Assembly: GCF_000011005.1 (NCBI RefSeq) | Contig: NC_013665.1 | Coordinates: 310,001-374,000 of the forward strand | Direction: 5' to 3' | Length of the DNA stretch: 64,000 nucleotides | Source of the DNA: Methanocella paludicola SANAE | GTDB taxonomy: Archaea; Halobacteriota; Methanocellia; Methanocellales; Methanocellaceae | In this document: piece after piece, positions 1 through 64,000 of the stretch | Position numbering within the stretch: position 1 is the stretch's first letter | How the letters are laid out: each line of letters starts with the position of its first letter | Notes under the pieces: generated by a model | Told to the model about the DNA's origin: nothing | Seen by the model: only the letters and a program-made list of their open reading frames with translations | The model's database searches: none | Position numbers and translations under genes: made by a program

Positions 1-497
1 TACTCGATGGGCACCCACAGGGACGGGTCCATGATGATGTCCATCAGCTGCTTCTCCGTCATGGGTATGTTCTGCCGCCGGGCGCCGGCCAGCGTATTCT
101 GGAAGACGCTGGGCTTGATGCCTTCCACGGGCTCCCATCCCGGGTACTTTTCGGCCATATAGGCGTTCAAATTAGCTAAAAACCCGCGGTCCGACTCGTC
201 CCGGGCGTCCAGCACCCTCTTGAGGGCGCTCCTCACATTCCCGTCCGTCCGGACTCCCAGCCCTACGATATGAATGCAGTTACATCCCTGCTCGTTCTTC
301 GTGGTCATCTCCACGCCGGGGATGAGCCTGATGCCGGCGCTTTTTGCCAGCTTTAGGGCGGCAGGGTAGGCGTCCACACAGTCGTGGTCAGTGATGCTCA
401 GCAGGCTAATCCCGGCCGATGCGGCATCGCGGATGACCTGCGCCTCGGGGTGCAGGCCGTCGCTGTGGCTTGTGTGGACGTGCGTGTCGATGAACAT
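1..497 (-). CDS. PHP-domain metal-dependent phosphoesterase (partial, 3' end outside window)
   Basis: The minus-strand frame is open from an ATG at 497 to the window edge, giving 165 residues with the C-terminus missing. The N-terminus reads MFIDTHVHTSHSDG, the first PHP motif (HxH plus D). It is followed by SITDHD and by a conserved glutamate in GVEM, metal ligands of the polymerase-and-histidinol-phosphatase fold. Relatives hydrolyse phosphate esters such as nucleoside 3',5'-bisphosphates or oligoribonucleotides; the substrate cannot be told here. A TATA-like stretch near 525-532 lies about 30 bases before the start and suggests a short leader. The gene is divergent from the surface-protein gene at 669. 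Confidence 0.82.
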   Translation of the reverse strand, partial: MFIDTHVHTSHSDGLHPEAQVIRDAASAGISLLSITDHDCVDAYPAALKLAKSAGIRLIPGVEMTTKNEQGCNCIHIVGLGVRTDGNVRSALKRVLDARDESDRGFLANLNAYMAEKYPGWEPVEGIKPSVFQNTLAGARRQNIPMTEKQLMDIIMDPSLWVPIE

Positions 498-588
498 GGG
501 GACCTTCCGATGTTTATGGCCGGAACGATATAGACTTTATGTTTATCTTTAGTGGTATAATGACTGGAGTTCAAGCCTTTAAGAAAGC

Positions 589-598
589 TATATATATG
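589..598 (+). promoter_or_regulatory. TATA-box-like promoter for the 669 surface-protein gene
   Basis: The sequence CTATATATAT lies in an AT-rich stretch about 70 bases before the ATG at 669. A purine-rich GGGTGG about 8 bases before the start can serve as ribosome binding site. The position would place transcription start near 622 by archaeal TATA spacing. Confidence 0.45.
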
Positions 599-668
599 CT
601 GCTTCCTTAATTATCGAATTACCGTACTGTTACGGTCAACAAAGGGAAAGGTCCAGGGTGGCATAATT

Positions 669-2159
669 ATGCTGAAAAAGGTATCGAGATCCTTATTGAT
701 CATCGTAATTATTTTGATGGCCTATGTGGGCTGCGTATGGTGCGCCACGGCGGCGAACGTGACATTGATTAATCCCGTCATTTCGTATAACCCCGTCCTG
801 AAAAGCTCGCTCGGCATGAACCTGACGCTAAACAATACATCGGCGAACGCGGGCTCCCCGATATCGCTGGTGGCGCTGGCAAAGTACCCGAACGGCACTA
901 ACATCGGCCCTGGATACACGATCACTCTCACCTGCGCTCCTGTCGGCGGGAACTTCGGGGTCAGCACGGGCACGACCGGCTACACGAAGACAATGATTCT
1001 CATCTCCAGCATCAACACGAACTTCATGGCCTCCGCGCCCGGCACGTATAAGATCACCGCGACCGTCCACGACCCTAACGGCGTCTACTGGGACGGCGTC
1101 GCCAACCAGACCGTGACGATACTGGCCACGCCGACCACGGTGCCTGTCACCCCCACGCCCGTAGTGCAGACGCCTACACCTATAGTGCAGTCCGCCACGC
1201 CCACGGCCGTGATCCAGAACACCCCCACGGCGACCGCCCAGGCTAACATGACCGCGGGCGGCTCGACCGACCTTGGCCCCATGCTGCCCTACATCGCGAT
1301 AGTCGTCGTCATACTGCTCATCATCATCTTAATAGTGGCTTTCCTCTGGTTCAAGAGGACCCTGCGGCTGGAGCTTAAGAAGCCCAGCGCGCCGGCGGAC
1401 GGCAAGTCCACCGTGCCAGTGCGCATATCCTTCGTGAACGGCCTCGGCATGGCGGCGCGCGCCCGGTCCGACACGGACATAACGCTGGAGTCCTCGGCCG
1501 GCACCATCCAGAACGTGGTGCTCCAGAACGGCAGGGACTTCGTGGACGCTACGTTGACCACGTCCAGAGAGTTCGGGCCGGTCACGGTCAGGGCGAGGGC
1601 GGCAGGAAAGGAGGCGAAGGCGGCCCTTAATTTCGTCTACGACAGCGCCGTTATCGACCTGGCCGTCGCCCCGGGCACGATACCGGCGGACGGCAAGTCA
1701 TCCGCAAATATCATCATCCGCATAAAGGACGGCTCGGGCAACTACATAGCGCCTCTCCAGGAGATCTCCGTCGACCTGAAGTCGACGCTGGGGAGCATCG
1801 CCAGCCCGGTCAAGATGCCGCCGAAGGTGCAGTCGGTGAACTCGTCCATCACGTCGGGCGACGTGAGCGGCGTCGCCGCCATAACGGCTACTGGCGGAGG
1901 CCTGAGAGGAGAGGCCATGCTTACGTTCGAGGGCACGGCGAAGAGGTTCTGCATGCACTGTGGCTTCACAATGACCATGGAGGCCTCGCAGTGCCCGAAG
2001 TGCGGGCTTACGCCGCCTTCCGGCGTGGACGCGAAGCAATGCCCCACCTGCGGCACCGTCATACCGGAATCCGCCGCGTTCTGCTACCACTGCGGCGCGA
2101 GGCAGCCTGAAGTGGCCAAACCCGTGCAGCCCCAGGACCCTGGCGCAAATAAAAATTAG
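669..2159 (+). CDS. Membrane-anchored surface protein with Ig-like domains and C-terminal zinc ribbons
   Basis: 496 residues. Order: signal peptide (about 1-27); extracytoplasmic Ig-like region (about 45-150); Thr/Pro-rich stalk (about 153-195); strong TM segment (about 206-228, ending WFKR); two Ig-like units each containing the motif PADGKS (about 235-420); and two CxxC...CxxC zinc ribbons (about 428-478). A cleaved N-terminal signal would put the stalk outside and the PADGKS units plus zinc ribbons in the cytoplasm. The C-terminal half is clearly paralogous to those of the minus-strand proteins at 15429 and 19370. It sits directly upstream of the tail-like operon. Function unknown; adhesin, sensor or docking protein are all possible. 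Confidence 0.75.
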   Translation: MLKKVSRSLLIIVIILMAYVGCVWCATAANVTLINPVISYNPVLKSSLGMNLTLNNTSANAGSPISLVALAKYPNGTNIGPGYTITLTCAPVGGNFGVSTGTTGYTKTMILISSINTNFMASAPGTYKITATVHDPNGVYWDGVANQTVTILATPTTVPVTPTPVVQTPTPIVQSATPTAVIQNTPTATAQANMTAGGSTDLGPMLPYIAIVVVILLIIILIVAFLWFKRTLRLELKKPSAPADGKSTVPVRISFVNGLGMAARARSDTDITLESSAGTIQNVVLQNGRDFVDATLTTSREFGPVTVRARAAGKEAKAALNFVYDSAVIDLAVAPGTIPADGKSSANIIIRIKDGSGNYIAPLQEISVDLKSTLGSIASPVKMPPKVQSVNSSITSGDVSGVAAITATGGGLRGEAMLTFEGTAKRFCMHCGFTMTMEASQCPKCGLTPPSGVDAKQCPTCGTVIPESAAFCYHCGARQPEVAKPVQPQDPGANKN

Positions 2160-2173
2160 AATAATTACCAATG

Positions 2174-2220
2174 GCCGCGGAAGGCGCTGAATGGGAAGCC
2201 TTTCGTCGGCTATATTTTTT
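2174..2220 (+). terminator. Possible terminator after the 669 gene
   Basis: Nested short inverted repeats (GCCG 2174-2177 with CGGC 2207-2210; AAGGC 2181-2185 with GCCTT 2198-2202) are followed by TATATTTTTT ending at 2220. The stems are short, so support is moderate. Confidence 0.35.
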
Positions 2221-2302
2221 AGATGCCCCTCTGGGCCGGGCTGATGGCATAAAAAAGCGTCTTTCGGGCCGATTTAAGAACAACATTCCAATTTACAATA
2301 CG

Positions 2303-2311
2303 TTTAAATAT
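2303..2311 (+). promoter_or_regulatory. TATA-box-like promoter of the tail operon
   Basis: TTTAAATAT in an AT-rich stretch is the best promoter candidate upstream of the sheath gene. No other comparable element lies between it and 2469, and the following genes are closely packed, so it probably drives the whole operon. Confidence 0.45.
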
Positions 2312-2468
2312 TTGGGTTCCTTATCTATTCTAGTATGAACGCTCGCCGGACTTCGTATTGTCCGGGATACTGGTTTTTGCCGGGGGGCAATGCCGAGGAC
2401 GACGTCGAGCGAGATCGATCATTTGAGGCTGAAGTGGAAAAACGTTCAATATAGCTTGAGGAAAGGTT

Positions 2469-3818
2469 ATGACAAGAATATTGCCGGGAGTCGAAATTCA
2501 GGTAATCAAGGAGATCGTGCCCCAGCAGCTGAACCCTTCAGGCGTCGTGGCCCTCATAGGGACGACGGAGAAGGGCGAGGCGCTGGTGCCCACACCTGTG
2601 AGCAGCTACGCGGAGTTCGCGGACAAGTTCGGGTCGAGCGAGAGCTTCACCGTCACGAAGGACGCCAAGCAGGCCTTCCAGAACGGCGTGTTCCAGGTAG
2701 TCGTTGTGCCCATCAGCGGCCAGAACGGCACGAAGGGCACGCTCGTGTTGAAGGATAGAAAGGGGCGGGACACAGTGCTCCTGACCGCGAAGTCGTCGGG
2801 CGAGGAGGGCAACAAGATCATGGTGAAGGTCGAGGGCGACGCCGACTCGATACGGGTATCCGTGTCGGACGGGGCGAGCCTGGAGATCTACGAGGACGTG
2901 ACCATGAACTCGTCGAGCCAGAACTATCTCGTGGACATCATCAACCAGAGGTCCGCCATGGTAACGGCCGAGGACCAGCATTCGAGCGCCAAGTTCCCGC
3001 ACAACAACCCCGCGGCCGTCGAAGGCCAGCTTTCGGGCGGGGTCACGGGCGTCATTTCTAAGGCCGACTACGAGGCCGCCCTGGACAAGCTCGAGGGCGA
3101 GCCGGACGTGGACATCGTGGCCGCCTGCGAGGTCAGCGATCCGGAGATCCACGCGCTGATCGAGGCCCACTGCCTGAAGATGAGCATCGACGCCAAGAAC
3201 CGCATAGGCCTTGGCTCGGTCGCGAAGGGCGAGAGCATCAAGGACATCTGCAACCGCACGACGGTCATGGCGAGCGACAGGTTCGTCATCGTGGCGCCAT
3301 ACGGCTGCCTGGGAGCGGTGGCCGGCCTGATGAGCAGGCTGAACTATTACGAGTCGCCGACGTTCAAGCCGGTAAGCGGCCTGGCAAAGCTGGAGAAGAA
3401 GTACACGCCCTCGGAGCAGATGGAGATGCTCAAGGCGGGCGTGCTGCCCCTGGAAGCCCAGAAAGGCCGGGGCATCGTGGTCGTCAAGGGCATATCCACG
3501 AGCAAGGAGCAGATCAGCGTCACCCGCATCGCGGACCACGCGGTGAGGGGCGTAAAGAGCGTGTCCGACCTGTTCATCGGTACGCTCAACAGCCCGACGG
3601 GCAGGGCCGCGCTGAAGGGCAAGATCATCGAGTTCTTCATGAGGATGGAGTCCGAGGGCGCCATCGTCCCGAGTACGGACGGAAAGGAGCCGCCATTCCT
3701 GGTGGACGTCTACAGCTCCGAGCTGGACTTCGCCCAGGGCATCGTGCGCGTGAACATCGCGGTGAGGCCGGTCCGGGCGATGGACTATATCTACGCGACC
3801 ATCAAGGTCGAGGCGTGA
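2469..3818 (+). CDS. Contractile tail sheath protein
   Basis: 449 residues. The N-terminus (TRILPGVEIQVIKEI) and the early motif VVALIGTTEKG match the start of phage and contractile-injection-system sheath proteins. The C-terminal part has the usual sheath signature: a helix around FMRMESEGAIV, then a strand with FVDVYSSE-like sequence (FLVDVYSSELDFAQG) and IAVRPVRAMDYIYATI at the end. Length fits small myovirus or Mu-type sheaths. The sheath polymer surrounds the tube and contracts to drive it through a membrane. GAGGAAAGG just before the ATG supports this start. It is first in an operon of tail genes, 10 bases ahead of the tube gene. Confidence 0.9.
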   Translation: MTRILPGVEIQVIKEIVPQQLNPSGVVALIGTTEKGEALVPTPVSSYAEFADKFGSSESFTVTKDAKQAFQNGVFQVVVVPISGQNGTKGTLVLKDRKGRDTVLLTAKSSGEEGNKIMVKVEGDADSIRVSVSDGASLEIYEDVTMNSSSQNYLVDIINQRSAMVTAEDQHSSAKFPHNNPAAVEGQLSGGVTGVISKADYEAALDKLEGEPDVDIVAACEVSDPEIHALIEAHCLKMSIDAKNRIGLGSVAKGESIKDICNRTTVMASDRFVIVAPYGCLGAVAGLMSRLNYYESPTFKPVSGLAKLEKKYTPSEQMEMLKAGVLPLEAQKGRGIVVVKGISTSKEQISVTRIADHAVRGVKSVSDLFIGTLNSPTGRAALKGKIIEFFMRMESEGAIVPSTDGKEPPFLVDVYSSELDFAQGIVRVNIAVRPVRAMDYIYATIKVEA

Positions 3819-3828
3819 GGTGTTTTAA

Positions 3829-4242
3829 ATGGCTGTACAGTTATTTTCTGCACGGTGGAGCAACGTGACCATAACGCCGTCCATGGGCGGCAGCTCCGAG
3901 ACGGTGGGAGTCCAGTCGATCGAGTACTCCATAAACCTGAACAAGGAGGACCACTTTGAGGGCGGGAGCCACCTGAGGACCTACGTGTCCTACGGATACA
4001 AGCAGGTCAAGGGCAAGATCCAGGTCAAGTCCGTGAGCACGGTGCTCGACGCCCTGCTGGACAAGATGGAGGAGATGAACAACAGCTTCTCGCTGCACGT
4101 GGACCTCTCCAACGGCACGGACCACAAGGTCCTCGACTTCTTCGAGTGCTACCTCGAGAGCAAGGAGTTCGGGATCGACGTCAACGGCAACGGCATATCG
4201 ACGTACTCCTTCACCGCGAGGGACGTCAAGGAAGGCGCGTAG
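3829..4242 (+). CDS. Tail tube protein
   Basis: 137 residues. Size, beta-rich composition and its place directly after the sheath fit the inner tube protein of myovirus tails and injection systems (gp19/Hcp-like fold). The sequence includes a phrase typical of tube subunits, YSINLNKEDHFEGG, and ends in a strand-rich TYSFTARDVKEGA. Hexameric rings of this protein would stack to form the needle. The assignment rests on order and general features, since tube proteins share little sequence identity. No signal peptide or membrane segment. Confidence 0.75.
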   Translation: MAVQLFSARWSNVTITPSMGGSSETVGVQSIEYSINLNKEDHFEGGSHLRTYVSYGYKQVKGKIQVKSVSTVLDALLDKMEEMNNSFSLHVDLSNGTDHKVLDFFECYLESKEFGIDVNGNGISTYSFTARDVKEGA

Positions 4243-4259
4243 ACAGGAGCATCCCCTAA

Positions 4260-4616
4260 ATGAAAAAACTGACCAAGGAAGACATCCTGAAGGGCAAGGA
4301 TAAGCGCGAGACGTTCCGCGTCGACGCTTACGATTCCGACGTCGTCCTGCGGCCCCTGACCGACGGCGAGCTCAGCGAAGTGTTCGCCGTCATCGGCAAC
4401 GTCCCTCTCAAGAGCGACGGCACGCCGGACGGGGGCCAGGTCGACATCGTCAAGAACTTCAAAGCGCTGCGGCTTGTCACGTCCCTGGGCCTCGTCGAGC
4501 CGAAGCTCAGCGTGGACGAGGTCGGCGACATGAAGTTCGGCGTCCCGGAGCAGATCGGCACGCGCATCCTGGAGATCAGCGGCATATCCTCAGCTGTAAA
4601 AAAAGAGCTGAGATGA
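4260..4616 (+). CDS. Tail assembly chaperone, upstream (G-like) part
   Basis: 118 residues, mixed charged and helical, located between tube and tape measure where phages encode the tail assembly chaperones (lambda G/GT, XkdN-type). The last codons before the stop contain a run of seven A at 4598-4604, phased as A_AAA_AAA, a classical -1 slippery heptamer. The gene overlaps the next ORF by four bases (ATGA), and that ORF is in the -1 frame. A -1 slip would give a fusion of about 192 residues joined through K-R-A-E-M-K. Such chaperones coat the tape measure protein during assembly and are absent from the finished tail. Function inferred from position, size and frameshift architecture. Confidence 0.65.
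   Translation: MKKLTKEDILKGKDKRETFRVDAYDSDVVLRPLTDGELSEVFAVIGNVPLKSDGTPDGGQVDIVKNFKALRLVTSLGLVEPKLSVDEVGDMKFGVPEQIGTRILEISGISSAVKKELR
4598..4604 (+). promoter_or_regulatory. Candidate programmed -1 ribosomal frameshift site (A_AAA_AAA)
   Basis: Seven consecutive A fill the third base of one codon and the next two Lys codons of the upstream chaperone ORF. Slipping back one base enters the frame of the downstream ORF (reading R-A-E-M-K-R-F) ten bases before the zero-frame TGA at 4614. A small hairpin (about 4629-4643, five pairs with a G-U) lies further downstream than classical stimulators. The position within a tail chaperone gene pair is the expected one. Confidence 0.6.
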
Positions 4617-4837
4617 AGAGGTTCGTCAGGTCCCCCGAGGGCCAGGAGCTCGCCATGCTGTGCCTGGATTTCGGGTACAAGCTGGCCGACAGGCCCGGGG
4701 ACCTCACCCGCCCTCAGATCAACTTTCTTGCCCTGGCGCTCTCGGACCGGCTGGAGAGGATAAACCTCGCCAGGTCCGACCGGCCGGGAGTGAATAAGAT
4801 TGTCTTCGTGGACGATGACGAGGATGAAGAGGAATAA
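4613..4837 (+). CDS. Tail assembly chaperone, downstream (T-like) part
   Basis: 74 residues as an independent ORF from ATG 4613, or the C-terminal part of a frameshift product with the preceding ORF. It starts KRFVRSPEGQELAMLCLDFG, is helical in the middle, and ends with a strongly acidic tail (VDDDEDEEE). In long-tailed phages this part of the GT fusion contacts the tail tube protein while the G part contacts the tape measure. The ATGA overlap also allows translation by termination and re-initiation, so both a free and a fused form are possible. Confidence 0.6.
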   Translation: MKRFVRSPEGQELAMLCLDFGYKLADRPGDLTRPQINFLALALSDRLERINLARSDRPGVNKIVFVDDDEDEEE

Positions 4838-4911
4838 GGGGGAGGCTGCTTACGACAGCGATCAATGACCTGGTCGCGGCTGCGGCAGGCATCAGGGTAC
4901 CTATTGGTATT

Positions 4912-7083
4912 TTGTATGAGAGCCTTCCTCCTGCGGCCGCCCGGATCGGCTCCGTTTCTACGATAGGCTTAGAGCGGATGGCCGGCCCCGATAGCCCGGC
5001 TGAGCAGCCGCTGCCTGCCAATATTATTTTACTTATCGAAGAGCTTCGCCGCTCTGTTATAGAGCTTAACGCGAGGGCCGCCAGCGTCCCCGAGATCCAC
5101 AAGTACTATTTGCCTCCGGCCGCCCCGGCCCTGGCCGTGCCCGCGCCAGTGCAGGCGCCTGCCGTGGAGCCCGTGACGGTTTACGTTCGCGAGCAGGCCG
5201 ACCAGGCAGATAAAAATCAGGAGCCCGTTGAACTTTCAAGGATCGTCCCTGCAAAGCCTGCGCAGGCAGTTGATAACGACATCATCCGGTCAAACGTTGT
5301 CCTGGGAAGACTCAGGGAGGACTATGCGGGGCTTACTTATGACCTGGCAGAGGTAGAGCGCCTGATAAAGGAGGCTATGCGCTCGTCGGCCGCCGATATC
5401 CCGGCCATGGTGAGCGCTAAGGCAACCCCGATAATGCCCTCGCAGCAGGCGGGGGGAGAATACGTCGAGCGCCCCGCCCCTGAAGTCATCGTAAGGGAAA
5501 AAACGTCTATAGTGAAAGAGGTAGTCACGAAGGAGGGCGCCCGGGAAAGCAAGGCTGGTCTGGACGATGCTAAAGTGTCTAAGCCGGCGGTGCTTGCCAC
5601 GGCCCTGGCCCAGGGCATAAGTCTACCTGGCGTGATCCGGAAGTCGACCGTAGATATGATGATAATGCAGGCGGCGCTCGCCCCGGAGCCTGCCCGGTAT
5701 CTGGCAGTCCCCGTCGTGCCTGAAAGCCGAAGCGCCATCGCGCGGGACGCTGTGCCGGATATGGTATCCTCTAAGATCCCGGCCCCAGAAGCGCCGGTCG
5801 TGCAGGCCCTGGGCATCGCCCGGGCCTTCAACGCCCTTATAGGCTCATATCTCTCTTTCCGCGGCACGCCGGCCCGGCGAGGGGACATAAAAGACGGCGT
5901 AACGCAGCTTTTACTATCACTTCCGGAGCAGAAGGCCGTCGAAGGGCCAGCTTCGGGCCTGTTCGACGCCATGGCCGCGCTCCAGGCGGCCGGGCCGAAG
6001 GCGGCCGGGATGCTTCAGCCGGTCGAGATAGCGGCAAGAGCGCCAGCGACTGCGGCGGCGCCGTTAACTCAGGATAATGAGCCGATGCGTTCTACCGTCC
6101 TTGGCGACCTCGGCGAGATGCATAACACTATGGTGGCCCTGCAGGACGCGGTCGGCAGCCTTCGAAGGGCGAGCCCGCCGGTCGCTGAAGTTCCCGAAGC
6201 TGCCGAGATCCCTGCGGCCGAATGGCCCGAATACGAAGGCGAATTATCGGTCATTCGGGCCTCAATAGCCAGGCTCCAGGCGGCCATGGACTACCTCAGT
6301 GTCAATGTTCCTACGCTTGCGGACCTCGTCGTGATCCAGAGATCTGTCGTGGACATTCCACAAGTTGCGGCGCCGCAGGCAGCAGCGCCGGTGGCCGTTA
6401 CTATCGAAGGAGTACCGCCGAAGGCCGCCGCGCCCGTAAGCCTCCCGGACCTGTCCTGGGTGACCCGGGAGTTCTGGCAGATGCAGGGCATGATCGCCCG
6501 GCTCCAGGTGCCCATGTACGCGGAGGGCGGGCTGGTAGAGGAGCCTACCCTGGCGTTCGTCGGAGAGTCCGAGCCCGAGTGGATCGTGCCCATGAGCGCC
6601 TGGGACGCGTCCCAGTCGAAGCTGAACGATTTCTACCACATGCTCTGGTCGCAGATCCAGGACCTGGGCACCTCGATGCAGGATACCGTGGACGGCGTGA
6701 ACGAGGCACTCGAGGGCATAACGCCTGGCGGCGAGGGAAAACCCGAGGACACCGACTTAAGACAGCAGCTACAGGATACGATGAAGGAGCTGGTGGATAG
6801 GTACCTGGGCATGATCGGTCTCAGCGTGGACACTTTGAAGGACGCCGAGAAGACCGCCGGGATGGGGCTGGTCCTGGGAACGGCTACCGTCGCGTTACCT
6901 TATGCGAAAAAGGTCATGGTGGGAGACGATGAGGAGGATAAGGAAGAATCCTCCGGCGGCGGAAAGGAAGACGATAAAGAAGAGGACGATGAGGAAGACT
7001 TCTGGGAGATGATCGACGGCCTGGACGAGGCGGCGTCGATCAGCGATAAGCGTGACGGGAAGTTCGACCCGGATGAAAAATAA
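4912..7083 (+). CDS. Tail tape measure protein
   Basis: 723 residues from a TTG at 4912, Ala/Pro-rich with long helical stretches. Two segments beginning near residues 125 and 395 look like repeats (IRSNVVLGRLRED and MRSTVLGDLGEMHN). Near residues 538-565 is a tape-measure signature, YAEGGLVEEPTLAFVGE followed by WIVPMS. The last 80 residues hold a hydrophobic helix (about 660-675) and a very acidic tail. The tape measure sets tail length; at 0.15 nm per residue it would span about 110 nm. The start is uncertain. The frame is open back to 4828 without ATG, GTG or TTG, the extension looks coding (LLTTAINDLVAAAAGI), and a GGGGGAGG lies at 4838-4845, so a CTG or other rare start near 4846-4852 is possible. 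Confidence 0.78.
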   Translation: MYESLPPAAARIGSVSTIGLERMAGPDSPAEQPLPANIILLIEELRRSVIELNARAASVPEIHKYYLPPAAPALAVPAPVQAPAVEPVTVYVREQADQADKNQEPVELSRIVPAKPAQAVDNDIIRSNVVLGRLREDYAGLTYDLAEVERLIKEAMRSSAADIPAMVSAKATPIMPSQQAGGEYVERPAPEVIVREKTSIVKEVVTKEGARESKAGLDDAKVSKPAVLATALAQGISLPGVIRKSTVDMMIMQAALAPEPARYLAVPVVPESRSAIARDAVPDMVSSKIPAPEAPVVQALGIARAFNALIGSYLSFRGTPARRGDIKDGVTQLLLSLPEQKAVEGPASGLFDAMAALQAAGPKAAGMLQPVEIAARAPATAAAPLTQDNEPMRSTVLGDLGEMHNTMVALQDAVGSLRRASPPVAEVPEAAEIPAAEWPEYEGELSVIRASIARLQAAMDYLSVNVPTLADLVVIQRSVVDIPQVAAPQAAAPVAVTIEGVPPKAAAPVSLPDLSWVTREFWQMQGMIARLQVPMYAEGGLVEEPTLAFVGESEPEWIVPMSAWDASQSKLNDFYHMLWSQIQDLGTSMQDTVDGVNEALEGITPGGEGKPEDTDLRQQLQDTMKELVDRYLGMIGLSVDTLKDAEKTAGMGLVLGTATVALPYAKKVMVGDDEEDKEESSGGGKEDDKEEDDEEDFWEMIDGLDEAASISDKRDGKFDPDEK

Positions 7084-7089
7084 GCGGGC

Positions 7090-8280
7090 GTGGTAAGGAT
7101 GGACGTAGAGATAAGTGAGACTAAGACGGCGGGAAAAAAGCTCGTGCTTACATCTTCAGGCCTTGGGCTATACGTAAAGAGCCTGCTCGGCGTCGGCGCG
7201 TACTATAGCGTGAACAACGTGACGATCTCCGAGAGCAGGAACTTCGTCGAGCACACCATGCCCGGCAGGAAGGGCAGCGTGTTCCAGGACATGGGACGCC
7301 CTGCGATCAAGGTCACCATCGAGGGTAACATCGCCGAGGACGGCATCTACTATGGCCTGTCGGGCAAAGGTAAAAACACGATCATGCTGGAGGAGCTGCA
7401 CAAGCTCTGCGACGCGGGCAATCCGGTAGACTTCCTGTGCGATATGCCCGCGCTGTTCGGGGTTTCCCGCGTCATCATCCAGGAGCTCGAGGCCACCGAG
7501 GTAAAGGGAAGAAAACACAATTACAATTATAAGCTTACGCTGAAGGAGTGGAGCGAGCCTGCCATGGGCTCGGACGCTCTCCGGAACAAGTACGTGGAGA
7601 GCATGAAGAAGGACGCCAAGATACAGCTACTGAAAAAGGGCGTCGTCGCCGGCGCCGCGGCCGGTGTCGTCGTGACCTATATGGCCGTCACGACCGTAAA
7701 AACGAATAGGCTCGTTATTAAGCTCGATATCGATAAGCGCGTGGTCACGGCCGAGGAGGCCGTGGATATCAAGGCATCGGTAAACGACTCTAAGGGCGAC
7801 CCCGTCGCCGACGCGGACGTTACGATCAAGCAGGATACCAAGGAACTGTTCTCGGGGAAGACCAATGCGGAAGGCATTGTTTCCGCCACGTTCCAGAGCC
7901 CCGATGCCGGCAATTATACGGTCACCGCGACAGCCGTGAAAAGCGACTATGGAGATGGCGAGGCTAGCGCTACCGTCACCGTGGATACCAGGATAAAGGC
8001 CAGGCTTTCGACCGATAAGGCCACGATCAAGACCACGGGTAAGGCTAACATCAAAGTGACCGCGGCGGACTGTAACGGCAAGGCCATCGAGGGCGCGACC
8101 ATCGAACTGGCATGCACGGGCGCCACGCTCGAGCCGGCCAGCGGCAGCGCGGACTCGCAGGGAGCCTTCACGGCCAGCTTCAGCTCCACGACCGCCGGGA
8201 GCTACGAGGTCAAGGCCACAGTGAAGAAGTCGCCGTACGCCGATGGTAACGCGAACGTCACGATCAAGGTGATCACATAA
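7090..8280 (+). CDS. Baseplate protein with membrane segment and two Ig-like domains
   Basis: 396 residues (GTG 7090; ATG 7099 is an alternative). The first 160 residues resemble the N-terminal domain of Mu gpN-type baseplate/DNA-circularisation proteins, with the motif HTMPGRKGSVFQDMG followed by KVTIEGNI. Usual relatives continue with LysM or other hub parts. Here, a Lys-rich stretch leads into a hydrophobic segment at about 184-203 (GVVAGAAAGVVVTYMAVTTV), then two Big_1-like Ig domains (about 208-300 and 302-396) of the type seen in the surface proteins nearby. By the positive-inside rule the baseplate domain would be cytoplasmic and the Ig domains outside. The hydrophobic segment is Ala/Gly-rich and could instead be a buried helix. 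Confidence 0.7.
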   Translation: MVRMDVEISETKTAGKKLVLTSSGLGLYVKSLLGVGAYYSVNNVTISESRNFVEHTMPGRKGSVFQDMGRPAIKVTIEGNIAEDGIYYGLSGKGKNTIMLEELHKLCDAGNPVDFLCDMPALFGVSRVIIQELEATEVKGRKHNYNYKLTLKEWSEPAMGSDALRNKYVESMKKDAKIQLLKKGVVAGAAAGVVVTYMAVTTVKTNRLVIKLDIDKRVVTAEEAVDIKASVNDSKGDPVADADVTIKQDTKELFSGKTNAEGIVSATFQSPDAGNYTVTATAVKSDYGDGEASATVTVDTRIKARLSTDKATIKTTGKANIKVTAADCNGKAIEGATIELACTGATLEPASGSADSQGAFTASFSSTTAGSYEVKATVKKSPYADGNANVTIKVIT

Positions 8281-8324
8281 GGGGAGAATGGGATATGGAC
8301 AGGGCCGGGAGGAAGTGATATCGT

Positions 8325-9557
8325 TTGCCGCCATCTGCTAAACTGCTGCCAAAAATGCCGCTACCTAAAAAACCACTACCTGCAATACCAAAAATTAAAA
8401 AGCCGTTACCTAAGATACCGTTATCGAGCCGTTACCGGCCGATCTATAAGGTAACGATCAAGACGCCCCAGGGAAAGCAGTACGAATATAACTCGTGGTA
8501 TTACAAGGACCCTACGGGCATTAAAACGAAGCAGAACAATAAGCTGGCCATCTATATCGATCGCGACCTGGAGAAGAAGCTGGACGTATGCCTGATGAAC
8601 ATCTCCCTCCGGAGCGGGGACCTGATCGACACTGCCAAGAGCCCGAAGTTCGGCGACATCCGGATCGGCTCCGTGATCAAGGTATACCTTGGCTACGCGA
8701 ACGTGAACGAAGAAAACCCGAGCCTCAAGGAAAGCGATATTGCGTTCGCCGGCATCATCGACGAGATCTCCCACAGCTTCAAGAAGATCTCGATCACCGC
8801 GTTCAGCATGGCCTACAAGATCATCTTTAAAAAGGCGGACCCGAAGAAGTTCGAAGGGGACGACTGGAAAAAAAATGAAAAATCCTCAAAGGACATCATC
8901 ACGACCCTGCTGGAAAAGAAGCTGGACGTCGATAAGATCGACGAAGGCCTGAAGTTCACGGCCTATACGCCTAGCGATGAACAGTCGATCTACGATAATA
9001 TCAAGACGCTGGCTGACTGTAACGGGTTCCTCTTCTATATCTCGAAGGATGGCAAGGCCCGGATCCACGAAAAGAGCTCCCGGGCCCATTCGTTCAAATA
9101 TGGCGAGGACATCCTGGAGAACAGCATCACCATGTCCAAGCCCGCTTACGATAAGGTCGAGGTCAAATTCACCTATAAAAAGGACGGCAAAGATACTAGC
9201 GTCCTCTCATCTAAGCCGATCGCCGGCAGCACCCTGGCAAAGGATAAAAAAGAGGAAACGAAAAATATCGACTTCGGCCTGGCCGATGACGTGAATACGG
9301 CAAAAAAGATCGCGGAGAACATCCTCCGCGGGATCTACGTGATCGAGACGGGCGAGGTGAAGGTCATCGGGAATACCGGCGTGGACCTGGGCGATGAGCT
9401 GACGATCTCCTTCGACAGTTCGGCCCCGGGCGCGAAAGAGCTCGATTACATGAAGCGCGACAAGGTGGTCATAACCAGGGTCACCCACAAGTACGGGAAA
9501 AAATCGGGCTTTACCACGACGATCGGATGGAAGAAGTTCGAAAAGAAGAAGCCATGA
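8325..9557 (+). CDS. Tail hub protein, gpD/late-control (gp27-like) family
   Basis: 410 residues from a TTG. The region from about residue 40 onward fits the gpD/gp27 hub fold that caps the tube and holds the spike: beta-rich N-part with GIIDEISHSF, a central stretch on multi-step lookup of coordinates (SIYDNIKTLADCNGFLFYI), and a C-part ending TRVTHKYGKKSGFTTTI. The first 35 residues are unusual: a Pro/Lys-rich run with repeated PLPKK/PLPKI units, probably disordered. The spike gene follows directly. In phage Mu and P2 these proteins form a trimer at the baseplate centre. Confidence 0.78.
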   Translation: MPPSAKLLPKMPLPKKPLPAIPKIKKPLPKIPLSSRYRPIYKVTIKTPQGKQYEYNSWYYKDPTGIKTKQNNKLAIYIDRDLEKKLDVCLMNISLRSGDLIDTAKSPKFGDIRIGSVIKVYLGYANVNEENPSLKESDIAFAGIIDEISHSFKKISITAFSMAYKIIFKKADPKKFEGDDWKKNEKSSKDIITTLLEKKLDVDKIDEGLKFTAYTPSDEQSIYDNIKTLADCNGFLFYISKDGKARIHEKSSRAHSFKYGEDILENSITMSKPAYDKVEVKFTYKKDGKDTSVLSSKPIAGSTLAKDKKEETKNIDFGLADDVNTAKKIAENILRGIYVIETGEVKVIGNTGVDLGDELTISFDSSAPGAKELDYMKRDKVVITRVTHKYGKKSGFTTTIGWKKFEKKKP

Positions 9558-9590
9558 CGACGGCAGGACAGGGGAATAGAGGGTAGAAAT

Positions 9591-10451
9591 ATGGTAACAA
9601 TGCCAAGATACTTCATCGATATAGGCCAGGTCACGAAGGTAATGCCACATAAGAGTAACAATGACGGCGCCAATTACCACTGCGATATCATGCTCAGGGA
9701 TAGCGGCAACAGCCTGACCAACGTGCCGGTGGCCTCGACGCGCATGGGTTTCGCATGCATTCCTGAAGTCGATGACCATGTGCTTGTGGGGTTCATCCGG
9801 GGCAACCTATACATGCCGGTCATCCTGGGCACCCTGTACAACGACCAGGCCAAGCCCCCGCTGTATCTCGAAGGCGAGGCCGTCTATGTCTGTCCCGAAT
9901 ATAAGCAGAAACAATCGAGCGATCCAAAGCCGGAGGAGCTTAAGCGCATATACATGGAGTTGCCGAAGCATAAAATGAAGCTCATCGTCCGGGAAGAGGA
10001 CGTGCACTATGAGCTTCTGAAATACAAGTTCGACCTCAAGAAGGAAGAAGGCATAAAGCTGGAGGTCAACGAAAAGACGAGCCTGGCCATCAGCAAGGAC
10101 GGCGACATCACGATCACCGCAAAGGATACTAAAATATCGATCAACAAGGAGGGCGAGATCGCCATCGACTCGAAGCAGAAGGTGGGCATCAAGACCACGG
10201 CGGAGGTCAGCCTGGAGTCGAGCGGCGGCGACATGAAGCTCACCGCGAACAACATCACCCTCAAGGGCAACCAGTCCGTCAGCATCGAAGGCACGCAGGC
10301 GGTCGAGATCAAGGGCACGAACGCCAAGATGGAAGCCAAAGCACAGCTCGATATCAAGGGAGCGATGGCCAAGGTGGAAGCGACCGGCATGATGGATGTC
10401 AAGGCCTCCGGTGTCATGAACATCAAGGGTTCTATCGTGAACATCAACTAG
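9591..10451 (+). CDS. Baseplate spike protein (gpV/VgrG-type OB fold plus beta-helix)
   Basis: 286 residues. The first 90 residues form a gp5/VgrG OB-fold-like domain, ending GTLYNDQAKPP, the hallmark of the spike base (compare GxLYN). From about 150 to the end are short repeats alternating I/V-x-I/A with Gly, Thr and Lys (DGDITITAKDTKISINKEG and so on), typical of the triple-stranded beta-helix needle. The spike sits at the tip of the tube and pierces the target envelope. The hub gene is upstream and the PAAR tip downstream, the expected order. An alternative Met start lies at 9600. Confidence 0.85.
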   Translation: MVTMPRYFIDIGQVTKVMPHKSNNDGANYHCDIMLRDSGNSLTNVPVASTRMGFACIPEVDDHVLVGFIRGNLYMPVILGTLYNDQAKPPLYLEGEAVYVCPEYKQKQSSDPKPEELKRIYMELPKHKMKLIVREEDVHYELLKYKFDLKKEEGIKLEVNEKTSLAISKDGDITITAKDTKISINKEGEIAIDSKQKVGIKTTAEVSLESSGGDMKLTANNITLKGNQSVSIEGTQAVEIKGTNAKMEAKAQLDIKGAMAKVEATGMMDVKASGVMNIKGSIVNIN

Positions 10452-10459
10452 GTGAGAGC

Positions 10460-10855
10460 ATGGGCATGCCAGCAGCAAAGATGGGAGACAAAGTGATGGC
10501 CGTGGATACGCATATATTCCTGATCCCTGCGCCACCGGGGCCTCCGGTACCGACGCCCCTGCCGAGCCCGTTCAACGGCACGATCACAGGTAATTGCAGC
10601 ACGAACGTGATAATAGAAAAGAAGCCGGCCGCAACGGTGGGCTCGACGGCGATGAACATGCCGCCCCACATGCCCCAGGGAGGGCCGTTCCAGGTGCCTC
10701 CCACGAACCAGGGACAGATCATCATGGGCAGCCCGACCGTCATGATCAACGGCAAGCCGGCGGCCCGTAACGGGGATACGGCCCTGACATGTAACGATCC
10801 GGCGCCGCTCCCGATCGGCAAGATAATCGCAGTGGGTACAGTAATGATAGGTTAG
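10460..10855 (+). CDS. PAAR-domain spike tip protein
   Basis: 131 residues, rich in Pro, Gly and Asn. It contains PAAKMGDKVMAVD near the N-terminus and VMINGKPAARNGD near the C-terminus, the two PAAR-type motifs that wrap the metal-bound cone sharpening the spike. A Pro-rich stretch separates them, together with H and C residues available for metal binding (His in the first part, Cys in LTCND). No toxin domain is fused. It lies 8 bases after the spike gene. Confidence 0.85.
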   Translation: MGMPAAKMGDKVMAVDTHIFLIPAPPGPPVPTPLPSPFNGTITGNCSTNVIIEKKPAATVGSTAMNMPPHMPQGGPFQVPPTNQGQIIMGSPTVMINGKPAARNGDTALTCNDPAPLPIGKIIAVGTVMIG

Positions 10856-10866
10856 CGGGGTAAAAA

Positions 10867-11304
10867 ATGCCAGATAGCATATATGGAAGCGATATAAAGC
10901 TGAGGATGGGCCAGTATGCCGGATTCTACGGCATCGGCGCGGACCTCTACGTCAACCGCAGGGGCGACGTGGACATCGTGTCCGGAAGGGAGAACCTGGG
11001 CCAGGCGATCATACACCGCCTGTTGACCAGGCAGGGAGAGCTCGAGGAGCTGGGCTACCCGGAGTACGGCTCGAACCTGCACGAGCTGATCGGCAGCCCT
11101 AACAACCTGAAGACGTGGAACCTTGTGAAGCTCTACGTGAACCAGTGCCTCTCCCAGGAGGTCCGGGTCGAGAAGGTCGAGAGCATTGATGTCATGCCCC
11201 ATGGCAGCGACCCTCATGCCGTCGTCGTCGAGGTCGCCATCGTGCCCATCGGAAGCGAAACCCCGCTCGGCATCTCGTTCCCTTATAATCTGGAGGTGGA
11301 ATAG
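10867..11304 (+). CDS. Baseplate wedge protein, gp25/gpW-like
   Basis: 145 residues. The central part, with the phrases ENLGQAIIHRLLTRQGEL and YPEYGSNLHELIG, is the gp25-like signature found in myovirus baseplates, type VI secretion (TssE) and injection systems. It starts sheath polymerisation from the baseplate. Its last base overlaps the GTG start of the baseplate J gene (TAGTG), so translation is likely coupled. Confidence 0.87.
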   Translation: MPDSIYGSDIKLRMGQYAGFYGIGADLYVNRRGDVDIVSGRENLGQAIIHRLLTRQGELEELGYPEYGSNLHELIGSPNNLKTWNLVKLYVNQCLSQEVRVEKVESIDVMPHGSDPHAVVVEVAIVPIGSETPLGISFPYNLEVE

Positions 11305-12842
11305 TGTCATACGTGCCTAAGGCATACAGGGATATTGCGGACGCGATACTATCGCAGATCGCCAGCGGCGTCGTGGAGCAAAAGTTCACGTACCTGCCTG
11401 ACGGGGGAGTATACACCCTGTCATATCCGGAAGAGAAAACGGTGGTCAAGGTCGAGGGCAGCCTGAACGGGTACCCCCACGTGTTCACGAAGGACGTGGA
11501 CTATTTAGTGAGCGACCACACGCTGAAATGGCTCCAGGGCTCAAAGCCCGACGGCAACACCCCGTTCACGGTTTATCACCTGGCCGGGACACCGGTGGAC
11601 ATCACCGACGTCAACCCGGGCAGCGTCGTCCGGACCATCATCGAGTCGATCGCCGTCGAGATGGGCTTCCTGTACACCCAGATGGAAGCGGTCTACGAGT
11701 CGAGCTTCATCGATACCGCCACGGAACAGGCCCTCGACCTTGTCGTCGCCATGCTGGGCGTCACCAGGAAGCCGGCCGAGCATGCCACCGGGGACGTCAC
11801 CTTCGGGAGGAGCGGCGAGCCCAAGCTGCTGAGCGTCCCGAACGAGGCCATCGTATTCGACGGCAAGGATGCCCACGCGCTCAAGAACGGCATGGTCAAG
11901 AGCGTTAAGTCCATCGAAGGCCAGGCTAATGGCACGGCGGTCCAGTTCGCCGAGGGCACGGACTTCAGGCTTGAGAGCGACCGGATCGTCTGGCTTCAGC
12001 CGGGTAAGCGTCCGGATAAAAGCTCGGTCTTTTACGTCAACTACAGCTATTACGAGAAGATCATCATACCAAAGGATAGCGAAGTATCCACCTACTCCAG
12101 GAACTCCGAGAACATACGGAGCTTTAAGACCATCCGCGAGGCCCTGCTGACGAAGAACTCGGCCGGCAAGTGGGAGATCATCGTGCCGGTCGTGGCGACG
12201 GTGCCGGGCAGGGCGGGGAACGTCTTTTCCGGAAGCATCAGCATGATGCCCACGGCCATACCCGGGGTCGACTACGTGGTCAACAAGAGCGACATCATGG
12301 GAGGCGCCGAGGTCGAGGGCGACGAGGAGCTGAGGGACAGGGCAAAGCGGGCCATGGAGCGGGCTGGCAAGGCGACCACGCGGGCGCTCCAGCTTGCCGT
12401 CCAGGCCGTCGAGGGCGTCACGGGCGAAGTCGTGGTGATCGACCAGCCCGACGGCGTGCCGGGCATCATCCAGGTCATCGCCACGGGTGGAGACCGGGAG
12501 GAGATCGAGAACGCCATCGAGGAGACCCGCTCGGCCGGGATACGCGTCGAGCTCAAGCGGCCCGTTTCCGTGCCGCTCGACGTCCGGCTCATGGTATACA
12601 CGGCGGCAGGGGCCGAGATCGAGGCGGTCAGGCAGGGTGTCGACCAGGCCGTGCGTAAGTACTTCGCGTCCCTGGAGATCGGCGACGACGTCATTATAAG
12701 CCGCATCATCGAAGCGGCTGTGAGCGTTAGCGGAGTAAAGGACGTGCGCGAAGTGACGATCAACGATAAGGCGGAGAATGTCCGCATCAAGAGGGATGAG
12801 AAGGGCGACTGCAGGCTGCTGGAGCTCTTCATGGAGGCATGA
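11304..12842 (+). CDS. Baseplate J-like wedge protein
   Basis: 512 residues. The middle and C-terminal parts match Baseplate_J/gp47 proteins: a strand-rich region with VPVVATVPGRAGNVFSG and SGSISMMPTAIPGVDYVVN, then GGAEVEGDEELRDRAKRAM and the gp6-like C-terminal domain with EGVTGEVVVIDQPDGVPG. It forms the outer wedge of the baseplate ring. The N-terminal 200 residues include an extra beta-rich segment. A GGAGGTGGA precedes the GTG start, which overlaps the gp25 stop by one base; the following gene overlaps its stop. Confidence 0.87.
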   Translation: MSYVPKAYRDIADAILSQIASGVVEQKFTYLPDGGVYTLSYPEEKTVVKVEGSLNGYPHVFTKDVDYLVSDHTLKWLQGSKPDGNTPFTVYHLAGTPVDITDVNPGSVVRTIIESIAVEMGFLYTQMEAVYESSFIDTATEQALDLVVAMLGVTRKPAEHATGDVTFGRSGEPKLLSVPNEAIVFDGKDAHALKNGMVKSVKSIEGQANGTAVQFAEGTDFRLESDRIVWLQPGKRPDKSSVFYVNYSYYEKIIIPKDSEVSTYSRNSENIRSFKTIREALLTKNSAGKWEIIVPVVATVPGRAGNVFSGSISMMPTAIPGVDYVVNKSDIMGGAEVEGDEELRDRAKRAMERAGKATTRALQLAVQAVEGVTGEVVVIDQPDGVPGIIQVIATGGDREEIENAIEETRSAGIRVELKRPVSVPLDVRLMVYTAAGAEIEAVRQGVDQAVRKYFASLEIGDDVIISRIIEAAVSVSGVKDVREVTINDKAENVRIKRDEKGDCRLLELFMEA

Positions 12843-13750
12843 TGTCAAGGGCTGACGATATCGCCGACAGGCTGCCCCACTTTTACATGACGTGGAACGC
12901 GGACTCGGCGGTCACTACGCTCATCCGGTCCGTGGCAAACGTCCTGGACTACACTCAGTCGGACCTCATCGAGATCCTGCGGTCCCACTGGGTGGACACT
13001 GCCCGGGGCAATGACCTGGACCGGCTGGGCCTGATGCTCAGCACGCAGCGCAAGGTCGGCGAAGCGGACCAGGAGTACAGGGGCCGCCTGAAGACCGCCA
13101 TCATAGGGTACAGTGGCGGGGGCACGCTGAACTCCATCCGTATCATGATAAGGATCGCGCTGGGCCTGCCGGAGGACTATCCCATCGATATCGTCGAGAA
13201 CCCGAAGGAGAACATGAAAAAGTCCTGGACCGTCCCCGCGAACGGGGAATGGGCCGTGGACCCGGTCAGCATCTCCTCGTCGCAGCCCCGGATAACGCTC
13301 GCCGTGGAGACGCCGGACGTGGAGATCAACAATCCCACGATCACGAACATCGACACGGGGCAGTCCGTCACCTTTAACGGCAGGATGGCCCGGGGCGACG
13401 TGTTAAACCTTTATGCGGGGCGGGCGATACTCAACGGGGCGGACAGAACGGCCTCGCTCTCATCGACAACGCCGCTGACGCTGCCCAGGGGTAAGACCCG
13501 GTGGAAGTACACGGAGGCGGTGGGGTCCAACCTGGGGGTCTTTGACCGGGCGCAGTTCGACAAGTCCGTGTTCGCCGTGGAGATCGCGACGAAAGTGACC
13601 TTCGAGTGGTCTGCATACCTGCCCGCCACGTTCGAGGTCCGGATACCGTCGGCCTCGCTCGAGAGGGTCGGCGCCAGGCCGGAATACGTACAGGGCCTGC
13701 TAGACTCGCTGAAGGCCAGCGGAGTAAAGGGCACGGTGAAGGTGGTATGA
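12839..13750 (+). CDS. Baseplate-associated tail protein I-like
   Basis: 303 residues. The N-terminal 110 residues (ADDIADRLPHFYMTW, then DLIEILRSHWVDTARGNDLDRLG, then a GGGTLNSIR loop) resemble gpI/DUF2313-type proteins, which follow baseplate J in Mu, P2 and many tail clusters. From about residue 125 on, the protein is beta-rich, with a repeated strand pattern that might present a fibre. GGAGG lies just before two adjacent Met codons; the second (12842) has better spacing. It overlaps the end of baseplate J, indicating coupling. Confidence 0.7.
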   Translation: MMSRADDIADRLPHFYMTWNADSAVTTLIRSVANVLDYTQSDLIEILRSHWVDTARGNDLDRLGLMLSTQRKVGEADQEYRGRLKTAIIGYSGGGTLNSIRIMIRIALGLPEDYPIDIVENPKENMKKSWTVPANGEWAVDPVSISSSQPRITLAVETPDVEINNPTITNIDTGQSVTFNGRMARGDVLNLYAGRAILNGADRTASLSSTTPLTLPRGKTRWKYTEAVGSNLGVFDRAQFDKSVFAVEIATKVTFEWSAYLPATFEVRIPSASLERVGARPEYVQGLLDSLKASGVKGTVKVV

Positions 13751-13788
13751 CTATGATTAACTTGAAAGAGAATCGGGAGGGGTGAGCA

Positions 13789-14418
13789 ATGGCGCTTGAA
13801 TTGAGCTACAAGAAGCCCGGGGACCTGATCAGGTCCGAGGAATGGAACAGGATCATCGACGAGCTGGCGGGCCTGCGCAAGTACATCGATAACATGACCA
13901 GGAGCGTGACGCTTACGCAGCTTTCCAGCCCGGCCGGCAAATCGTACAACCTGAGCACGAACATGGAGGACGAGTACAACTACGGCATCGACACGATGGG
14001 CCTCATAACGAAACAGTTCTACACGGATAAGAACACCGTCGGCACCATCTGCAGGTTCGGGCTGAACGACTACGCGGACACCGTATCGTACTGGTCCGGC
14101 GCCGTGGGAGGCGATAAGGAAGTCCTGGACATCACGGTCGAGTACGTGGACGGCACGGCCTTCAACGCCCGGGGCGTCTACATACACGAGTGGTCTAACC
14201 TCCGGCCCAGGGGCACGAAAAACCCGTACGTTGAGTACCTGCAGTCGCCGAACCAGCGCCTGTGGTACCGCTACGTGCTCGTGAACCCGTACCCGGACAA
14301 GGAGATCCGCCATATCACGTTCGCCGACACGAGCAAGGACAGCGCCGTGAGGATCGCCAACGTGCTGCACTATACGACCCGCGTGAAGCAGCTCGTCCTG
14401 CCCGTCGTGAAGACGTGA
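13789..14418 (+). CDS. Putative tail fibre or receptor-binding protein
   Basis: 209 residues that I do not recognise by family. The first 40 residues (KKPGDLIRSEEWNRIIDEL) resemble the short attachment stretch seen at the N-termini of tail-fibre-like proteins. The rest is beta-rich and aromatic, without membrane segments, and looks lineage-specific. Position after the baseplate genes makes a fibre or adhesin the likeliest role. GGGAGGGG lies a few bases before the start. Treat the role as inference from order only. Confidence 0.45.
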   Translation: MALELSYKKPGDLIRSEEWNRIIDELAGLRKYIDNMTRSVTLTQLSSPAGKSYNLSTNMEDEYNYGIDTMGLITKQFYTDKNTVGTICRFGLNDYADTVSYWSGAVGGDKEVLDITVEYVDGTAFNARGVYIHEWSNLRPRGTKNPYVEYLQSPNQRLWYRYVLVNPYPDKEIRHITFADTSKDSAVRIANVLHYTTRVKQLVLPVVKT

Positions 14419-14422
14419 TGCC

Positions 14423-15121
14423 ATGATCGGACAGATCGACGACGCCCTGCTCGATCGGCTTAAGAGCGGCCTGTCGCTTGCTAAGGACGAGGTGGCGCTG
14501 GGCCCGGCGGCGGGAAAAAAGAGGTCCGTATCGCTGGTCTGCACTGACTTTATCGTAGACGAGACCAGCGTCGGCGGCTCCATGAGCGTCAAGTACGAGG
14601 AGGTCGTCGACATGCTGGACGCCGACGGCTCCACGGCCATATTCCGGCTTTCCAGGCCTCCTGTCAAAGCCATTATAAGCGTGGAATGCCCTCCGGGCAC
14701 TTTTAAGAAAGAGGGCGACGACTATATGGTCGAGCCTTCGAGGGGCATCGTGAGCCTTCGGGCTGTCCCGAAGAAAGGGAAGGAGTCCGTCAGGGTGAAA
14801 TACAGCATCCCCAGGGCCATCGGCGAAACCCAGAACGTCCACATGGCGCTCACGTACGCGATCACCGTGAAAGAGGCCGACCTCCGGACGAGGGAGGACA
14901 TCGCCATGGATATCATTCGCCTGTTCTACCGGGAAAAGCCCTTTCTGGTGGAGCGCGGGGTCGAGGAGATCCAGATCGTCAAAGGCTTCGGTAACGGCGC
15001 CGAAGGCTCGCCGGAAGACGAGCTGACGCTCGTCTATAAGGTGCTGGCGACGCTAAAGGTCGATATCGTGACCGTGGGCCCGCTCGAGAAGATTAAGCTG
15101 GACGGTATCCGGGTCAAGTGA
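14423..15121 (+). CDS. Unassigned last gene of the tail operon; possible tail terminator
   Basis: 232 residues, soluble, beta-rich first half and mixed second half. Its beginning, MIGQIDDALLDRLKSGL, is like that of DUF4255/Pvc16-type tail-terminator proteins of extracellular injection systems (M-I-x-x-I/V-D-x-x-L-x-x-L), but this is a short match and is not proof. A cap or terminator protein is otherwise missing from the operon, which makes the idea attractive. The gene ends the operon 76 bases before the palindrome at 15198. Confidence 0.4.
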   Translation: MIGQIDDALLDRLKSGLSLAKDEVALGPAAGKKRSVSLVCTDFIVDETSVGGSMSVKYEEVVDMLDADGSTAIFRLSRPPVKAIISVECPPGTFKKEGDDYMVEPSRGIVSLRAVPKKGKESVRVKYSIPRAIGETQNVHMALTYAITVKEADLRTREDIAMDIIRLFYREKPFLVERGVEEIQIVKGFGNGAEGSPEDELTLVYKVLATLKVDIVTVGPLEKIKLDGIRVK

Positions 15122-15197
15122 CGGCGGCGATTTGCTGCTATCATTTTATTATTTATGCTTTATTGTGTTATTCTATCCAGTCTCTCATGCCGTCAAA

Positions 15198-15415
15198 GCC
15201 CGCGAAGAGTCCTAAGTCCGCGAAGATTATTCGAGCCCGAAGACCGCGAAGCCTACGCGAAGACCGCGAAGACTTTCTTAAAGAATAAATTACGGGATTT
15301 TGACTTAATCAAGAAAAAATAAAATTATATTATAATGAATCTTCGCGGTCTTCGCGTAAGCTTCGCGGTCTTCGGGCTCGAAACCGTCTTCGCGGTCTTA
15401 CGACTCTTCGCGGGC
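15198..15415. repeat. Large imperfect inverted repeat made of CGCGAAGA units
   Basis: The left arm (15198-15272, 75 bases) and right arm (15340-15415, 76 bases) are reverse complements apart from several mismatches and a one-base indel. They flank a 67-base AT-rich spacer. Each arm holds several copies of GAAGACCGCGAAG-like words, so the arms are themselves repetitive. It lies exactly between the convergent ends of the tail operon and the surface-protein gene. It could end both transcripts, form a cruciform, or be a genomic repeat family that spread by copying. The flanking stretch 15122-15428 contains no gene. Confidence 0.85.
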
Positions 15416-15428
15416 TTCTGTCGGACGC

Positions 15429-18400
15429 TCAGTTCATCGACGCAGTAGCCTTCTTATCATCCGCTGAAACCGCAGGCGCACCGCACGACGGGCATACGGG
15501 CAGGCTGCCCGGTATGGGCTGGCCACAGTTTGCACAAAGCTGACGGGACATGCTCCGGAACTCCACGCGGCCGGTACCCTTTAGCGTGCCCATGGTCGCG
15601 GTCACCATCGCGATGCCTCCTTCTTTATTGGAGACGATCGTGGCGTTCGCCGAGTTAGCCCTCGCGGGCATGTTGACTATCGAGCCGACGATGTCGCCGA
15701 GGGTCGTGTTAAGCTCGATCACTTTGTCGGACAGGGGCACGACATAGTTGCCCTTCGAGTTCCGTATGCGGACGTTGACGCTGGCGGACGACTTGCTGTC
15801 GGCGATGATCATGCCCGGGGTGATGGTTACGGCCAGAGAGCCTCCCTCGAGCTTGAACTCGACGGGCACGGACGCATTGGCCTTATCGCCTATCTTAGCC
15901 TTTATGGTGACGGGGCCGAACTCCTTGGAGGACGTCAGGACCGCGTCGGCGAAGTTCCTGCCTGAGGGTATGGTGACGCTCTCGATCCGGCCGGCAGTGG
16001 ACTCGAGCTCGACGTACGTGTCGCTCCGCGCCTTCTTCGGCCGGCCGAAGCCGTTAAAGACCTCGATACGCACGGGCAGCCTGGACATGCCGTCCGCGGG
16101 GATGGCGCCCACCTTCGGGACGACCCTGAGGTCGTATTCCCTCCATTTCTCTATCAAGGTCACCAGGATGATGAGCACGATGGCGATGATGATGACCGCA
16201 ATGATGAAGTAGATCAGGATCTGCATGTCGAACATGCCCTGTTTTACCTTGATGAAGGTGCTGTAGCTCGCCTGGCCTATCCCCTCGGAATAGGCGGTGA
16301 CTCCAAGCGTATATGTGCCCTCGGAGCCCGCTGTGTACTGGGCGACGAACTTGCCGTCGCTGTCGGTAACGCCGGACTCTGGGGTGATAGTGCCGCCCGT
16401 TGCCACGAGGCTGACCTGCGCGTTGCTCACTGGCATGACGCCGTCCGTGACCGTCACCGTGACCTCGGCCTTCGAGTTGGGGCTGACCGACTTGGGATCG
16501 ACGCTCATGGCGGCGTACAGGTGCCTCTCATCGGCGCCCACGACCTGTACCGCGTAGCTCACCCTGGACGCCGGGTGACCGCTAGCCGTTGCCGTCACGG
16601 TAAGTATGTACGAGCCAGGGTCTCCCGAGTGGAACATGGCGAACATGTTGCCGTCGCTGTCGGTCGTGCCCGAGGACGGGGTTACAGAGCCGCTCGTGGT
16701 CTCGATCTTTATCGAGGCCCCCGGCACGGGGATGCCGCCATCCATGACGCTGACGGTGACCTCTGCCTCCGAGCCGATGACCACGGGCTGCTGCTTGACC
16801 ATGGCGTTCACGGTAAGCGCCCCGGGTATGGCGTTGACTACGCTGGCGGCCAGCATCGCGGTGCCCGGGTCATATCCCGTGGCCGTGGCCGTGATTGTCA
16901 GCGAGTGCTGGCCTGGGTTGTCCGACTTGAACGTGGCGTAGCAGACGCCGTTGCCGTCCGTCGTCGAGTTGAGCATGATGATCTGGCCGCCGGTGCGGTC
17001 GATGCTCACTTTTGCGCCGCTGACCGGCCGGGTCCCGTCCGTCACGGTGATGGTGATCTTGCCTTCGTATCCGGCGACGATCTGCTCGGTGTCGAGGTTC
17101 GCGTTGACGTATAACTGTTCCACGTCGGGCGCCGGGGTAGGTGTCGGCGTGGGCTCGGGCGTCGGCGTTGGGGTGGGGGTCAGGCCATGGATGGACAGCG
17201 TATAGGTCTGTGGATTACCCGGAACTGCATCGTCCGATACCTTTTGAAGGCCGAAGACGACCGACTTTTCGCCCTGTGCCGAAGAGTTGACCAGCACGGT
17301 TATCTTCTGGAATCTTTCTTTGACCGCGAAGTGGACCGTGTATGGAAGGCCGGCCGTCGTGGAGTAGTCATCGGGCGAGGCCGCGCTGCCGCTGGCCCGG
17401 TAGAAAATAATGCTGGACTCCCGGTCGTATGCCGACCTCTCTATTATTATCTCGCATAAGCCACCGCTATTGGCGTCAAAGCCCGACTCGGTGAAATAGA
17501 CGTCATAGGGTTCAGGCACGCGCTCCGATAGGTCTATGACCTCCACTTCCACGTGGTCTAAGGAACCGATCGAGACGTTATCCTGCGGCTGGAGCCGGAA
17601 GTATGCGTACTGGGCATCGTGCGTCCTGTTATCCTCGATCACGCTGATGTTGACTGTCTTGCCGGTCTCGTTCGGGGCGAACGTTATAATACATTTTGAC
17701 GTGCTGTCCAGCGCCGGGTCAGCCTGGAACCTTGAGACGTACATGTTCCTGCTCAGCGTATTATCATACTGGAATACGACCCTGCTCTCGACGTTCTTCG
17801 CGCCCGACCGGGTCAGATAAAGGCTGACGGTGTTCCCTTCATTGACGCTGGCGATGCCGGCCGTGAAACTGACCACGGGGTAAGGGGTCGTATCGGAAAC
17901 GGCCAGGGCGTTCATCGAATTGCCGATGGTGGCATTAACGGGGTTTGTGAGCGTGAAGTCCAGGCGATAATCATTGCCGCAGATGACATCGTCACGGGTC
18001 GTGACCGTGATGTTGGCCGTCTTTTGCCCTGGCTGGAACAGGACCATGTTCGTCGGCGATACCGAGAAGTTATCCCTGCTGTGGCCTTCGACCGTATAGC
18101 TGAACTCCACGCTGCTCCTGATGTTCGTGGCGCCGGTCCTGCACAGGGTTATATCGATAGCGTTCCCCTCGTCGACGGCCTCGCCCGACAGCACGAACTC
18201 GATCTCCGGCAGCGCCGTCCTATCGTTGATCGTCAGATCATTCGAGCCCTTCGTTCCGATCAGCGCCTTGCCGCCGTTCACGGCCTCGAGGGTAAATTTT
18301 ATCACCCGCGTATCATCGTAGGCAAGGTTGGAGTCCGCGTTTATGGTAATGGTCTTCTCTTTCTCGCCCTTCTGGAAGGTTATCTGGTAATTATTATTGT

Positions 18401-19370
18401 TAAGCTGGGTGGCGTTGTTACCGGTGACCGCGTAGTAGCCGGTCCCCGGAAGGATGTCCATGCTGAGCTCGACCTTGCTGGCGGTGTTCGATATGTCGCC
18501 TTCCCGGGTGACCGTGAGGTTGACGCTGCCGCCCTCGTCGACGCTCTCGCTCGTCTCCTTGAACTCGACGACAGGCGTCGAGCCGCTGCTGGTCACCGTC
18601 AGGTTATTCTTGACCGTATTCACAAGCCTGCAGCCGACAGGGTTCGAAAGCTGAAGGGTGACATTATAATCGTTTTCGAAATAGCCGTCAACAGAAGTAC
18701 TGACAGTGATATACTTGACTGTCTCGCCTGCCGCGAAGTTGACTGTCTGCGGCTGCGGGGAAACGGTAAAAGTGCCGCCCCTGGTGGCGTTGCTCATGCA
18801 CGTGTAATCGACGCTGCTCGGCATGTATGTGGCCCCGGACCGGACGACGGCGACGTTGATCGAGCTTCCCTCGTTGACGCTCTCCTGCACGGCCTGGAAC
18901 TGGGTCGTAGGGAGCTTATCGATGTGGAGCGTGTTCCGGTCGGGCCATCCCGGATATGTATATAAAGCACCAGATACTTCCAGTGTGAATTCCTGAGACA
19001 CATCATTAGCGATCGAATTGCTCGCGTGGAACACGACCGGGATCTCATGCCAGTACGTATAAACGGGCGTAAAGACGTACGTCGCGCTTCCGTCGGAATT
19101 GAACGGCACGCCGTTCAACGTCGCCGTATAATTAGTGCCGTAGGTCGCGTTACCTCCAGTGGCCCTCATCTTAATGGTCACCGGCAAACCTCCGATTATC
19201 CAGGCGTCGGGGTTATCATAAATGATAGTGAGCCCGACGGTGCTGCCTTCGCCCACGCTCTCGGAGGTCTGGTTAAAATAGACTAGCGCTGAACCGCTGG
19301 CCTCCGCGGAGATGAGCGCTGGCAGCAGAGCGAGCGCCAGGACGAATAACGCCAGCCTGATCTGGCGCAT
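15429..19370 (-). CDS. Giant surface protein: six Calx-beta and three Ig-like domains, TM, zinc ribbon
   Basis: 1313 residues from ATG 19370, the signal-peptide start (MRQIRLALFVLALALLPAL). Longer readings add 36 charged residues of shadow sequence. Order: six Calx-beta-type repeats (about 25-700, each with ESVxEGxxVxL), a Thr/Pro linker (about 727-748), three Big_1-like Ig domains (about 750-1040), TM (about 1047-1070), two PADGMS/ADSKSS Ig-like units, and one CxxC...CxxC zinc ribbon near 1270-1295. The start overlaps the upstream gene's stop (TGATG), so the two are co-translated. Calx-beta repeats usually bind calcium. The C-terminal module is shared with the genes at 669 and 19370-22561. 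Role unknown; adhesion is plausible. Confidence 0.8.
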   Translation of the reverse strand: MRQIRLALFVLALALLPALISAEASGSALVYFNQTSESVGEGSTVGLTIIYDNPDAWIIGGLPVTIKMRATGGNATYGTNYTATLNGVPFNSDGSATYVFTPVYTYWHEIPVVFHASNSIANDVSQEFTLEVSGALYTYPGWPDRNTLHIDKLPTTQFQAVQESVNEGSSINVAVVRSGATYMPSSVDYTCMSNATRGGTFTVSPQPQTVNFAAGETVKYITVSTSVDGYFENDYNVTLQLSNPVGCRLVNTVKNNLTVTSSGSTPVVEFKETSESVDEGGSVNLTVTREGDISNTASKVELSMDILPGTGYYAVTGNNATQLNNNNYQITFQKGEKEKTITINADSNLAYDDTRVIKFTLEAVNGGKALIGTKGSNDLTINDRTALPEIEFVLSGEAVDEGNAIDITLCRTGATNIRSSVEFSYTVEGHSRDNFSVSPTNMVLFQPGQKTANITVTTRDDVICGNDYRLDFTLTNPVNATIGNSMNALAVSDTTPYPVVSFTAGIASVNEGNTVSLYLTRSGAKNVESRVVFQYDNTLSRNMYVSRFQADPALDSTSKCIITFAPNETGKTVNISVIEDNRTHDAQYAYFRLQPQDNVSIGSLDHVEVEVIDLSERVPEPYDVYFTESGFDANSGGLCEIIIERSAYDRESSIIFYRASGSAASPDDYSTTAGLPYTVHFAVKERFQKITVLVNSSAQGEKSVVFGLQKVSDDAVPGNPQTYTLSIHGLTPTPTPTPEPTPTPTPAPDVEQLYVNANLDTEQIVAGYEGKITITVTDGTRPVSGAKVSIDRTGGQIIMLNSTTDGNGVCYATFKSDNPGQHSLTITATATGYDPGTAMLAASVVNAIPGALTVNAMVKQQPVVIGSEAEVTVSVMDGGIPVPGASIKIETTSGSVTPSSGTTDSDGNMFAMFHSGDPGSYILTVTATASGHPASRVSYAVQVVGADERHLYAAMSVDPKSVSPNSKAEVTVTVTDGVMPVSNAQVSLVATGGTITPESGVTDSDGKFVAQYTAGSEGTYTLGVTAYSEGIGQASYSTFIKVKQGMFDMQILIYFIIAVIIIAIVLIILVTLIEKWREYDLRVVPKVGAIPADGMSRLPVRIEVFNGFGRPKKARSDTYVELESTAGRIESVTIPSGRNFADAVLTSSKEFGPVTIKAKIGDKANASVPVEFKLEGGSLAVTITPGMIIADSKSSASVNVRIRNSKGNYVVPLSDKVIELNTTLGDIVGSIVNMPARANSANATIVSNKEGGIAMVTATMGTLKGTGRVEFRSMSRQLCANCGQPIPGSLPVCPSCGAPAVSADDKKATASMN

Positions 19371-22300
19371 CAATTGAGCCCTCCGACGGGCGGCACTTTT
19401 ACGCGGACGTTCTGCATGGCCCCGCACTTGTGGCAGAACTGGGCCTGCTCGGGAATGACGGTACCGCAGGTCATGCACTGCTTGGTGTCCACGCCGGACG
19501 GCGGGTTCTTGCCGCAGGCCGGGCAGGACTGGGCGTCGAGGGTCATCGGGGAGCCGCAGTTCATGCAGAACCGCTTGGGCAGGCCTCGGAACTCGATCTT
19601 GGCCTCTCCCCTGAGGTTGCCCATGGACGCGGTCACGACCGATATGCCTGTCATGTCGCCCGAAAAGATGGTGGCGTTCGCAGACTGGTCGCCTGCGGGC
19701 ATGTAGACGGAGCTCACGGCGTCACCCAGCGATGTGTTGAACTCGATTACCGTGTCCTCAAGAGGCTTCACGTAGTTGCCCTTTCCGTCCTTCACTTTGA
19801 CCGTGATGGAGGCGGAAGACTTCCCGTCCGCCGGTATCGAGTCCGGGGCCACCGTAACTTCGAGGGAGCCGTTATCTACTACGTATAGGACTTCTGCCGA
19901 TGCTACATCCCGGGCTGACTTCGCGGTGATCGTGACCGTGCCGAACTCTTTGGAGGCGGTTAGGTCAGTGTCGATGTAGTCCCTCCTTGACGGCAGCGTG
20001 ACGCTCTTGATGGTGCCCGAGGTCGCCTCGAGCTCCACTTCCACGTCGCTGCGCATCCTGCTCGGCATGCCGAACCCGTTCACGTACTGCACCCTGACGG
20101 GCACCTTCGTGACGCCGTCCGCCGGTATCCTCGTCTTCTTCGGCACGATGCTGAGCGACTTCCGCAGCCACTTCCGCAGGAACCACACGATGGCGATGAT
20201 AAGGATCGCCAGTATTACGATGATCAAGGCGATCCAGAACACGAAATCGCTAAGCACGAGGCTCTCGGTCGCGTCGACCATGGCGTTGGAGCTCGCCTGC
20301 TCGAACCCGGTGGCCGTGGCCACGACCGCGATGGTGTAGGTGCCGGCGTCGTCCGGTATGAACTTCGCGTTGTACTTGCCGTCCGAGTCTGTCTTGCCGT
20401 ATGCGGGCACGATGCTGCCCCCGGTGCACGTGACGTTGATGCGCGCGTCGCTCAGCGGCTTTACGCCGTCCGTGACCGAAATGGCGACCGTAGCCCCCTC
20501 GTTCACGTCGACGGGCTTCGGGTCGATGGTCATATTAATGTAAAGCTTCTTCGGCGCGGCGCTCGCGGCCTCGATCGCCGTGCTGCTCGTCGCCCTCTCG
20601 TAGCCCGTGGCGTTCACGCTGGCCGTCAAAAAGCCGAAGCCCGGGCTGCCGGGCTTGAACTTCGCCAGGAACTTGCCGTCGGACGTCGTCAGTCCGGAAA
20701 GGGGCGTGACCGCGCCGAACGTGCTCGTCAGGTCCACCCGCGCGCCGTTGACGGGCTGCGTGCCGTTCATGACGGTGACGGTGATGACCGACTCGTTGCC
20801 GATGACGACCGGCTGGGGCGATACCGTTACGTTCATGGTCAGCACGTTCACGGCTGCCGGGGCCACGGTTATTATCGTGTTGGCCGTCGCGGTCCCGTAG
20901 TCTGACTTGTTGGCCGTGACGGTGAGCACGAACGAGCCCGAGGCGTTTGACGTGAACTTCGCATAGCATGTGCCGTCCGAGGCCGTCGTGGGTAACAGCC
21001 TTGTGACCTTGCCGCCCGTGCTGATGAAGCTGACCGTGGCATCGCTTACCGGGGCGCCATTATCCGTGACCTTGACCGCGATGGACGCCTCGGAGCCCGA
21101 GGTCAGCTCTTTAGGCTCGGCGGTTACATTAAGGGACAGCATTTTTGCGCCGGCCGGATTGACCACGATCACGGCGCTCGAGGACTGGTCCAGGTACCCT
21201 GACGTGTTCGCGCTTATCGTCAGGTCGAACCTGCCGGAGGACGACGACGTGAAGTTCGTCAGGAAGACGCCGTCCGAAGTGGTGGTGCCGCTGGAGCTCC
21301 TTACTGTCCCGCCGGTGCTTATGACGCGTACGAAAGAGTTCTTCAGGGGCGTGGTGCCGTTCATCACCGTGACCTTTACCTGCGCATCGGAGCCAGCTAT
21401 GATCGGGTTAGGGTCCACGGTCACGTTCACCGTCGTCACGGGAAGCGGCGTGGGCGACGGCGATGGCACAGGCACGGGCACGTCGACGGTCTGCACCACG
21501 ATGCCGGAGGGCATGCTCCCCACCTTGATCCTGCCTATCTCTACCTGCCTCGACAGGTCTACGACCGATATGGAGCTATCCGAGTCGCACACATATAGCG
21601 TATTGTTATCGAAAGCCATTTCTTTGGGGCCATAGCTGACGGGTATCGTGACGCTTATGCGGGACAGCGTCGCGTCTGCGATAGCGATAGAATTGGGAGC
21701 GCATGAAAGGTACACGCCGGTGCTCGTGTTGTCCGGCAGGAGCCGATTCACCTCGCCGGCGACGCCGCTGGTGGATATCGTGTGGCCGGTGACATATATT
21801 ATTCCCGACCCCGCCAGGCCTATGAGCAGGTCGGTGTTGAACATCGAAACGTTATTCTTATGGGCCACGTACACGAACTGGCCGTTGGCAGAGAAGGCGA
21901 CGTCTGTCGTGTTGAATACCTCATAATCGCCGCCTCCGTTGTGATGGAATATATTCACTGACCCGATCTCGCTGTACGTGTTGAGGTTATAGATGACCAG
22001 CTCGTTATCGTAATAATGCGTTATGAACAGGTACGGGGTGCCGCCGAAATATGTTACCGCGATCGCGCGGACGCCGCCGCTGCCCTGGTTATATTTCTCC
22101 GATTCGATGGTTTTGCTCACCAGCCCCGTGTTCATGTTGATGACGAAGATGACACAGTCGTCGGGGTTACCGGTAAGATTGGCGGCCACGTAGGCGTAGT
22201 TCCTCTGCGGATCCGCAACGATCCTGAAAGGATGATAATCCGGGATAGTTTCCTCAAGGTCGATCGTTCTTACCACGGTGCCGCCGGCGAGATCTACCAC

Positions 22301-22561
22301 AGATATATCGTTGTCCCCGTAGTTCAGCACGTATGCGTACTTGCCGCTGGAATCGACGGCCAGGTCCTTCGGCTGACTGCCGACGATGGTCTTCGTGGAC
22401 TGGTTTACCATGTACGGATCGACAGTCCAGACCTCGCCGTTGTTCTCACAGGTGACGAATACCTTTTTTACGAGCTCTGCCTGTACCGGAGTACATGCAA
22501 GTAACAAAAATACAGCGATTATTATAGATAAGATACAGGCAACTAACGCTTTTCGAACCAT
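19370..22561 (-). CDS. Surface protein with beta-propeller, four Ig-like domains, TM and zinc ribbons
   Basis: 1063 residues. Order: signal peptide (1-28); YVTN-type beta-propeller (about 30-355; repeats such as KYAYVLNYGDNDISVVDL); Pro/Ser linker (about 357-373); four Big_1-like Ig domains (about 374-760); TM (about 769-797); two PADG-containing Ig-like units; and two zinc ribbons (about 987-1045). The propeller type is common in archaeal surface layers. The C-terminal module matches the other two family members, suggesting that a common intracellular partner reads it. First gene of a two-gene operon with the Calx-beta protein. Confidence 0.8.
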   Translation of the reverse strand: MVRKALVACILSIIIAVFLLLACTPVQAELVKKVFVTCENNGEVWTVDPYMVNQSTKTIVGSQPKDLAVDSSGKYAYVLNYGDNDISVVDLAGGTVVRTIDLEETIPDYHPFRIVADPQRNYAYVAANLTGNPDDCVIFVINMNTGLVSKTIESEKYNQGSGGVRAIAVTYFGGTPYLFITHYYDNELVIYNLNTYSEIGSVNIFHHNGGGDYEVFNTTDVAFSANGQFVYVAHKNNVSMFNTDLLIGLAGSGIIYVTGHTISTSGVAGEVNRLLPDNTSTGVYLSCAPNSIAIADATLSRISVTIPVSYGPKEMAFDNNTLYVCDSDSSISVVDLSRQVEIGRIKVGSMPSGIVVQTVDVPVPVPSPSPTPLPVTTVNVTVDPNPIIAGSDAQVKVTVMNGTTPLKNSFVRVISTGGTVRSSSGTTTSDGVFLTNFTSSSSGRFDLTISANTSGYLDQSSSAVIVVNPAGAKMLSLNVTAEPKELTSGSEASIAVKVTDNGAPVSDATVSFISTGGKVTRLLPTTASDGTCYAKFTSNASGSFVLTVTANKSDYGTATANTIITVAPAAVNVLTMNVTVSPQPVVIGNESVITVTVMNGTQPVNGARVDLTSTFGAVTPLSGLTTSDGKFLAKFKPGSPGFGFLTASVNATGYERATSSTAIEAASAAPKKLYINMTIDPKPVDVNEGATVAISVTDGVKPLSDARINVTCTGGSIVPAYGKTDSDGKYNAKFIPDDAGTYTIAVVATATGFEQASSNAMVDATESLVLSDFVFWIALIIVILAILIIAIVWFLRKWLRKSLSIVPKKTRIPADGVTKVPVRVQYVNGFGMPSRMRSDVEVELEATSGTIKSVTLPSRRDYIDTDLTASKEFGTVTITAKSARDVASAEVLYVVDNGSLEVTVAPDSIPADGKSSASITVKVKDGKGNYVKPLEDTVIEFNTSLGDAVSSVYMPAGDQSANATIFSGDMTGISVVTASMGNLRGEAKIEFRGLPKRFCMNCGSPMTLDAQSCPACGKNPPSGVDTKQCMTCGTVIPEQAQFCHKCGAMQNVRVKVPPVGGLN

Positions 22562-22741
22562 TTTTATGCCCCCGACTCTACACCAACCACTTGATAATTT
22601 ATCTATACAAGGGCCTAGTAAAAATATGTTACTGTTAGTTCAGTTTGCCTTTAACGTATGTGGAAGAATATTTTTGAGATAACCCCTGGCAGGGGAAATT
22701 TTTACTGAGAAAAAATAATATTCGAGAATTAAAAATGCCCA

Positions 22742-23719
22742 TTAGATGTTGACGTCGGTGCCGATGTGCTCCTTAAGGGCGCGCTCGTAGACGAGGTGGG
22801 CCACGGCCATGTCCTGGATGCTCAGGCCCGTGGAGTCGAAGACGGTGATCTCCCTGTCGCTCGTTCTGCCGGGCATCATGCCCACGATCACTTCGCCTAT
22901 AGTGCCGGCCAGTTTATCTTTATTCAGGAGGCCCTGGCTCCAGGGGACGTTGATCTCGCCACTATGGGAGGCCTGCTCGACGGAATCGACGAAGACCCTG
23001 GCCTTGACGGTCAGCATGGACTCGAGCTCCTGCTTGCCCGGGGCGTCCGCCCCGATGGCGTTGATGTGCGTGCCGGGCTTCACCCAGTCGGCGATGAGCA
23101 CCGGCCTGCGGGCGGGCGTAATGGTAGCGATAATGTCAGAGTCCGCCGCCTCCTGGGCTGTCATTACCGCCTGCGCATCGTACCCCATCTCCGCCCTGAT
23201 GCGCCCCGCTAACGCCTCGGCGTGCTCGGGGTGGCGGCTGTAGACCTTGACGAGCTTGATCTGCCGCCCGAACACCACGTTGTAGGCGAGCATCTGCGTA
23301 TAGGCCTGGTGGCCGCTCCCAATGAGGCCGACCACCGAAGAGTCCTTGCGGGCGAGGTACTTCGCCGCAACTCCTCCAGCAGCGCCGGTGCGCTCGTCAG
23401 TGAGCGTGGAGCCGTTCATCACGCAAATGAGCCTGCCTGTCTCAGGATCGTTCAGGAGTATGGTCGCCATGACCGTTGGGAGGCCTTTTGAAGGGTTATC
23501 GGGGTGCACGTTGACCCATTTTACACCTGCCGTGCCTATGGACGGCACGTAGGATGGCATGGCGCGAAAGTCCCCGTAGCCCTTTATGTCGAGGTATATC
23601 TTACTGGGCATCTCCACTCTGCCTTCGGCGTACTCCGCGAAAACGTTCTCCACCGCGGGGACGATATCGTTCATCGTGACTAGCCGTTTTATGTCCGTAT
23701 CCGACAATAGCCTGACCAT
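22742..23719 (-). CDS. ala: Alanine dehydrogenase / ornithine cyclodeaminase family enzyme
   Basis: 325 residues, full length for the mu-crystallin/ornithine cyclodeaminase superfamily. The Rossmann motif GSGHQAY (about 135-141) binds NAD(P), and the substrate side has KWVNVHPDNP and NGSTLTDERTGAAG. Archaeal members of this form include alanine dehydrogenase (alanine + NAD to pyruvate + ammonia + NADH) and ornithine cyclodeaminase; the motifs do not separate them with certainty. It lies downstream of the rubrerythrin gene on the same strand, with its own TATA-like element. Confidence 0.75.
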   Translation of the reverse strand: MVRLLSDTDIKRLVTMNDIVPAVENVFAEYAEGRVEMPSKIYLDIKGYGDFRAMPSYVPSIGTAGVKWVNVHPDNPSKGLPTVMATILLNDPETGRLICVMNGSTLTDERTGAAGGVAAKYLARKDSSVVGLIGSGHQAYTQMLAYNVVFGRQIKLVKVYSRHPEHAEALAGRIRAEMGYDAQAVMTAQEAADSDIIATITPARRPVLIADWVKPGTHINAIGADAPGKQELESMLTVKARVFVDSVEQASHSGEINVPWSQGLLNKDKLAGTIGEVIVGMMPGRTSDREITVFDSTGLSIQDMAVAHLVYERALKEHIGTDVNI

Positions 23720-23743
23720 TAAATTTCTCCGTAATTATACAAT

Positions 23744-23796
23744 AAAAAAAGAAGGGGCAATGGGTAGATTAAGCTTTCCAAAAAAGGTGAAAGCTT
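23744..23796 (-). terminator. Hairpin and T-run between rubrerythrin and the ala-like gene
   Basis: AAGCTTTC (23771-23778) and GAAAGCTT (23789-23796) form a perfect 8-base stem with a 10-base loop. Reading the minus strand, a run of seven T (23750-23744) follows about 20 bases later. This could end the rubrerythrin transcript; the gap between stem and T-run is longer than in bacterial terminators. Confidence 0.4.
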
Positions 23797-23819
23797 CGCT
23801 TTCCAGTGCCCATCGGGCT

Positions 23820-24404
23820 TTAATAAACCTCGTTCAACAGCTCGTAGTATGACTTCTCATGATCGCACGACGGGCACTTCGCCGGGGGCTCCCTGCCGAA
23901 GTGCACGTATCCGCACTTCCTGCATACCCAGGCTACTTCCTGCGGCTTCTTGAAAAACGTGCCCGCCTCTACTTCCTTGAGTATTCTGGCGTACCGGCCG
24001 CCGTGGTGCTCTTCCGCATTCGCGATCGACAGTAAGCGCCCGGCAATGTCCTTGTAGCCCTCGGCTTTGGCGACGCGGGCGAACTCCGGGTACATGGTCG
24101 TGTACTCGTACGTTTCGCCGGCTATGGCGGCCTTCAGGTTCTCCACGGTGGTGCCCCATACGGTGGGCGCGGCCGCCTCGACGTGGATCTCGCCGTAATC
24201 GTCAGTCGACTTCGCCTTCAGCTGGTTGATCATCTTCATCAGCCACTCGGCGTGCTCGTTCTCGTTGTCCGCCGTGAGCTGGAAGATCGCGGCGATCTGC
24301 TCGTACCCTTCCTCGCGGGCGGTGCTCGCGTAGAACGTGTAGCGGTTCCTTGCCATGCTTTCGCCGATAAAGGCTTTCGTCAGGTTCTCAATGGTCTGCG
24401 TCAT
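23820..24404 (-). CDS. rbr: Rubrerythrin
   Basis: 194 residues. The N-terminal 140 residues form the four-helix ferritin-like di-iron domain, with ligand motifs GESMARNRY, ENEHAEW, GETYEYTTMYPEF and AEEHHGGRY. The C-terminal 35 residues are a rubredoxin-like FeS4 centre (CRKCGY ... CPSCDH). It reduces hydrogen peroxide using electrons from rubredoxin and protects anaerobes from oxidative stress. A TATA-like AT-rich element lies at about 24421-24434, close to the start. The redox regulator MsvR is divergently encoded next to it. Confidence 0.92.
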   Translation of the reverse strand: MTQTIENLTKAFIGESMARNRYTFYASTAREEGYEQIAAIFQLTADNENEHAEWLMKMINQLKAKSTDDYGEIHVEAAAPTVWGTTVENLKAAIAGETYEYTTMYPEFARVAKAEGYKDIAGRLLSIANAEEHHGGRYARILKEVEAGTFFKKPQEVAWVCRKCGYVHFGREPPAKCPSCDHEKSYYELLNEVY

Positions 24405-24575
24405 GTTCGGTTCCTGTCACATTTATATTTTTATTACAAGTTTAATATCCTTCTCATTTCGAGAGGAGGAGCCGCATTCTGCGGCCCCTGTTGCTTCATG
24501 CAGCTTCGCAGCTCATGATCGTTAATCAGGTGGTATACATGCCTGCTACTTCCGCGCGGAGCACTCCATCTCCAA

Positions 24576-24599
24576 ATGTTCGATAGTAAACGAACATTC
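24576..24599. promoter_or_regulatory. MsvR-type operator (TTCG-N8-CGAA palindrome)
   Basis: AATGTTCG (24576-24583) and CGAACATT (24592-24599) are perfect 8-base arms with an 8-base spacer. A further CGAAC half-site is at 24609-24613, just after a TATA-like TTATATA (24602-24608). The spacing TTCG-N8-CGAA equals that of the MsvR binding box I recall from Methanothermobacter and Methanosarcina. It overlaps the place where TFB would bind, which fits autoregulation by promoter occlusion. Confidence 0.65.
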
Positions 24600-24601
24600 T
24601 G

Positions 24602-24608
24602 TTATATA
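24602..24608 (+). promoter_or_regulatory. TATA box of msvR
   Basis: TTATATA about 35 bases before the ATG at 24643, immediately after the palindromic operator. It predicts a short 5' leader. Confidence 0.55.
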
Positions 24609-24642
24609 CGAACAATAACTATTTGTAGTTTATGGTCATAGT

Positions 24643-25407
24643 ATGGAAGAGATGAAGCAAAAAAAGGGCCGCGATGAGCGGGCGGCGGAGCTCTTTGCCA
24701 CCGAGGGCGGAATACGGGCTGTCGACAGCCCCGTCCGCATGAGCATCCTCTCCATGCTCCTGGAGAAAGAGATGAGATTCGACGAGATCGTCGAGGCCTC
24801 GGGCAGGGCTAAATCGACCATATCCGTACACCTGAAGAGCCTTGCCGACGACGGCATCGTATCATCGCGCGCCGACCCCGCAGACGCCCGTAAAAAGATC
24901 TTTTTCATCGATTCCAGCTACCTAGGCGGCCTGTCCCGGCGGAAAAAGCTGAAAAAGGACATGACGGAGTACATATCTAAATATGCCATGTCGTCCGGCG
25001 ACCCGTTCGCTTTCTTCCGGCTCATGTTCCGCACCATACGCGTGGCCCTCCTCGACGAGGGCATCGACCTGGACCCCGTACTCCACGAGGCCGGCGCCAG
25101 CGTTGGCGAGGCGCTCTACCCTCGTGTCGCCGACCCGGACCTGGGCCGGCTGCTGGCAAACCTGGCGAAATTCTGGGAGGCGCAGAAGCTGGGACGCCTG
25201 GATGTCAGGAGCGTGGAACCCCTCGATATCGTCATCTGCGACTGCTTCGAATGCCAGGACCTGCCGTATCTCGGGAGGCCGGCGTGCGCCTTCGACTCGG
25301 GCATCTTCGAGACCATCTTCACTAAATACTATAACAGCCCGGCGAAGGTAAAGGAGACGAAGTGCTACGCCATGGGCGACGGGCGGTGTGAGTTCATCAT
25401 TGAATAA
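24643..25407 (+). CDS. msvR: MsvR-type redox-responsive transcriptional regulator (HTH plus V4R)
   Basis: 254 residues. An ArsR-like winged helix-turn-helix covers about residues 20-95 (RMSILSMLLEKEMRFDEIVEASGRAKSTISVHLKSL region). A V4R domain follows (about 115-254), with cysteine clusters CDCFEC near 202-207 and KCYAMGDGRCEF at the C-terminus, typical of the methanogen-specific MsvR family, in which cysteine oxidation changes DNA binding. A matching palindromic operator sits in its promoter and rubrerythrin is divergent, so control of itself and possibly rbr is likely. Other HTH-V4R regulators exist, but the operator supports MsvR. Confidence 0.78.
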   Translation: MEEMKQKKGRDERAAELFATEGGIRAVDSPVRMSILSMLLEKEMRFDEIVEASGRAKSTISVHLKSLADDGIVSSRADPADARKKIFFIDSSYLGGLSRRKKLKKDMTEYISKYAMSSGDPFAFFRLMFRTIRVALLDEGIDLDPVLHEAGASVGEALYPRVADPDLGRLLANLAKFWEAQKLGRLDVRSVEPLDIVICDCFECQDLPYLGRPACAFDSGIFETIFTKYYNSPAKVKETKCYAMGDGRCEFIIE

Positions 25408-25423
25408 AAAATGATCGAAAAAA

Positions 25424-26371
25424 TTATTTTGAGGTCGGGATCTCGGCCAGCCTCACCTTAACGTCTCCCTGGAGATTTCCTCTCTTCACGGACAGCGTGA
25501 TCACGTCGCCGATCTTCTTCTTCCGGACGTACCCGGCCAGCTCCGTCATGTCCTTGATGGGCTTGCCGTCCACCTTCGTGATGACGTCCCCCGAGGTGAT
25601 GCCTTCCGCCCATGCGGGGCTGTTCTCGAAGCTCCTCGTGATGAGCACGCCCTCCTCGGCGCTTAGATTATAATATGCGGCGATGTCCTTGTTCAGGCCG
25701 ATGCCCAGGATGCCGAGCCAGGGCCGGATGACCTTGCCGTGCTCGATCAGCTCTTTTGCGATGGCCATGGCATTGTTTATGGGTATGGAGAAGCCGATGC
25801 CCTGGGCGAACGGGATGTTCGCGGAGTTCATGCCTATGACCTCTCCCTTGCTATTCAACAAAGGCCCTCCGCTGTTGCCCGGGTTGATGTGGGCGTCAGT
25901 TTGAAATAAATTCTCGAAGACGCCCTTGTCCGCCTGGATGGTCCGGTTGAGGGCGCTGATGACGCCCACGGTAACGGTCGGGCCGCGAAGCATGAACCCG
26001 AACGGGTTCCCGATGGCGATCGCCGTGTTTCCGACCTTGACGCCGTCGGAGTTGCCCAGCCTCGCCACGGGCAGCTTTTTATTGCTGTCCACCTTCACGA
26101 CCGCCACATCAGACATGGGGTCGTTGCCCATGAGCGTGCCGTCGAGCTGGGTGCCGTCGAACATGCTGACGACCATGCCGTTCGCGTTCTCCACGATGTG
26201 GTTGTTCGTGAGGATGTAGCCCGCGCTGTCCACGACGATGCCCGAGCCCATTCCCTGTACGGGGGCGGCGTTCATGTAGGCGTCCTGCACCATGCTCACG
26301 CTGATGTTGACGACCCACGGGCTGGCGTTTTCGATGATCCTGACAAGCTCTTCTTCATCCACGGGTATCAT
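25424..26371 (-). CDS. HtrA/DegP-like serine protease with one PDZ domain, cytoplasmic
   Basis: 315 residues from ATG 26371, chosen because GGAGGG lies 6 bases upstream. An ATG at 26407 would add 12 residues. Trypsin-like fold with catalytic His58 (TNNHIV), Asp88 (SDVAVVKV) and Ser167 (PGNSGGP), then a single PDZ domain (about 215-315; GVLITRSFENSPAWAEGI). There is no signal peptide or TM segment, so it should act in the cytosol, unlike most HtrA proteases. Expected role: degradation or chaperoning of damaged proteins under stress. It converges with msvR. Confidence 0.87.
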   Translation of the reverse strand: MIPVDEEELVRIIENASPWVVNISVSMVQDAYMNAAPVQGMGSGIVVDSAGYILTNNHIVENANGMVVSMFDGTQLDGTLMGNDPMSDVAVVKVDSNKKLPVARLGNSDGVKVGNTAIAIGNPFGFMLRGPTVTVGVISALNRTIQADKGVFENLFQTDAHINPGNSGGPLLNSKGEVIGMNSANIPFAQGIGFSIPINNAMAIAKELIEHGKVIRPWLGILGIGLNKDIAAYYNLSAEEGVLITRSFENSPAWAEGITSGDVITKVDGKPIKDMTELAGYVRKKKIGDVITLSVKRGNLQGDVKVRLAEIPTSK

Positions 26372-26459
26372 GACAGGCCCTCCGGCCATACAATGAAGAT
26401 ACGGCATTAACTCATTTATGCCTTTCTAAAAGAGAAAAAAATAGGGGGCCTCTCCATGC

Positions 26460-27908
26460 TCACTTTTTCTTAGACATGAAGAGGTATACTGCGGCCGCGG
26501 CGATGCCCAGGAACGCCAGCACTCCCACGAGGACCGCGATGGCGAGCGGGTTACCAGACCCCGAGGACGTGTCCGGGACCGGGGTTGCCGAAGGCTCTAT
26601 CGTGGGCGTAGGGGTGGGCTGCTGGGTCGGCACGGGCGTCGGGTTCTCCGTGGGCGATGCGGTCGCCGTGGGGTTTCCGCCGGACGTCGAGCCGTTTATG
26701 TAGACCGTGTCGGACATGGGCCCCTGGTCCACGCTGCCGGGGCGGAAGTAAATGAACGTGCTGCCGCTGGCCGTCCTGTCGTACATATCGAAGGTGCGGT
26801 AAAAGATCGTCCTGGATTTGCCCCAGGTCACCTTGAACGGGTCCTTGTACGTGTTCCAGTTCGAGTTGTCCCAGCTGTACTCCGTCCTGCTGATGGAGCC
26901 GTTGTCATTGGCGTTTATGTGCACGGTGACGTCACCGTTGAACCAGCCTTTGCTCCTCGACATATCCCCGTCATAGCTAATACCGATAGTGGGCGGGGTT
27001 ATGTCTATGCCGAACCACATGAAGCGAATATCGCTGGTGTTGCCAGACCTGCTGACGGCCCTGTACCAGATCGAGTAGTTGCCCTCCTTGAAAAGATCGA
27101 ACGGAGCAGGGTTATCCATATCGTATGTATACCAGACCTTATGATCGCTACTATACGAATACTGAATGTATCTGGTGTCGTTTGAAGCGGGCTTAACGAA
27201 CATAATGCCATATATGTAATGATCGTACCATGTGTCGTGTGCCGGGCTGGTCAGGATCTCCGGGTTGAAGACGTTGAACGCCATAGAGCTCGCGTTCACG
27301 TTCCCGGCCTTATCGTAGCTCCTGTAGTACAGCGTGTTGGAGCCGTCGGGAATGGTTATGTTGCCTGCATAGTCCTTCCAGTTGCTGTTATCGAAGGAGT
27401 ACTGGATGGACGATACGCCTGAGCCCTTATCGGAAGCCGTCAGGTTCACGCTCGTATTGCCGCTATAACAGCCAGCGGTGGCGTTCCATTTGCCGTTTAT
27501 CGTTATGTTCAACGTGGGCTTGATGATGTCCACGTTTAATGTAAGGTAATTATGAGATGCGCTAAGTGTCTCGGTATTTCCGGCGTTATCGACACTCCTG
27601 AACGCGAGCGTGTGGCTGCCATCGGCAATTGTAAAGCTCGATGTATATGTGACCTCAGCGTTGCTATCCAGCCGATAATACGTGTGGGCGACTCCAGAGT
27701 TGTCGTCGGTCGCCGACAGGCTGACCGTTGGGCCGCTATCCCCGTAGTACCAGCCCGAGGTGCTGTTATAAGTGCCGACAAGTGAAGCGTTCGTTACGGG
27801 CGGCGTCGTATCCGCGGCAAGCGCTAGTGGCAGCGTCGAGCCGCATACGAGCACGAAACAGATGATAGTCGCCGCGAAGGCGCCCATACTCTTTCCTACC
27901 CTGTTCAT
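26460..27908 (-). CDS. Surface protein with OmpL47-like Ig repeats and C-terminal TM anchor
   Basis: 482 residues: signal peptide (1-32); four to five beta-sandwich repeats of about 85 residues with the pattern ATDxxSGVxxxxYxxD ... DGxHTLxFRSxDxAGN (about 35-400); a Thr/Pro/Ser-rich stalk (about 410-450); a TM segment (about 455-475); and KKK at the end. The repeat type is common in archaeal and bacterial cell-surface proteins and often binds carbohydrate or partner proteins. It lacks the intracellular zinc-ribbon module of the other surface proteins here. Confidence 0.72.
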   Translation of the reverse strand: MNRVGKSMGAFAATIICFVLVCGSTLPLALAADTTPPVTNASLVGTYNSTSGWYYGDSGPTVSLSATDDNSGVAHTYYRLDSNAEVTYTSSFTIADGSHTLAFRSVDNAGNTETLSASHNYLTLNVDIIKPTLNITINGKWNATAGCYSGNTSVNLTASDKGSGVSSIQYSFDNSNWKDYAGNITIPDGSNTLYYRSYDKAGNVNASSMAFNVFNPEILTSPAHDTWYDHYIYGIMFVKPASNDTRYIQYSYSSDHKVWYTYDMDNPAPFDLFKEGNYSIWYRAVSRSGNTSDIRFMWFGIDITPPTIGISYDGDMSRSKGWFNGDVTVHINANDNGSISRTEYSWDNSNWNTYKDPFKVTWGKSRTIFYRTFDMYDRTASGSTFIYFRPGSVDQGPMSDTVYINGSTSGGNPTATASPTENPTPVPTQQPTPTPTIEPSATPVPDTSSGSGNPLAIAVLVGVLAFLGIAAAAVYLFMSKKK

Positions 27909-28050
27909 TGTAATACCCCTTTATTGATCGTTTTCATTGAGTTATGCTTATAGACGTATGTTGGCTTAACCATTTATGTCCTGAATTACCGCTGAATATA
28001 TAAGCCTTCTATCATAATCAGAGAACCGTTTAAAGAAACGAAGGGCCGTG

Positions 28051-28962
28051 TCAGGGCGACTCCTCGTCCGAGAAATCGTAGTCGAAGTCCGTGATCTTCT
28101 TCCGGTTCCTTACTACCATGTACAGGTTCGCCTTAAAGAGCGCCAGCAGCGCGAAGACGAATCCCTGGATGAGCATCTGGAAGATGCCGACGACTACGAG
28201 CGCTTCAGGGCTCAGTGTAATGTTACCCATGCTCAGCAGCGTGGTCATGTTGACCGAGGCGTTGGCAGCGGTCGCGTTCGTGGCATTCGCCGAGGCGTTA
28301 GACATGGCCATCAGGGCGTTATAATAGGTCTCGTTCGATATCATGGCGCCCGCCATGCCGAAGGATAGGGGAAGCTGTACCAGGGACTTCAGCACTACTG
28401 CCATGATGAAGAACCCCGCCGCCGTCAACAGGTTTTTCCGGGCGAAGTCCATGCTGTTCCTGAAGGCGGCCATGATGCCCGAGCCCTTCGAGACGACGTC
28501 GATGTCGTAGAACTCGATGGACATGAGCACGAAGAACGTCAGGCCCAGCATCAGGAAGCCCAGCATGGAGCCGATGAACGGGTCCACGGTGCCGGCAAGC
28601 ACGAACACCATGATGGCGGTGAGCAGGAAGTAGTAGACGATGAAAGCGATGATGCCGCATATGAGCAGCTTCGGGTAGCTCTTCTTCGCCGAGGCAAAGA
28701 ACGTCGAGAGGCTGGAGGACCCTTTTTCCCGCACTTCGAGCGCATACCCGAGCGCGCCTCCCGTGATGAAGGGCGTGATGAGCAGAGGCACGACGAGCTG
28801 GGAAAAGTCTACCAGCGCTGAGCGGATCATCTGCTGGACCCCGATGTACCCTGCCAGAAGTGGCAGCGACAGTGCGCCCAGGATGAGGCCGGCCAGCAGC
28901 AGGATGGGGCTTTTTCCGAGCTCCTTCATGCTTTTGCCGAATAATGAGAAGAAACCGTCCAT
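28051..28962 (-). CDS. Polytopic membrane protein of unknown function (DUF4013-like)
   Basis: 303 residues with about six TM segments, starting MDGFFSLFGKSMKEL. A Gly-rich patch (TPFITGGALGYALEVREKGSSSLSTFF) resembles DUF4013-type archaeal membrane proteins. An Asn/Ala/Thr-rich loop (about 215-240, repeated NAT/NAS) may be a glycosylated external loop. The C-terminus is acidic (DYDFSDEESP) and probably cytoplasmic. No enzymatic motif visible. It lies next to another membrane protein on the same strand. Confidence 0.6.
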   Translation of the reverse strand: MDGFFSLFGKSMKELGKSPILLLAGLILGALSLPLLAGYIGVQQMIRSALVDFSQLVVPLLITPFITGGALGYALEVREKGSSSLSTFFASAKKSYPKLLICGIIAFIVYYFLLTAIMVFVLAGTVDPFIGSMLGFLMLGLTFFVLMSIEFYDIDVVSKGSGIMAAFRNSMDFARKNLLTAAGFFIMAVVLKSLVQLPLSFGMAGAMISNETYYNALMAMSNASANATNATAANASVNMTTLLSMGNITLSPEALVVVGIFQMLIQGFVFALLALFKANLYMVVRNRKKITDFDYDFSDEESP

Positions 28963-29005
28963 AGCTGAAACGCCGTGATTTTAGTGGCCGCTATTGCTTA
29001 AATAT

Positions 29006-29734
29006 TTAGCGTCGTGCGGCGTAAGACACGGGACATATTCGTCGTACGGTCTCCTCCGTGTAGTAGCCATAGAACGCCGACAGCGGCACCGACAGGAGCC
29101 CCGAGGCGAGCATGGCGGCCGCGCAGAACACGGCAACGAGCGCGAGCCCGCCAAAAGCCGTTGCCCTCGAAACGGCCTGCCCTGCCTGAAGCGTGTGCAG
29201 CACGGACGACAGGATAAATACCATAGTAAATAAAGCGGGAAGGAAAAACAGCGATACGATCGTCATCGCCCCCGTGTCGACGAGCAGCTTGGCGCCCATA
29301 TAGCCGGCAGCATTCCCGGGGTCTTCCCGGACGAAGCGGGCGAAGGCTCTAAAGGCGTCCGAAAAGCCGCATCCCGCCTCGTGACCTATGGCGAACACGG
29401 CGTCCAGGCTCACCTCGAGGAACAGGCTGGCGAGACACATGGCAAGGACGAATACAAGATAAAGCACGACGAGCACGAGCGCTCCGCCCGACCCGATAAA
29501 GGGCGCCATGAACGGGATGAGGAACGCCGGCAGTATAATGAGCACGCCCATCGTGGCCAGGAGCCTTGTGCCCCGGTAATATGGCCTCAATCGGCACATC
29601 TCGGCCTGCCTCGGGTCGCCCGCAGAGAGCCCCAGCGTCGCAAGTAACCAAAATTTCAGGTCGAGGGGCCTGAAGAGCAGCTCACGGGTGCGGCTGCTGC
29701 CATATTTCACCGAGGCCGATGCTATGGAGTCCAT
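29006..29734 (-). CDS. Polytopic membrane protein, paralogue-like to the 31131 gene
   Basis: 242 residues from ATG 29734; the longer reading from 29818 adds unlikely sequence. A TATA-like TTTTAAAATA lies about 27 bases before this start. Four to five TM segments follow an N-terminal soluble part with LLFRPLDLKFWLLATLG, a phrase like LLEPFNAWAWLKLMIIV in the gene at 31131. Both also end with a Tyr-rich membrane-proximal stretch before a short tail. These are DUF7544-like archaeal membrane proteins; function unknown. Confidence 0.6.
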   Translation of the reverse strand: MDSIASASVKYGSSRTRELLFRPLDLKFWLLATLGLSAGDPRQAEMCRLRPYYRGTRLLATMGVLIILPAFLIPFMAPFIGSGGALVLVVLYLVFVLAMCLASLFLEVSLDAVFAIGHEAGCGFSDAFRAFARFVREDPGNAAGYMGAKLLVDTGAMTIVSLFFLPALFTMVFILSSVLHTLQAGQAVSRATAFGGLALVAVFCAAAMLASGLLSVPLSAFYGYYTEETVRRICPVSYAARR

Positions 29735-29783
29735 TGACCGTGATAATGGCCTCGTTATTTTAAAAATATGGTGGTCATTGGCC

Positions 29784-30074
29784 TTATTTCTCAGTGCACG
29801 TGCAGGGCAAGTGGCCACACCTGGGGCACTTCATCGGGTACTTTTCCAGGCACGCCTTCTCCACGTCGATGTCGAGCATGTTGGCCATGGAGACCATCCA
29901 GGCGAACACGTCGGCCATCTCTTCCTCGATGGCCTTTTTATCGTTCTTTCGCATGGCCTCGGCCAGCTCCCCGCACTCCTCATAGAACCAGAGCTGGGTC
30001 TTCTGGAGTCCCCTCTCAGCGTCGTTGGCGCCGTAGAGCGCCTTCATCAGGCGCTGGAACTCCCCGATCTCCAT
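29784..30074 (-). CDS. MazG-like nucleotide pyrophosphohydrolase with zinc-binding tail
   Basis: 96 residues. The helical MazG motif is visible as EECGELAEA (about 32-40) and EEEMADVFAW (about 50-59), giving the ExxE...ExxD magnesium site that hydrolyses non-canonical NTPs or NTP intermediates to NMP and pyrophosphate. The C-terminus carries CPRCGHLPCTC, a probable zinc ribbon that is not universal in the family. It is one base from the hisF stop and probably translated with it. HisE-type phosphoribosyl-ATP pyrophosphohydrolase belongs to the same fold, so a role near histidine synthesis is possible. Confidence 0.78.
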   Translation of the reverse strand: MEIGEFQRLMKALYGANDAERGLQKTQLWFYEECGELAEAMRKNDKKAIEEEMADVFAWMVSMANMLDIDVEKACLEKYPMKCPRCGHLPCTCTEK

Positions 30075-30075
30075 G

Positions 30076-30897
30076 CTAGAGCCTCACCGGTACGCCCTTA
30101 GAGCGTAGATATTCCTTTGCCTGGCCGATGGTGTACTCGCCGAAGTGGAAAATGCTCGCGGCCAGCGCAGCGTCAGCGTCCGCCTCGGCGAAGGCCTCGT
30201 ACATGTGCTCGATGTTCCCGGCGCCGCCCGAGGCGATGATAGGTATGCGGACGGCTTTGGATATCGCCTTCGTGATGGGCAGGTCATAGCCGTCTTTGGT
30301 GCCGTCGGCGTCCATGCTCGTCAGCATGATCTCGCCGCTCCCGAGCTCCTCCACCTTTTTGGCCCACTCGATGGCGTCGATGCCCGTGGGCGTCCGGCCG
30401 CCGTAGATGACGACCTCGTACCACGCGGGCTTTCCGAACTTGTTCTTAATGATATTGACAGCGTTAGGGTCCCCGATATTCGTGTTGCTCCTGCAGTCGA
30501 TGGCGGTCACGATGCACTGGGAGCCGAAAATGTCGGAGGACTCCTTGATAAAGGATGGGTCCTTGACCGCCGTCGTGTTGACGGTGATCTTGTCCGCCCC
30601 GGCCCTTAAAATGGAACGGATGCCCTCGATGGTCTTGATCCCGCCGCCCACGGTCATGGGGATAAAGACCTCGTCGGCCGTGCGCTCGATGACGTCGATC
30701 ATGGTCCTGCGGCCCTCGTGCGAGGCCGTGATGTCCAGGAAAACAAGCTCATCGGCCCCCTGCTCGTTATAGCGCTTGGCAAGCTCCACCGGGTCGCCGG
30801 CGTTCTTCAGGTTAACGAACTCCACGCCCTTGACCACGCAGCCGCCGCCTTCGCCTAAGACCACATCGAGGCAGGGAATGACTCTCTTTGTGAGCAT
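30076..30897 (-). CDS. hisF: Imidazole glycerol phosphate synthase, cyclase subunit HisF
   Basis: 273 residues, full-length TIM barrel. Catalytic Asp11 (RVIPCLDV) and Asp134 (TAIDCRS) are present, as are the phosphate-binding loops VGGGI and ASGGAGN. With HisH it converts PRFAR and ammonia to imidazole glycerol phosphate and AICAR in histidine biosynthesis. No hisH is visible beside it. A TATA-like element at about 30922-30931 (minus strand) lies close to the start, consistent with a short leader. Confidence 0.95.
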
Positions 30898-30933
30898 CAG
30901 GGGGCTTTATGTTGTGGTATGACTATATATTTA

Positions 30934-31095
30934 ATGGTGAGCGGCATGTTCAACGGCCTTTTTGGACCAAAAGTCTGTGCGAACTGTAAGAAGCAGATCA
31001 AGGGAAAAGCCGAGAAGTACGGCGGTAAGGCGTTCTGTTCCTCGCGGTGTATGGATATCTACCGGCACAAGGACCTGTCGAAGCTGGAAAAATAA
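30934..31095 (+). CDS. Small zinc-finger protein
   Basis: 53 residues (ATG 30934; ATG 30946 also possible), in the gap between hisF and a convergent membrane-protein gene. The protein contains CANCKKQIKGKAEKYGGKAF followed by CSSRC, a treble-clef or TRASH-like four-cysteine site, with Lys-rich surroundings and no TM segment. The codon use (GCC, AAG, GGC) matches the chromosome. It could bind RNA, DNA or a metal; no family name can be given. Confidence 0.6.
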   Translation: MVSGMFNGLFGPKVCANCKKQIKGKAEKYGGKAFCSSRCMDIYRHKDLSKLEK

Positions 31096-31130
31096 TCCGA
31101 AAAAAGAAATAGCTCGTTTTTATTTTGTCA

Positions 31131-32180
31131 TCACGCGGGCAGCGTCGCCGGCGGAGGCGCGAACCTTTCAGAGTAGATGACGGCCGACGGGTCGATATGC
31201 TTCAGCACGTCCAGCGAGTAGTACCGGAAGTAGACCGCGATGGGCATCGATATGGCCATGAGGGCGATGAGGAACAGCGCCAGCACGACCAGTAGTACGA
31301 GGCCGATGACGACCGCGAGCGCGACGCTGGTCTTTGCCACGGCCGCGGCGAGGATGCACCCGGCCACGAGGATGGCGATGAAGATGAGGGCCACCGGCAC
31401 GATGATTATCATCGACAGCAGGCCGACCGCAAGCTCGAGGGCCCAGCGCGTGATCACGTATACGCCGTACTGCTGCCAGTCCTTCTTAATCGACGCCCAG
31501 AGCCATTTCCATGACTCGACGATGCCCCTGCCTTTAAAGTAGACCATGGGCGCCACGAAGTCGTAGGTGAAGCCGATGAAGATGCCCATCGCTATGGAGA
31601 ACAGGACCATCAGCAGGATGAGCAGGCAAATGACGCAGATCACCAGTATGAGCGTGACGATGCCCGCCGCCGAGGAGGTGCCCGCCTGCACAGCGAGTAG
31701 GATCAGCAGGATGGCGATGGCGATGAAGGCCAGTACGACGACGAGCGTGAGTATGCTGGCAGCCAGCGTGAAGACGAACAGCCTGAAGCCCCGGCCCAGG
31801 TTCTCCTTCAGGGGCTGGATAATGTGCACGTCGCCGGACGTGAGGGCCTTGATCAGGACGAACGAGAACACGTTGCGCAGGTAAGCGAACAGGACCGCGA
31901 CGAGAATTATGAGCAAGGCCGCAACGATTATTATCGCCAGTATCGTAGAGTTCGAGAGGAGCGAGGTGATGCCCTGCTCGATGCCCGCGGTGTCCTCCGG
32001 GCCTGTGCGATAGTTGGCCATGTTGCTGAACTGGTTACTGATGCGGCTGGACCCCGTGCCCACGAAGAACACGATGATCATTAGCTTTAGCCACGCCCAT
32101 GCGTTGAACGGCTCGAGAAGTATTTTCTTCGCCTTCTCGAATGCAGTAGTTATAGGCTTGAAAGCCCACCATTCTGTCAT
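31131..32180 (-). CDS. Polytopic membrane protein of DUF7544-like family
   Basis: 349 residues with about seven to eight TM segments. The N-terminus (AFKPITTAFEKAKKILLEPFNAWAWLKL) is amphipathic and cytoplasmic-like. Long Ile/Leu/Val runs follow, ending FRYYSLDVLKHIDPSA. It resembles the 29006 gene, which suggests an old duplication. No catalytic motif visible. A TATA-like TTTATAAA lies at about 32229-32237 upstream on this strand. Confidence 0.6.
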   Translation of the reverse strand: MTEWWAFKPITTAFEKAKKILLEPFNAWAWLKLMIIVFFVGTGSSRISNQFSNMANYRTGPEDTAGIEQGITSLLSNSTILAIIIVAALLIILVAVLFAYLRNVFSFVLIKALTSGDVHIIQPLKENLGRGFRLFVFTLAASILTLVVVLAFIAIAILLILLAVQAGTSSAAGIVTLILVICVICLLILLMVLFSIAMGIFIGFTYDFVAPMVYFKGRGIVESWKWLWASIKKDWQQYGVYVITRWALELAVGLLSMIIIVPVALIFIAILVAGCILAAAVAKTSVALAVVIGLVLLVVLALFLIALMAISMPIAVYFRYYSLDVLKHIDPSAVIYSERFAPPPATLPA

Positions 32181-32248
32181 ACTAACACATCCGCTATTGA
32201 ACGGCTACAGTTGTTAATAAAGCATTCGTTTATAAATAGGTGCTCCAT

Positions 32249-32293
32249 CTTACTGACCGGCCATGCCGGCTGCGGAGGCACACAGGCAGTAAG
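32249..32293 (-). terminator. Nested hairpin after the ATP synthase operon
   Basis: CTTACTG (32249-32255) pairs with CAGTAAG (32287-32293). Inside it CCGGC (32257-32261) pairs with GCCGG (32265-32269). It begins 4 bases after the stop of the last operon gene. No T-run follows, so it may be a processing or 3'-end stabilising structure. Confidence 0.4.
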
Positions 32294-32296
32294 GCG

Positions 32297-32437
32297 TCAC
32301 TGGAAGAATAACATGTAAGCGATGATCAGGTAGCCGAGCACCATCATGCCCAGCGAAACGTACCACATGAACCTAAAAATAAGTCCACGGCCCTCCGGGG
32401 AGTCCCAGAGCGCCGTAAGTTTTTCGAAGATATACAT
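32297..32437 (-). CDS. ahaG: Small membrane protein at the end of the ATP synthase operon (AhaG candidate)
   Basis: 46 residues: an amphipathic N-terminus (MYIFEKLTALWDSPEGRG) then one hydrophobic helix ending in LFFQ. It starts two bases after the ahaD stop, so it is very probably co-transcribed and coupled. In Methanosarcina mazei the A1AO operon also ends with a small hydrophobic gene, ahaG, of unknown role. Position and type match that; sequence identity could not be tested. Confidence 0.65.
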   Translation of the reverse strand: MYIFEKLTALWDSPEGRGLIFRFMWYVSLGMMVLGYLIIAYMLFFQ

Positions 32438-32439
32438 AT

Positions 32440-33060
32440 CTAATCTTTGATCTTCTTGAGGCGGAACGTGTTCTCGCGTTCCATCTCCTCGAGCCTGAGC
32501 TTGATGAACTGCTCCGCCTCGAGCTGCTCGGGGATCACCTTGAACTCAAGGGCGTTGACACGCCGCTTGGTCTTCTCGATATCGTCGAGGAGCTTCTTCA
32601 TGGCCGACTCGATCTCCGCGGAGATGATGATCTGCTCCACGAGCCTCTCGTAGCCCTGGGCCGCCTCGTCGATACGGGCGCTGGTGTTGATGATGCCGTA
32701 GCCCCGGTTCAGGATCGGCTTCTGCACGCCCGAGGACTCGATCTTAGGCACGATGACGCCCATTACATTTTTGCTCTCGAGATTGATCTCCGGCTTCTCC
32801 GTAAGGGAGAACGCGGCGGACCTGACCGCCACGACGCCCTCCACGGCACGGGCAATGGCTATCTTGGTCGTCGCGTCGTCGTAGCTCTTCATGAGCTCGC
32901 TGCGTGCGTTCCGGGCCTTCTCCATGATCTCGAAGAACTCCAGGATGAGCCCGTCCCGCTTCATCTTGAGCAGCTTATGGCCGCTCTGCGACAGGACGAT
33001 CTTCTTCTTCAACTCAAGCAGCTCGGAACGAGTGGGCTTGATGTTGTCCTTAATAGCCAT
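32440..33060 (-). CDS. ahaD: A-type ATP synthase subunit D
   Basis: 206 residues. The N-terminus IKPTRSELLELKKKIVLSQSGHKLLKMKRDGL and the C-terminal coiled coil (TKRRVNALEFKVIPEQLE) are typical of subunit D, the central shaft inside the A3B3 head that couples rotation to catalysis. Length is standard. It lies 10 bases after ahaB. Confidence 0.95.
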   Translation of the reverse strand: MAIKDNIKPTRSELLELKKKIVLSQSGHKLLKMKRDGLILEFFEIMEKARNARSELMKSYDDATTKIAIARAVEGVVAVRSAAFSLTEKPEINLESKNVMGVIVPKIESSGVQKPILNRGYGIINTSARIDEAAQGYERLVEQIIISAEIESAMKKLLDDIEKTKRRVNALEFKVIPEQLEAEQFIKLRLEEMERENTFRLKKIKD

Positions 33061-33070
33061 TCAGTTCACC

Positions 33071-34456
33071 TTATGCCGCCACTTTCGCCTTCTTGGCCGG
33101 GTGGTACTTGTCGATGTACTTGTTATCGATCTTGTTCAGCTCGGTGACAGGCAGCGTGGCGAGCAGGCCCCACATCATGTCGAGAGTCTGCTCGATGGTC
33201 CTGTCCTCCTCGCGGGACTGCCGGACGAGCTTGTCCTCGAAGATGTCGGCGAACTCCAGGAACTTCCTGTCTCTCTCCGACAGGGCGTCCTTGCCGACGA
33301 TCGCGACCAATCCCCTCAGGTCCTTGCCTTCCGCATAGGCCGAGTAGCACTGGTCCGACACCGCCTTGTGGTCTTCACGGGTCTTGCCGACGCCGATGCC
33401 GAGGTTCATCAGCCTCGACAGGGACGGGGACACGTTGATGGGCGGGTAAATGCCCTTGCGGTGCAGGTCTCTCGCGACCACGATCTGGCCTTCCGTGATG
33501 TAGCCGGTCAGGTCGGGTATGGGGTGAGTGATATCGTCGCCGGGCATCGTCAGGATGGGCACCTGCGTGATGGAGCCCTTCTTGCCGTCGATCATGCCCG
33601 CTCTCTCGTAGAGCATGGCCAGGTCAGTGTACATGTAGCCGGGGTAGCCACGCCGGCCGGGCACTTCTTCTCTGGCGGCGCCGATCTGTCTCAGCGCCTC
33701 GCAGTAGTTGGTCATGTCCGTGTAGATGACCAGCACGTGCATGTCGTGCTCGAACGCCAGGTACTCCGCGGTGGTCAGCGCCAGCCTCGGGGTGATGATA
33801 CGCTCGATGGCGGGGTCGTCCGCCAGGTTCATGAACACGACGGCCCTCTCAAGGGCGCCCGTCCTCTCGAAGTCCTGCATGAAGGTCTGCGCCTCTTCCG
33901 AGGTGATGCCCATCGCGCAGAACACGACGGCGAACGGCTCGGTCGAGCCGACCACTTTTGCCTGACGTGCGATCTGCAGGGCGATCTCGTTGTGGGGCAG
34001 GCCCGCGCCCGAGAAGATGGGAAGCTTCTGGCCCCTGACCAGCGTGTTCATCCCGTCGATCGTGGAGATGCCGGTCTGGATAAAGTCCTTGGGCTGCCGC
34101 CTCGAGTACGGGTTGATGGCCGCGCCGACGATGTCGAGCCGCTTCTCGGGGATGATGGCCGGCCCGCCGTCCAGCGGGTCGCCGGCACCTGAGAGGATAC
34201 GGCCTAGCATGTCCTTGCTCACGGGCATCTTGATGGCCTCGCCCAGGAACTTGACGCCACACTCGCGGCTTATACCTTCCGTGCCCTCGAAGACCTGTAC
34301 GACGACTACGTCCTTCGAGGTGTCCAGCACCTGGCCCCTCTTGATGCTGCCGTCGGAGAGCTGGATGGACACCAGCTCGTTATAGCTGACGGGCTCCGTC
34401 TTCTTGACGAAGACCAGGGGCCCGGCGATTTCGGTGATCGTCTTGTATTCCTTCAT
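33071..34456 (-). CDS. ahaB: A-type ATP synthase subunit B
   Basis: 461 residues, full length. It shows the B-subunit landmarks: [16 protein letters not shown] start, [16 protein letters not shown] in place of a P-loop, and [11 protein letters not shown] near the C-terminus. It is the non-catalytic nucleotide-binding partner of subunit A in the A3B3 hexamer. One base separates its start from the ahaA stop. Confidence 0.97.
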
Positions 34457-34457
34457 C

Positions 34458-36197
34458 TTAAGCCGCCTCCAGCGCCTTGAACTCGGCTTTCATCTCGTTG
34501 TCGACGTTGCCCAGGTACTTCTCGAAGTCGGCCTCGAACTTGACCTTCGCCAGGTCCGTCTTGGACTTGAGGCCCAGGATCTTCGGCATGGGCACGCCGG
34601 CCGCGAGGGCCCTCTTGGCGAGCCGGCCGAAGGCCATAATCTCGTTCATCATCATGAACTGCTTCTTGAGGCTGCAGAACGTATCGACCTCGTGGTAGGC
34701 GTTCTGCTGCAGGAAGTACTCGCGGATCATTCTCGCTATTTCAAGCGTCAGCTGCTGGTCTTCCGGCAATGCGTCCGAGCCGACGAGCTGCACGATCTCC
34801 TGAAGCTCCGACTCTCTCTGCAGGAGCTCCATGGCCTCAGCCTTCAGCGTATTCCAGTCGCCGCCGATGTTCTTCGTGTACCACTCCTTCAGGCTGTCCT
34901 GGTACAGCGAGTAGCTGTTCAGCCAGTTGATGGCCGGGAAGTGCCTGCGCTGGGCTAATTTGGCGTCGAGCGCCCAGAACACCTTGACGATACGCAGCGT
35001 GTTCTGCGTGACCGGCTCCGAGAAGTCGCCGCCGGGCGGGCTGACCGCGCCTATGACCGAGACGCTGCCTTCCTTGCCCATGTTGGTGATGACGCGGCCC
35101 GCTCTCTCGTAGAACTGTGATAAGCGTGCTGCCAGGTAAGCCGGGTAGCCTTCCTCGCCGGGCATCTCTTCGAGACGGCTGGATATTTCACGCATGGCCT
35201 CGGCCCACCTTGAGGTCGAGTCGGCCATTAGTGAGACGCCGTATCCCATGTCACGGTAGTATTCCGCGATGGTGATGCCGGTATAGACCGAAGCCTCTCT
35301 TGCCGCGACGGGCATATTAGAGGTATTTGCGATGAGGACCGTCCTGTCCATGAGCGGGTTGCCGCTCTTCGGGTCGGTGAGGTGCGGGAATTCCGAAAGC
35401 ACTTCGGTCATCTCGTTGCCGCGCTCTCCGCAGCCGATGTAGACGACGATCTCGGCGTCCGACCACTTGGCCAGCTGCTGCTGGGTGACGGTCTTGCCGC
35501 TGCCAAAGGGCCCGGGGATTGCCGCCGTTCCGCCCTTGGCAATCGGGAATAAACAATCCAGGATCCTCTGGCCAGTGACTAATGGAATGTCTGGCCTGAG
35601 CTTTTCCTTGAACGGCCTGGGCTTACGGACTGGCCACTTCTGTAATAATCGTAATTCCGTGCCATCGGCCAGGTGACCGATGACCTCGTCGACGGTGAAC
35701 TCGCCGGCCTTGATGTCCTTGATGGCCGTCTCGCCCGTGAGGGGAGGCACCATGACCTTGTGGACGATGCTCTTCGTCTCGGGGACCGTGCCGATGATGC
35801 TGCCGCCGGATACCTTGTCGCCGGCATTGACGGTCGGCGTGAACTGCCACTTCTTCTCGTGGGACAGGCCGCTCGCCGTAACGCCCCTCTCGATGAAGTT
35901 GCCCATCTTGCTCTTCAAGATGGGCAGCGGCCTCTGGATACCATCGTAGATGGACGTAAGCAGCCCGGGGCCGAGCTCAACGGACAGAGGCATGCCAGTG
36001 TTCTCCACGGGCTCGCCCGGCCGGAGGCCGGACGTATCCTCGTAAACCTGAATGATGGTCTTATCATCGGCGATCTCGATGACCTCGCCCATGAGACCCT
36101 CTTTGCCGACCTTGGCCACATCGTACATTCGGGCCTGGAGCCCGACGGCGGTGACGACAGGGCCGGCAACTCTAAATATTTCTCCTACTAGACTCAA
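34458..36197 (-). CDS. ahaA: A-type ATP synthase catalytic subunit A
   Basis: 579 residues from a TTG at 36197, chosen because AAGGGTG lies about 6 bases upstream and the start [13 protein letters not shown] then aligns with the usual length. A GTG at 36206 would add three residues. The P-loop GPFGSGKT is near residue 233, and the family-specific non-homologous insert (about 110-200) is present, as in all A/V-type catalytic subunits. No intein. It hydrolyses or makes ATP in the A3B3 head. Confidence 0.96.
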
Positions 36198-36227
36198 GAT
36201 AAACACCCTTTTCGATTACAATGATGA

Positions 36228-36530
36228 CTATTTCCACAGGTCGACGCCTATGGCCCTCTTTATCTTATCCCTGAGGCCGCTCTCTTCCCGGCCGCCGATG
36301 GCTATGAACGTCGGCTCCACCGACTCGTCGACGGTCTTCTGGAGCACCGTGGGAAGCTTCTTCACGTCGTCCGCATAAAGAACGACAATTCCCACGTCCC
36401 CGTCATTAATGCACTGCCTGACCTTCTCCTCTAGGTCCTTCTCGCTCGCCACATCGTAGACTTTCCTGATGCCGGCGAGCCTGAAGCCCGTCGTGAAATC
36501 GCTCTTACCAATGACCGCTATATCCATCAT
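36228..36530 (-). CDS. ahaF: A-type ATP synthase subunit F
   Basis: 100 residues with the F-subunit start (DIAVIGKSDFTTGFRLAGI) and the acidic/basic alternation of its Rossmann-like fold. It binds the central stalk and regulates rotation. It overlaps ahaC by four bases (ATGA), so translation is coupled. Confidence 0.93.
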   Translation of the reverse strand: MMDIAVIGKSDFTTGFRLAGIRKVYDVASEKDLEEKVRQCINDGDVGIVVLYADDVKKLPTVLQKTVDESVEPTFIAIGGREESGLRDKIKRAIGVDLWK

Positions 36531-37591
36531 ATCACCAGCTGGCTCTTAATGGCCTCGTCGCTGAGGTGAGACTCCTTGCCGCGGGCGATGATGCGAAGAT
36601 TGTTGACCTCGGTGTTCTTCCGCACGATGTACCCTAAAATGGGCGTCACCGAGAGCGGGTAGAGGTGCGATATCTTCTCGCCGTTGGCGATGAGCGCTTT
36701 ACGGAGCGCGATCTCGACCGAGTTCAGCGAGCCCGTCTCCTGCGACTTCTGTATGGCCGGCCCCATATCCTCAGGCAGCTTATATTCCTTGAGCATGCCC
36801 ACGAACTCGTTATAGTTCGGCGCCTGCGCGAGCTTTCTCAGGTCGTCCATCCCGAACTTCGAGCCGCCCGGGATCATGTAGGCCATGATCTTGTCGTGCT
36901 CTACGTTCTCCCTCTTTAGCCGGAACAGTGTCCTGAGGTTGACGGCATCGATCTCGTGCTTGATGAAGCTGATGAAGAGCTCGTCTGCCGTTGTGCCGGC
37001 GATCTTGATGGCCATGAGGTTCGCGTAATACGCCTTGTCTAATGCGTTCTCGAACGCCGAGAGCAGGTGTGTCCTGTTGTACTCGTCCAGCGCCGAGGTG
37101 AGCGGCTTGTAGAACATGGTGCCCGCCAGCCCCTCGACCACGTCGGCGATAGTGCCCTTACGGATGAGGTCGTTGAGCTTTTGCGTGCTAAGGCTCCCCG
37201 CGGGCACGAGCGTTTCGCGGATCTCCTCTTCGGAGGCCCCGAAGCTCTTGCCCCTGAGGATCGACTTGATGTTCCAGATATCCCACCTATTCAAATAGGA
37301 GCCGATGAGGAGCTTGAGATCGCCCTCGCAGAAGCTCATGATCTGGCCGAAGTCCCTCGCCAGATTCAAGTTCAGCGCGTACTCCATCAGGTCGATGCCG
37401 CTGTACTTCGTCGCCAGCTCGTCGATCTCTTCCTTGTATTTGCTTTCGCCGATAAAGCGGCTGATCTCGGGCACGTCCATCTGAAGCAGCTTCAGGTACG
37501 TATCCCTGGGGAACAGGAAGGCCTTGCGGGCCTTGACCCTGGCCGTTGCGTACGCATAGTTACCAGCGCCGGCGCTTCGCCTGAACAACAT
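36527..37591 (-). CDS. ahaC: A-type ATP synthase subunit C
   Basis: 354 residues, all helical, with the usual duplicated helical-hairpin pattern and a start YAYATARVKARKAFLFPRD. Subunit C (V-type d homologue) is the funnel joining the central stalk to the c-ring. Overlaps ahaF; follows ahaE. Confidence 0.95.
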   Translation of the reverse strand: MLFRRSAGAGNYAYATARVKARKAFLFPRDTYLKLLQMDVPEISRFIGESKYKEEIDELATKYSGIDLMEYALNLNLARDFGQIMSFCEGDLKLLIGSYLNRWDIWNIKSILRGKSFGASEEEIRETLVPAGSLSTQKLNDLIRKGTIADVVEGLAGTMFYKPLTSALDEYNRTHLLSAFENALDKAYYANLMAIKIAGTTADELFISFIKHEIDAVNLRTLFRLKRENVEHDKIMAYMIPGGSKFGMDDLRKLAQAPNYNEFVGMLKEYKLPEDMGPAIQKSQETGSLNSVEIALRKALIANGEKISHLYPLSVTPILGYIVRKNTEVNNLRIIARGKESHLSDEAIKSQLVI

Positions 37592-37595
37592 GAGA

Positions 37596-38156
37596 TCACC
37601 TTGAGCCGAATAGAATGTCCGATACGGGCTTCATCTGCGCGTTCCAGACATCCTCCATGATGGAGTCGAACGTATAGTCGAGGTTGACGCTTCCGTCCAT
37701 GCTGGTCACGATGATGCCGCCGATACACTTGATGTTGCCGCCGTACTCATACCCCGAGCTCTTGATCAGCTCGGCGTCTCCGGCATTCGAGTATATTTTA
37801 CCCATCGGCACGTCTTTCCGGGCCATATTTATAAGCTTATTTAATATATCAACTTTCTTTTCTTTTGGCATGGCGGAAAGCCGCTTAATAAGGTCGGAAC
37901 GCACTTCCTGGAGCACGTCCTTCTCGGCGTTCAGCTTGGATTTCTTGATGTCCAGCTTGGCGCTCGAGAGCTCTCTTTGCCTCATCTTCAGTATGGCCTG
38001 GTCCGCCCGCGCCATCTCGGCATCGTAAGCCCGCTTCGCTTCCGCCTCGGCGTCCTTCTTTATGACTGAGGCTTCGGCCTGCGCGCGGGCCGTAATGTCA
38101 CGGCTCTCGGCCTCGGCTTTATCTGAGATGTCCTTTACGACTCTGTCCAGTCCCAT
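37596..38156 (-). CDS. ahaE: A-type ATP synthase subunit E
   Basis: 186 residues: a long N-terminal Ala/Lys/Glu coiled coil (about 1-90), then the globular C-terminal domain with GGIIVTSMDGSVNLDYTFD. With subunit H it forms the peripheral stalk that holds the head still during rotation. Confidence 0.94.
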   Translation of the reverse strand: MGLDRVVKDISDKAEAESRDITARAQAEASVIKKDAEAEAKRAYDAEMARADQAILKMRQRELSSAKLDIKKSKLNAEKDVLQEVRSDLIKRLSAMPKEKKVDILNKLINMARKDVPMGKIYSNAGDAELIKSSGYEYGGNIKCIGGIIVTSMDGSVNLDYTFDSIMEDVWNAQMKPVSDILFGSR

Positions 38157-38181
38157 AACAGGTTCACCTTTCAGAGTACGC

Positions 38182-40400
<2,219 letters not shown>

Positions 40401-40426
<26 letters not shown>

Positions 40427-40745
40427 TAACGTACCCCTCGAACTCTTTCATGAGATAGTCGGTCGCGGCGTTTACCTTCGCCTTCGCGGACGTCTTGAGC
40501 GCGGCGGCCTGTTTTTCGCCTTCGGACTTCTGGGCGTTCGCCTCTGCCTGGATCTCGGCCGATGCTTTCTTCACTTTCGCATCGGCGTCGGCGGAGGCCT
40601 TGCTTCTGGCAGCCTCGACGATCCCGGAGGCATCCTTCCTGGCGGCGGCGGCGATCTGCTTCGCCTCTTCCTCGGCCTTCGCCTTGCGGACCTTAGCCTC
40701 CTCTTCGGTTTGCTTTAGTTGCGATAATATTTCTGCCCTGGACAT
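40401..40745 (-). CDS. ahaH: A-type ATP synthase subunit H
   Basis: 114 residues from ATG 40745; AGGGGAA lies 6 bases upstream. An upstream reading from 40814 adds 23 residues that do not look coding. The protein is an almost continuous Ala/Lys/Glu coiled coil (SRAEILSQLKQTEEEAKVRK start), the peripheral-stalk partner of subunit E. First gene of the operon; AT-rich sequence at 40815-40860 holds the likely TATA box. Confidence 0.88.
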
Positions 40746-40933
40746 AAGATTCCCCTGAACACAGAATATCGTTGTGATTTTAACGAGTTGCTTTCTTAAA
40801 ATATACTGCATCATTCTTAAACCTTTTTATTTTAATAGCTTTTTATGTTAAGGGATTAATATGCAGCGATAAGAATCGATTTTGTATGGCTCTCTTGCGA
40901 TAATTTTTTTCAGGGGCTGACTGGAGCTTTCGC

Positions 40934-42157
40934 TTATATGAATAGTATGGCCGTGATTATCCCGGCGACCATCATGAGCCCGGCGCCCATGACCACGTTG
41001 AAGAAGAACTGGCGGTTGTTGGAGAAGTATGCGAGCGGGAATTTGATGACGATGCTGGCCATGCTTGCGACGATGATGCCGAGCGCCGACATGCGCGTAT
41101 CGATGGTGCCCGCCTGGAGGAGGGCGATGCTGCTGGCCGTGGCGCTGGCGCTCGAGACCATGCCGCTCAGCACGGAGCTCACGAAAAAGCCGGCGCTGCC
41201 GAACTCGAAGACGGCAAAGGCGCTGAGCATCACCATGCCCAGGAATATCGTGCCGAAGACGAGCGCGTTACGGATGCTGAAGGGCGAGTGGATCTTCACG
41301 GTGACGGTCTCCTGTCTGGAGAGGTATCGGTAGGCGAAGAGGCCGCCGATGACGATCATGATGCCGAACGGCAGCACGAGCTTTGGTAATAATGAAGGTG
41401 CCAGGATGAGGCAGAGGCCCAGGTTGCGGACGCACATGGCCACGTCCGACAGGATGACGGCCGCCACCGCCACCATGGTGAGGCCCGGCTCGGCCTTGAT
41501 GCGGTTGATGAACTCGGCGACGACCGCGGTGCTGTTCGCCAGGCCGCCGAAAAAGCCCGTATAAGCGGCGCCTTTAGAGCCATACCTCTTCATAATATAG
41601 TAGTTCACGAAGCCGATGCCCGAGATGAGCACGACCATGAGCCAGATAGTCCTGGGGTTGATGACGCCCCACGGGTCGATGGGATGGTCCGGTAAAATGG
41701 GATAGATGACGAAGGCCAGGATGCCGAACTCCACGGCCGCGTGCACCTCGGCGGCCGTCAGGTCGGCGGTGATGCTCTGCAGCTCCGTCTTGATCGAGAG
41801 GAGCGCAGTCACGATGATGGCGATGATGACGCCGGGTATGATCTGGTCTATACCTATCAGGACGCCCACGAAGAACGTGATGAACAGCGCGGCGCTCGTC
41901 GTAAGGTTGGGATCGCGCTTCTGGCTGATGCCATAGGCCGACATGATGATGGCGAAGGCGATGGCGAAGACGGCGCAGGCTATGGTAACGTATGGCGGGA
42001 AAATGACTGTGGAGACCATGCCCGTTAAGCTAAACAGGGCGAAGGTGCGGATGCCGGCCTCCTTGTGAGCCCATTCCCGCTCAAGGCCGATGAACATGCC
42101 GAGCGCGGTGCTCAAGCCAATGCGGAAAGCAAAATCGTATAACGTGAGGTCGGCCAT
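40934..42157 (-). CDS. MgtC/SapB-DUF4010 membrane protein
   Basis: 407 residues, about twelve TM segments. The N-terminal third is MgtC/SapB-like, with GLEREWAHKEAGIRTFALFSLTG. The rest is the DUF4010 part with GFFGGLANSTAVVAEFINR and a serine-rich helix (SGMVSSASATASSIALLQAG). Such fused proteins are widespread in archaea; a link to magnesium or acid tolerance is proposed for MgtC alone, but the fused form has no known function. Confidence 0.82.
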   Translation of the reverse strand: MADLTLYDFAFRIGLSTALGMFIGLEREWAHKEAGIRTFALFSLTGMVSTVIFPPYVTIACAVFAIAFAIIMSAYGISQKRDPNLTTSAALFITFFVGVLIGIDQIIPGVIIAIIVTALLSIKTELQSITADLTAAEVHAAVEFGILAFVIYPILPDHPIDPWGVINPRTIWLMVVLISGIGFVNYYIMKRYGSKGAAYTGFFGGLANSTAVVAEFINRIKAEPGLTMVAVAAVILSDVAMCVRNLGLCLILAPSLLPKLVLPFGIMIVIGGLFAYRYLSRQETVTVKIHSPFSIRNALVFGTIFLGMVMLSAFAVFEFGSAGFFVSSVLSGMVSSASATASSIALLQAGTIDTRMSALGIIVASMASIVIKFPLAYFSNNRQFFFNVVMGAGLMMVAGIITAILFI

Positions 42158-42262
42158 AAGCTGATAGAAACTAGACGATTTAGATATAAATAGATAACAG
42201 TGGCGGATCTAATAAAACGGGTAAGGCCCCCGAAAGAGCCGAACACTAAAAGAAAGTTATGA

Positions 42263-42457
42263 TTACTTTTTGCTCTTGGACTTCACGCCAAGCACGTTCT
42301 TCTTAGAACGGGCGAGAATGCGGCGTACAAAGCCCTTAGCGTCGTATCTCTGCGCCGGTCCCGGCTTGCCCGCGACGGAGTCGCCCCTGGGGACGAGCCT
42401 CATCTGGCCCTTGCGGCCGCGGATCTGGACCCATTCAACGCTTCCAGTCTTTCCCAT
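42263..42457 (-). CDS. Small basic archaeal protein (DUF5350-like)
   Basis: 64 residues, about 30 percent Lys and Arg (MGKTGSVEWVQIRGRKGQMR ... KSKSKK). I recall similar short proteins conserved in methanogens under DUF5350. The charge suggests nucleic-acid or ribosome binding. An AT-rich leader precedes it and it stands alone, although on the same strand as the DHH gene upstream. Confidence 0.6.
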   Translation of the reverse strand: MGKTGSVEWVQIRGRKGQMRLVPRGDSVAGKPGPAQRYDAKGFVRRILARSKKNVLGVKSKSKK

Positions 42458-42526
42458 GCTGAATCACCGCCTTGACATAGCACATACTTATATTAAAAGG
42501 TTTTGGCGGTTTAATCCCGATAAAGG

Positions 42527-43477
42527 TCATTTTACGAGCGCCTTGCCGACGACCTCGTCGAGATCGAGTAAGAACTGCTTCATGCTGGACTCGGGTATCC
42601 GGCCTCCGGCCGCCCTGGGGTGGCCTCCGCCTGTGCCCCCGTTCTTCGCCGCCGCCTCGCCGATGGCGGCGTTCAGGTCGACGTTGCCGGTGCCCCGGGC
42701 GCTGATGTCGTAGGCGTTGCGGTGGTCGCGGTACTCGACCGAGACGCCCACGGCCGCCCTGCCGTAGACCCGGGCGAATATGGCAGCCTTGCCCATGCAG
42801 CCGTTCATGTCCATGACATAAGCGACGTTCTTCAGGCGCTTCACTTCCCTCTGGACGCGCTGGCGCATCTGGTCCTCGTGGCGGGCCGCCACCAGGGCGT
42901 TCTTCGCCAGGCTGCCGATCTCCGAGGGTATGATGTTCTTCGCCAACTCCCGGACGATGCCGCGCTTGAAATCATAATCCCGGCGGCCGACCTCAATGCC
43001 CTGGGTCAGCGTGCCGGCCTGGTAATACAGGCTCCGCTTGTCCCAGTCATCGATAAGCTGCCGGGCGCCGGGCGTCATGTCCTGGTAGTCGCCGATGGCG
43101 CCGTACATGGCCACCCGGCTCATGTCCGGGCTCAGCTCGTTCTCGAAATAGTTGAACGTCAGCTCGGAGGCGCTCGCCGTGTCGTCGTGGAAGAGCCACT
43201 TCTCGCCGAATCCCGGGGGAAGCGGGTGGTGGTCGATGTAGATGATCTCGCTCTCCTTCGCCAGGGCCTCGAACTTATCCTTCATCTGCTGGCTTCTCGG
43301 AAGGTTGATGGCGATGTCGCAGACGATGATGCGGTCGTAGCCCCGGCCCTCGTCGATGTCCGTGAGGACCGATACCGGGTTGGTGAAGTATATGGGCGAA
43401 TCGCCGTTCGCCGCCAGCGCCAGGGCGCCGCTGCATATTCCGTCGCTGTCGCCGTGAGTGAATATTACTGTCTTCAT
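42527..43477 (-). CDS. DHH/DHHA1-family phosphoesterase (RecJ-like)
   Basis: 316 residues. DHH motifs: HGDSDGICSG near the start, VCDIAINLP, YIDHHPLPP (the DHH box, about residue 90) and GAIGDYQD. The DHHA1 C-terminal substrate motif is GGGHPRAAGG. Two catalytic metal ions are held by the D/H residues. Members cleave phosphodiesters of single-stranded nucleic acids or nano-RNAs; archaeal RecJ-like proteins act as exonucleases. It overlaps the stop of the PRPP synthetase gene by four bases. Confidence 0.85.
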   Translation of the reverse strand: MKTVIFTHGDSDGICSGALALAANGDSPIYFTNPVSVLTDIDEGRGYDRIIVCDIAINLPRSQQMKDKFEALAKESEIIYIDHHPLPPGFGEKWLFHDDTASASELTFNYFENELSPDMSRVAMYGAIGDYQDMTPGARQLIDDWDKRSLYYQAGTLTQGIEVGRRDYDFKRGIVRELAKNIIPSEIGSLAKNALVAARHEDQMRQRVQREVKRLKNVAYVMDMNGCMGKAAIFARVYGRAAVGVSVEYRDHRNAYDISARGTGNVDLNAAIGEAAAKNGGTGGGHPRAAGGRIPESSMKQFLLDLDEVVGKALVK

Positions 43478-44364
43478 ACGATTTCCTTCAGTTTTTGGGC
43501 GATGACGGGGCCGACGTCCACGCGGCTGAACTCGTTGTTGATCGTATTAGTAGAGATAAGGTGCGTGGCTCCGGCCCTGTACAGCCCTGCTGCCGCGTCC
43601 TCGCCGCTCAGCACGCCGTGGGTGAACGCCGCCGCTATCTTATTAGCGCCCTTTGCCCTCAGGGACTCGATCACTTTTTTTATCGTATCGCCGGTGCTCA
43701 CGATGTCGTCGATTATAAGAACATCCCTGCCCCTGACATCCAGCGTCCTGGGCCGGATCTCGATCTCCTTGGGCGATATGCGGTGTTTCTCCAGCACGTC
43801 GTAGCTGCTGTTTAAAAGTTCTGCGGCCCGCTTCGCCCAGCGCTCGGACTCCGAATCGGGGCCCACTACCACGGGCTTAGCCAGGTATCTCCCTGCCTCC
43901 TTCGCGAGCGCGTCCACGGCGCTCACCTCGTGCAGCCTGATCGAGCTCATGCCCGATAGCTCCCCGAGGCCCAGACGATGAAGATGAATATCGACACTTA
44001 CAATATCATTCACGCCGGCCTTTTCCAGCATCCGGAGCATCGTCTTCACGCCGATGCCCTCGCCCTCCTCGTGGCGGGTATCCTGCCGGGTATAAGCCAG
44101 GTAAGGCACTACGGCGATGACCCTCTCCGCGCCCAGCTCTTTAAGCAGATCCGTGGTAAGCTCCATCTCGACGAGCATCTCGTTCGGGTACGGGTGCATG
44201 GTCTGCACGTAGACGGCCGTGCCCTTCACCGCAGGGGCGACGACGTGGGTCTCACCGTCCGGGAACTTCTCGACGACTGGAAAGAGGGCCTTCACGCCCA
44301 GGGACTGGGCGATGCTGAGCGCCATCCCGGGGTGGCTCGAGCCTGCGACGACGACTGGCAACAT
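43474..44364 (-). CDS. prs: Ribose-phosphate pyrophosphokinase (PRPP synthetase)
   Basis: 296 residues, the compact archaeal form. It contains the ATP-side motif FPDGETHV, a substrate loop GPDSESERWAKRAAE, and the PRPP-binding loop DVLIIDDIVSTGDTI. It makes PRPP from ribose 5-phosphate and ATP for nucleotide and histidine synthesis. Coupled by ATGA to the DHH gene; divergent from the aIF2-gamma gene. Confidence 0.94.
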   Translation of the reverse strand: MLPVVVAGSSHPGMALSIAQSLGVKALFPVVEKFPDGETHVVAPAVKGTAVYVQTMHPYPNEMLVEMELTTDLLKELGAERVIAVVPYLAYTRQDTRHEEGEGIGVKTMLRMLEKAGVNDIVSVDIHLHRLGLGELSGMSSIRLHEVSAVDALAKEAGRYLAKPVVVGPDSESERWAKRAAELLNSSYDVLEKHRISPKEIEIRPRTLDVRGRDVLIIDDIVSTGDTIKKVIESLRAKGANKIAAAFTHGVLSGEDAAAGLYRAGATHLISTNTINNEFSRVDVGPVIAQKLKEIV

Positions 44365-44450
44365 AATATTTAAATCTTACACAATAAACCATTAAAAGCT
44401 TTCAGTACGCTCGAAGCTCGAAAGCTCTATCGCCGAAGCGCGCACAAATA

Positions 44451-44462
44451 TAGATATATAAG
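44451..44462 (+). promoter_or_regulatory. TATA box of the aIF2-gamma operon
   Basis: TAGATATATAAG, preceded by AAATA, is about 70 bases before the TTG at 44531. GGAGG at 44517-44521 is a strong ribosome binding site that supports the TTG start. Confidence 0.55.
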
Positions 44463-44530
44463 AAGCGATACTAATCGAGTGAACTTAACAATACGATACG
44501 TTCATTCATATCATCCGGAGGATCCAAAGT

Positions 44531-45763
44531 TTGCCACAACCCGTTGTCAACATCGGTATGGTGGGCCACGTCGACCACGGAAAGACGACGCTTGTGAGCG
44601 CCCTTTCCGGCGTCTGGACCGACACCCATAGCGAAGAATTAAAGAGAGGCATATCCATCAGGCTGGGATACGCCGACTGTACCTTTTATAAATGTACGAA
44701 CTGTAACGAGCCGGAGTGCTACACCTCGAAGCCTGAGTGCGCGGCGTGCGGCACAAAGGACCTGGCGCCGTTGAGGACCGTGTCCTTCGTGGACTCGCCG
44801 GGCCACGAGACGCTCATGGCCACGATGCTCTCGGGCGCCGCCATCATGGACGGCGCCGTTTTAGTGATCGCCGCCAACGAGCCGTGCCCCCAGCCCCAGA
44901 CCAAGGAGCACTTAATGGCGCTGGACATCATCGGCATCAAGAATGTGGTCATCGCGCAGAACAAGATCGACATCGTGAGCCGCGAAGAGGCGATCAAGCA
45001 CTATAACCAGATCAAGCAGTTCGTGAAGGGCACGGTGGCCGAGAACGCCCCGATCGTGCCCGTATCAGCACAGCAGAACATCAACATCGACGTGCTCATA
45101 AAGACCATAGAGGAGACCATCCCGACCCCGAAGCACGACCTGAACAAGCCGGGCATCATGCAGGTGGCCCGCTCCTTTGACGTCAACCGCCCCGGCACAG
45201 TGCCGGCGAAGCTGAACGGCGGAGTGCTGGGAGGCACGATCTCCCAGGGCACTTTCAAGGTCAAGGACGACATCGAGATACGCCCCGGCCGGAAGGTCGA
45301 GCACGAGGGCCGCACGCGGTGGGAGCCGATCGCGACCAGCGTCGTGAAGCTCGTCTACGGCGGCGACTCGGTGGAAGAGGCGACGCCCGGCGGCCTGCTG
45401 GCCGTCGGCACGAAGCTCGACCCCTCCATGACCAAGAGCGACGCGCTGGCCGGCCAGGTGGCCGGTAAGCCAGGGTCGCTGCCCCCGGTGTGGCACAAGT
45501 TCGTCATGAAGACCCAGCTCCTGGAGCGGGTGGTCGGCGTGGCCGACGAGGCCGCAATGGTAAAGGCCATATCCACGAGCGAGCCGCTGATGCTGAGCAT
45601 CGGCACCTCCACGACCATCGGCGTCGTCACGTCCGCCAGGAAGGATGCGGCCGAAGTGGCCCTCAAGCGGCCGGTCTGTGCCGAAGTGGGCTCCCGCATC
45701 GCCATCAGCCGGCGTATTGGCGCCCGCTGGAGGCTCATCGGCGTAGGAGTACTGTCCAGTTGA
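44531..45763 (+). CDS. eif2g: Translation initiation factor aIF2 gamma subunit
   Basis: 410 residues from a TTG. GTPase G1 motif GHVDHGKT (12-19), G3 DSPGHE, G4 NKID. A four-cysteine zinc knuckle (C55, C58, C70, C73) typical of archaeal and eukaryotic gamma subunits replaces the bacterial insert. Domains II and III follow. With alpha and beta subunits it brings methionyl-initiator tRNA to the ribosome. It is followed by a PIN-domain gene, the conserved archaeal neighbour. Confidence 0.97.
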
Positions 45764-45775
45764 AAGTGATCGCCG

Positions 45776-46147
45776 ATGAAGGTCATCGTCGACACTAACG
45801 GCTTCATGGTGCAGGCGCAGTTCGGTGTCGACATAATGGATGAGCTTGGCCGGCTGGGCTACGATGAATGTATCGTGCCTTCCGCCGTGCTCGACGAATT
45901 AAAAATGCTCGAGAAGAAGGTCCGGGGCAAGGATAAGCTGGCCGTCGCCGTTGCCACGGCGCTGGCGAGGCGCTGTCAGGGCGTCGATGCCCGCGGGAAC
46001 GCCGACGATGTCATCGTCAGCCTCGCAAAACAGCTCGACGCCGACGTGTTCACCAACGACGCCGAATTGAGAAAACGGCTCAGATCACAGGGCACGAAGA
46101 CCGTCTACATGCGCTCGAAGCACAAGCTCGAGACGGACTACATGTAA
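45776..46147 (+). CDS. PIN-domain protein (Fcf1/VapC9-like ribonuclease)
   Basis: 123 residues. PIN acidic residues: D6 (VIVDTNGF), the glutamate in AVLDEL, and the aspartates in NADDVIV and TNDAELRKRL. This small PIN protein lies between aIF2-gamma and Rpo7 in many archaea. A homologue of Fcf1/Utp24 may act in rRNA processing; unlike toxin VapCs it has no antitoxin gene beside it. Confidence 0.85.
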   Translation: MKVIVDTNGFMVQAQFGVDIMDELGRLGYDECIVPSAVLDELKMLEKKVRGKDKLAVAVATALARRCQGVDARGNADDVIVSLAKQLDADVFTNDAELRKRLRSQGTKTVYMRSKHKLETDYM

Positions 46148-46218
46148 ATCCCCCTAAAACCGATTCATTAATATAATTGAATGTAATCTAACAGGTGCGT
46201 TCAGGAAGGAAAGAGACA

Positions 46219-46806
46219 ATGTACAGGAAAGTCAGGCTTGTTGATATCATACGGATACCGCCGCAGAGGCTGGAAGAAGACCTCGAGCAGGTCATCACCG
46301 AGACCATACGGGATAAGCTGGAGGGGCGCATCGATAAGGCCCTCGGCTCTATTGTTGCGGTGCTCGACATCGTCGACATCGGCGAGGGGCACATCCTGGT
46401 GGGCGACGGCGCCGTCTACTATGAGGTGACGTTCGACGCCATATCTTACCGCCCCGAATTACAGGAGATCGTGGAGGGGCAGGTGGTCGAGATCGTGGCC
46501 TTCGGCGCGTTCGTGAGCGTGGGGCCCATCGATTGTCTGGTGCACGTCAGCCAGGTGGCGGACGAGTTCATGTCCTACGACGAGAAGAATTCCCGGCTGG
46601 TCAGCAAGGAGTCCAGCAAGTCGCTCGGAGAGGGCGACAGCGTGCGCGCCCGCATCGTGGCGGTCAGCCTCAACGAGCACGACGCCCGCGAGAGCAAGAT
46701 CGGCCTGACGATGAGGCAGGTCGCGCTGGGCAAGCTCGAGTGGATCGAGGAGGAGCAGCGCCGTAAGGAAAAGGGCGAGCGGCCCGAGAAGGCCAGGGCT
46801 TCGTAG
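46219..46806 (+). CDS. rpo7: DNA-directed RNA polymerase subunit Rpo7 (E')
   Basis: 195 residues from ATG 46219, with AGGAAGG upstream. The reading from GTG 46195 adds eight residues that include the ribosome binding site. N-terminal RNP-like part (YRKVRLVDIIRIPP) and C-terminal S1 fold (VEGQVVEIVAFGAFVSVGPIDCLVHVSQV). Together with Rpo4 it forms the polymerase stalk that binds exiting RNA. A TATA-like stretch at about 46167-46180 suggests its own promoter. The usual next gene, spt4, does not follow. Confidence 0.94.
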   Translation: MYRKVRLVDIIRIPPQRLEEDLEQVITETIRDKLEGRIDKALGSIVAVLDIVDIGEGHILVGDGAVYYEVTFDAISYRPELQEIVEGQVVEIVAFGAFVSVGPIDCLVHVSQVADEFMSYDEKNSRLVSKESSKSLGEGDSVRARIVAVSLNEHDARESKIGLTMRQVALGKLEWIEEEQRRKEKGERPEKARAS

Positions 46807-46882
46807 GCCCTGCCATAACTCTTTTTTCGTACCAGTAAAGTTTAAGCTTGATTATCCCGCATTCTCTGGATAGGGATGCTTA

Positions 46883-47746
46883 TTGAAGCTCGTTCACGTG
46901 ACGGGAGATACCTATTATGTCCCCGGATTGACCAACGTCGGCGTCTATAAGGACTACGTCATCGACCCCGGGAAGAACGAGCGCGTCGACTGGGCGAGGC
47001 CGGAGACCTCTTTTGGGAGAAAGATATCGGCCGCCCTAATTACCCACGGCCATAACGATCACTTCTGGCACGCGTCCGACATGCAGGCCAGGGGCACGAA
47101 GATCTATGCCCCGAGGGACGAGCGCCCCATGGTGGAGAACATCGACGTCCACACGAATGGCTTTTTTCTATGGACGAGGCCCCCGGACGGCATGAAGCCC
47201 TGGTATTTCAGGGGCACGCCGTGCCGGCTTGACGGCATCGTCGAAGGCCTGGACATGCCCTTAAAGGCCATACCTCTGAAAGGCCACACCGACTGGCACA
47301 CTGGCTACATGACGCCCGACGGCGTACTGATGGCCGGCGACAGCATCGTGGATAAAAAAGTCTGGGATACGACCGGCATCGTCTACAATACGAATATCCC
47401 CCGGACGCGCCAGACGCTTCAGGATATCATTGACATCGACGCTGATTTTGTCGTGCCGGCGCACGCGAAGGCGGTCACGAAGGACGAGGCGGTAGAGCAG
47501 GCCGAGGGTAACCTGCAGGGGCTGGACCGGCTTGAGCATATCATCCTCGACGCCCTGGATACGCGGGGCGTCTCGACCGAAGATATCGTGTGCCGGGTCT
47601 CTCATGCGCTGAGCCTCAGGGACGTGTTCAACGACTATCTCGTCTGCGAGACGGTCGTCCGGGCGTTCTTATTCGCCCTCGAGGAGGACGGCGCCGTCGA
47701 CTACGAGCTTAAGGGCCACCGGGTGCTGTGGCGCGTCAGGGCCTGA
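46883..47746 (+). CDS. Metallo-beta-lactamase-fold hydrolase, paralogue 1
   Basis: 287 residues from a TTG. Metal ligands: THGHNDHF (HxHxDH), GHT with His, GDS, and PAHAK. The fold is clear; the substrate is not. The middle has a family-specific phrase GFFLWTRPPDGMKPW, shared with the second copy at 49968 (LFSWARPPKEMITPY). The C-terminal 75 residues are helical and may be a winged-helix-like add-on. A histidine kinase gene follows, as with the second copy. Confidence 0.82.
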   Translation: MKLVHVTGDTYYVPGLTNVGVYKDYVIDPGKNERVDWARPETSFGRKISAALITHGHNDHFWHASDMQARGTKIYAPRDERPMVENIDVHTNGFFLWTRPPDGMKPWYFRGTPCRLDGIVEGLDMPLKAIPLKGHTDWHTGYMTPDGVLMAGDSIVDKKVWDTTGIVYNTNIPRTRQTLQDIIDIDADFVVPAHAKAVTKDEAVEQAEGNLQGLDRLEHIILDALDTRGVSTEDIVCRVSHALSLRDVFNDYLVCETVVRAFLFALEEDGAVDYELKGHRVLWRVRA

Positions 47747-47796
47747 AGATCTCACTATCATCGAGCGAAAAACGCCGATATCGCTGAGAGGCCCCT

Positions 47797-49563
47797 ATGG
47801 CTTTAGACTTAGACCCGATCTACCTGGTGAACCTGTTCCTGGCCGTCATCATAGTAGCCATCGGATTCGCTTCTTATCGGCTAAATAAGAACCGGATACC
47901 TCTCTACATCGCCATCGGCTTCCTTGGCTTCGCCGTCAGCCACCTGGCTTTTATTCTCGGCTTCCGGGCGGAAGCGGAAAATTATCTAATTGTCGTGCGC
48001 ATCCTTGCCTACATCGTGATACTTCTCGGCCTGTACTTTAGCTGGCAGCAGACGAAGACCTACGTGGCTGAGCTTTCCGAGAAGAACCGGCGGCTCGAGG
48101 AGGAGATGGCAAGCCGCAGGCAGATGGAGGAGACATACAGGAGCATCTTCGAGAACACGCTCACGCCCATGATCATCGTGAACGAGGACATGACGGTGTA
48201 CCTCCCGAACCAGGGGTTCGAAACGATGTCCGGTTACACCAGAAGGGAACTAGAGAGCGGAATGAAGATCACGAAATTCTATCTCGGCGACGAGGCCGAT
48301 ATGGCCATCCGGTACCATAAGGCACGGAGGGCCGACCCCGGGTCGGCGCCGAAGTCATACGAGTTCCACTTCGTCGATGCAGGCGGTAACATCAAGGACG
48401 TGATCGTGAACGTCGCCATGCTTCCCGGGTCGATGATGAGCCTGCTGTCATTCCTGGACATATCGGAGCGCAAGCATGCCGAGGAAGCGCTGCAGGAGAG
48501 CGAGAATAAGTTCCGCGTCCTCGCAGAGACATCGCTGGCCGTCGTGTGTGTCTACCAGGGCGACCGGTTCGTGTACGTGAACCCATCGACCGAGCGCATC
48601 ACGGGATATTCCAGGAATGAGCTCCTGGAGATGAACTTTTGGGACTTTGTGCATCCCGATTATAAGGAGCTGATAAGGGAGCGTGGGCTGGCAAGGCAAA
48701 ATGGAGCGGACGTCCCCTCGCGGTACGAGATCAAGCTGATGACGAAGTCGGGGGAGGAGCGGTGGGCTGACGTGAGCGCCGGGCTCGTCCCGTATTACGG
48801 CAGGCCGGCGGCGCTCGTCAACATGTTCGATATCACGGAGCGCAAGCAGATCGAGGAAGACCTCCTGGACTCGAAGCTCCAGGCCGAGCTGTACGTGGAC
48901 CTGATGAGCCACGACATCAACAACCTGAACCAGGCGGCCATGGGCTACCTGGAGCTGGCGGAGGGGGCCCCGGAGGAAGACAGCAAGCGGTACATATCGA
49001 GGTCGCTGGACGCGCTGAACAACAGCGCCCGGCTAATCGATAACGTGAGGAAGCTCCAGCGCGCCCGGTCTGGTAAAGGGCAGGAGACTGTCGATATAGG
49101 CACCATGCTCGAGGAGGTGGCGGCCATGTACGCGGTCGTGCCGGGCAGGGACGTGGCCATTCATTATTCGCCCGTGACGGGGAGGCTCGTCAAGGCCGAC
49201 AGCCTGCTCAGGGACGTCTTCACGAACATCGTCGGGAACGCGATCAATCATTCGTCCGGGCCCGTGAGGGTCGAGATCGCCGTGGCCGGCATCGCCGTCG
49301 ATGGCCGGGAGTACTGGAAAATCGCATTCGAGGATAACGGGCCCGGGGTCCCGGACGAGCTGAAAAATAAGATATTCAACCGGCTGCAGCGCGGCGCCAC
49401 GAAGAGCAAGGGCCATGGCCTGGGCCTGCACCTGGCCAAGACGCTGGTCGAGGGCTACGGCGGCAGTGTCCACGTCGAGGACCGTATGCCCGGGGACCGG
49501 GGCCAGGGAAGCCGCTTCGTCGTGCTGCTCCCGGCCTACAGGCCCGTTCCCGTGTCCTCGTGA
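47797..49563 (+). CDS. PAS-domain sensor histidine kinase, membrane-bound
   Basis: 588 residues: three TM helices (about 9-29, 36-55, 63-82), a coiled coil (about 85-112), two PAS domains (about 115-230 and 240-365), an H-box with His372 (MSHDINNLNQAAMGYLEL) and a HATPase_c domain (NAINHSSG, DNGPG, GHGLGLHLAK). The H-box form S/G-HDINN is shared with the kinase at 51052 and is a methanogen-type variant. No response regulator is nearby. Its last 28 bases overlap the convergent cupin gene. Confidence 0.85.
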   Translation: MALDLDPIYLVNLFLAVIIVAIGFASYRLNKNRIPLYIAIGFLGFAVSHLAFILGFRAEAENYLIVVRILAYIVILLGLYFSWQQTKTYVAELSEKNRRLEEEMASRRQMEETYRSIFENTLTPMIIVNEDMTVYLPNQGFETMSGYTRRELESGMKITKFYLGDEADMAIRYHKARRADPGSAPKSYEFHFVDAGGNIKDVIVNVAMLPGSMMSLLSFLDISERKHAEEALQESENKFRVLAETSLAVVCVYQGDRFVYVNPSTERITGYSRNELLEMNFWDFVHPDYKELIRERGLARQNGADVPSRYEIKLMTKSGEERWADVSAGLVPYYGRPAALVNMFDITERKQIEEDLLDSKLQAELYVDLMSHDINNLNQAAMGYLELAEGAPEEDSKRYISRSLDALNNSARLIDNVRKLQRARSGKGQETVDIGTMLEEVAAMYAVVPGRDVAIHYSPVTGRLVKADSLLRDVFTNIVGNAINHSSGPVRVEIAVAGIAVDGREYWKIAFEDNGPGVPDELKNKIFNRLQRGATKSKGHGLGLHLAKTLVEGYGGSVHVEDRMPGDRGQGSRFVVLLPAYRPVPVSS

Positions 49564-49895
49564 GCGTAGGGCGGGCTGCATATGCAGAGTATTCGCAGCG
49601 CCCCTACCCCAGTATTCTTTATGTTATGCCGCTTCCCGGGAAGGATCAGTATGGCATCGCCCTGGATGACGGCTAACGCATCGCCGCCCAGGCTCATCTC
49701 ACCGCAGCCCTCGAGAATATAATAGACTTCCTGCGACCTGTGGTGCACATGAGCCACCGTCTCCTGTCCCGCATCGACCCGGGCCTCCGCGACGCTGAAG
49801 CCGGCGACAGGGGACGAACCGGGGTGAAAAAGCTCCCATATCCTGGACCCGTCCTTCGTCACATAGGAAGATATATTAGAGCGATTATGCATCAT
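49536..49895 (-). CDS. Small cupin-fold protein
   Basis: 119 residues. Cupin motif 1: AHVHHRSQEVYYILEGCGEM (two or three His, Glu); motif 2: PGKRHNIKNTG. A metal site is likely. Single-domain cupins of this size include isomerases, dioxygenases and sugar or small-molecule binders; the substrate is unknown. It faces the kinase gene and overlaps its 3' end by 28 bases. It lies between the two metallo-hydrolase/kinase pairs. Confidence 0.82.
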   Translation of the reverse strand: MMHNRSNISSYVTKDGSRIWELFHPGSSPVAGFSVAEARVDAGQETVAHVHHRSQEVYYILEGCGEMSLGGDALAVIQGDAILILPGKRHNIKNTGVGALRILCICSPPYAHEDTGTGL

Positions 49896-49967
49896 ATGGA
49901 GTCATCATTAACGTGAACCTTTAAGGTATTAAAACGTGATAGAAACCCGAAGGCCCGTGATATCAAA

Positions 49968-50828
49968 ATGGCTTCAAAAAGTAATGGCCCGGCCCTCGTG
50001 GCCGGCAACTCGTATTATCTGCCCGCGATGAGCAACGCGGGGCTTTTCAAGGGATACGTGATCGACCCCGGCTCCGTCGGATACGCCGACGTGGGCAGGG
50101 ATGATATCCATACCGTACTGATCACCCACGGCCACAACGACCACTTCCGCCGGGCGAGGGAGTTCAGGGAGCGCGGCGCCCGGGTCATCGCCTCGAAGGA
50201 AGACGCCCTGCTCGTCAGGAACCCGGAGGTCAATGTGCGCGGGCTGTTCAGCTGGGCGCGGCCGCCGAAGGAAATGATCACCCCGTACTTCCAGGGCGAC
50301 GCCTGCGAGGTCGACCTCTACATCGAGGACTGGCTGGACTCGTCCATCCGGGCTATTTATTTGCCCGGCCACACGCTGGGCGAGTACGGGTTCATCACCG
50401 AGGACGGCGTCCTGTACTCGGCCGACTCGCTATACTCGAAGGAGCTCTGGGGCAAGTACAAGCTGCCCTACAGCATCGACCCGGACCTGTGCCGCGAGTC
50501 GATCAGAAAGATAAAGACCCTGGACTTCGACTACCTGGTGCCGGGCCACGGCGATCCTTTGAGCAGGGAGGATGCGCTCAAGGCCGCGGACTTCCACCTG
50601 AGCCAGCTCGACTTCGTGGACGAGGTCGTCCTCGAGCTTCTCAGGGAGCCCGTATCGACCGAGAGCCTGGTCACGAAGTTCTGCTACGAGCTCGACCTGT
50701 ATAAGAGCCTGAATAACTACTGGCTGACGCTGGTGATGCTGAAGGGCCACCTGAGCAGCCTCAACCACCAGGGCAGGGTGGCATACAAGCTCGAGAACTA
50801 CTGCATGTTCTGGTTTAAATCAAAGTAG
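49968..50828 (+). CDS. Metallo-beta-lactamase-fold hydrolase, paralogue 2
   Basis: 286 residues. Motifs THGHNDHF, GHTLGEYG, SADS and PGHGDP supply the metal ligands. It matches paralogue 1 at 46883 along its length (SYYLPAMSNAGLFKGYVIDPG against TYYVPGLTNVGVYKDYVIDPG), so the pair arose by duplication. The C-terminal region VSTESLVTKFCYELDLYKSLN resembles the helical add-on of paralogue 1. Substrate unknown. Confidence 0.82.
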   Translation: MASKSNGPALVAGNSYYLPAMSNAGLFKGYVIDPGSVGYADVGRDDIHTVLITHGHNDHFRRAREFRERGARVIASKEDALLVRNPEVNVRGLFSWARPPKEMITPYFQGDACEVDLYIEDWLDSSIRAIYLPGHTLGEYGFITEDGVLYSADSLYSKELWGKYKLPYSIDPDLCRESIRKIKTLDFDYLVPGHGDPLSREDALKAADFHLSQLDFVDEVVLELLREPVSTESLVTKFCYELDLYKSLNNYWLTLVMLKGHLSSLNHQGRVAYKLENYCMFWFKSK

Positions 50829-50972
50829 AAGCGATACCATCAAATTGAATATGACGCCCGAACAACGAAAACATCTCGGCATTAATAACTCGACACTATG
50901 GTATATCCAGAAGAACCTGTGTGAGGGGAAAAAGTCAAGTTAAACGATAAGGTCAAGGCTAAAATTTTTTAA
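50824..50972 (+). pseudogene. Frameshifted gene fragment, possibly a C-terminal Cas1 remnant
   Basis: Reading open from 50824, the segment encodes IKLNMTPEQRKHLGINNST, then LWYIQKNLCEGKK in one frame. Slipping one base near 50930 continues as VKLNDKVKAKIF and a stop at 50970. The split across frames and missing upstream gene body indicate decay. The phrase LGINxSTLWYxxKNLxEGKK looks like the C-terminal tail of some archaeal Cas1 proteins I remember; that link is weak. No CRISPR array is visible in the window. Confidence 0.35.
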
Positions 50973-51051
50973 CGTACTTAGTTTATGAGTGGTTGCAAGG
51001 GCCTGAAAATATAAATATGGGGCATTCATTTTATAAAATAATGACGATGTT

Positions 51052-52272
51052 ATGAGCCCTAAACCCTCCTCCACTTTAATGCCTGATGCGAATAAGACCA
51101 GGGAACAGCTTTTATCAGAATTACAAGAGCTCAAGGCTCAGGTGGCTTTTCTTAGGGAAATGGAAGCTAAAAGCAAGGGCATCATTGAATCCTTGCGTGA
51201 GAGCGAGAAAAAGTATCGCACAGTCGCTGACAATACCTATGATTGGTCGTTCTGGTTGGACCCGAACGGTGATTTCATATACACGTCGCCGTCTTGCGAA
51301 AGGATAACCGGGTATAGGCCCGAAGAGTTCAAGAAAGACCCGGACTTGCTATCAAAAATCTTGCATCCTGATGACAAGGAAGCCTTTAAAAAACACGTGT
51401 ACGAGCACGAAAAAAAAGCCGGACCTGGCGACCTTGAGTTACGCTTAGTCACAAAAACCGGTATTATTATATGGATTCACCACATGTGCCAGCCGGTTTT
51501 TGATGAGCAGAAACATTTCCTTGGATCAATAGGAAGTAATCGCGATATCACGACTCGTAAGAGCGCTGAATTAGCATTACAAGAGGCTAAAAGGTTGGCT
51601 GAAATGTACGTGGAGCTCATGGGCCATGACATCAATAATAAGAACCAGGTGGGTATAGGTTATCTTGAACTGGTGCTCAATGAGCCGGGCCTCAGCGAAG
51701 ACGTAAAACGATCCATTGAAAAAGCCCTTGGAGCGCTTCATGACAGCTCGGGAATCATCAATAACGTAGAAAAGCTCCAGCGCATTAGTTCGGGTAAAGT
51801 TAAAGTCGAAAAGATCGACCTCGGGCAAAAATTGGTCGACATTCGGGCCCGCTACCTGGAGTCTCCAGGCAAGGCAGTCACCATAAACTATACCCCGGAG
51901 AAAGAGTGTTTTGTATGGGCAAACGAGCTTTTGACGGACATATTTTCGAATATCATAGAGAACGCCATTAAGCATTCCCGTGGCCCGGTGACAATCGATA
52001 TCAAGCGGGGCGAAATGATACGGGACGGTAAATATTATTGTAAGGTCACCATAGACGACAATGGGCCCGGTATACCGGATGAACTAAAGGAGCGACTGTT
52101 CGCGCGGTTCCAGCGAGGGGTAACTCGAGCCAAGGGTAAAGGGCTCGGTCTATATCTTGTTAAATCCCTTGTCGAAAGTTATGGTGGAATGGTGTGGGTT
52201 GAGGACCGGGTACGGGGCGACCACACGGGGGGAGCCAGATTCGTGGTCGCGTTGCCTGCGGTTGAGAAGTAG
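51052..52272 (+). CDS. PAS-domain sensor histidine kinase, soluble
   Basis: 406 residues, no TM segment: coiled coil (about 15-60), one PAS domain (about 58-175; WFW-like DWSFWLDPNGDFIYTSPSCE), an H-box with His192 (LMGHDINNKNQVGIGYLEL) and HATPase_c motifs (NAIKHSRG, DNGPG, GKGLGLYLVK). It is paralogous in the kinase half to the gene at 47797. Its codons (AAA, AAT, ATA, TTA) are clearly richer in A and T than those of neighbours, and flanking DNA is AT-rich, hinting at separate origin. Confidence 0.85.
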   Translation: MSPKPSSTLMPDANKTREQLLSELQELKAQVAFLREMEAKSKGIIESLRESEKKYRTVADNTYDWSFWLDPNGDFIYTSPSCERITGYRPEEFKKDPDLLSKILHPDDKEAFKKHVYEHEKKAGPGDLELRLVTKTGIIIWIHHMCQPVFDEQKHFLGSIGSNRDITTRKSAELALQEAKRLAEMYVELMGHDINNKNQVGIGYLELVLNEPGLSEDVKRSIEKALGALHDSSGIINNVEKLQRISSGKVKVEKIDLGQKLVDIRARYLESPGKAVTINYTPEKECFVWANELLTDIFSNIIENAIKHSRGPVTIDIKRGEMIRDGKYYCKVTIDDNGPGIPDELKERLFARFQRGVTRAKGKGLGLYLVKSLVESYGGMVWVEDRVRGDHTGGARFVVALPAVEK

Positions 52273-52434
52273 TTATATTCGCTTATTTTAAAAGAAAAAG
52301 TCCAGATTTAAAAGATACCATATACCCCGAAATAGAAGCGGGACACGCATAATCTGAACCGGTTCATAAACGATTTTAGCCTTTGAGCTATATGTAAAAA
52401 TCACTATAGTATGGATGCATTTTTTAAAAATAAT

Positions 52435-53310
52435 CTAGCTTATATTCTGGTACGCGGTGTAAGCCGGCGAGCTGTGGAACTTCATTAATTCCTTTATCCT
52501 TGCGCCGATCATCGGGTGCGATGCCAGCCTCTGGAGCACCTTAGACGGCGCCTCCGAAGGAGGCGCCTCGCCCTTTTCATTTGCCAGGTCTTTCACGCTG
52601 ACTCGGTCGATGAACTCCTTTCCGGTGACCAGCTTCAGCAGGGCCCGGACGGACGCGTCGATGTTCCGGGAGGCGACGAGCCCTCCCCGGTCGCACCTGT
52701 ACTCGTTGTACTGCGGGGCGATGACGTATGGGAGGCCCAGCCCGGGTATGCGCCTCCATCGGCCGTACTTTGCGTGTGATATCTCATGCCCCAGGATGAA
52801 CAGTAATTCGTCCTGGTCCATCGCCCGAAGGAGCCCGGTATTGATAATGATGACCTTCTTTCTCAGGCCCAGGCGCACCAGGTAAGCGTTCACCGCCGGG
52901 CTCTGGGAGACGTACGTATCGGGCGCCTGCACGTGGAGCCTCTCCGCGGCCAGCCCTACGATATCGTATATCTCCGGGAACGCATGGGGCGAGGCCTTGA
53001 GGCTGTTGCGGAGCATGGCCTGGATGATGCGGTAGCTGTTAAAAGAATTAAATAGAATGATGCCGGCCGTCGCCCCTACTGCCAGGCTGGCCGCCAGGTA
53101 GGCGAAAGACCAGAAGGTCTCCATGCCCAGCGGGGACAGGCTCCTGTAAGCCTCCGCCGCGAGAATAATGACCAGCCCCAGTATCAGGGCTAGTATAATG
53201 TAAAAAGTGATGCCCTGCCTGCGCTCCCCGCTCACGTAATACTCGTCGGCGCCGTTTTTCTTCGAGGCGTTCATCCCTGTGATATAACGCTGCCCCGGTA
53301 TATCTTTCAT
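52435..53310 (-). CDS. M48-family zinc metalloprotease (HtpX-like)
   Basis: 291 residues. Two N-terminal TM segments (about 35-55 and 65-90), the zinc motif HEISH (about 175-179) with the third ligand in EYRCDRGG, and a C-terminal ASHPMIGARIKEL stretch typical of M48 proteins. Acts at the membrane, catalytic side in the cytosol, in turnover of membrane proteins. The start has no clear ribosome binding site. Confidence 0.88.
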   Translation of the reverse strand: MKDIPGQRYITGMNASKKNGADEYYVSGERRQGITFYIILALILGLVIILAAEAYRSLSPLGMETFWSFAYLAASLAVGATAGIILFNSFNSYRIIQAMLRNSLKASPHAFPEIYDIVGLAAERLHVQAPDTYVSQSPAVNAYLVRLGLRKKVIIINTGLLRAMDQDELLFILGHEISHAKYGRWRRIPGLGLPYVIAPQYNEYRCDRGGLVASRNIDASVRALLKLVTGKEFIDRVSVKDLANEKGEAPPSEAPSKVLQRLASHPMIGARIKELMKFHSSPAYTAYQNIS

Positions 53311-53318
53311 TGGGTATT

Positions 53319-53459
53319 TTACACGGGCGGCCCGCCCTCGCCCCCGGCCTCCGGCGAGCCCTCGGCCGCCGCCTTTTCCTTAACCGGCTCCTTTTTCTCC
53401 CGGATCTCACGCTTCGTCTCGGGTATCCCCTCGGGTGTGTTCAGCCGATCGTCGCTCAT
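53319..53459 (-). CDS. Possible small charged protein (low support)
   Basis: 46 codons from ATG 53459: MSDDRLNTPEGIPETKREIR, then Lys/Glu-rich, then a Gly/Pro end. It overlaps the 3' end of the upstream membrane-protein gene by 53 bases and ends 8 bases before the M48 protease start. It could be a translated linker that couples the two genes, or chance. Confidence 0.3.
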   Translation of the reverse strand: MSDDRLNTPEGIPETKREIREKKEPVKEKAAAEGSPEAGGEGGPPV

Positions 53460-53934
53460 CATCGTCTATGTGGCCTGAGGGAACGGATAAATGATGCCGC
53501 CCGTAAATGCGGGACAATTCGGGGAACATGACGCCATAAAGCTCGCCCCCGATGGCGGACATGGCCACATAGGCCACGAAGATCACGCCCAGGCCGGCCG
53601 CGTCCATGCTTATCGCGTAGGCCGGGGGGAACACGCTCTCCGATAAGGCCAGCATCAGCCCGCATAGCCCGGCACCGGACAGGGCCGTCACGAGCCCGGA
53701 GGCCAGCGAGGCCATGGAAGTAGAGCCTGGCGGCCTCTCGTCAAAAGGAGAACTCGCGGCCCAGCGGGCGAGCATGCCCGAGACCACCATCGTAGCGGGA
53801 ACTAGCACGCCCGCCATCATCGAAAAAGGCACGAGCGGGTCGAGCGAGAGCGCCCGCCATGTAAGCCCGGACAGCAGAAAGCAAAACCCGATCAGTAAGC
53901 CGCAAAAGATGCCCGTGTGTATGGCCGATCTCAA
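53407..53934 (-). CDS. Four-TM membrane protein of unknown function
   Basis: 175 residues from a TTG with GGGAG 8 bases upstream. Four TM segments (about 6-28, 34-56, 75-98, 108-135) with Gly, Ala and Met-rich helices, then a charged C-terminal tail (HIDDDERRSAEHTRGDTRDEA region, about 155-175). I do not recognise the family. It lies between the HEAT-repeat and M48 protease genes on the same strand and may belong to one operon with them. Confidence 0.6.
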   Translation of the reverse strand: MRSAIHTGIFCGLLIGFCFLLSGLTWRALSLDPLVPFSMMAGVLVPATMVVSGMLARWAASSPFDERPPGSTSMASLASGLVTALSGAGLCGLMLALSESVFPPAYAISMDAAGLGVIFVAYVAMSAIGGELYGVMFPELSRIYGRHHLSVPSGHIDDDERRSAEHTRGDTRDEA

Positions 53935-53966
53935 CGATATCTCCCATGAGACGTATCGTCTACGGC

Positions 53967-54458
53967 CTAAAGAGCGTTATCCGGCTTTTGTAGCCTTTTC
54001 AGGGATAAAGCGGCGCATTCCCGCACGCCCCGGTACCTGTCGCCGAGCGCCTGCCTCAGCGGCCCAATCGCTTTTACATCACCGATATCGCCCAGCGCCT
54101 TTGCGGCCGCCTGGCGCACGTCGCTGTTCGGGTCGTGCAGCGCGTCCACAAGGGGCTCCACGGCCTCGTCAGCCTTCATGTCCCCCAGGGCGCAGGCCGC
54201 CTTCCGGGATAGCCATCCGTTCTTCAGGGCCCCGATCAGGCCGTTCACGTCGTTGGCTTTTCTCATGCGGTCGACTATTTGCCGCTCAAACCTGTCGACC
54301 AGGATGAAGCCCAGGGCAAGCACGCACATGGCGAGCAAAAAGGCGAACAGGTTCGGATACGGGTTGCCCTCCCCGGCGGGCATTGCGGACATGGCGCCGG
54401 CGGCGCCCGAAAAATAGCTCAACGTCACGAGGGCCAGAACCGCCCCTGTCTTACGCAT
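53967..54458 (-). CDS. Membrane-anchored HEAT-repeat protein
   Basis: 163 residues: a signal-like segment (1-22), one TM segment (about 38-55), then at least three HEAT/PBS-lyase-type repeats (about 70-160; NGWLSRKAACALGDMKADEAVEPLVDAL, then DPNSDVRQAAAKALGDIGD). HEAT repeats are protein-binding scaffolds. The repeat domain probably faces the cytosol. It shares a divergent promoter region with cfbA. Confidence 0.7.
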   Translation of the reverse strand: MRKTGAVLALVTLSYFSGAAGAMSAMPAGEGNPYPNLFAFLLAMCVLALGFILVDRFERQIVDRMRKANDVNGLIGALKNGWLSRKAACALGDMKADEAVEPLVDALHDPNSDVRQAAAKALGDIGDVKAIGPLRQALGDRYRGVRECAALSLKRLQKPDNAL

Positions 54459-54506
54459 AAATACACCTAAGAATAAATTGACATTTAAATATTAATCTTT
54501 ATCCAC

Positions 54507-54579
54507 GTGCTGTAGTATAAAAATAGGTACATTTTTCACACTTGGTATTACGAACGTTAACTTTTTTATACTATAGCAC
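54507..54579. promoter_or_regulatory. Symmetrical divergent promoter with 17-base inverted repeat
   Basis: GTGCTGTAGTATAAAAA (54507-54523) and TTTTTATACTATAGCAC (54563-54579) are inverted copies with one mismatch and a 39-base spacer. Each arm carries a TATA-like core (TTTTTATACT) pointing outward to the HEAT-protein gene and to cfbA. The identity continues beyond TATA for seven or eight bases (ATAGCAC), where a regulator could bind to both promoters. Confidence 0.6.
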
Positions 54580-54628
54580 ATAACTACTATTCTGGCTTCC
54601 GCTCAAGCGGAAACATGGGAGGAACATC

Positions 54629-55036
54629 ATGGATAACGTTGAGAAATTCGGCCTGCTGGTCGTAGGGCACGGCAGCTCGATGCCCTATAACAAGCAGCTC
54701 ATACAGGACATCGCGGACATGCTCTCGAAGAAGATGCCACAGGCCATAACAAGGATAGGGTTCATGAACATCAACAAGCCCACCATCAAGGACGGCCTCG
54801 ACAGTTTCAAGGGCACCGGCATCAAGAAGATCGTCGTGTTCCCGCTGTTTTTAGCGAAGGGTGTTCACACGACGGAGGACGTGCCGGGGCTCATCGGCCT
54901 GGGCGAGGGACAAAAGCGCATCTCATATAACGGCTATGACATCGTATACGCCGACCCGCTGGGCGCGGACGAGATGATCGCCGAGCTTTCCGCCAGGCGC
55001 GTCCGGGAAGCGTTCACCAGATACACCGGGAACTAG
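54629..55036 (+). CDS. cfbA: Sirohydrochlorin nickelochelatase CfbA
   Basis: 135 residues, the short CbiX-type chelatase. Metal-insertion histidines are His14 (VVGHGSSMPYN) and His80 (AKGVHTTEDVP). It inserts nickel into sirohydrochlorin, the first dedicated step to coenzyme F430. GGAGGA is 6 bases before the ATG. First gene of a run with the other four F430 genes. Confidence 0.93.
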   Translation: MDNVEKFGLLVVGHGSSMPYNKQLIQDIADMLSKKMPQAITRIGFMNINKPTIKDGLDSFKGTGIKKIVVFPLFLAKGVHTTEDVPGLIGLGEGQKRISYNGYDIVYADPLGADEMIAELSARRVREAFTRYTGN

Positions 55037-55040
55037 ACAT

Positions 55041-56339
55041 ATGGAGCCCGGCGCCACCATCGGCGTGCTGGACATCAACCACGGCGGGCTGCTGCTGGCC
55101 GAAAGGCTGCGCGGCCTGGGCTACGGCGCCTTCGCCGTGGACGTCTACGGCACTAAAGAAGCCAGGGACGGCACTAAGAAGACGAGCACAGGGGCTCCCG
55201 TGCTCAAGCCAGACGAAGTCGGAGACTTCGATGTGCTGGCCGTCCCGGTGCATATGCCCACGATCCCCCTCCTCCGGAGGGCATTTGCGGAAAATAAGCC
55301 CGTGCTCACCCACCATGAGCTGACTGGCTTCATCGTCCGAAAGTCCGGGCTGCTGATGAGTAAGTGCGTCGAGGTTACCGGCACCTACGGCAAGACCACG
55401 GCCTGCATGCTCATGGCACGCATGTTCCCGCGGGAGGACGTGCTGCTGCACACGAGCCGGGGCCTGTTTTATAATGGCGAGCTGATCGAGAGGCTGAGCA
55501 TCACGCCCGCGAACATCATAAGGGCCCTGGAGCTTGCGGCCGATAAGCGGCCCACTCTGTGCATCTTCGAGGTGTCGCTGGGCCTCTGCGGGATCGGCGA
55601 CGTGAGCGTCATCACCACGCTGGACAGGGATTACCCCGTGGCCGGGGGCGAGAGGGCCGCCCGGGAGGTGAAGCTAAGCTCGCTGAGCCGAATGAAGCCG
55701 GGCAGCATTCTGATCTGCGAGAATTCGCTTAGATGTGGGCGCTCGCTGAAATCCGGGAGCCCGGATAAGCTGACCTTCGGCCGGGGCGGGGACGTGTTCT
55801 ATGCACCCGACGGCAGGGTACGCTACCGCCTTCACGATGGCACCGACGGCTGGCTGAAGATCCGCCTGAAGGGCGGCTTCGACGGCCGCGCATATCGGGG
55901 CCCGGCGCTCTGCGCGGCCGCGGCGGCGCTGGCCATGGGCGGAAAGCCCGATGGCATCCAGGATGCATTCGAAGGGTTCGACGGCATCGAGGGGCGGATG
56001 AAATTCTCCACGCTCAGCGGCCGTGTGCTCCTGGACAACTCGAACTCCGGCCTGTCCATCCAGGGAGTCGAGCGCGCGCTCGATGCTGCCGAAGAAGACG
56101 AGGGATGGAAAGTCCTCGTCGTTGGCGAGGAGTCGTATAACGTCTGCGACGGCCTGGACCCCGAAAAAGTGAAGTCTTTATTGAGCGACCCCCGGTTCGA
56201 CGAGGCCGTGCTCGTGGGCGGCAGGCTGCGCGTTGAAGGTCACGCGCACGCGGACAGCCTTGAGGCCGGCCTCGCGCTGGCCCTGGAAAAGACCGAGCCG
56301 GGCGATACAATCATAAGCTGCGTTAAGACATGGAGGTGA
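55041..56339 (+). CDS. cfbE: Coenzyme F430 synthetase CfbE (Mur-ligase fold)
   Basis: 432 residues. The ATP P-loop TGTYGKTT lies at about 113-120; the central and C-terminal parts have the Mur-ligase order, including [18 protein letters not shown]. CfbE closes the final carbocyclic ring of 15,17(3)-seco-F430-17(3)-acid using ATP. It starts 4 bases after cfbA. Confidence 0.92.
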
Positions 56340-56343
56340 ACGT

Positions 56344-57450
56344 ATGGAACAACTAGCGACCGCCGGGCGCATCATCCAGCCCCGCCCCAGCTCTATCGTC
56401 GCCGCGCTATACACGTTGCGCGATCTGGACACGGATGTCGCCATTCTCCACGGCCCTCCGGGGTGCTGCTTCAAGCATTCCCGGCTCCTGGAGGAGGACG
56501 GCATGCACGTCGTCACCACGGCGATGTGCGACTCGGACTACGTCTTCGGCGGCCACGACCTGCTCGTGAACGTCCTGGAAAAGGTCATCGACCGGTTCCA
56601 CCCGAGGACCGTGGGCATCGTGGGGACCTGCGCGAGCATGATCATCGGCGAGAACTTTCACCGTGCCGTCGAAGAGGCCGACGTGGAAGTGCCGGTCATC
56701 GAGGTGGAGATCCACGCCGGGTATAGCGATAACACTCATGGGGCGATCGTGACGCTGGAGGCCGCCAATGCGGTCGGCCTGCTGAGCGAGGCAGAACTGG
56801 AAAGGCAAAAGAGAATGCTTCTACTGGCTACGGATATAGAGAAAAAGTTCGGCGCAGCCAGCAAGGACTATATCGAGCCTTCCCGCGGGGACCTGAAATA
56901 CCGGGCAGCCGAACGATTACTTGAATTAATGAGGCAGGGCAAGAGGGGCCTGTCGGTCCTCAACGCAAAGAAGGAGACGGCCTACATGTTCGCCGACATC
57001 AACCTGGCCGTGAGCCAGGCCGCCCGCGCCGTAGGCGCACCTTCGCCGATCACCATCGCCAACCTGGACCCTGACGTAGGGCTCCCGAGGATACGCAGGT
57101 ACGCCACAACGATCACCGCCCAGCTTAAAGAGAATGGCGTCACAATAGACCACATCACCGGGGGGCTCGACGAATACCCAATGAGCGGAGAAAAGGCCGC
57201 CCGCATCATAACGGAAAAATATTCAAACTATGATTACGTCGTGCTCTCGGGCGTACCCCATGCCGTACCATACGAAGCCATCCGGGGCATGGAGATATTC
57301 TCGATCACGAACGGGCCGAGACAGGCGGAGCCCCTGAAGGCGGCCGGGCACGGCCACGTCATGGTGGAAGTGGACCTGCACCCGAAGACGCTCGGCGTCC
57401 ACGGCATGGTCGAGTCGGAGCTCGGGGAGACGCTGAGGAGCATGTTATGA
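56344..57450 (+). CDS. cfbD: Ni-sirohydrochlorin a,c-diamide reductive cyclase subunit CfbD
   Basis: 368 residues, a shortened NifD-like protein. Cys41/Cys42 (GPPGCC), Cys62 ([11 protein letters not shown]) and Cys96 (GTCASMI) are placed to hold the iron-sulfur cluster between subunits. With CfbC it catalyses the six-electron reduction and ring closure that gives seco-F430. Its stop overlaps the cfbC start (ATGA). Confidence 0.93.
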
Positions 57451-58235
57451 AGAAGCAGCTGGCCATATACGGGAAGGGCGGCATCGGAAAGTCCTCGACG
57501 GCCTCGAACGTGGCCGCGGCCATGGGCGAAAAGGGCATCAGGGCCATGCTCATCGGGTGCGACCCGAAGAGCGACTCGTCCATCACGCTGCTCGGCGGAA
57601 GGCGGATGCCCACCATCATGGACACCCTGCGAAAAAAGGGCTCCATCGAGGAAGAGGACGTGGTATTCGAGGGCTTCAACGGGGTAAAGTGCGCCGAGGT
57701 CGGCGGCCCCGAGCCCGGCGTGGGCTGCGCCGGGAGGGGCATCATCGTGGCCGTCCAGGCGCTGCAAAAAGTATGCGACGCCATGAAAGATTCGGACGTA
57801 ATTATATACGACGTCCCGGGCGACATCGTGTGCGGCGGATTCGCCGTGCCCATCACGAAGGGCATGGTGAGGGAGGCGTACATCATCACTTCGGGCGAGT
57901 ACATGCCGCTCTACGCCGCCAACAATATCTGCCGGGGCCTGAAGACGCTGAACACTCCGCTGTCCGGCGTGATCTGCAACGAGAGGGAGGCGGAGCACGA
58001 GAGGGAGATCGTCGAAAAGTTCGCCGCCGCCCTGGGAGTGCCCATGCTGGCGTACATACCCCGGGACAAGCTCGTGCAGAACTGCGAGCGCGCCGGCAGG
58101 AGCGTCATCGAGGGCGCGCCGGGCTCGGAGATGGCCGGAGTATACCGGTTACTGGCCGACCGCATACTGACGGAAAAAGATAAAAAGGTTCCCGATTCAT
58201 TAGAAGACGAAGACCTGAGGAAGCTAACCCAATGA
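57447..58235 (+). CDS. cfbC: Ni-sirohydrochlorin a,c-diamide reductive cyclase reductase CfbC (NifH-like)
   Basis: 262 residues. P-loop GKGGIGKSS at 9-17; Cys94 (GVGCAGRG) and Cys129 ([10 protein letters not shown]) bind the [4Fe-4S] cluster between two monomers. It donates electrons to CfbD with ATP hydrolysis. It is NifH-like but sits in an F430 operon, with no nifDK nearby, so nitrogen fixation is not implied. Coupled to both neighbours by ATGA overlaps. Confidence 0.94.
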
Positions 58236-59623
58236 TGACGATGCCGAGGCTCATCCTCGCCGGCGACAGAAGCTCGGCGGGCAAGACGACCATATCGACG
58301 GGCGTAATGTCCCTTCTCCACGAGCGCGGCATGAAGGTCCAGCCTTTCAAGGTCGGGCTCGACTACATAGACCCGAGCTACCACTCACTGGCCACCGGCC
58401 GCCAGGGCGAGAACCTGGACGGCTACTTAATGTCCGAGCAGGCCATCGTCGAGGCGTTCCAGCACTCGGCCGGGGGCTCGGACATCGCTATTATCGAGGG
58501 CGTCAGGGGCCTCTACGAGGGCTTAGAGGCATTGTCCGATATCGGCTCCACGGCGCAGATCGCCAAAATACTAAAGACGCCCGTCGTGCTCGTCCTGGAC
58601 GCGCAGAGCATCACCCGTAGCACGGCGGCCATCGTCAAGGGATACAAGGACTTCGATAAGGGCATCAATTTCAAGGGCGTCATCCTGAACAAGGTCGGCA
58701 GCGACCGGCACGCGGAAAAGGCCACGGCCGCCATCCAGAAGTATACGGGCGTGGAGGTGCTCGGCGCCATCCCCCGGAACAAGGGAATGAGCCTCACCAT
58801 GAGGCACCTGGGGCTCGTGCCGGCACGCGAGGGGGCGTCCCGCGTGGACGACTTCGACGCCCGGATCACCAAGATCAAGGAGATCATCGGCGAGCACGTC
58901 AACCTGGACCGCCTGCTGGAGATCGCGAACGGCGCCCCGAAGCTGAGGACTGGAAAGCAGTCCATCTTCAAGCAGGAAAAAAGCGCCGGCGTCCGCATCG
59001 GCGTGGCCCTGGACGAGGCGTTCAACTTCTATTATAAGGACAACGTGGACCTGCTTCAACTGAAGGGCGCGGAAGTGGTCTACTTTAGCCCGCTTCACGA
59101 CCGCGAGATCCCCGACGTGGACGGGCTCATCATCGGCGGCGGCTACCCCGAGTTCTTCGCCCGCGAGCTTTCAGATAACGGCTCCATGCGGAAGTCGATC
59201 GCGGACGCCTCCGTGAACGGCATGCCCATATACGCGGAATGCGGGGGCATGATGTACCTCACGAGCGCGCTCGAGGACGAGCACGGCAAGAAATTCGACA
59301 TGGTCGGCGTGATGGGCGGGGTGGCCTCGATGAAGCACATCCGGCACATCGGGTACGTCGCCGGCCAGCTCGAAAAGGACACGCCAATCGGCGAAAAGGG
59401 CACCTTCTTCAAGGGCCACGAGTTCCACTACTCAGTCATCACGGACGTGCCGTTCGACGCGAAGTTCGCCTACCGGATGGACCGGGGCACGGGCATCAAG
59501 GATGGCCTGGACGGAATGCTCACGAACAACACGCTCGGCTCCTATACTCATTTGCACGCCGCCTCTTACGTGCCCTTCGCCCGCAGCTTCGTCGACGCCT
59601 GCGTCGAGCACAAAGGGCCGTAA
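58232..59623 (+). CDS. cfbB: Ni-sirohydrochlorin a,c-diamide synthase CfbB
   Basis: 463 residues, CbiA/CobB-like. ATP-binding start [14 protein letters not shown], and a C-terminal class-I amidotransferase domain with nucleophile Cys in [10 protein letters not shown] and later His in GHEFHYS. It amidates the a and c acetate side chains of Ni-sirohydrochlorin using glutamine. In a genome with cobalamin synthesis it could be read as CbiA, but the operon points to F430. Confidence 0.92.
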
Positions 59624-59819
59624 CGCTATCATGCTGGATACTCTTTTTAAGCGACCGCAGGAAGCGGATGCCTTCCTCAGGAGAAAAAAGTTATTATACA
59701 AAAAGCCAGAAAACAAAGGATGTTAAGCGAAGGGAGATATAACAAAATATATATTGGTTCTTACTAACTTATTGCAATAACAAAAATGGATTAAGATAAA
59801 TTACAGGTCGGGATTTGGA

Positions 59820-62800
59820 ATGGGTTTATTCGATAGAAAACCGAAAAAGGACGATTCTAAGGCGGCTAAACAGCAAAACGAAGAGGAACGGATAAAGAAA
59901 GAGCTCGAGACGCTCGCGGCGATCCTGGATAAGACGGACGTCTCTGAAAAGCCGGCCGAGAAGCCGACGATGAAGCCCATCGTTGCGCCGCCGGCGGAAA
60001 AGCCCGTGGAGAAGCCGGCCGAGGCCGTCCTGAAGCCCGCCATGAAGCCCATCACGGAAAGGCCCAGGGAGGCGCCGAAGGCGCCTATGGCGCCCGTGAA
60101 GCAGACCCTGCCGCCGCAAAAGCCCATCCTGAAGCCCAACATCACACAATCACAGCCCCCCATTCCGGCGCCTAAAGAGAAAGAGGCCGTAAAAGAGGTC
60201 GTGAAGCCGGCGGCCCCTATAAAGGAGCGCGAAGAGGCCAAGCCGCGGCCCGAGCGCGTGGCCCAGCCCGTAGCCCAGCCCGACGTACAGGTATTGAATC
60301 TTTTAAAAGGCCAGATGGAGCGCCAGGTCTCGGAATCCGAAAAGCAGCGCAAGGACCTGGATAAGTTCAGGGAGGAAGTGCAGGCCCAGAGGGAAGATAA
60401 TACCCGGCAGATGGCAGCGATCGTGGATAAGCTCCAGAAGCTCGACGCCTACAAGGACGAGATCAAGCCCGAGGACTTCAGGAAGCTCCAGTCCGGCCTG
60501 GTGGAGCAGAAGAACCTCATCGAGTCCCAGAGCCTTACGCTGAGCTCTATCGGCGAGGAGATAGCATCCCTCCGGGAGTTCGATTTCGAGAGCTACACGG
60601 AGCAGGAAAAGCAGGTGCTCCAGAAGCTCGCAGCAGAGATCAAGGGCCTCAAGGACGCCTACGCCGCGAGCGAGCAGCGCCTGACGGCCATCGACACCTC
60701 CATTGACTCTTACCGGGAGGACTTCGCCTCCCTCAGGACGAACACCGACCGCTATGAAGAAGAGCTGCAAGCACTGAGGGCATCGCTGGACCAGTGTACC
60801 GGCGACGTGAAGACACTGAAAGAGTCCCTCGGCAACTATTCTTCGGATACCGAGCAGGCCAGGAGCTCCATCCAGGTCGTGGACAGCAAGATCAACTCGC
60901 TGCGGGAGGACATCGCCCGCCTGGCCGGGGAGATCAAGGCCGTCCGCGCGGGCAGCGAGGAAGGCCAGACGGTGCTGGCCAGCAACTACGAGAGCGATAT
61001 GAAGGCCCTCAAGACTTCCATGGAGGCTTACCAGGAGTCCATGGTGAAGAGCGTCGAGGACCTCAACGAGTTCAAGTCGACGATAGCCGCGGTCCAGAAG
61101 GATAACGAGAAGAAGCTCGAGGCCGTGGAGGCGTCGTTAAAGCAGTCCACGGCGAAGGAGCTCGCCTCCCTGAACGAGAAGATGTCTGACATCGAAGAAT
61201 CCCTGGCATCCTCGACAAGCAAGGATATTCTGGCAGTCAACGAAAAGATCGTGGTTATCCAGGACTCGCTCCGGCAGTCCACGGCAAAGGAGGTCGCCTC
61301 GCTGAACGCGAAGATGGCGGGCATCGAGGAGTCGGTCAAAGCCTCCACGAGCAGCGACATCCAGGCCCTCAACGAGAAGATGGCCGAAGTCCAGGAATCG
61401 CTCAAGCAGTCCACCGTCAAGGACATATCATCTCTCAACGACAAGCTCGACCTGATCGAGGCCTCCATTAAAGAGACCTCGGGCGTCGAAATATCGGCGC
61501 TATCGGAAAAGATCGAGTCCTACTATAGCGACGTGAGGGCGCTGAAAGTGCAGCTCGCCGAGGCCAGGAACGAGAACAAGGCCCTGACGAAGACACTGGC
61601 GTCGGTGAACGACTCGATGGCCGACATCCGGGCCAGGCTGGACGAGCAGACCAACGACCACATCGCGGAGATGGGATTCGTGAAGGGCAACATGGCCGAC
61701 TTCAAGAACGAGATGAAGCCCGTCAAGCTCTTCGTGGAGAAGTACGGCGAGAAGGTCAAGGCGCTCAAGGACTACTCCGGCATGGAGGATGAGCTGAAGG
61801 CGGTCAAGAACGAGATCGGCGCGAACTCGGACGAGATGGCCACGGTCAGCAAGCTCCTCAGCGACCAGCGCGTCGAGATGAAGGCGATGAAGGCCGTCGT
61901 CGAGAGGCACGCCGAGGACATCAAGCTCGCCAAGGAGTTCAACAAGTCCCGGGACGAGATCGTCAAGCTCAAGAACGAAGTGGAGGCCTATGCGGGCGAC
62001 ATCAAGACCATCAAGGACTTCGTCGCCGACTACAAGGACGAGATGGACAGCATCAAGGGCCTCATCGAGCAGTTCAAGAACGACGCGGAGCACGTCACGC
62101 CCCAGGAGGCCAAGCTCATCAAGGCCGGCCAGTACCTGAAGGCCCAGATCGACCAGGTCAACAACACGTTCGGGGACCTGGACGAGCGGCTCTCGGCCGT
62201 CCGAAAGGAATTCATCAATCTCAACAACATCGAATACCGCTACCGTGCGCTCGAGGATAACCTGAACGCCATGGAGCGGAACCTCGAGAACAAGATCGAG
62301 GTGGAGATGATCACCCGCGTGCGCGAGGCGGAGAACGACCTCGTGGTGAAGATCAGCGGCGTGGAGGAGCGCGTGCTCCAGCAGAGCAAGGCGTCCCACG
62401 AGACGATAAAAGCGCTACAGGACATGCAGACGGCCACAGTGGGCCTGCTAAGGCAGACCCAGTCCGACGTGCTCGGCTCCGTTACCGACGTCAAGTCGGA
62501 CGCGGTCAAGTCGGTCACAGAGGCCGTGAACGAGGCCGCCGGCAACATCGAGGCAATGAAGGCCAGGGCCCAGGAGTTCATCCGGACCACCGAGTCCGAG
62601 GCGACGTCCACCATCAGGTCGGTCGAGGCCGATGCCGTTGGCAACATCCAGAAGAAGCGCCAGGAATCGCTGGCCGAGCTCAACGAAAGCTCCGAACACG
62701 TCGCGGGCGTTGCGAAGACCACCAGAGAAGTGGTCGAGGGAGCGCTCCGCGCTACTCGCGACGATACGCTCAAGTCCATCGACTCGGTCAAGGGCCAGTC

Positions 62801-64000
62801 CGTGAACGAGATCACGGCGGTCAAGAGCCACGCGATGGAGGAGATGACCACCTTCAAGAACGACACCCTCCACGAGGCCAGCGCGCTGAAGGTGACCACG
62901 CTGAGCGAGATCGCCGCGGCGAAGGAGCAGGTCACCGCCGATGTGGAGGCCATGAAGGCCGATTCGACCGGCCGGGTCAACGTGCTCAAGCAGGAAACTA
63001 TTAATGAAGTCCTGTCGCTGAAGCAGGGTACGATTAATGAGGTCACGTCCCTTAAGGAGGGCACGGTGAAGGACCTCGTCTCCCTCAGGAACGAGACATT
63101 CGCCGGAGTACAGTCGCTGAAGCAGGGTACGATTAATGAGGTCACGTCCCTTAAGGAGGGCACGGTGAAGGACCTCGTCTCCCTCAGGAACGAGACATTC
63201 GCCGGAGTAGAGTCGCTGAAGCAGGGCACTGTCAGTGAGGTCGCCGCGATGAAGGAGCAGGCCATCGCTGAAGTGAACGCCACGAAGGGCGACACGATCG
63301 ACCAGGTCCAGTCGCTGAAGCAGGGTACGATCAATGAAGTCCTGTCGCTGAAGCAGGGTACGATCAATGAGGTCATGTCCCTTAAACAGGGCACTGTCAG
63401 CGAGGTCACGTCCCTGAAGGACGGCACGATAAACGAGATCACGGAAACAAGGGACACTGCGGTCGCCACGATGAAAAAGAGCCGCGACGAGGTCCTGGAC
63501 GCGGTCGACGAGTCCAGGGAGAACGTGATGGAGACGGTAAAGACCCTGAACACGGTGTCGAAGCAGGCGGACGAGGAATACTCGAAGCTCTCGGCCAGGG
63601 TCGACCAGGAGGCCAAGTCGACCATGAACCAGATCAGGACCGAAGTCCTCGCCTCCATAAAGCAGGAGAAGGACGGGCTGTCCGGCGCGATCGAGGCCCA
63701 GAAGAAGGACGCCGTCGACGACATGTCGAAGTTCAAGGACGGGCTCATCGTAGCGCTCCGCCAGACCGAGTCCATAGTGCTGTCATCCACGGATAACGCG
63801 CGCATCGTCGCGGAGAAGTCGATGGCGAAGACCAGGGACGAGATCCTGGACACCATCCGGCACACCCGCGAAGATACCATCAAGAAGCTCCTGGACACCA
63901 GGGACGTGGTCATAGCGGCCTCGAATAACTCGAAGGAGGCCGCCCTGGAGGAGCTGTTCAGGTCCCGGGACGAGACCATCAAGGCCATGAAGGAGTCGAA
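59820..64000 (+). CDS. Giant coiled-coil protein with 22- and 11-residue repeats (partial, 3' end outside window)
   Basis: Frame open from ATG 59820 to the window end, at least 1393 residues. Residues 1-35 are basic and charged (MGLFDRKPKKDDSKAAKQQN). About 40-160 is Pro/Lys/Ala-rich and disordered. From about 160 on there is nearly continuous coiled coil with no TM segment, no enzymatic motif and only one Cys seen. Six 22-residue repeats lie at 61143-61538, and 23 perfectly phased 11-residue repeats at 62781-63539. It resembles cytoskeletal, chromosome-organising or length-measuring coiled coils only in a general way; I cannot name it. AT-rich DNA with ATATATAT near 59740-59750 is its promoter region. 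Confidence 0.8.
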   Translation, partial: MGLFDRKPKKDDSKAAKQQNEEERIKKELETLAAILDKTDVSEKPAEKPTMKPIVAPPAEKPVEKPAEAVLKPAMKPITERPREAPKAPMAPVKQTLPPQKPILKPNITQSQPPIPAPKEKEAVKEVVKPAAPIKEREEAKPRPERVAQPVAQPDVQVLNLLKGQMERQVSESEKQRKDLDKFREEVQAQREDNTRQMAAIVDKLQKLDAYKDEIKPEDFRKLQSGLVEQKNLIESQSLTLSSIGEEIASLREFDFESYTEQEKQVLQKLAAEIKGLKDAYAASEQRLTAIDTSIDSYREDFASLRTNTDRYEEELQALRASLDQCTGDVKTLKESLGNYSSDTEQARSSIQVVDSKINSLREDIARLAGEIKAVRAGSEEGQTVLASNYESDMKALKTSMEAYQESMVKSVEDLNEFKSTIAAVQKDNEKKLEAVEASLKQSTAKELASLNEKMSDIEESLASSTSKDILAVNEKIVVIQDSLRQSTAKEVASLNAKMAGIEESVKASTSSDIQALNEKMAEVQESLKQSTVKDISSLNDKLDLIEASIKETSGVEISALSEKIESYYSDVRALKVQLAEARNENKALTKTLASVNDSMADIRARLDEQTNDHIAEMGFVKGNMADFKNEMKPVKLFVEKYGEKVKALKDYSGMEDELKAVKNEIGANSDEMATVSKLLSDQRVEMKAMKAVVERHAEDIKLAKEFNKSRDEIVKLKNEVEAYAGDIKTIKDFVADYKDEMDSIKGLIEQFKNDAEHVTPQEAKLIKAGQYLKAQIDQVNNTFGDLDERLSAVRKEFINLNNIEYRYRALEDNLNAMERNLENKIEVEMITRVREAENDLVVKISGVEERVLQQSKASHETIKALQDMQTATVGLLRQTQSDVLGSVTDVKSDAVKSVTEAVNEAAGNIEAMKARAQEFIRTTESEATSTIRSVEADAVGNIQKKRQESLAELNESSEHVAGVAKTTREVVEGALRATRDDTLKSIDSVKGQSVNEITAVKSHAMEEMTTFKNDTLHEASALKVTTLSEIAAAKEQVTADVEAMKADSTGRVNVLKQETINEVLSLKQGTINEVTSLKEGTVKDLVSLRNETFAGVQSLKQGTINEVTSLKEGTVKDLVSLRNETFAGVESLKQGTVSEVAAMKEQAIAEVNATKGDTIDQVQSLKQGTINEVLSLKQGTINEVMSLKQGTVSEVTSLKDGTINEITETRDTAVATMKKSRDEVLDAVDESRENVMETVKTLNTVSKQADEEYSKLSARVDQEAKSTMNQIRTEVLASIKQEKDGLSGAIEAQKKDAVDDMSKFKDGLIVALRQTESIVLSSTDNARIVAEKSMAKTRDEILDTIRHTREDTIKKLLDTRDVVIAASNNSKEAALEELFRSRDETIKAMKES
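61143..61538 (+). repeat. Six 22-residue repeats in the coiled-coil gene
   Basis: Consecutive 66-base units encode QSTAKELASLNEKMSDIEES-type repeats: positions 61143, 61209, 61275, 61341, 61407, with a sixth degenerate copy at 61473. The pattern ST/S-x-K/S-D/E-I/V-x-A/S-L/V-N-x-K-M/I/L is kept. 22 residues are two hendecads, so the phase agrees with the later 11-residue repeats. Confidence 0.75.
62781..63539 (+). repeat. Twenty-three in-phase 11-residue (hendecad) repeats
   Basis: The 759 bases are exactly 23 units of 33. Consensus x-S-L-K-Q-G-T-I-N-E-V: Lys or Arg at position 4 in every unit, and Val, Ile, Leu, Met or Ala at position 11. Hendecads give a nearly straight or slightly right-handed coiled coil, unlike heptads. 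Confidence 0.85.
63015..63212 (+). repeat. Recent 99-base tandem duplication inside the hendecad tract
   Basis: Copies 63015-63113 and 63114-63212 differ by one base (CAG against GAG in the last codon). Each copy is three hendecads (33 residues). The near identity at the DNA level indicates recent unequal crossover or slippage. Confidence 0.9.

Follow-up and report, generated by a model that had tools for sequence, protein, structure and literature searches.

A contractile tail cluster on a methanogen chromosome

The genes studied here lie on the chromosome of the methanogen Methanocella paludicola SANAE, inside a window (the whole 64-kb stretch of DNA that was analysed) corresponding to positions 310001-374000 of a single-contig genome of 2,957,635 bases that is 99.99% complete (NC_013665.1). 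A cluster of contractile tail genes spans positions 2469 to about 13,750 of the window and includes sheath, tube, spike, PAAR, gp25-like and baseplate J genes (Table 1). Two short overlapping ORFs, TAC1 and TAC2, are placed after the tube gene and before a tape-measure-like ORF, and the order sheath-tube-TAC1-TAC2 is the same in all five clusters compared. The baseplate gene order is also kept in four of those five, the contig of the remaining one (G186) stopping at the hub gene.

Table 1. Features of the tail cluster and of the TAC1-TAC2 junction, in window coordinates
Feature	Position	Strand	Evidence or remark
Tail sheath	2469..3818	+	phrog_279, 1.8e-48; PF04984, 2.4e-22
Tail tube	3829..4242	+	Assigned by position; weak family match
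TAC1 (ORF1, putative G-like tail assembly chaperone), 118 aa, zero frame	4260..4616	+	phrog_344 in 5/5 homologues scanned
Perfect 7-bp inverted repeat CTCAGCT/AGCTGAG, A7 inside its 10-nt loop	4589..4612	+	This species only; noticed post hoc
Predicted A7 slip site, exactly seven A, in phase A_AAA_AAA for a tandem -1 slip	4598..4604	+
TAC2 (ORF2, T-like), frame that a -1 slip would join, 77 aa post-slip	4604..4837	+
Overlap ATGA, containing the ORF1 stop and a possible ORF2 start, the first ATG beyond the run	4613..4616	+	ATG not kept in relatives
Tape-measure-like ORF	4852..7083	+	phrog_167, E 0.05, weak; place and size fit
Baseplate/hub genes: hub with Ig repeats, hub D-like, spike V, PAAR-like, gp25-like, baseplate J, tail I-like	7090..13750	+

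Neither capsid nor portal nor terminase was recognised among the ORF sequences, flanks of roughly 12 kb on the upstream and 8 kb on the downstream side included. The upstream flank of about 12 kb carries ORFs resembling chromosomal housekeeping genes, and downstream come Ig-rich proteins of surface type, followed at a greater distance by A-type ATPase genes. Judged by its genes, the cluster is a predicted contractile tail-like particle (a phage-like protein translocation structure) that is headless and not a prophage. An AAA+ ATPase and tail cap genes, which are traits of extracellular contractile injection systems, were not recognised by eye among the cluster ORFs. Archaeal phage-like translocation clusters have been described for ANME and their relatives (PMC9012536), and a literature search combining Methanocella with tail sheath found no paper. 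Compared with GenBank phages, the sheath sequence gave distant matches only and the ORF1 sequence gave none.

All five ORF1s scanned match phrog_344, a PHROG tail-chaperone family, weakly (best E 1.3e-4), and nothing rose above the cut-off when ORF1 was compared with Pfam. The putative identification of ORF1 as a tail assembly chaperone draws on this weak family match (E about 1e-4) together with gene position, in agreement with the identity first proposed for it. A search for phrog_344 across 392 genomes says nothing, because it gave no match anywhere, controls included. The predicted structure of ORF1 was too poor to use (mean pLDDT 43.7), and that of ORF2 is a modest helical model (mean pLDDT 71.9). 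Two weak ORF1 matches, L015 and L016, turned out to be unrelated proteins.

Several features of the neighbouring genes may be recorded here. Very long Ig-rich surface-type ORFs adjoin the tail cluster on the minus strand (about 15429-22500), and a zinc-ribbon Ig-like membrane protein (669-2159) adjoins the sheath. In G001 and G003, two of the related genomes, the homologues of this membrane protein lie at the opposite end of the tail cluster and on the opposite strand. The hub protein at 7090-8280 has Big_1 Ig repeats at its C-terminus, and homologues elsewhere match only about residues 34-158. In the tape-measure-like ORF (region 4838-4914) no canonical start in frame occurs before TTG 4912; the ACG at 4852-4854 aligns with the ATG start of the G003 and G002 homologues, is preceded by the strong Shine-Dalgarno-like GGGGGAGG and could possibly be the start codon.

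The TAC1-TAC2 junction and its conservation

ORF1 ends in the codons TCC TCA GCT GTA AAA AAA GAG CTG AGA TGA. In the -1 frame ORF2 runs uninterrupted across the adenines, continues after them as AGA GCT GAG ATG AAG AGG TTC onward and stops at TAA 4835-4837, so that the predicted fusion comprises 115 + 77 = 192 residues, with VKK followed directly by RAEMKRF at the junction. The original prediction had described, from an archaeal host, an in-phase slippery heptamer, a four-base overlap, a product of about 192 residues and a gene position matching the logic of lambda G/GT, and all of these agree with what we find, the ORF layout and the product length exactly.

Runs of this length are not rare by themselves, since the 64-kb window holds eight distinct A/T runs of at least seven. 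Protein and profile searches provided 15 homologous loci, making a set of 16 with the window: three from other Methanocellales, three from one further order (G186, G451 and G471, of which the first two are near-identical and count as one), four from a further class (G572, G621, G628 and G644) and five from IMG/VR contigs. Each of the four Methanocellales genomes searched carries the family, as do genomes of other groups in the same phylum. An adenine run is found at the junction in 16 of 16 loci: A7 in the window, which is the shortest, A8 in one locus, A9 in nine, A10 in four and A11 in one, although a draft assembly may miscount an individual run by one adenine (the agreement of G001 and G002 is independent). 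At none of these loci does ORF2 share the frame of ORF1, an outcome with a probability of (2/3)^16, about 0.0015, if frame were random and both near-identical loci are counted. The comparison of homologues that had been suggested as a check showed neither a lost run nor a locus with both ORFs in one frame, and because the run is conserved the junction is beyond chance, though A7 alone is not rare.

Runs of at least nine are scarce in two of the related genomes: G001 (3.18 Mb) has five distinct A/T runs of this kind and G002 has ten, one of them in each case being this junction. In seven relatives the upstream stop that closes ORF2 is a TAA that takes in the run's first two adenines; six of those seven have their ORF1 stop 3-13 nt past the run, so that the run is practically the sole place where the frames could be joined. 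The TAC2 protein is conserved from the codons directly following the run.

Homopolymers are error-prone, and the interrupted frame could in principle reflect a sequencing error or a decayed gene. We regard this as extremely improbable given that both frames are conserved as protein in 16 loci from independent assemblies and that the window genome is a single, nearly complete contig. Phase variation, in which the run in the DNA itself would mutate by replication slippage and switch the fusion on (A8 here) or off, would fit the variation in run length across species (A7-A11); with none of the 16 loci in the fused state, and A7 being short for a contingency locus, this too is very hard to credit.

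TAC2 could instead be made as a separate protein without any recoding, through stop-restart at the ATGA overlap. The window itself offers the four-base overlap and an ATG belonging to ORF2, and an ATG lies at +8 past the run in the window genome (G000), G001, G002, IMGVR 9034 and V31593, and at +5 in V2053. However, the 15 nt past the run contain neither ATG nor GTG nor TTG in ten of the 16 loci (G003, G186, G451, G471, G572, G621, G628, G644, V45996a and V45996b), and the codon aligned with the window ATG is in those ten ATA, CTG, ATC, TTA or CTA, coding for a hydrophobic residue of the fused protein. Later possible starts of ORF2 in the ten lie inside or past the conserved FVxSPEG segment; G572 has an ATG just upstream of the run and a TTG at +27. 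Because so many loci have no start codon near the run, separate initiation is not the shared mechanism. It would also leave the A-run without explanation, and even for the window we consider it improbable.

Elements that might assist a slip were sought around the junction. The inverted repeat flanking the run is part of a predicted 115-nt fold with a z of -1.76, which is not significant, and the RNA folds predicted for the window have z values of -1.2 to -1.8. No convincing conserved stimulatory RNA structure was found at the junction among the relatives, and no Shine-Dalgarno-like stimulator is evident there. A pattern search identified tRNA-Lys(UUU) in all four Methanocellales genomes; tRNA-Lys(CUU) was confirmed in none of the four, the pattern used being narrow.

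Shift direction and mechanism

ORF2 lies in the -1 frame in 13 of the 16 loci, the window included; the remaining three (G001, G002 and G572) have it in the +1/-2 frame. Two of these three belong to one genus and G572 to another class, a second switch of direction thus depending on G572 alone. On a tree of the fused proteins the direction label needs three changes (the bootstrap range is also three), but support is weak for several branches, and those with strong support require only one change by themselves. The zero frame of G001 and G002 reads ATA or GTA AAA AAA AAG and contains a classical A_AAA_AAG; a single -1 slip in these two loci or in G572 meets a stop within a few codons. The fusion at the three loci would be reached either by a ribosomal +1 or -2 slip, or by an RNA-polymerase slip whose sign is free. 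Because relatives switch direction, one conserved -1 ribosomal mechanism is disfavoured.

Taken together, the layout and conservation of the junction make it very likely that a G/GT-like TAC1-TAC2 fusion is made by recoding. Most translation would end at TGA 4614-4616 and yield TAC1, and a minority would slip on the A-run into the overlapping frame to give the 192-residue TAC1-TAC2. By analogy with lambda gpG and gpGT, the two products could help the tube to assemble on the tape measure of the contractile tail-like particle. At the window the likeliest step would be a ribosomal -1 slip with tRNA-Lys on A_AAA_AAA, which we consider probable. The ribosome is favoured there because A7 is shorter than the runs on which transcriptional slippage occurs in bacteria (PMC1088944, PMC5009743), where nine is the threshold in many species (PMC1088944). 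The programmed -1 frameshift of the original prediction thus fits the window A7 best, but does not extend to a general mechanism for the family, given the +1/-2 frame at three loci and the runs of A9-A11 at 14 of 16.

Those same observations bring in programmed transcriptional slippage, in which the archaeal RNA polymerase would add or drop an adenine and, at the window, an mRNA with A8 would encode the fusion. Runs of nine to eleven are longer than a -1 heptamer requires, the +1/-2 loci come from two distant groups, and a single mechanism would cover both directions, including at the A_AAA_AAG of G001 and G002 where the -1 slip leads so soon to a stop. For the relatives with A9-A11, slippage by the polymerase would be the more economical explanation, since it adds or drops A and tolerates a change of direction. 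The window, however, with A7, falls short of a run of about nine or more, a length found in 14 of the 15 relatives, and the papers searched described no programmed slippage by an archaeal RNA polymerase, although an empty search does not prove that it is absent. For the window itself we therefore hold this explanation to be rather unlikely, and prefer the ribosomal -1 slip.

Both readings could apply within one family. It is conceivable, and we suggest it tentatively, that most of the fusion comes from programmed slips of the archaeal RNA polymerase on A9-A11, the direction being free to flip, and that M. paludicola, with its A7, drifted toward or switched to the ribosomal -1 shift, so that two mechanisms would serve one gene pair. 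More broadly, the switch of direction hints that slippage by RNA polymerase, and not ribosomal slippage alone, may be used in archaea.

Known recoding systems and more distant relatives

The tail-chaperone frameshift is conserved in dsDNA phages (Xu, Hendrix and Duda 2004, as cited in PMC5009743). Lambda gpG/gpGT shares with the present locus two overlapping ORFs between the tube and tape measure genes, a slip site close to where the first ORF ends and a short and a fused product, which are predicted here. Unlike the lambda and dsDNA phage cases, the genes described here belong to a headless contractile tail cluster on an archaeal chromosome, the homopolymer reaches A11, and direction varies among relatives.

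That programmed -1 frameshifting is poorly documented in archaea, as had been noted, is a fair statement, but tail-chaperone frameshifts have already been predicted for haloarchaeal tailed viruses, -1 in HVTV-1, HCTV-1, HCTV-2 and HCTV-5 and +1 in HSTV-2, according to two reviews (PMC5009743, PMC8211752). The resemblance lies in a predicted frameshift in archaeal tail chaperone genes, and the HCTV-2 site is A_AAA_AAC. In contrast, the viral sites are heptamers, with no long A-runs reported in these reviews, and the cluster here is chromosomal and belongs to a methanogen. Recoding of tail chaperones in haloarchaeal viruses is thus already known; what is new is a chromosomal methanogen family, a homopolymer slip site with long A-runs and a switch of direction.

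The closest parallels to the long runs are bacterial. Thermus thermophilus dnaX slips on a run of nine A (PMC5009743), and tssM1 of the Citrobacter rodentium T6SS carries A11 and both of its products are required (PMC4256274). As in the present family, a run of 9-11 A sets a short against a long product, and tssM1 is likewise part of a contractile machine. Unlike the window, with its A7 known from sequence alone, both bacterial cases have been shown experimentally. The -2 frameshift of phage Mu, as cited in PMC5009743, arrives in the +1 frame by slipping back two nucleotides, a route that G001, G002 and G572 could also take.

Archaeal recoding rests on few cases, and this family supplies chromosomal natural variants of one slip site (A7, A8, A9, A10 and A11; -1 and +1/-2). 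A comparison of these variants would tell ribosomal slippage apart from slippage by RNA polymerase in archaea and would show how the direction of recoding changes while the product stays.

Other signals occur in more distant relatives. Three loci in two archaeal genomes make up a second archaeal group of tail chaperones, in which T_TTT_TTC is conserved and ORF2 lies in the -1 frame, at offsets from the match start of 422 (L041), 452 (L044) and 452 (L042). Four IMG/VR contigs (L054, L055, L057 and L058) lack an A-run and have AAA or ACA then TCC TTT C, their ORF2 lying in the +1 frame; they may share a candidate conserved +1 site. Both alternative signals sit at the homologous place, just upstream of an FxxSxEG-like motif of ORF2, and the wider family is predicted to keep the product, with signal and direction varying.

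Follow-up and report, generated by a model that had tools for sequence, protein, structure and literature searches.

A Mu-type tube initiator with Ig-like domains and candidate membrane-docking proteins in a contractile injection cluster of Methanocella

Here we identify with high confidence the protein encoded at positions 7090-8280 of the window, gpN-Ig, as the tube initiator of a Mu-type archaeal contractile injection system (CIS), and we find that it very probably does not span the membrane. The window is the whole stretch of DNA that was analysed, 64,000 nucleotides of Methanocella paludicola SANAE (310001-374000 of a single 2,957,635-base contig). Taken as a whole, the locus is probably best explained by a tube initiator that works in the cytoplasm and by docking of the machine through adjacent bitopic membrane proteins that carry a zinc ribbon. 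How archaeal contractile systems are anchored to an envelope of one membrane and an S-layer is the question that these findings address, and a zinc-ribbon protein that tracks the sheath across several archaeal groups offers a specific candidate for the anchor that can be tested. What is new here is the initiator with an Ig tail and the membrane partner with a zinc ribbon, while Mu-type tube initiators and archaeal PLTS clusters were already known; gpN-Ig is otherwise an ordinary baseplate part with an unusual C-terminus.

A complete archaeal contractile cluster occupies 2469-15121, running from the sheath to gpI and two further conserved proteins that belong to no known family (Table 1). The gene order of tape measure, N, hub, V, gp25, J and I is that of phage Mu 42-48, with a PAAR gene inserted between V and gp25 relative to the Mu order. 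No AAA+ ATPase was found among the cluster genes of the window that were scanned, and a scan for the Walker A pattern in the ORFs of five related loci gave a single match, inside a sheath. The LysM ORF before the hub is absent by Pfam, and the gpN-Ig gene occupies that place. The tape-measure-like protein ends in an acidic C-terminal tail, whereas its relatives share the conserved end ELGRKIGQILSEELKRYGG.

Table 1. Features of the contractile cluster and its flanking membrane proteins (window positions).
Positions	Strand	Feature	Basis
669..2159	+	Bitopic protein: signal peptide, ectodomain, TM 205-228, two cytosolic beta-sandwiches, double zinc ribbon; candidate anchor	AF2
2469..3818	+	Contractile sheath	Pfam Phage_sheath 2.4e-22; PHROG tail sheath 1.8e-48
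3829..4242	+	Tail tube candidate	Position; weak Phage_tube_2 match; adjoins sheath in relatives, conserved
4260..4616	+	Tail assembly chaperone candidate	PHROG 344, 1.3e-4
4613..4837	+	Small conserved ORF in chaperone-tape measure gap	
4912..7083	+	Tape-measure-like protein	Position as Mu gp42; weak PHROG 167 tape measure match, 0.05
7099..8280	+	Tube initiator (Mu gpN-like) with two C-terminal Big_1	ORF, Pfam, homologue starts, Foldseek
7090..7563	+	gpN/DNA_circ_N/DUF6046 domain, residues 1-158	Pfam, alignments A2 and A4, Foldseek to Mu gp43 and other baseplates
7639..7698	+	Ala/Gly/Val-rich hydrophobic segment in linker, residues 184-203	Hydropathy; low confidence
7750..7980	+	Big_1 Ig-like domain 1	
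8002..8256	+	Big_1 Ig-like domain 2	
8325..9557	+	Baseplate hub (gpD/Mu gpP-like) candidate	Position as Mu gp44; weak PHROG 52 tail protein match; conserved in relatives
9591..10451	+	Spike (gpV-like)	Phage_base_V 6.8e-9
10460..10855	+	PAAR tip protein	PAAR_motif 5.7e-19
10867..11304	+	Sheath initiator / gp25	Sheath_initiator 2.1e-7
11304..12842	+	Baseplate wedge gpJ	Baseplate_J 4.9e-29
12839..13750	+	Baseplate wedge gpI-like	Position as Mu gp48; conserved in relatives
13789..14418	+	Conserved CIS protein without known family	
14423..15121	+	Last conserved CIS gene (g14423 family)	Gene of zinc-ribbon membrane protein lies directly beside it in many relatives
15429..19478	-	Bitopic protein: Calx-beta and Big_1 ectodomain, TM about 1091, cytosolic sandwiches, truncated zinc ribbon	
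19370..22561	-	Bitopic protein: propeller and Big_1 ectodomain, TM about 774, cytosolic sandwiches, double zinc ribbon	

The gpN-Ig ORF is intact and encodes 396 amino acids from a GTG start at 7090. Relatives open with M-[KN]-I-E-L, which aligns to M4-D-V-E, so the ATG at 7099 is more likely the start, judging from the sequence comparison. All the parts that an earlier note on this DNA had described are present, namely a gpN-like domain, a Lys-rich stretch, an Ala/Gly/Val-rich segment at residues 184-203 and two Ig domains. Pfam places DUF6046 at residues 44-151 (2.7e-9), DNA_circ_N at its curated cutoff (4.9e-4) and two copies of Big_1 (3.1e-21) at the C-terminus, where it finds no LysM; a match to PHROG 5233, ‘baseplate hub’, is weak (0.0033). 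The note had also held that the Ig domains are of the same type as those in nearby surface proteins, and this proved stronger than claimed. All five Big_1 domains above the Pfam cutoff in the 2.96-Mb genome lie in this locus, two in gpN-Ig and three in the two downstream membrane proteins, whose ectodomain repeats are the closest matches of the gpN-Ig domains (25-33% identity by BLAST).

That gpN-Ig is a baseplate-type protein of a contractile system, as previously suggested, is borne out by Pfam, by its position as Mu gene N and by Foldseek. The AF2 model is moderate (mean pLDDT 60, pTM 0.36), with the N domain at about 80, and Foldseek matched it to baseplate chains of Mu, phages 7-7-1 and Milano, diffocin, R2 pyocin, AFP, PVC, AlgoCIS, tCIS and the Streptomyces CIS, with TM-scores of only 0.2-0.3 over the query. 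The matched Mu chain, 9ki1_0, is ‘DNA circularization protein N’, and the chains from AFP, PVC, AlgoCIS, tCIS and Streptomyces CIS are presumably of the Afp7/Cis7 type, going by their lengths. When compared by sequence with solved structures, the gpN profile matched only an invasin-type Ig and one unrelated chain. The Mu N protein initiates the tube as a hexamer, its helix-rich LysM arm reaching down and locking into the wedges, and several simple myophages have initiators without this arm (PMC11915804). Phage Mu gp43 (N) thus shares with gpN-Ig its gene position between tape measure and hub and the fold of its N domain; however, it has the helix-rich LysM arm where gpN-Ig has a linker and two Big_1 domains. 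From the fold matches of the single-chain prediction, the N domain would be expected to form a hexameric ring at the base of the tube, on which the inner tube would be built. In Mu and related baseplates, the ring is clamped to the wedges by a helix-rich/LysM arm, for which the Ig domains may substitute. We infer both this clamp role and the cytosolic location of gpN-Ig.

The gpN alignment (A2) was too diverged for a back-translated scan of the collection, so the sheath was used as the query. The 19 distinct gpN relatives come from Methanocellaceae, Methanoperedens, Methanosarcinales, Methanomicrobia-like MAGs, Nitrososphaeria and Methanomethylicia, and some of them have no linker at all or end at contig ends. 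An Ig/transthyretin-like domain follows a polar, often proline-rich linker in 7 of the 19; it is assigned by Pfam as a CarboxypepD_reg/transthyretin-like domain in two (loci L014 and L016) and was read from the sequence in the other five. Of the remaining relatives, some carry a short tail that is helical, acidic or rich in Ala, others stop without an extension, and others are truncated where their contig ends. Several individual loci differ in other ways. The gpN homologue at 10249-11391 of L041 carries a long Glu/Gly/Ala repeat tail that closes, near the C-terminus, in the Ala/Gly-rich stretch TAGLVAGAAIASGAVAGVS. In Methanocella sp. PtaU1.Bin125 (L016, 7898-10458), gpN is duplicated, one copy being without the Ig-fold domain, and a 472-aa protein of no known family lies between the two. 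Two Nitrososphaeria loci have a small extra ORF directly after the last CIS gene (L049, 20645-21142; L050, 13267-13767); the L050 ORF is matched by the full-length gpN profile and is perhaps a separate Ig-like protein.

What, then, is the hydrophobic stretch between the gpN and Ig domains? Most likely it is a linker or a packing helix, not a membrane span. The best 19-mer in gpN-Ig is residues 185-203 (VVAGAAAGVVVTYMAVTTV), with a mean Kyte-Doolittle hydropathy of 1.90 and an unweighted Hessa sum of +2.0. We calibrated hydropathy against proteins of the window, among which a soluble translation-factor-like protein (44531-45763) peaks at 1.89, near the value for gpN-Ig. As a refinement on which our judgement is evenly balanced, the stretch would be a species-specific buried or inter-subunit helix that packs the six initiator subunits or the hub. 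It lies directly after a predicted helix at 158-180 (model numbering, which is gene numbering minus three), it is Ala-rich with a GxxxG motif, and its hydropathy resembles that of the helix in the soluble window protein. However, it takes on no confident structure, and there is no close relative in which to read its conservation. In the AF2 model, the segment has no helix and a pLDDT mostly below 50; it is left unstructured, and the burial inside a soluble domain that the earlier note had set against a membrane span is not seen.

How would such a machine reach the membrane? Strong spans in the window cluster are found only in the flanking bitopic proteins. The general layout of the zinc-ribbon proteins is a signal peptide, an ectodomain, a TM helix, zero to two beta-sandwiches and a double zinc ribbon, and positive residues follow the TM helix, so the C-terminus is predicted to be inside. 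In the AF2 model of 669-2159, the TM helix has a pLDDT of about 85, the sandwiches about 90 and the ribbons about 70, and a fold search with this model returned invasin/intimin-type Ig proteins among the best matches. The zinc ribbon keeps its 49-residue length wherever the pattern was found. Its spacing on the cytosolic side is constant from Methanocella to Nitrososphaeria, and the ectodomain is variable. Two copies depart from the general layout: the protein at 15429-19478 (minus strand) has a degenerate zinc ribbon, with the second ribbon lost and an early end, unlike the other two copies in the window, and one Nitrososphaeraceae copy (L112) has no TM helix by hydropathy.

The zinc-ribbon protein and the sheath occur together. 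Strong zinc-ribbon matches are present in 9 of 12 genomes with this sheath versus 1 of 711 that lack an intact one, and that one has a sheath fragment. In the window's phylum (394 genomes), such matches were found in four of the five sheath-positive genomes and in none of the other 389. Near-full-length matches covering the TM and cytosolic parts were limited there to G000 (three), G001, G002 and G187, and strong sheath matches to the same four and G003, which belongs to the window's family and has its cluster interrupted by the end of a contig; sheath matches outside the window's clade in this sample were weak (E 1e-14 to 1e-6). In a second phylum (329 genomes), zinc-ribbon matches above 120 bits occurred in 5/7 sheath-positive genomes and 1/322 others, the lone exception (G413) holding a sheath fragment only, and the next matches were below 60 bits. 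Fisher tests gave 5e-9 and 4e-9, and about 1.5e-17 when pooled, with genomes counted uncorrected for kinship. Some zinc-ribbon match is found in 19 of the 20 genomes that were reached via sheath loci; in Nitrososphaeria only the zinc ribbon itself matches, and these matches are placed by their position next to PAAR. We consider the zinc-ribbon partner common among sheath genomes, short of established universality.

The genes are also neighbors. The zinc-ribbon gene and the last CIS gene point toward each other, 22-474 bp apart, in the window, in G001 and G002 (Methanocellaceae) and in G187, G395, G397, G398, G399 and G624. In eight more genomes (G401, G403, G404, G405, G406, G407, G409 and G410) it lies beside the PAAR gene, and G396 has two copies upstream of the sheath; G394, G402 and G727 are cut at contig ends. 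The anchor candidate can be linked to the tip in some genomes because it lies beside the PAAR gene. Other membrane proteins also adjoin these clusters: in three loci of Methanomethylicia-type MAGs, genes for a small signal-anchored protein and for a membrane protein with several spans lie upstream of the sheath gene, on the strand opposite to it (L044, 5661-6974; L045, 2513-3850; L048, 8390-9730).

By analogy with CisA and the haloarchaeal T6SS, we judge it marginally probable that the bitopic zinc-ribbon protein is a dock or trigger. Its ectodomain would lie outside, and its cytosolic double zinc ribbon, with or without the beta-sandwiches, would bind the baseplate or tip of the CIS, so that the protein would keep one or the other at the membrane and relay a signal from the ectodomain. 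The bitopic proteins are more likely docking candidates than gpN-Ig. The membrane-docked machine of the earlier note is plausible and gains support from the flanking bitopic proteins, but gpN-Ig is probably not its anchor. A broader proposal, which we put forward tentatively and regard as somewhat short of probable, is that the widespread archaeal CIS without an ATPase are docked, and perhaps triggered, via a bitopic ribbon that grips the tip or baseplate while the variable ectodomain senses the outside or a target cell. The Ig domains gained by the Methanocella initiator may then meet the Ig-like sandwiches of the anchor.

The link between zinc ribbon and CIS could instead reflect regulation, surface display or immunity. 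If so, the zinc-ribbon proteins might be inherited along with the CIS as surface adhesins or as sensors/regulators without anchoring it, which we consider possible but rather doubtful. The large variable ectodomains with Calx-beta, propeller or Big_1 repeats would suit such roles, as would a gene that is often convergent with the cluster and outside the operon. However, it is the cytosolic ribbon that stays constant while the ectodomain varies, and in several genomes the gene is co-directional beside PAAR.

The earlier note had suggested a possible anchor in gpN-Ig itself, with residues 184-203 spanning the membrane, the baseplate kept at the cytoplasmic face by the gpN domain, and the Ig domains outside. 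We find this improbable. The 20-residue uncharged segment does have a GxxxG motif and Lys/Arg flanks, and its hydropathy is above the classical threshold of 1.6; in sequence, the Ig domains are similar to the ectodomain repeats of the neighbors, and one CIS component with a TM segment is already known, Cis13 of the thylakoid CIS (PMC8894136). However, the insertion energy of the segment is marginal and positive, whereas the spans of 669-2159, 15429-19478 and 19370-22561 have a hydropathy of 3.5-3.7 and a Hessa sum of about -7, and it lacks the confident AF2 helix that was modelled for the TM of 669-2159. None of the 19 gpN relatives has an equivalent hydrophobic stretch at the same place, and the earlier note had named homologues without such a segment as evidence that would refute its model. 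The Ig part is cytosolic in composition, a comparison that used charged-residue content alone: its K+R content is 11.1%, versus 10.7-12.2% in the cytosolic regions of the locus and 2.2-6.0% in the ectodomains. Its sequon density (1.6 per 100) is as composition predicts and does not discriminate. The Mu tube initiator, moreover, sits within the baseplate around the tube (PMC11915804). We also rejected gpN-Ig as a signal-anchored surface protein, as a signal peptide is absent, and rejected the Ig domains as proof of a surface location, as the cytosolic side of the neighboring proteins also carries such folds.

Docking through a separate membrane protein, the reading that we prefer, can be compared with known systems. 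A membrane-bound archaeal CIS has already been published, the haloarchaeal T6SS of Halogeometricum borinquense, and methanogens and ANME were named there as unexplored for such systems (PMC11566945). Both systems are archaeal and contractile, and its membrane-bound mode is the one that we propose for the window cluster; the candidate anchor in the haloarchaeal system is a six-helix membrane protein, Hbor_38620 (PMC11566945), rather than a bitopic zinc-ribbon protein. CisA of Streptomyces coelicolor is likewise a separate bitopic protein beside a CIS and a proposed docking/trigger factor (PMC12237407); however, it has an N-in, C-out topology and unrelated domains, whereas the C-terminal ribbon here is predicted to be inside. 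In the thylakoid-anchored CIS (Cis12/Cis13), CIS-encoded parts also provide the membrane anchoring, but there the anchoring falls to a TM domain of the tail fibre and to an extension of the wedge rather than to the tube initiator (PMC8894136). PLTS/eCIS (Afp/PVC-like) clusters, which are also reported from ANME archaea (PMC4122934, PMC9012536), share the sheath, tube, gpD/gpV, PAAR, gp25, J and I with the window cluster. In contrast, PLTS clusters always include an AAA+ ATPase (PMC4122934) and have a LysM ORF, whereas neither was found in the clusters examined here, which carry a Mu-type N protein and a tape measure. A literature search combining contractile injection, zinc ribbon and archaea found nothing in the open literature, most subscription journals lying outside its coverage.

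Every part of the locus is homologous to a phage tail, but it is very improbable that it is the remnant or defective tail of a provirus rather than a domesticated injection system. The ORFs are intact, and many archaeal lineages share the cluster order; neither the sheath nor gpN has a close relative among 50,697 phage records or in IMG/VR; no capsid or terminase match appeared in the part of the window ORFs that was scanned; and the clusters of relatives contain phospholipase genes. The last of these encode Zn-dependent phospholipase C / phospholipase D proteins (L014, 15432-16529; L040, 18392-20803; L043, 16426-18213), one of which carries a peptidoglycan-binding-type domain. Their location inside related clusters suggests that they are cargo candidates that attack membranes. 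A decaying CIS locus is seen in Methanomethylicus (L057, 1453-3445), where a sheath fragment still adjoins the zinc-ribbon membrane protein.
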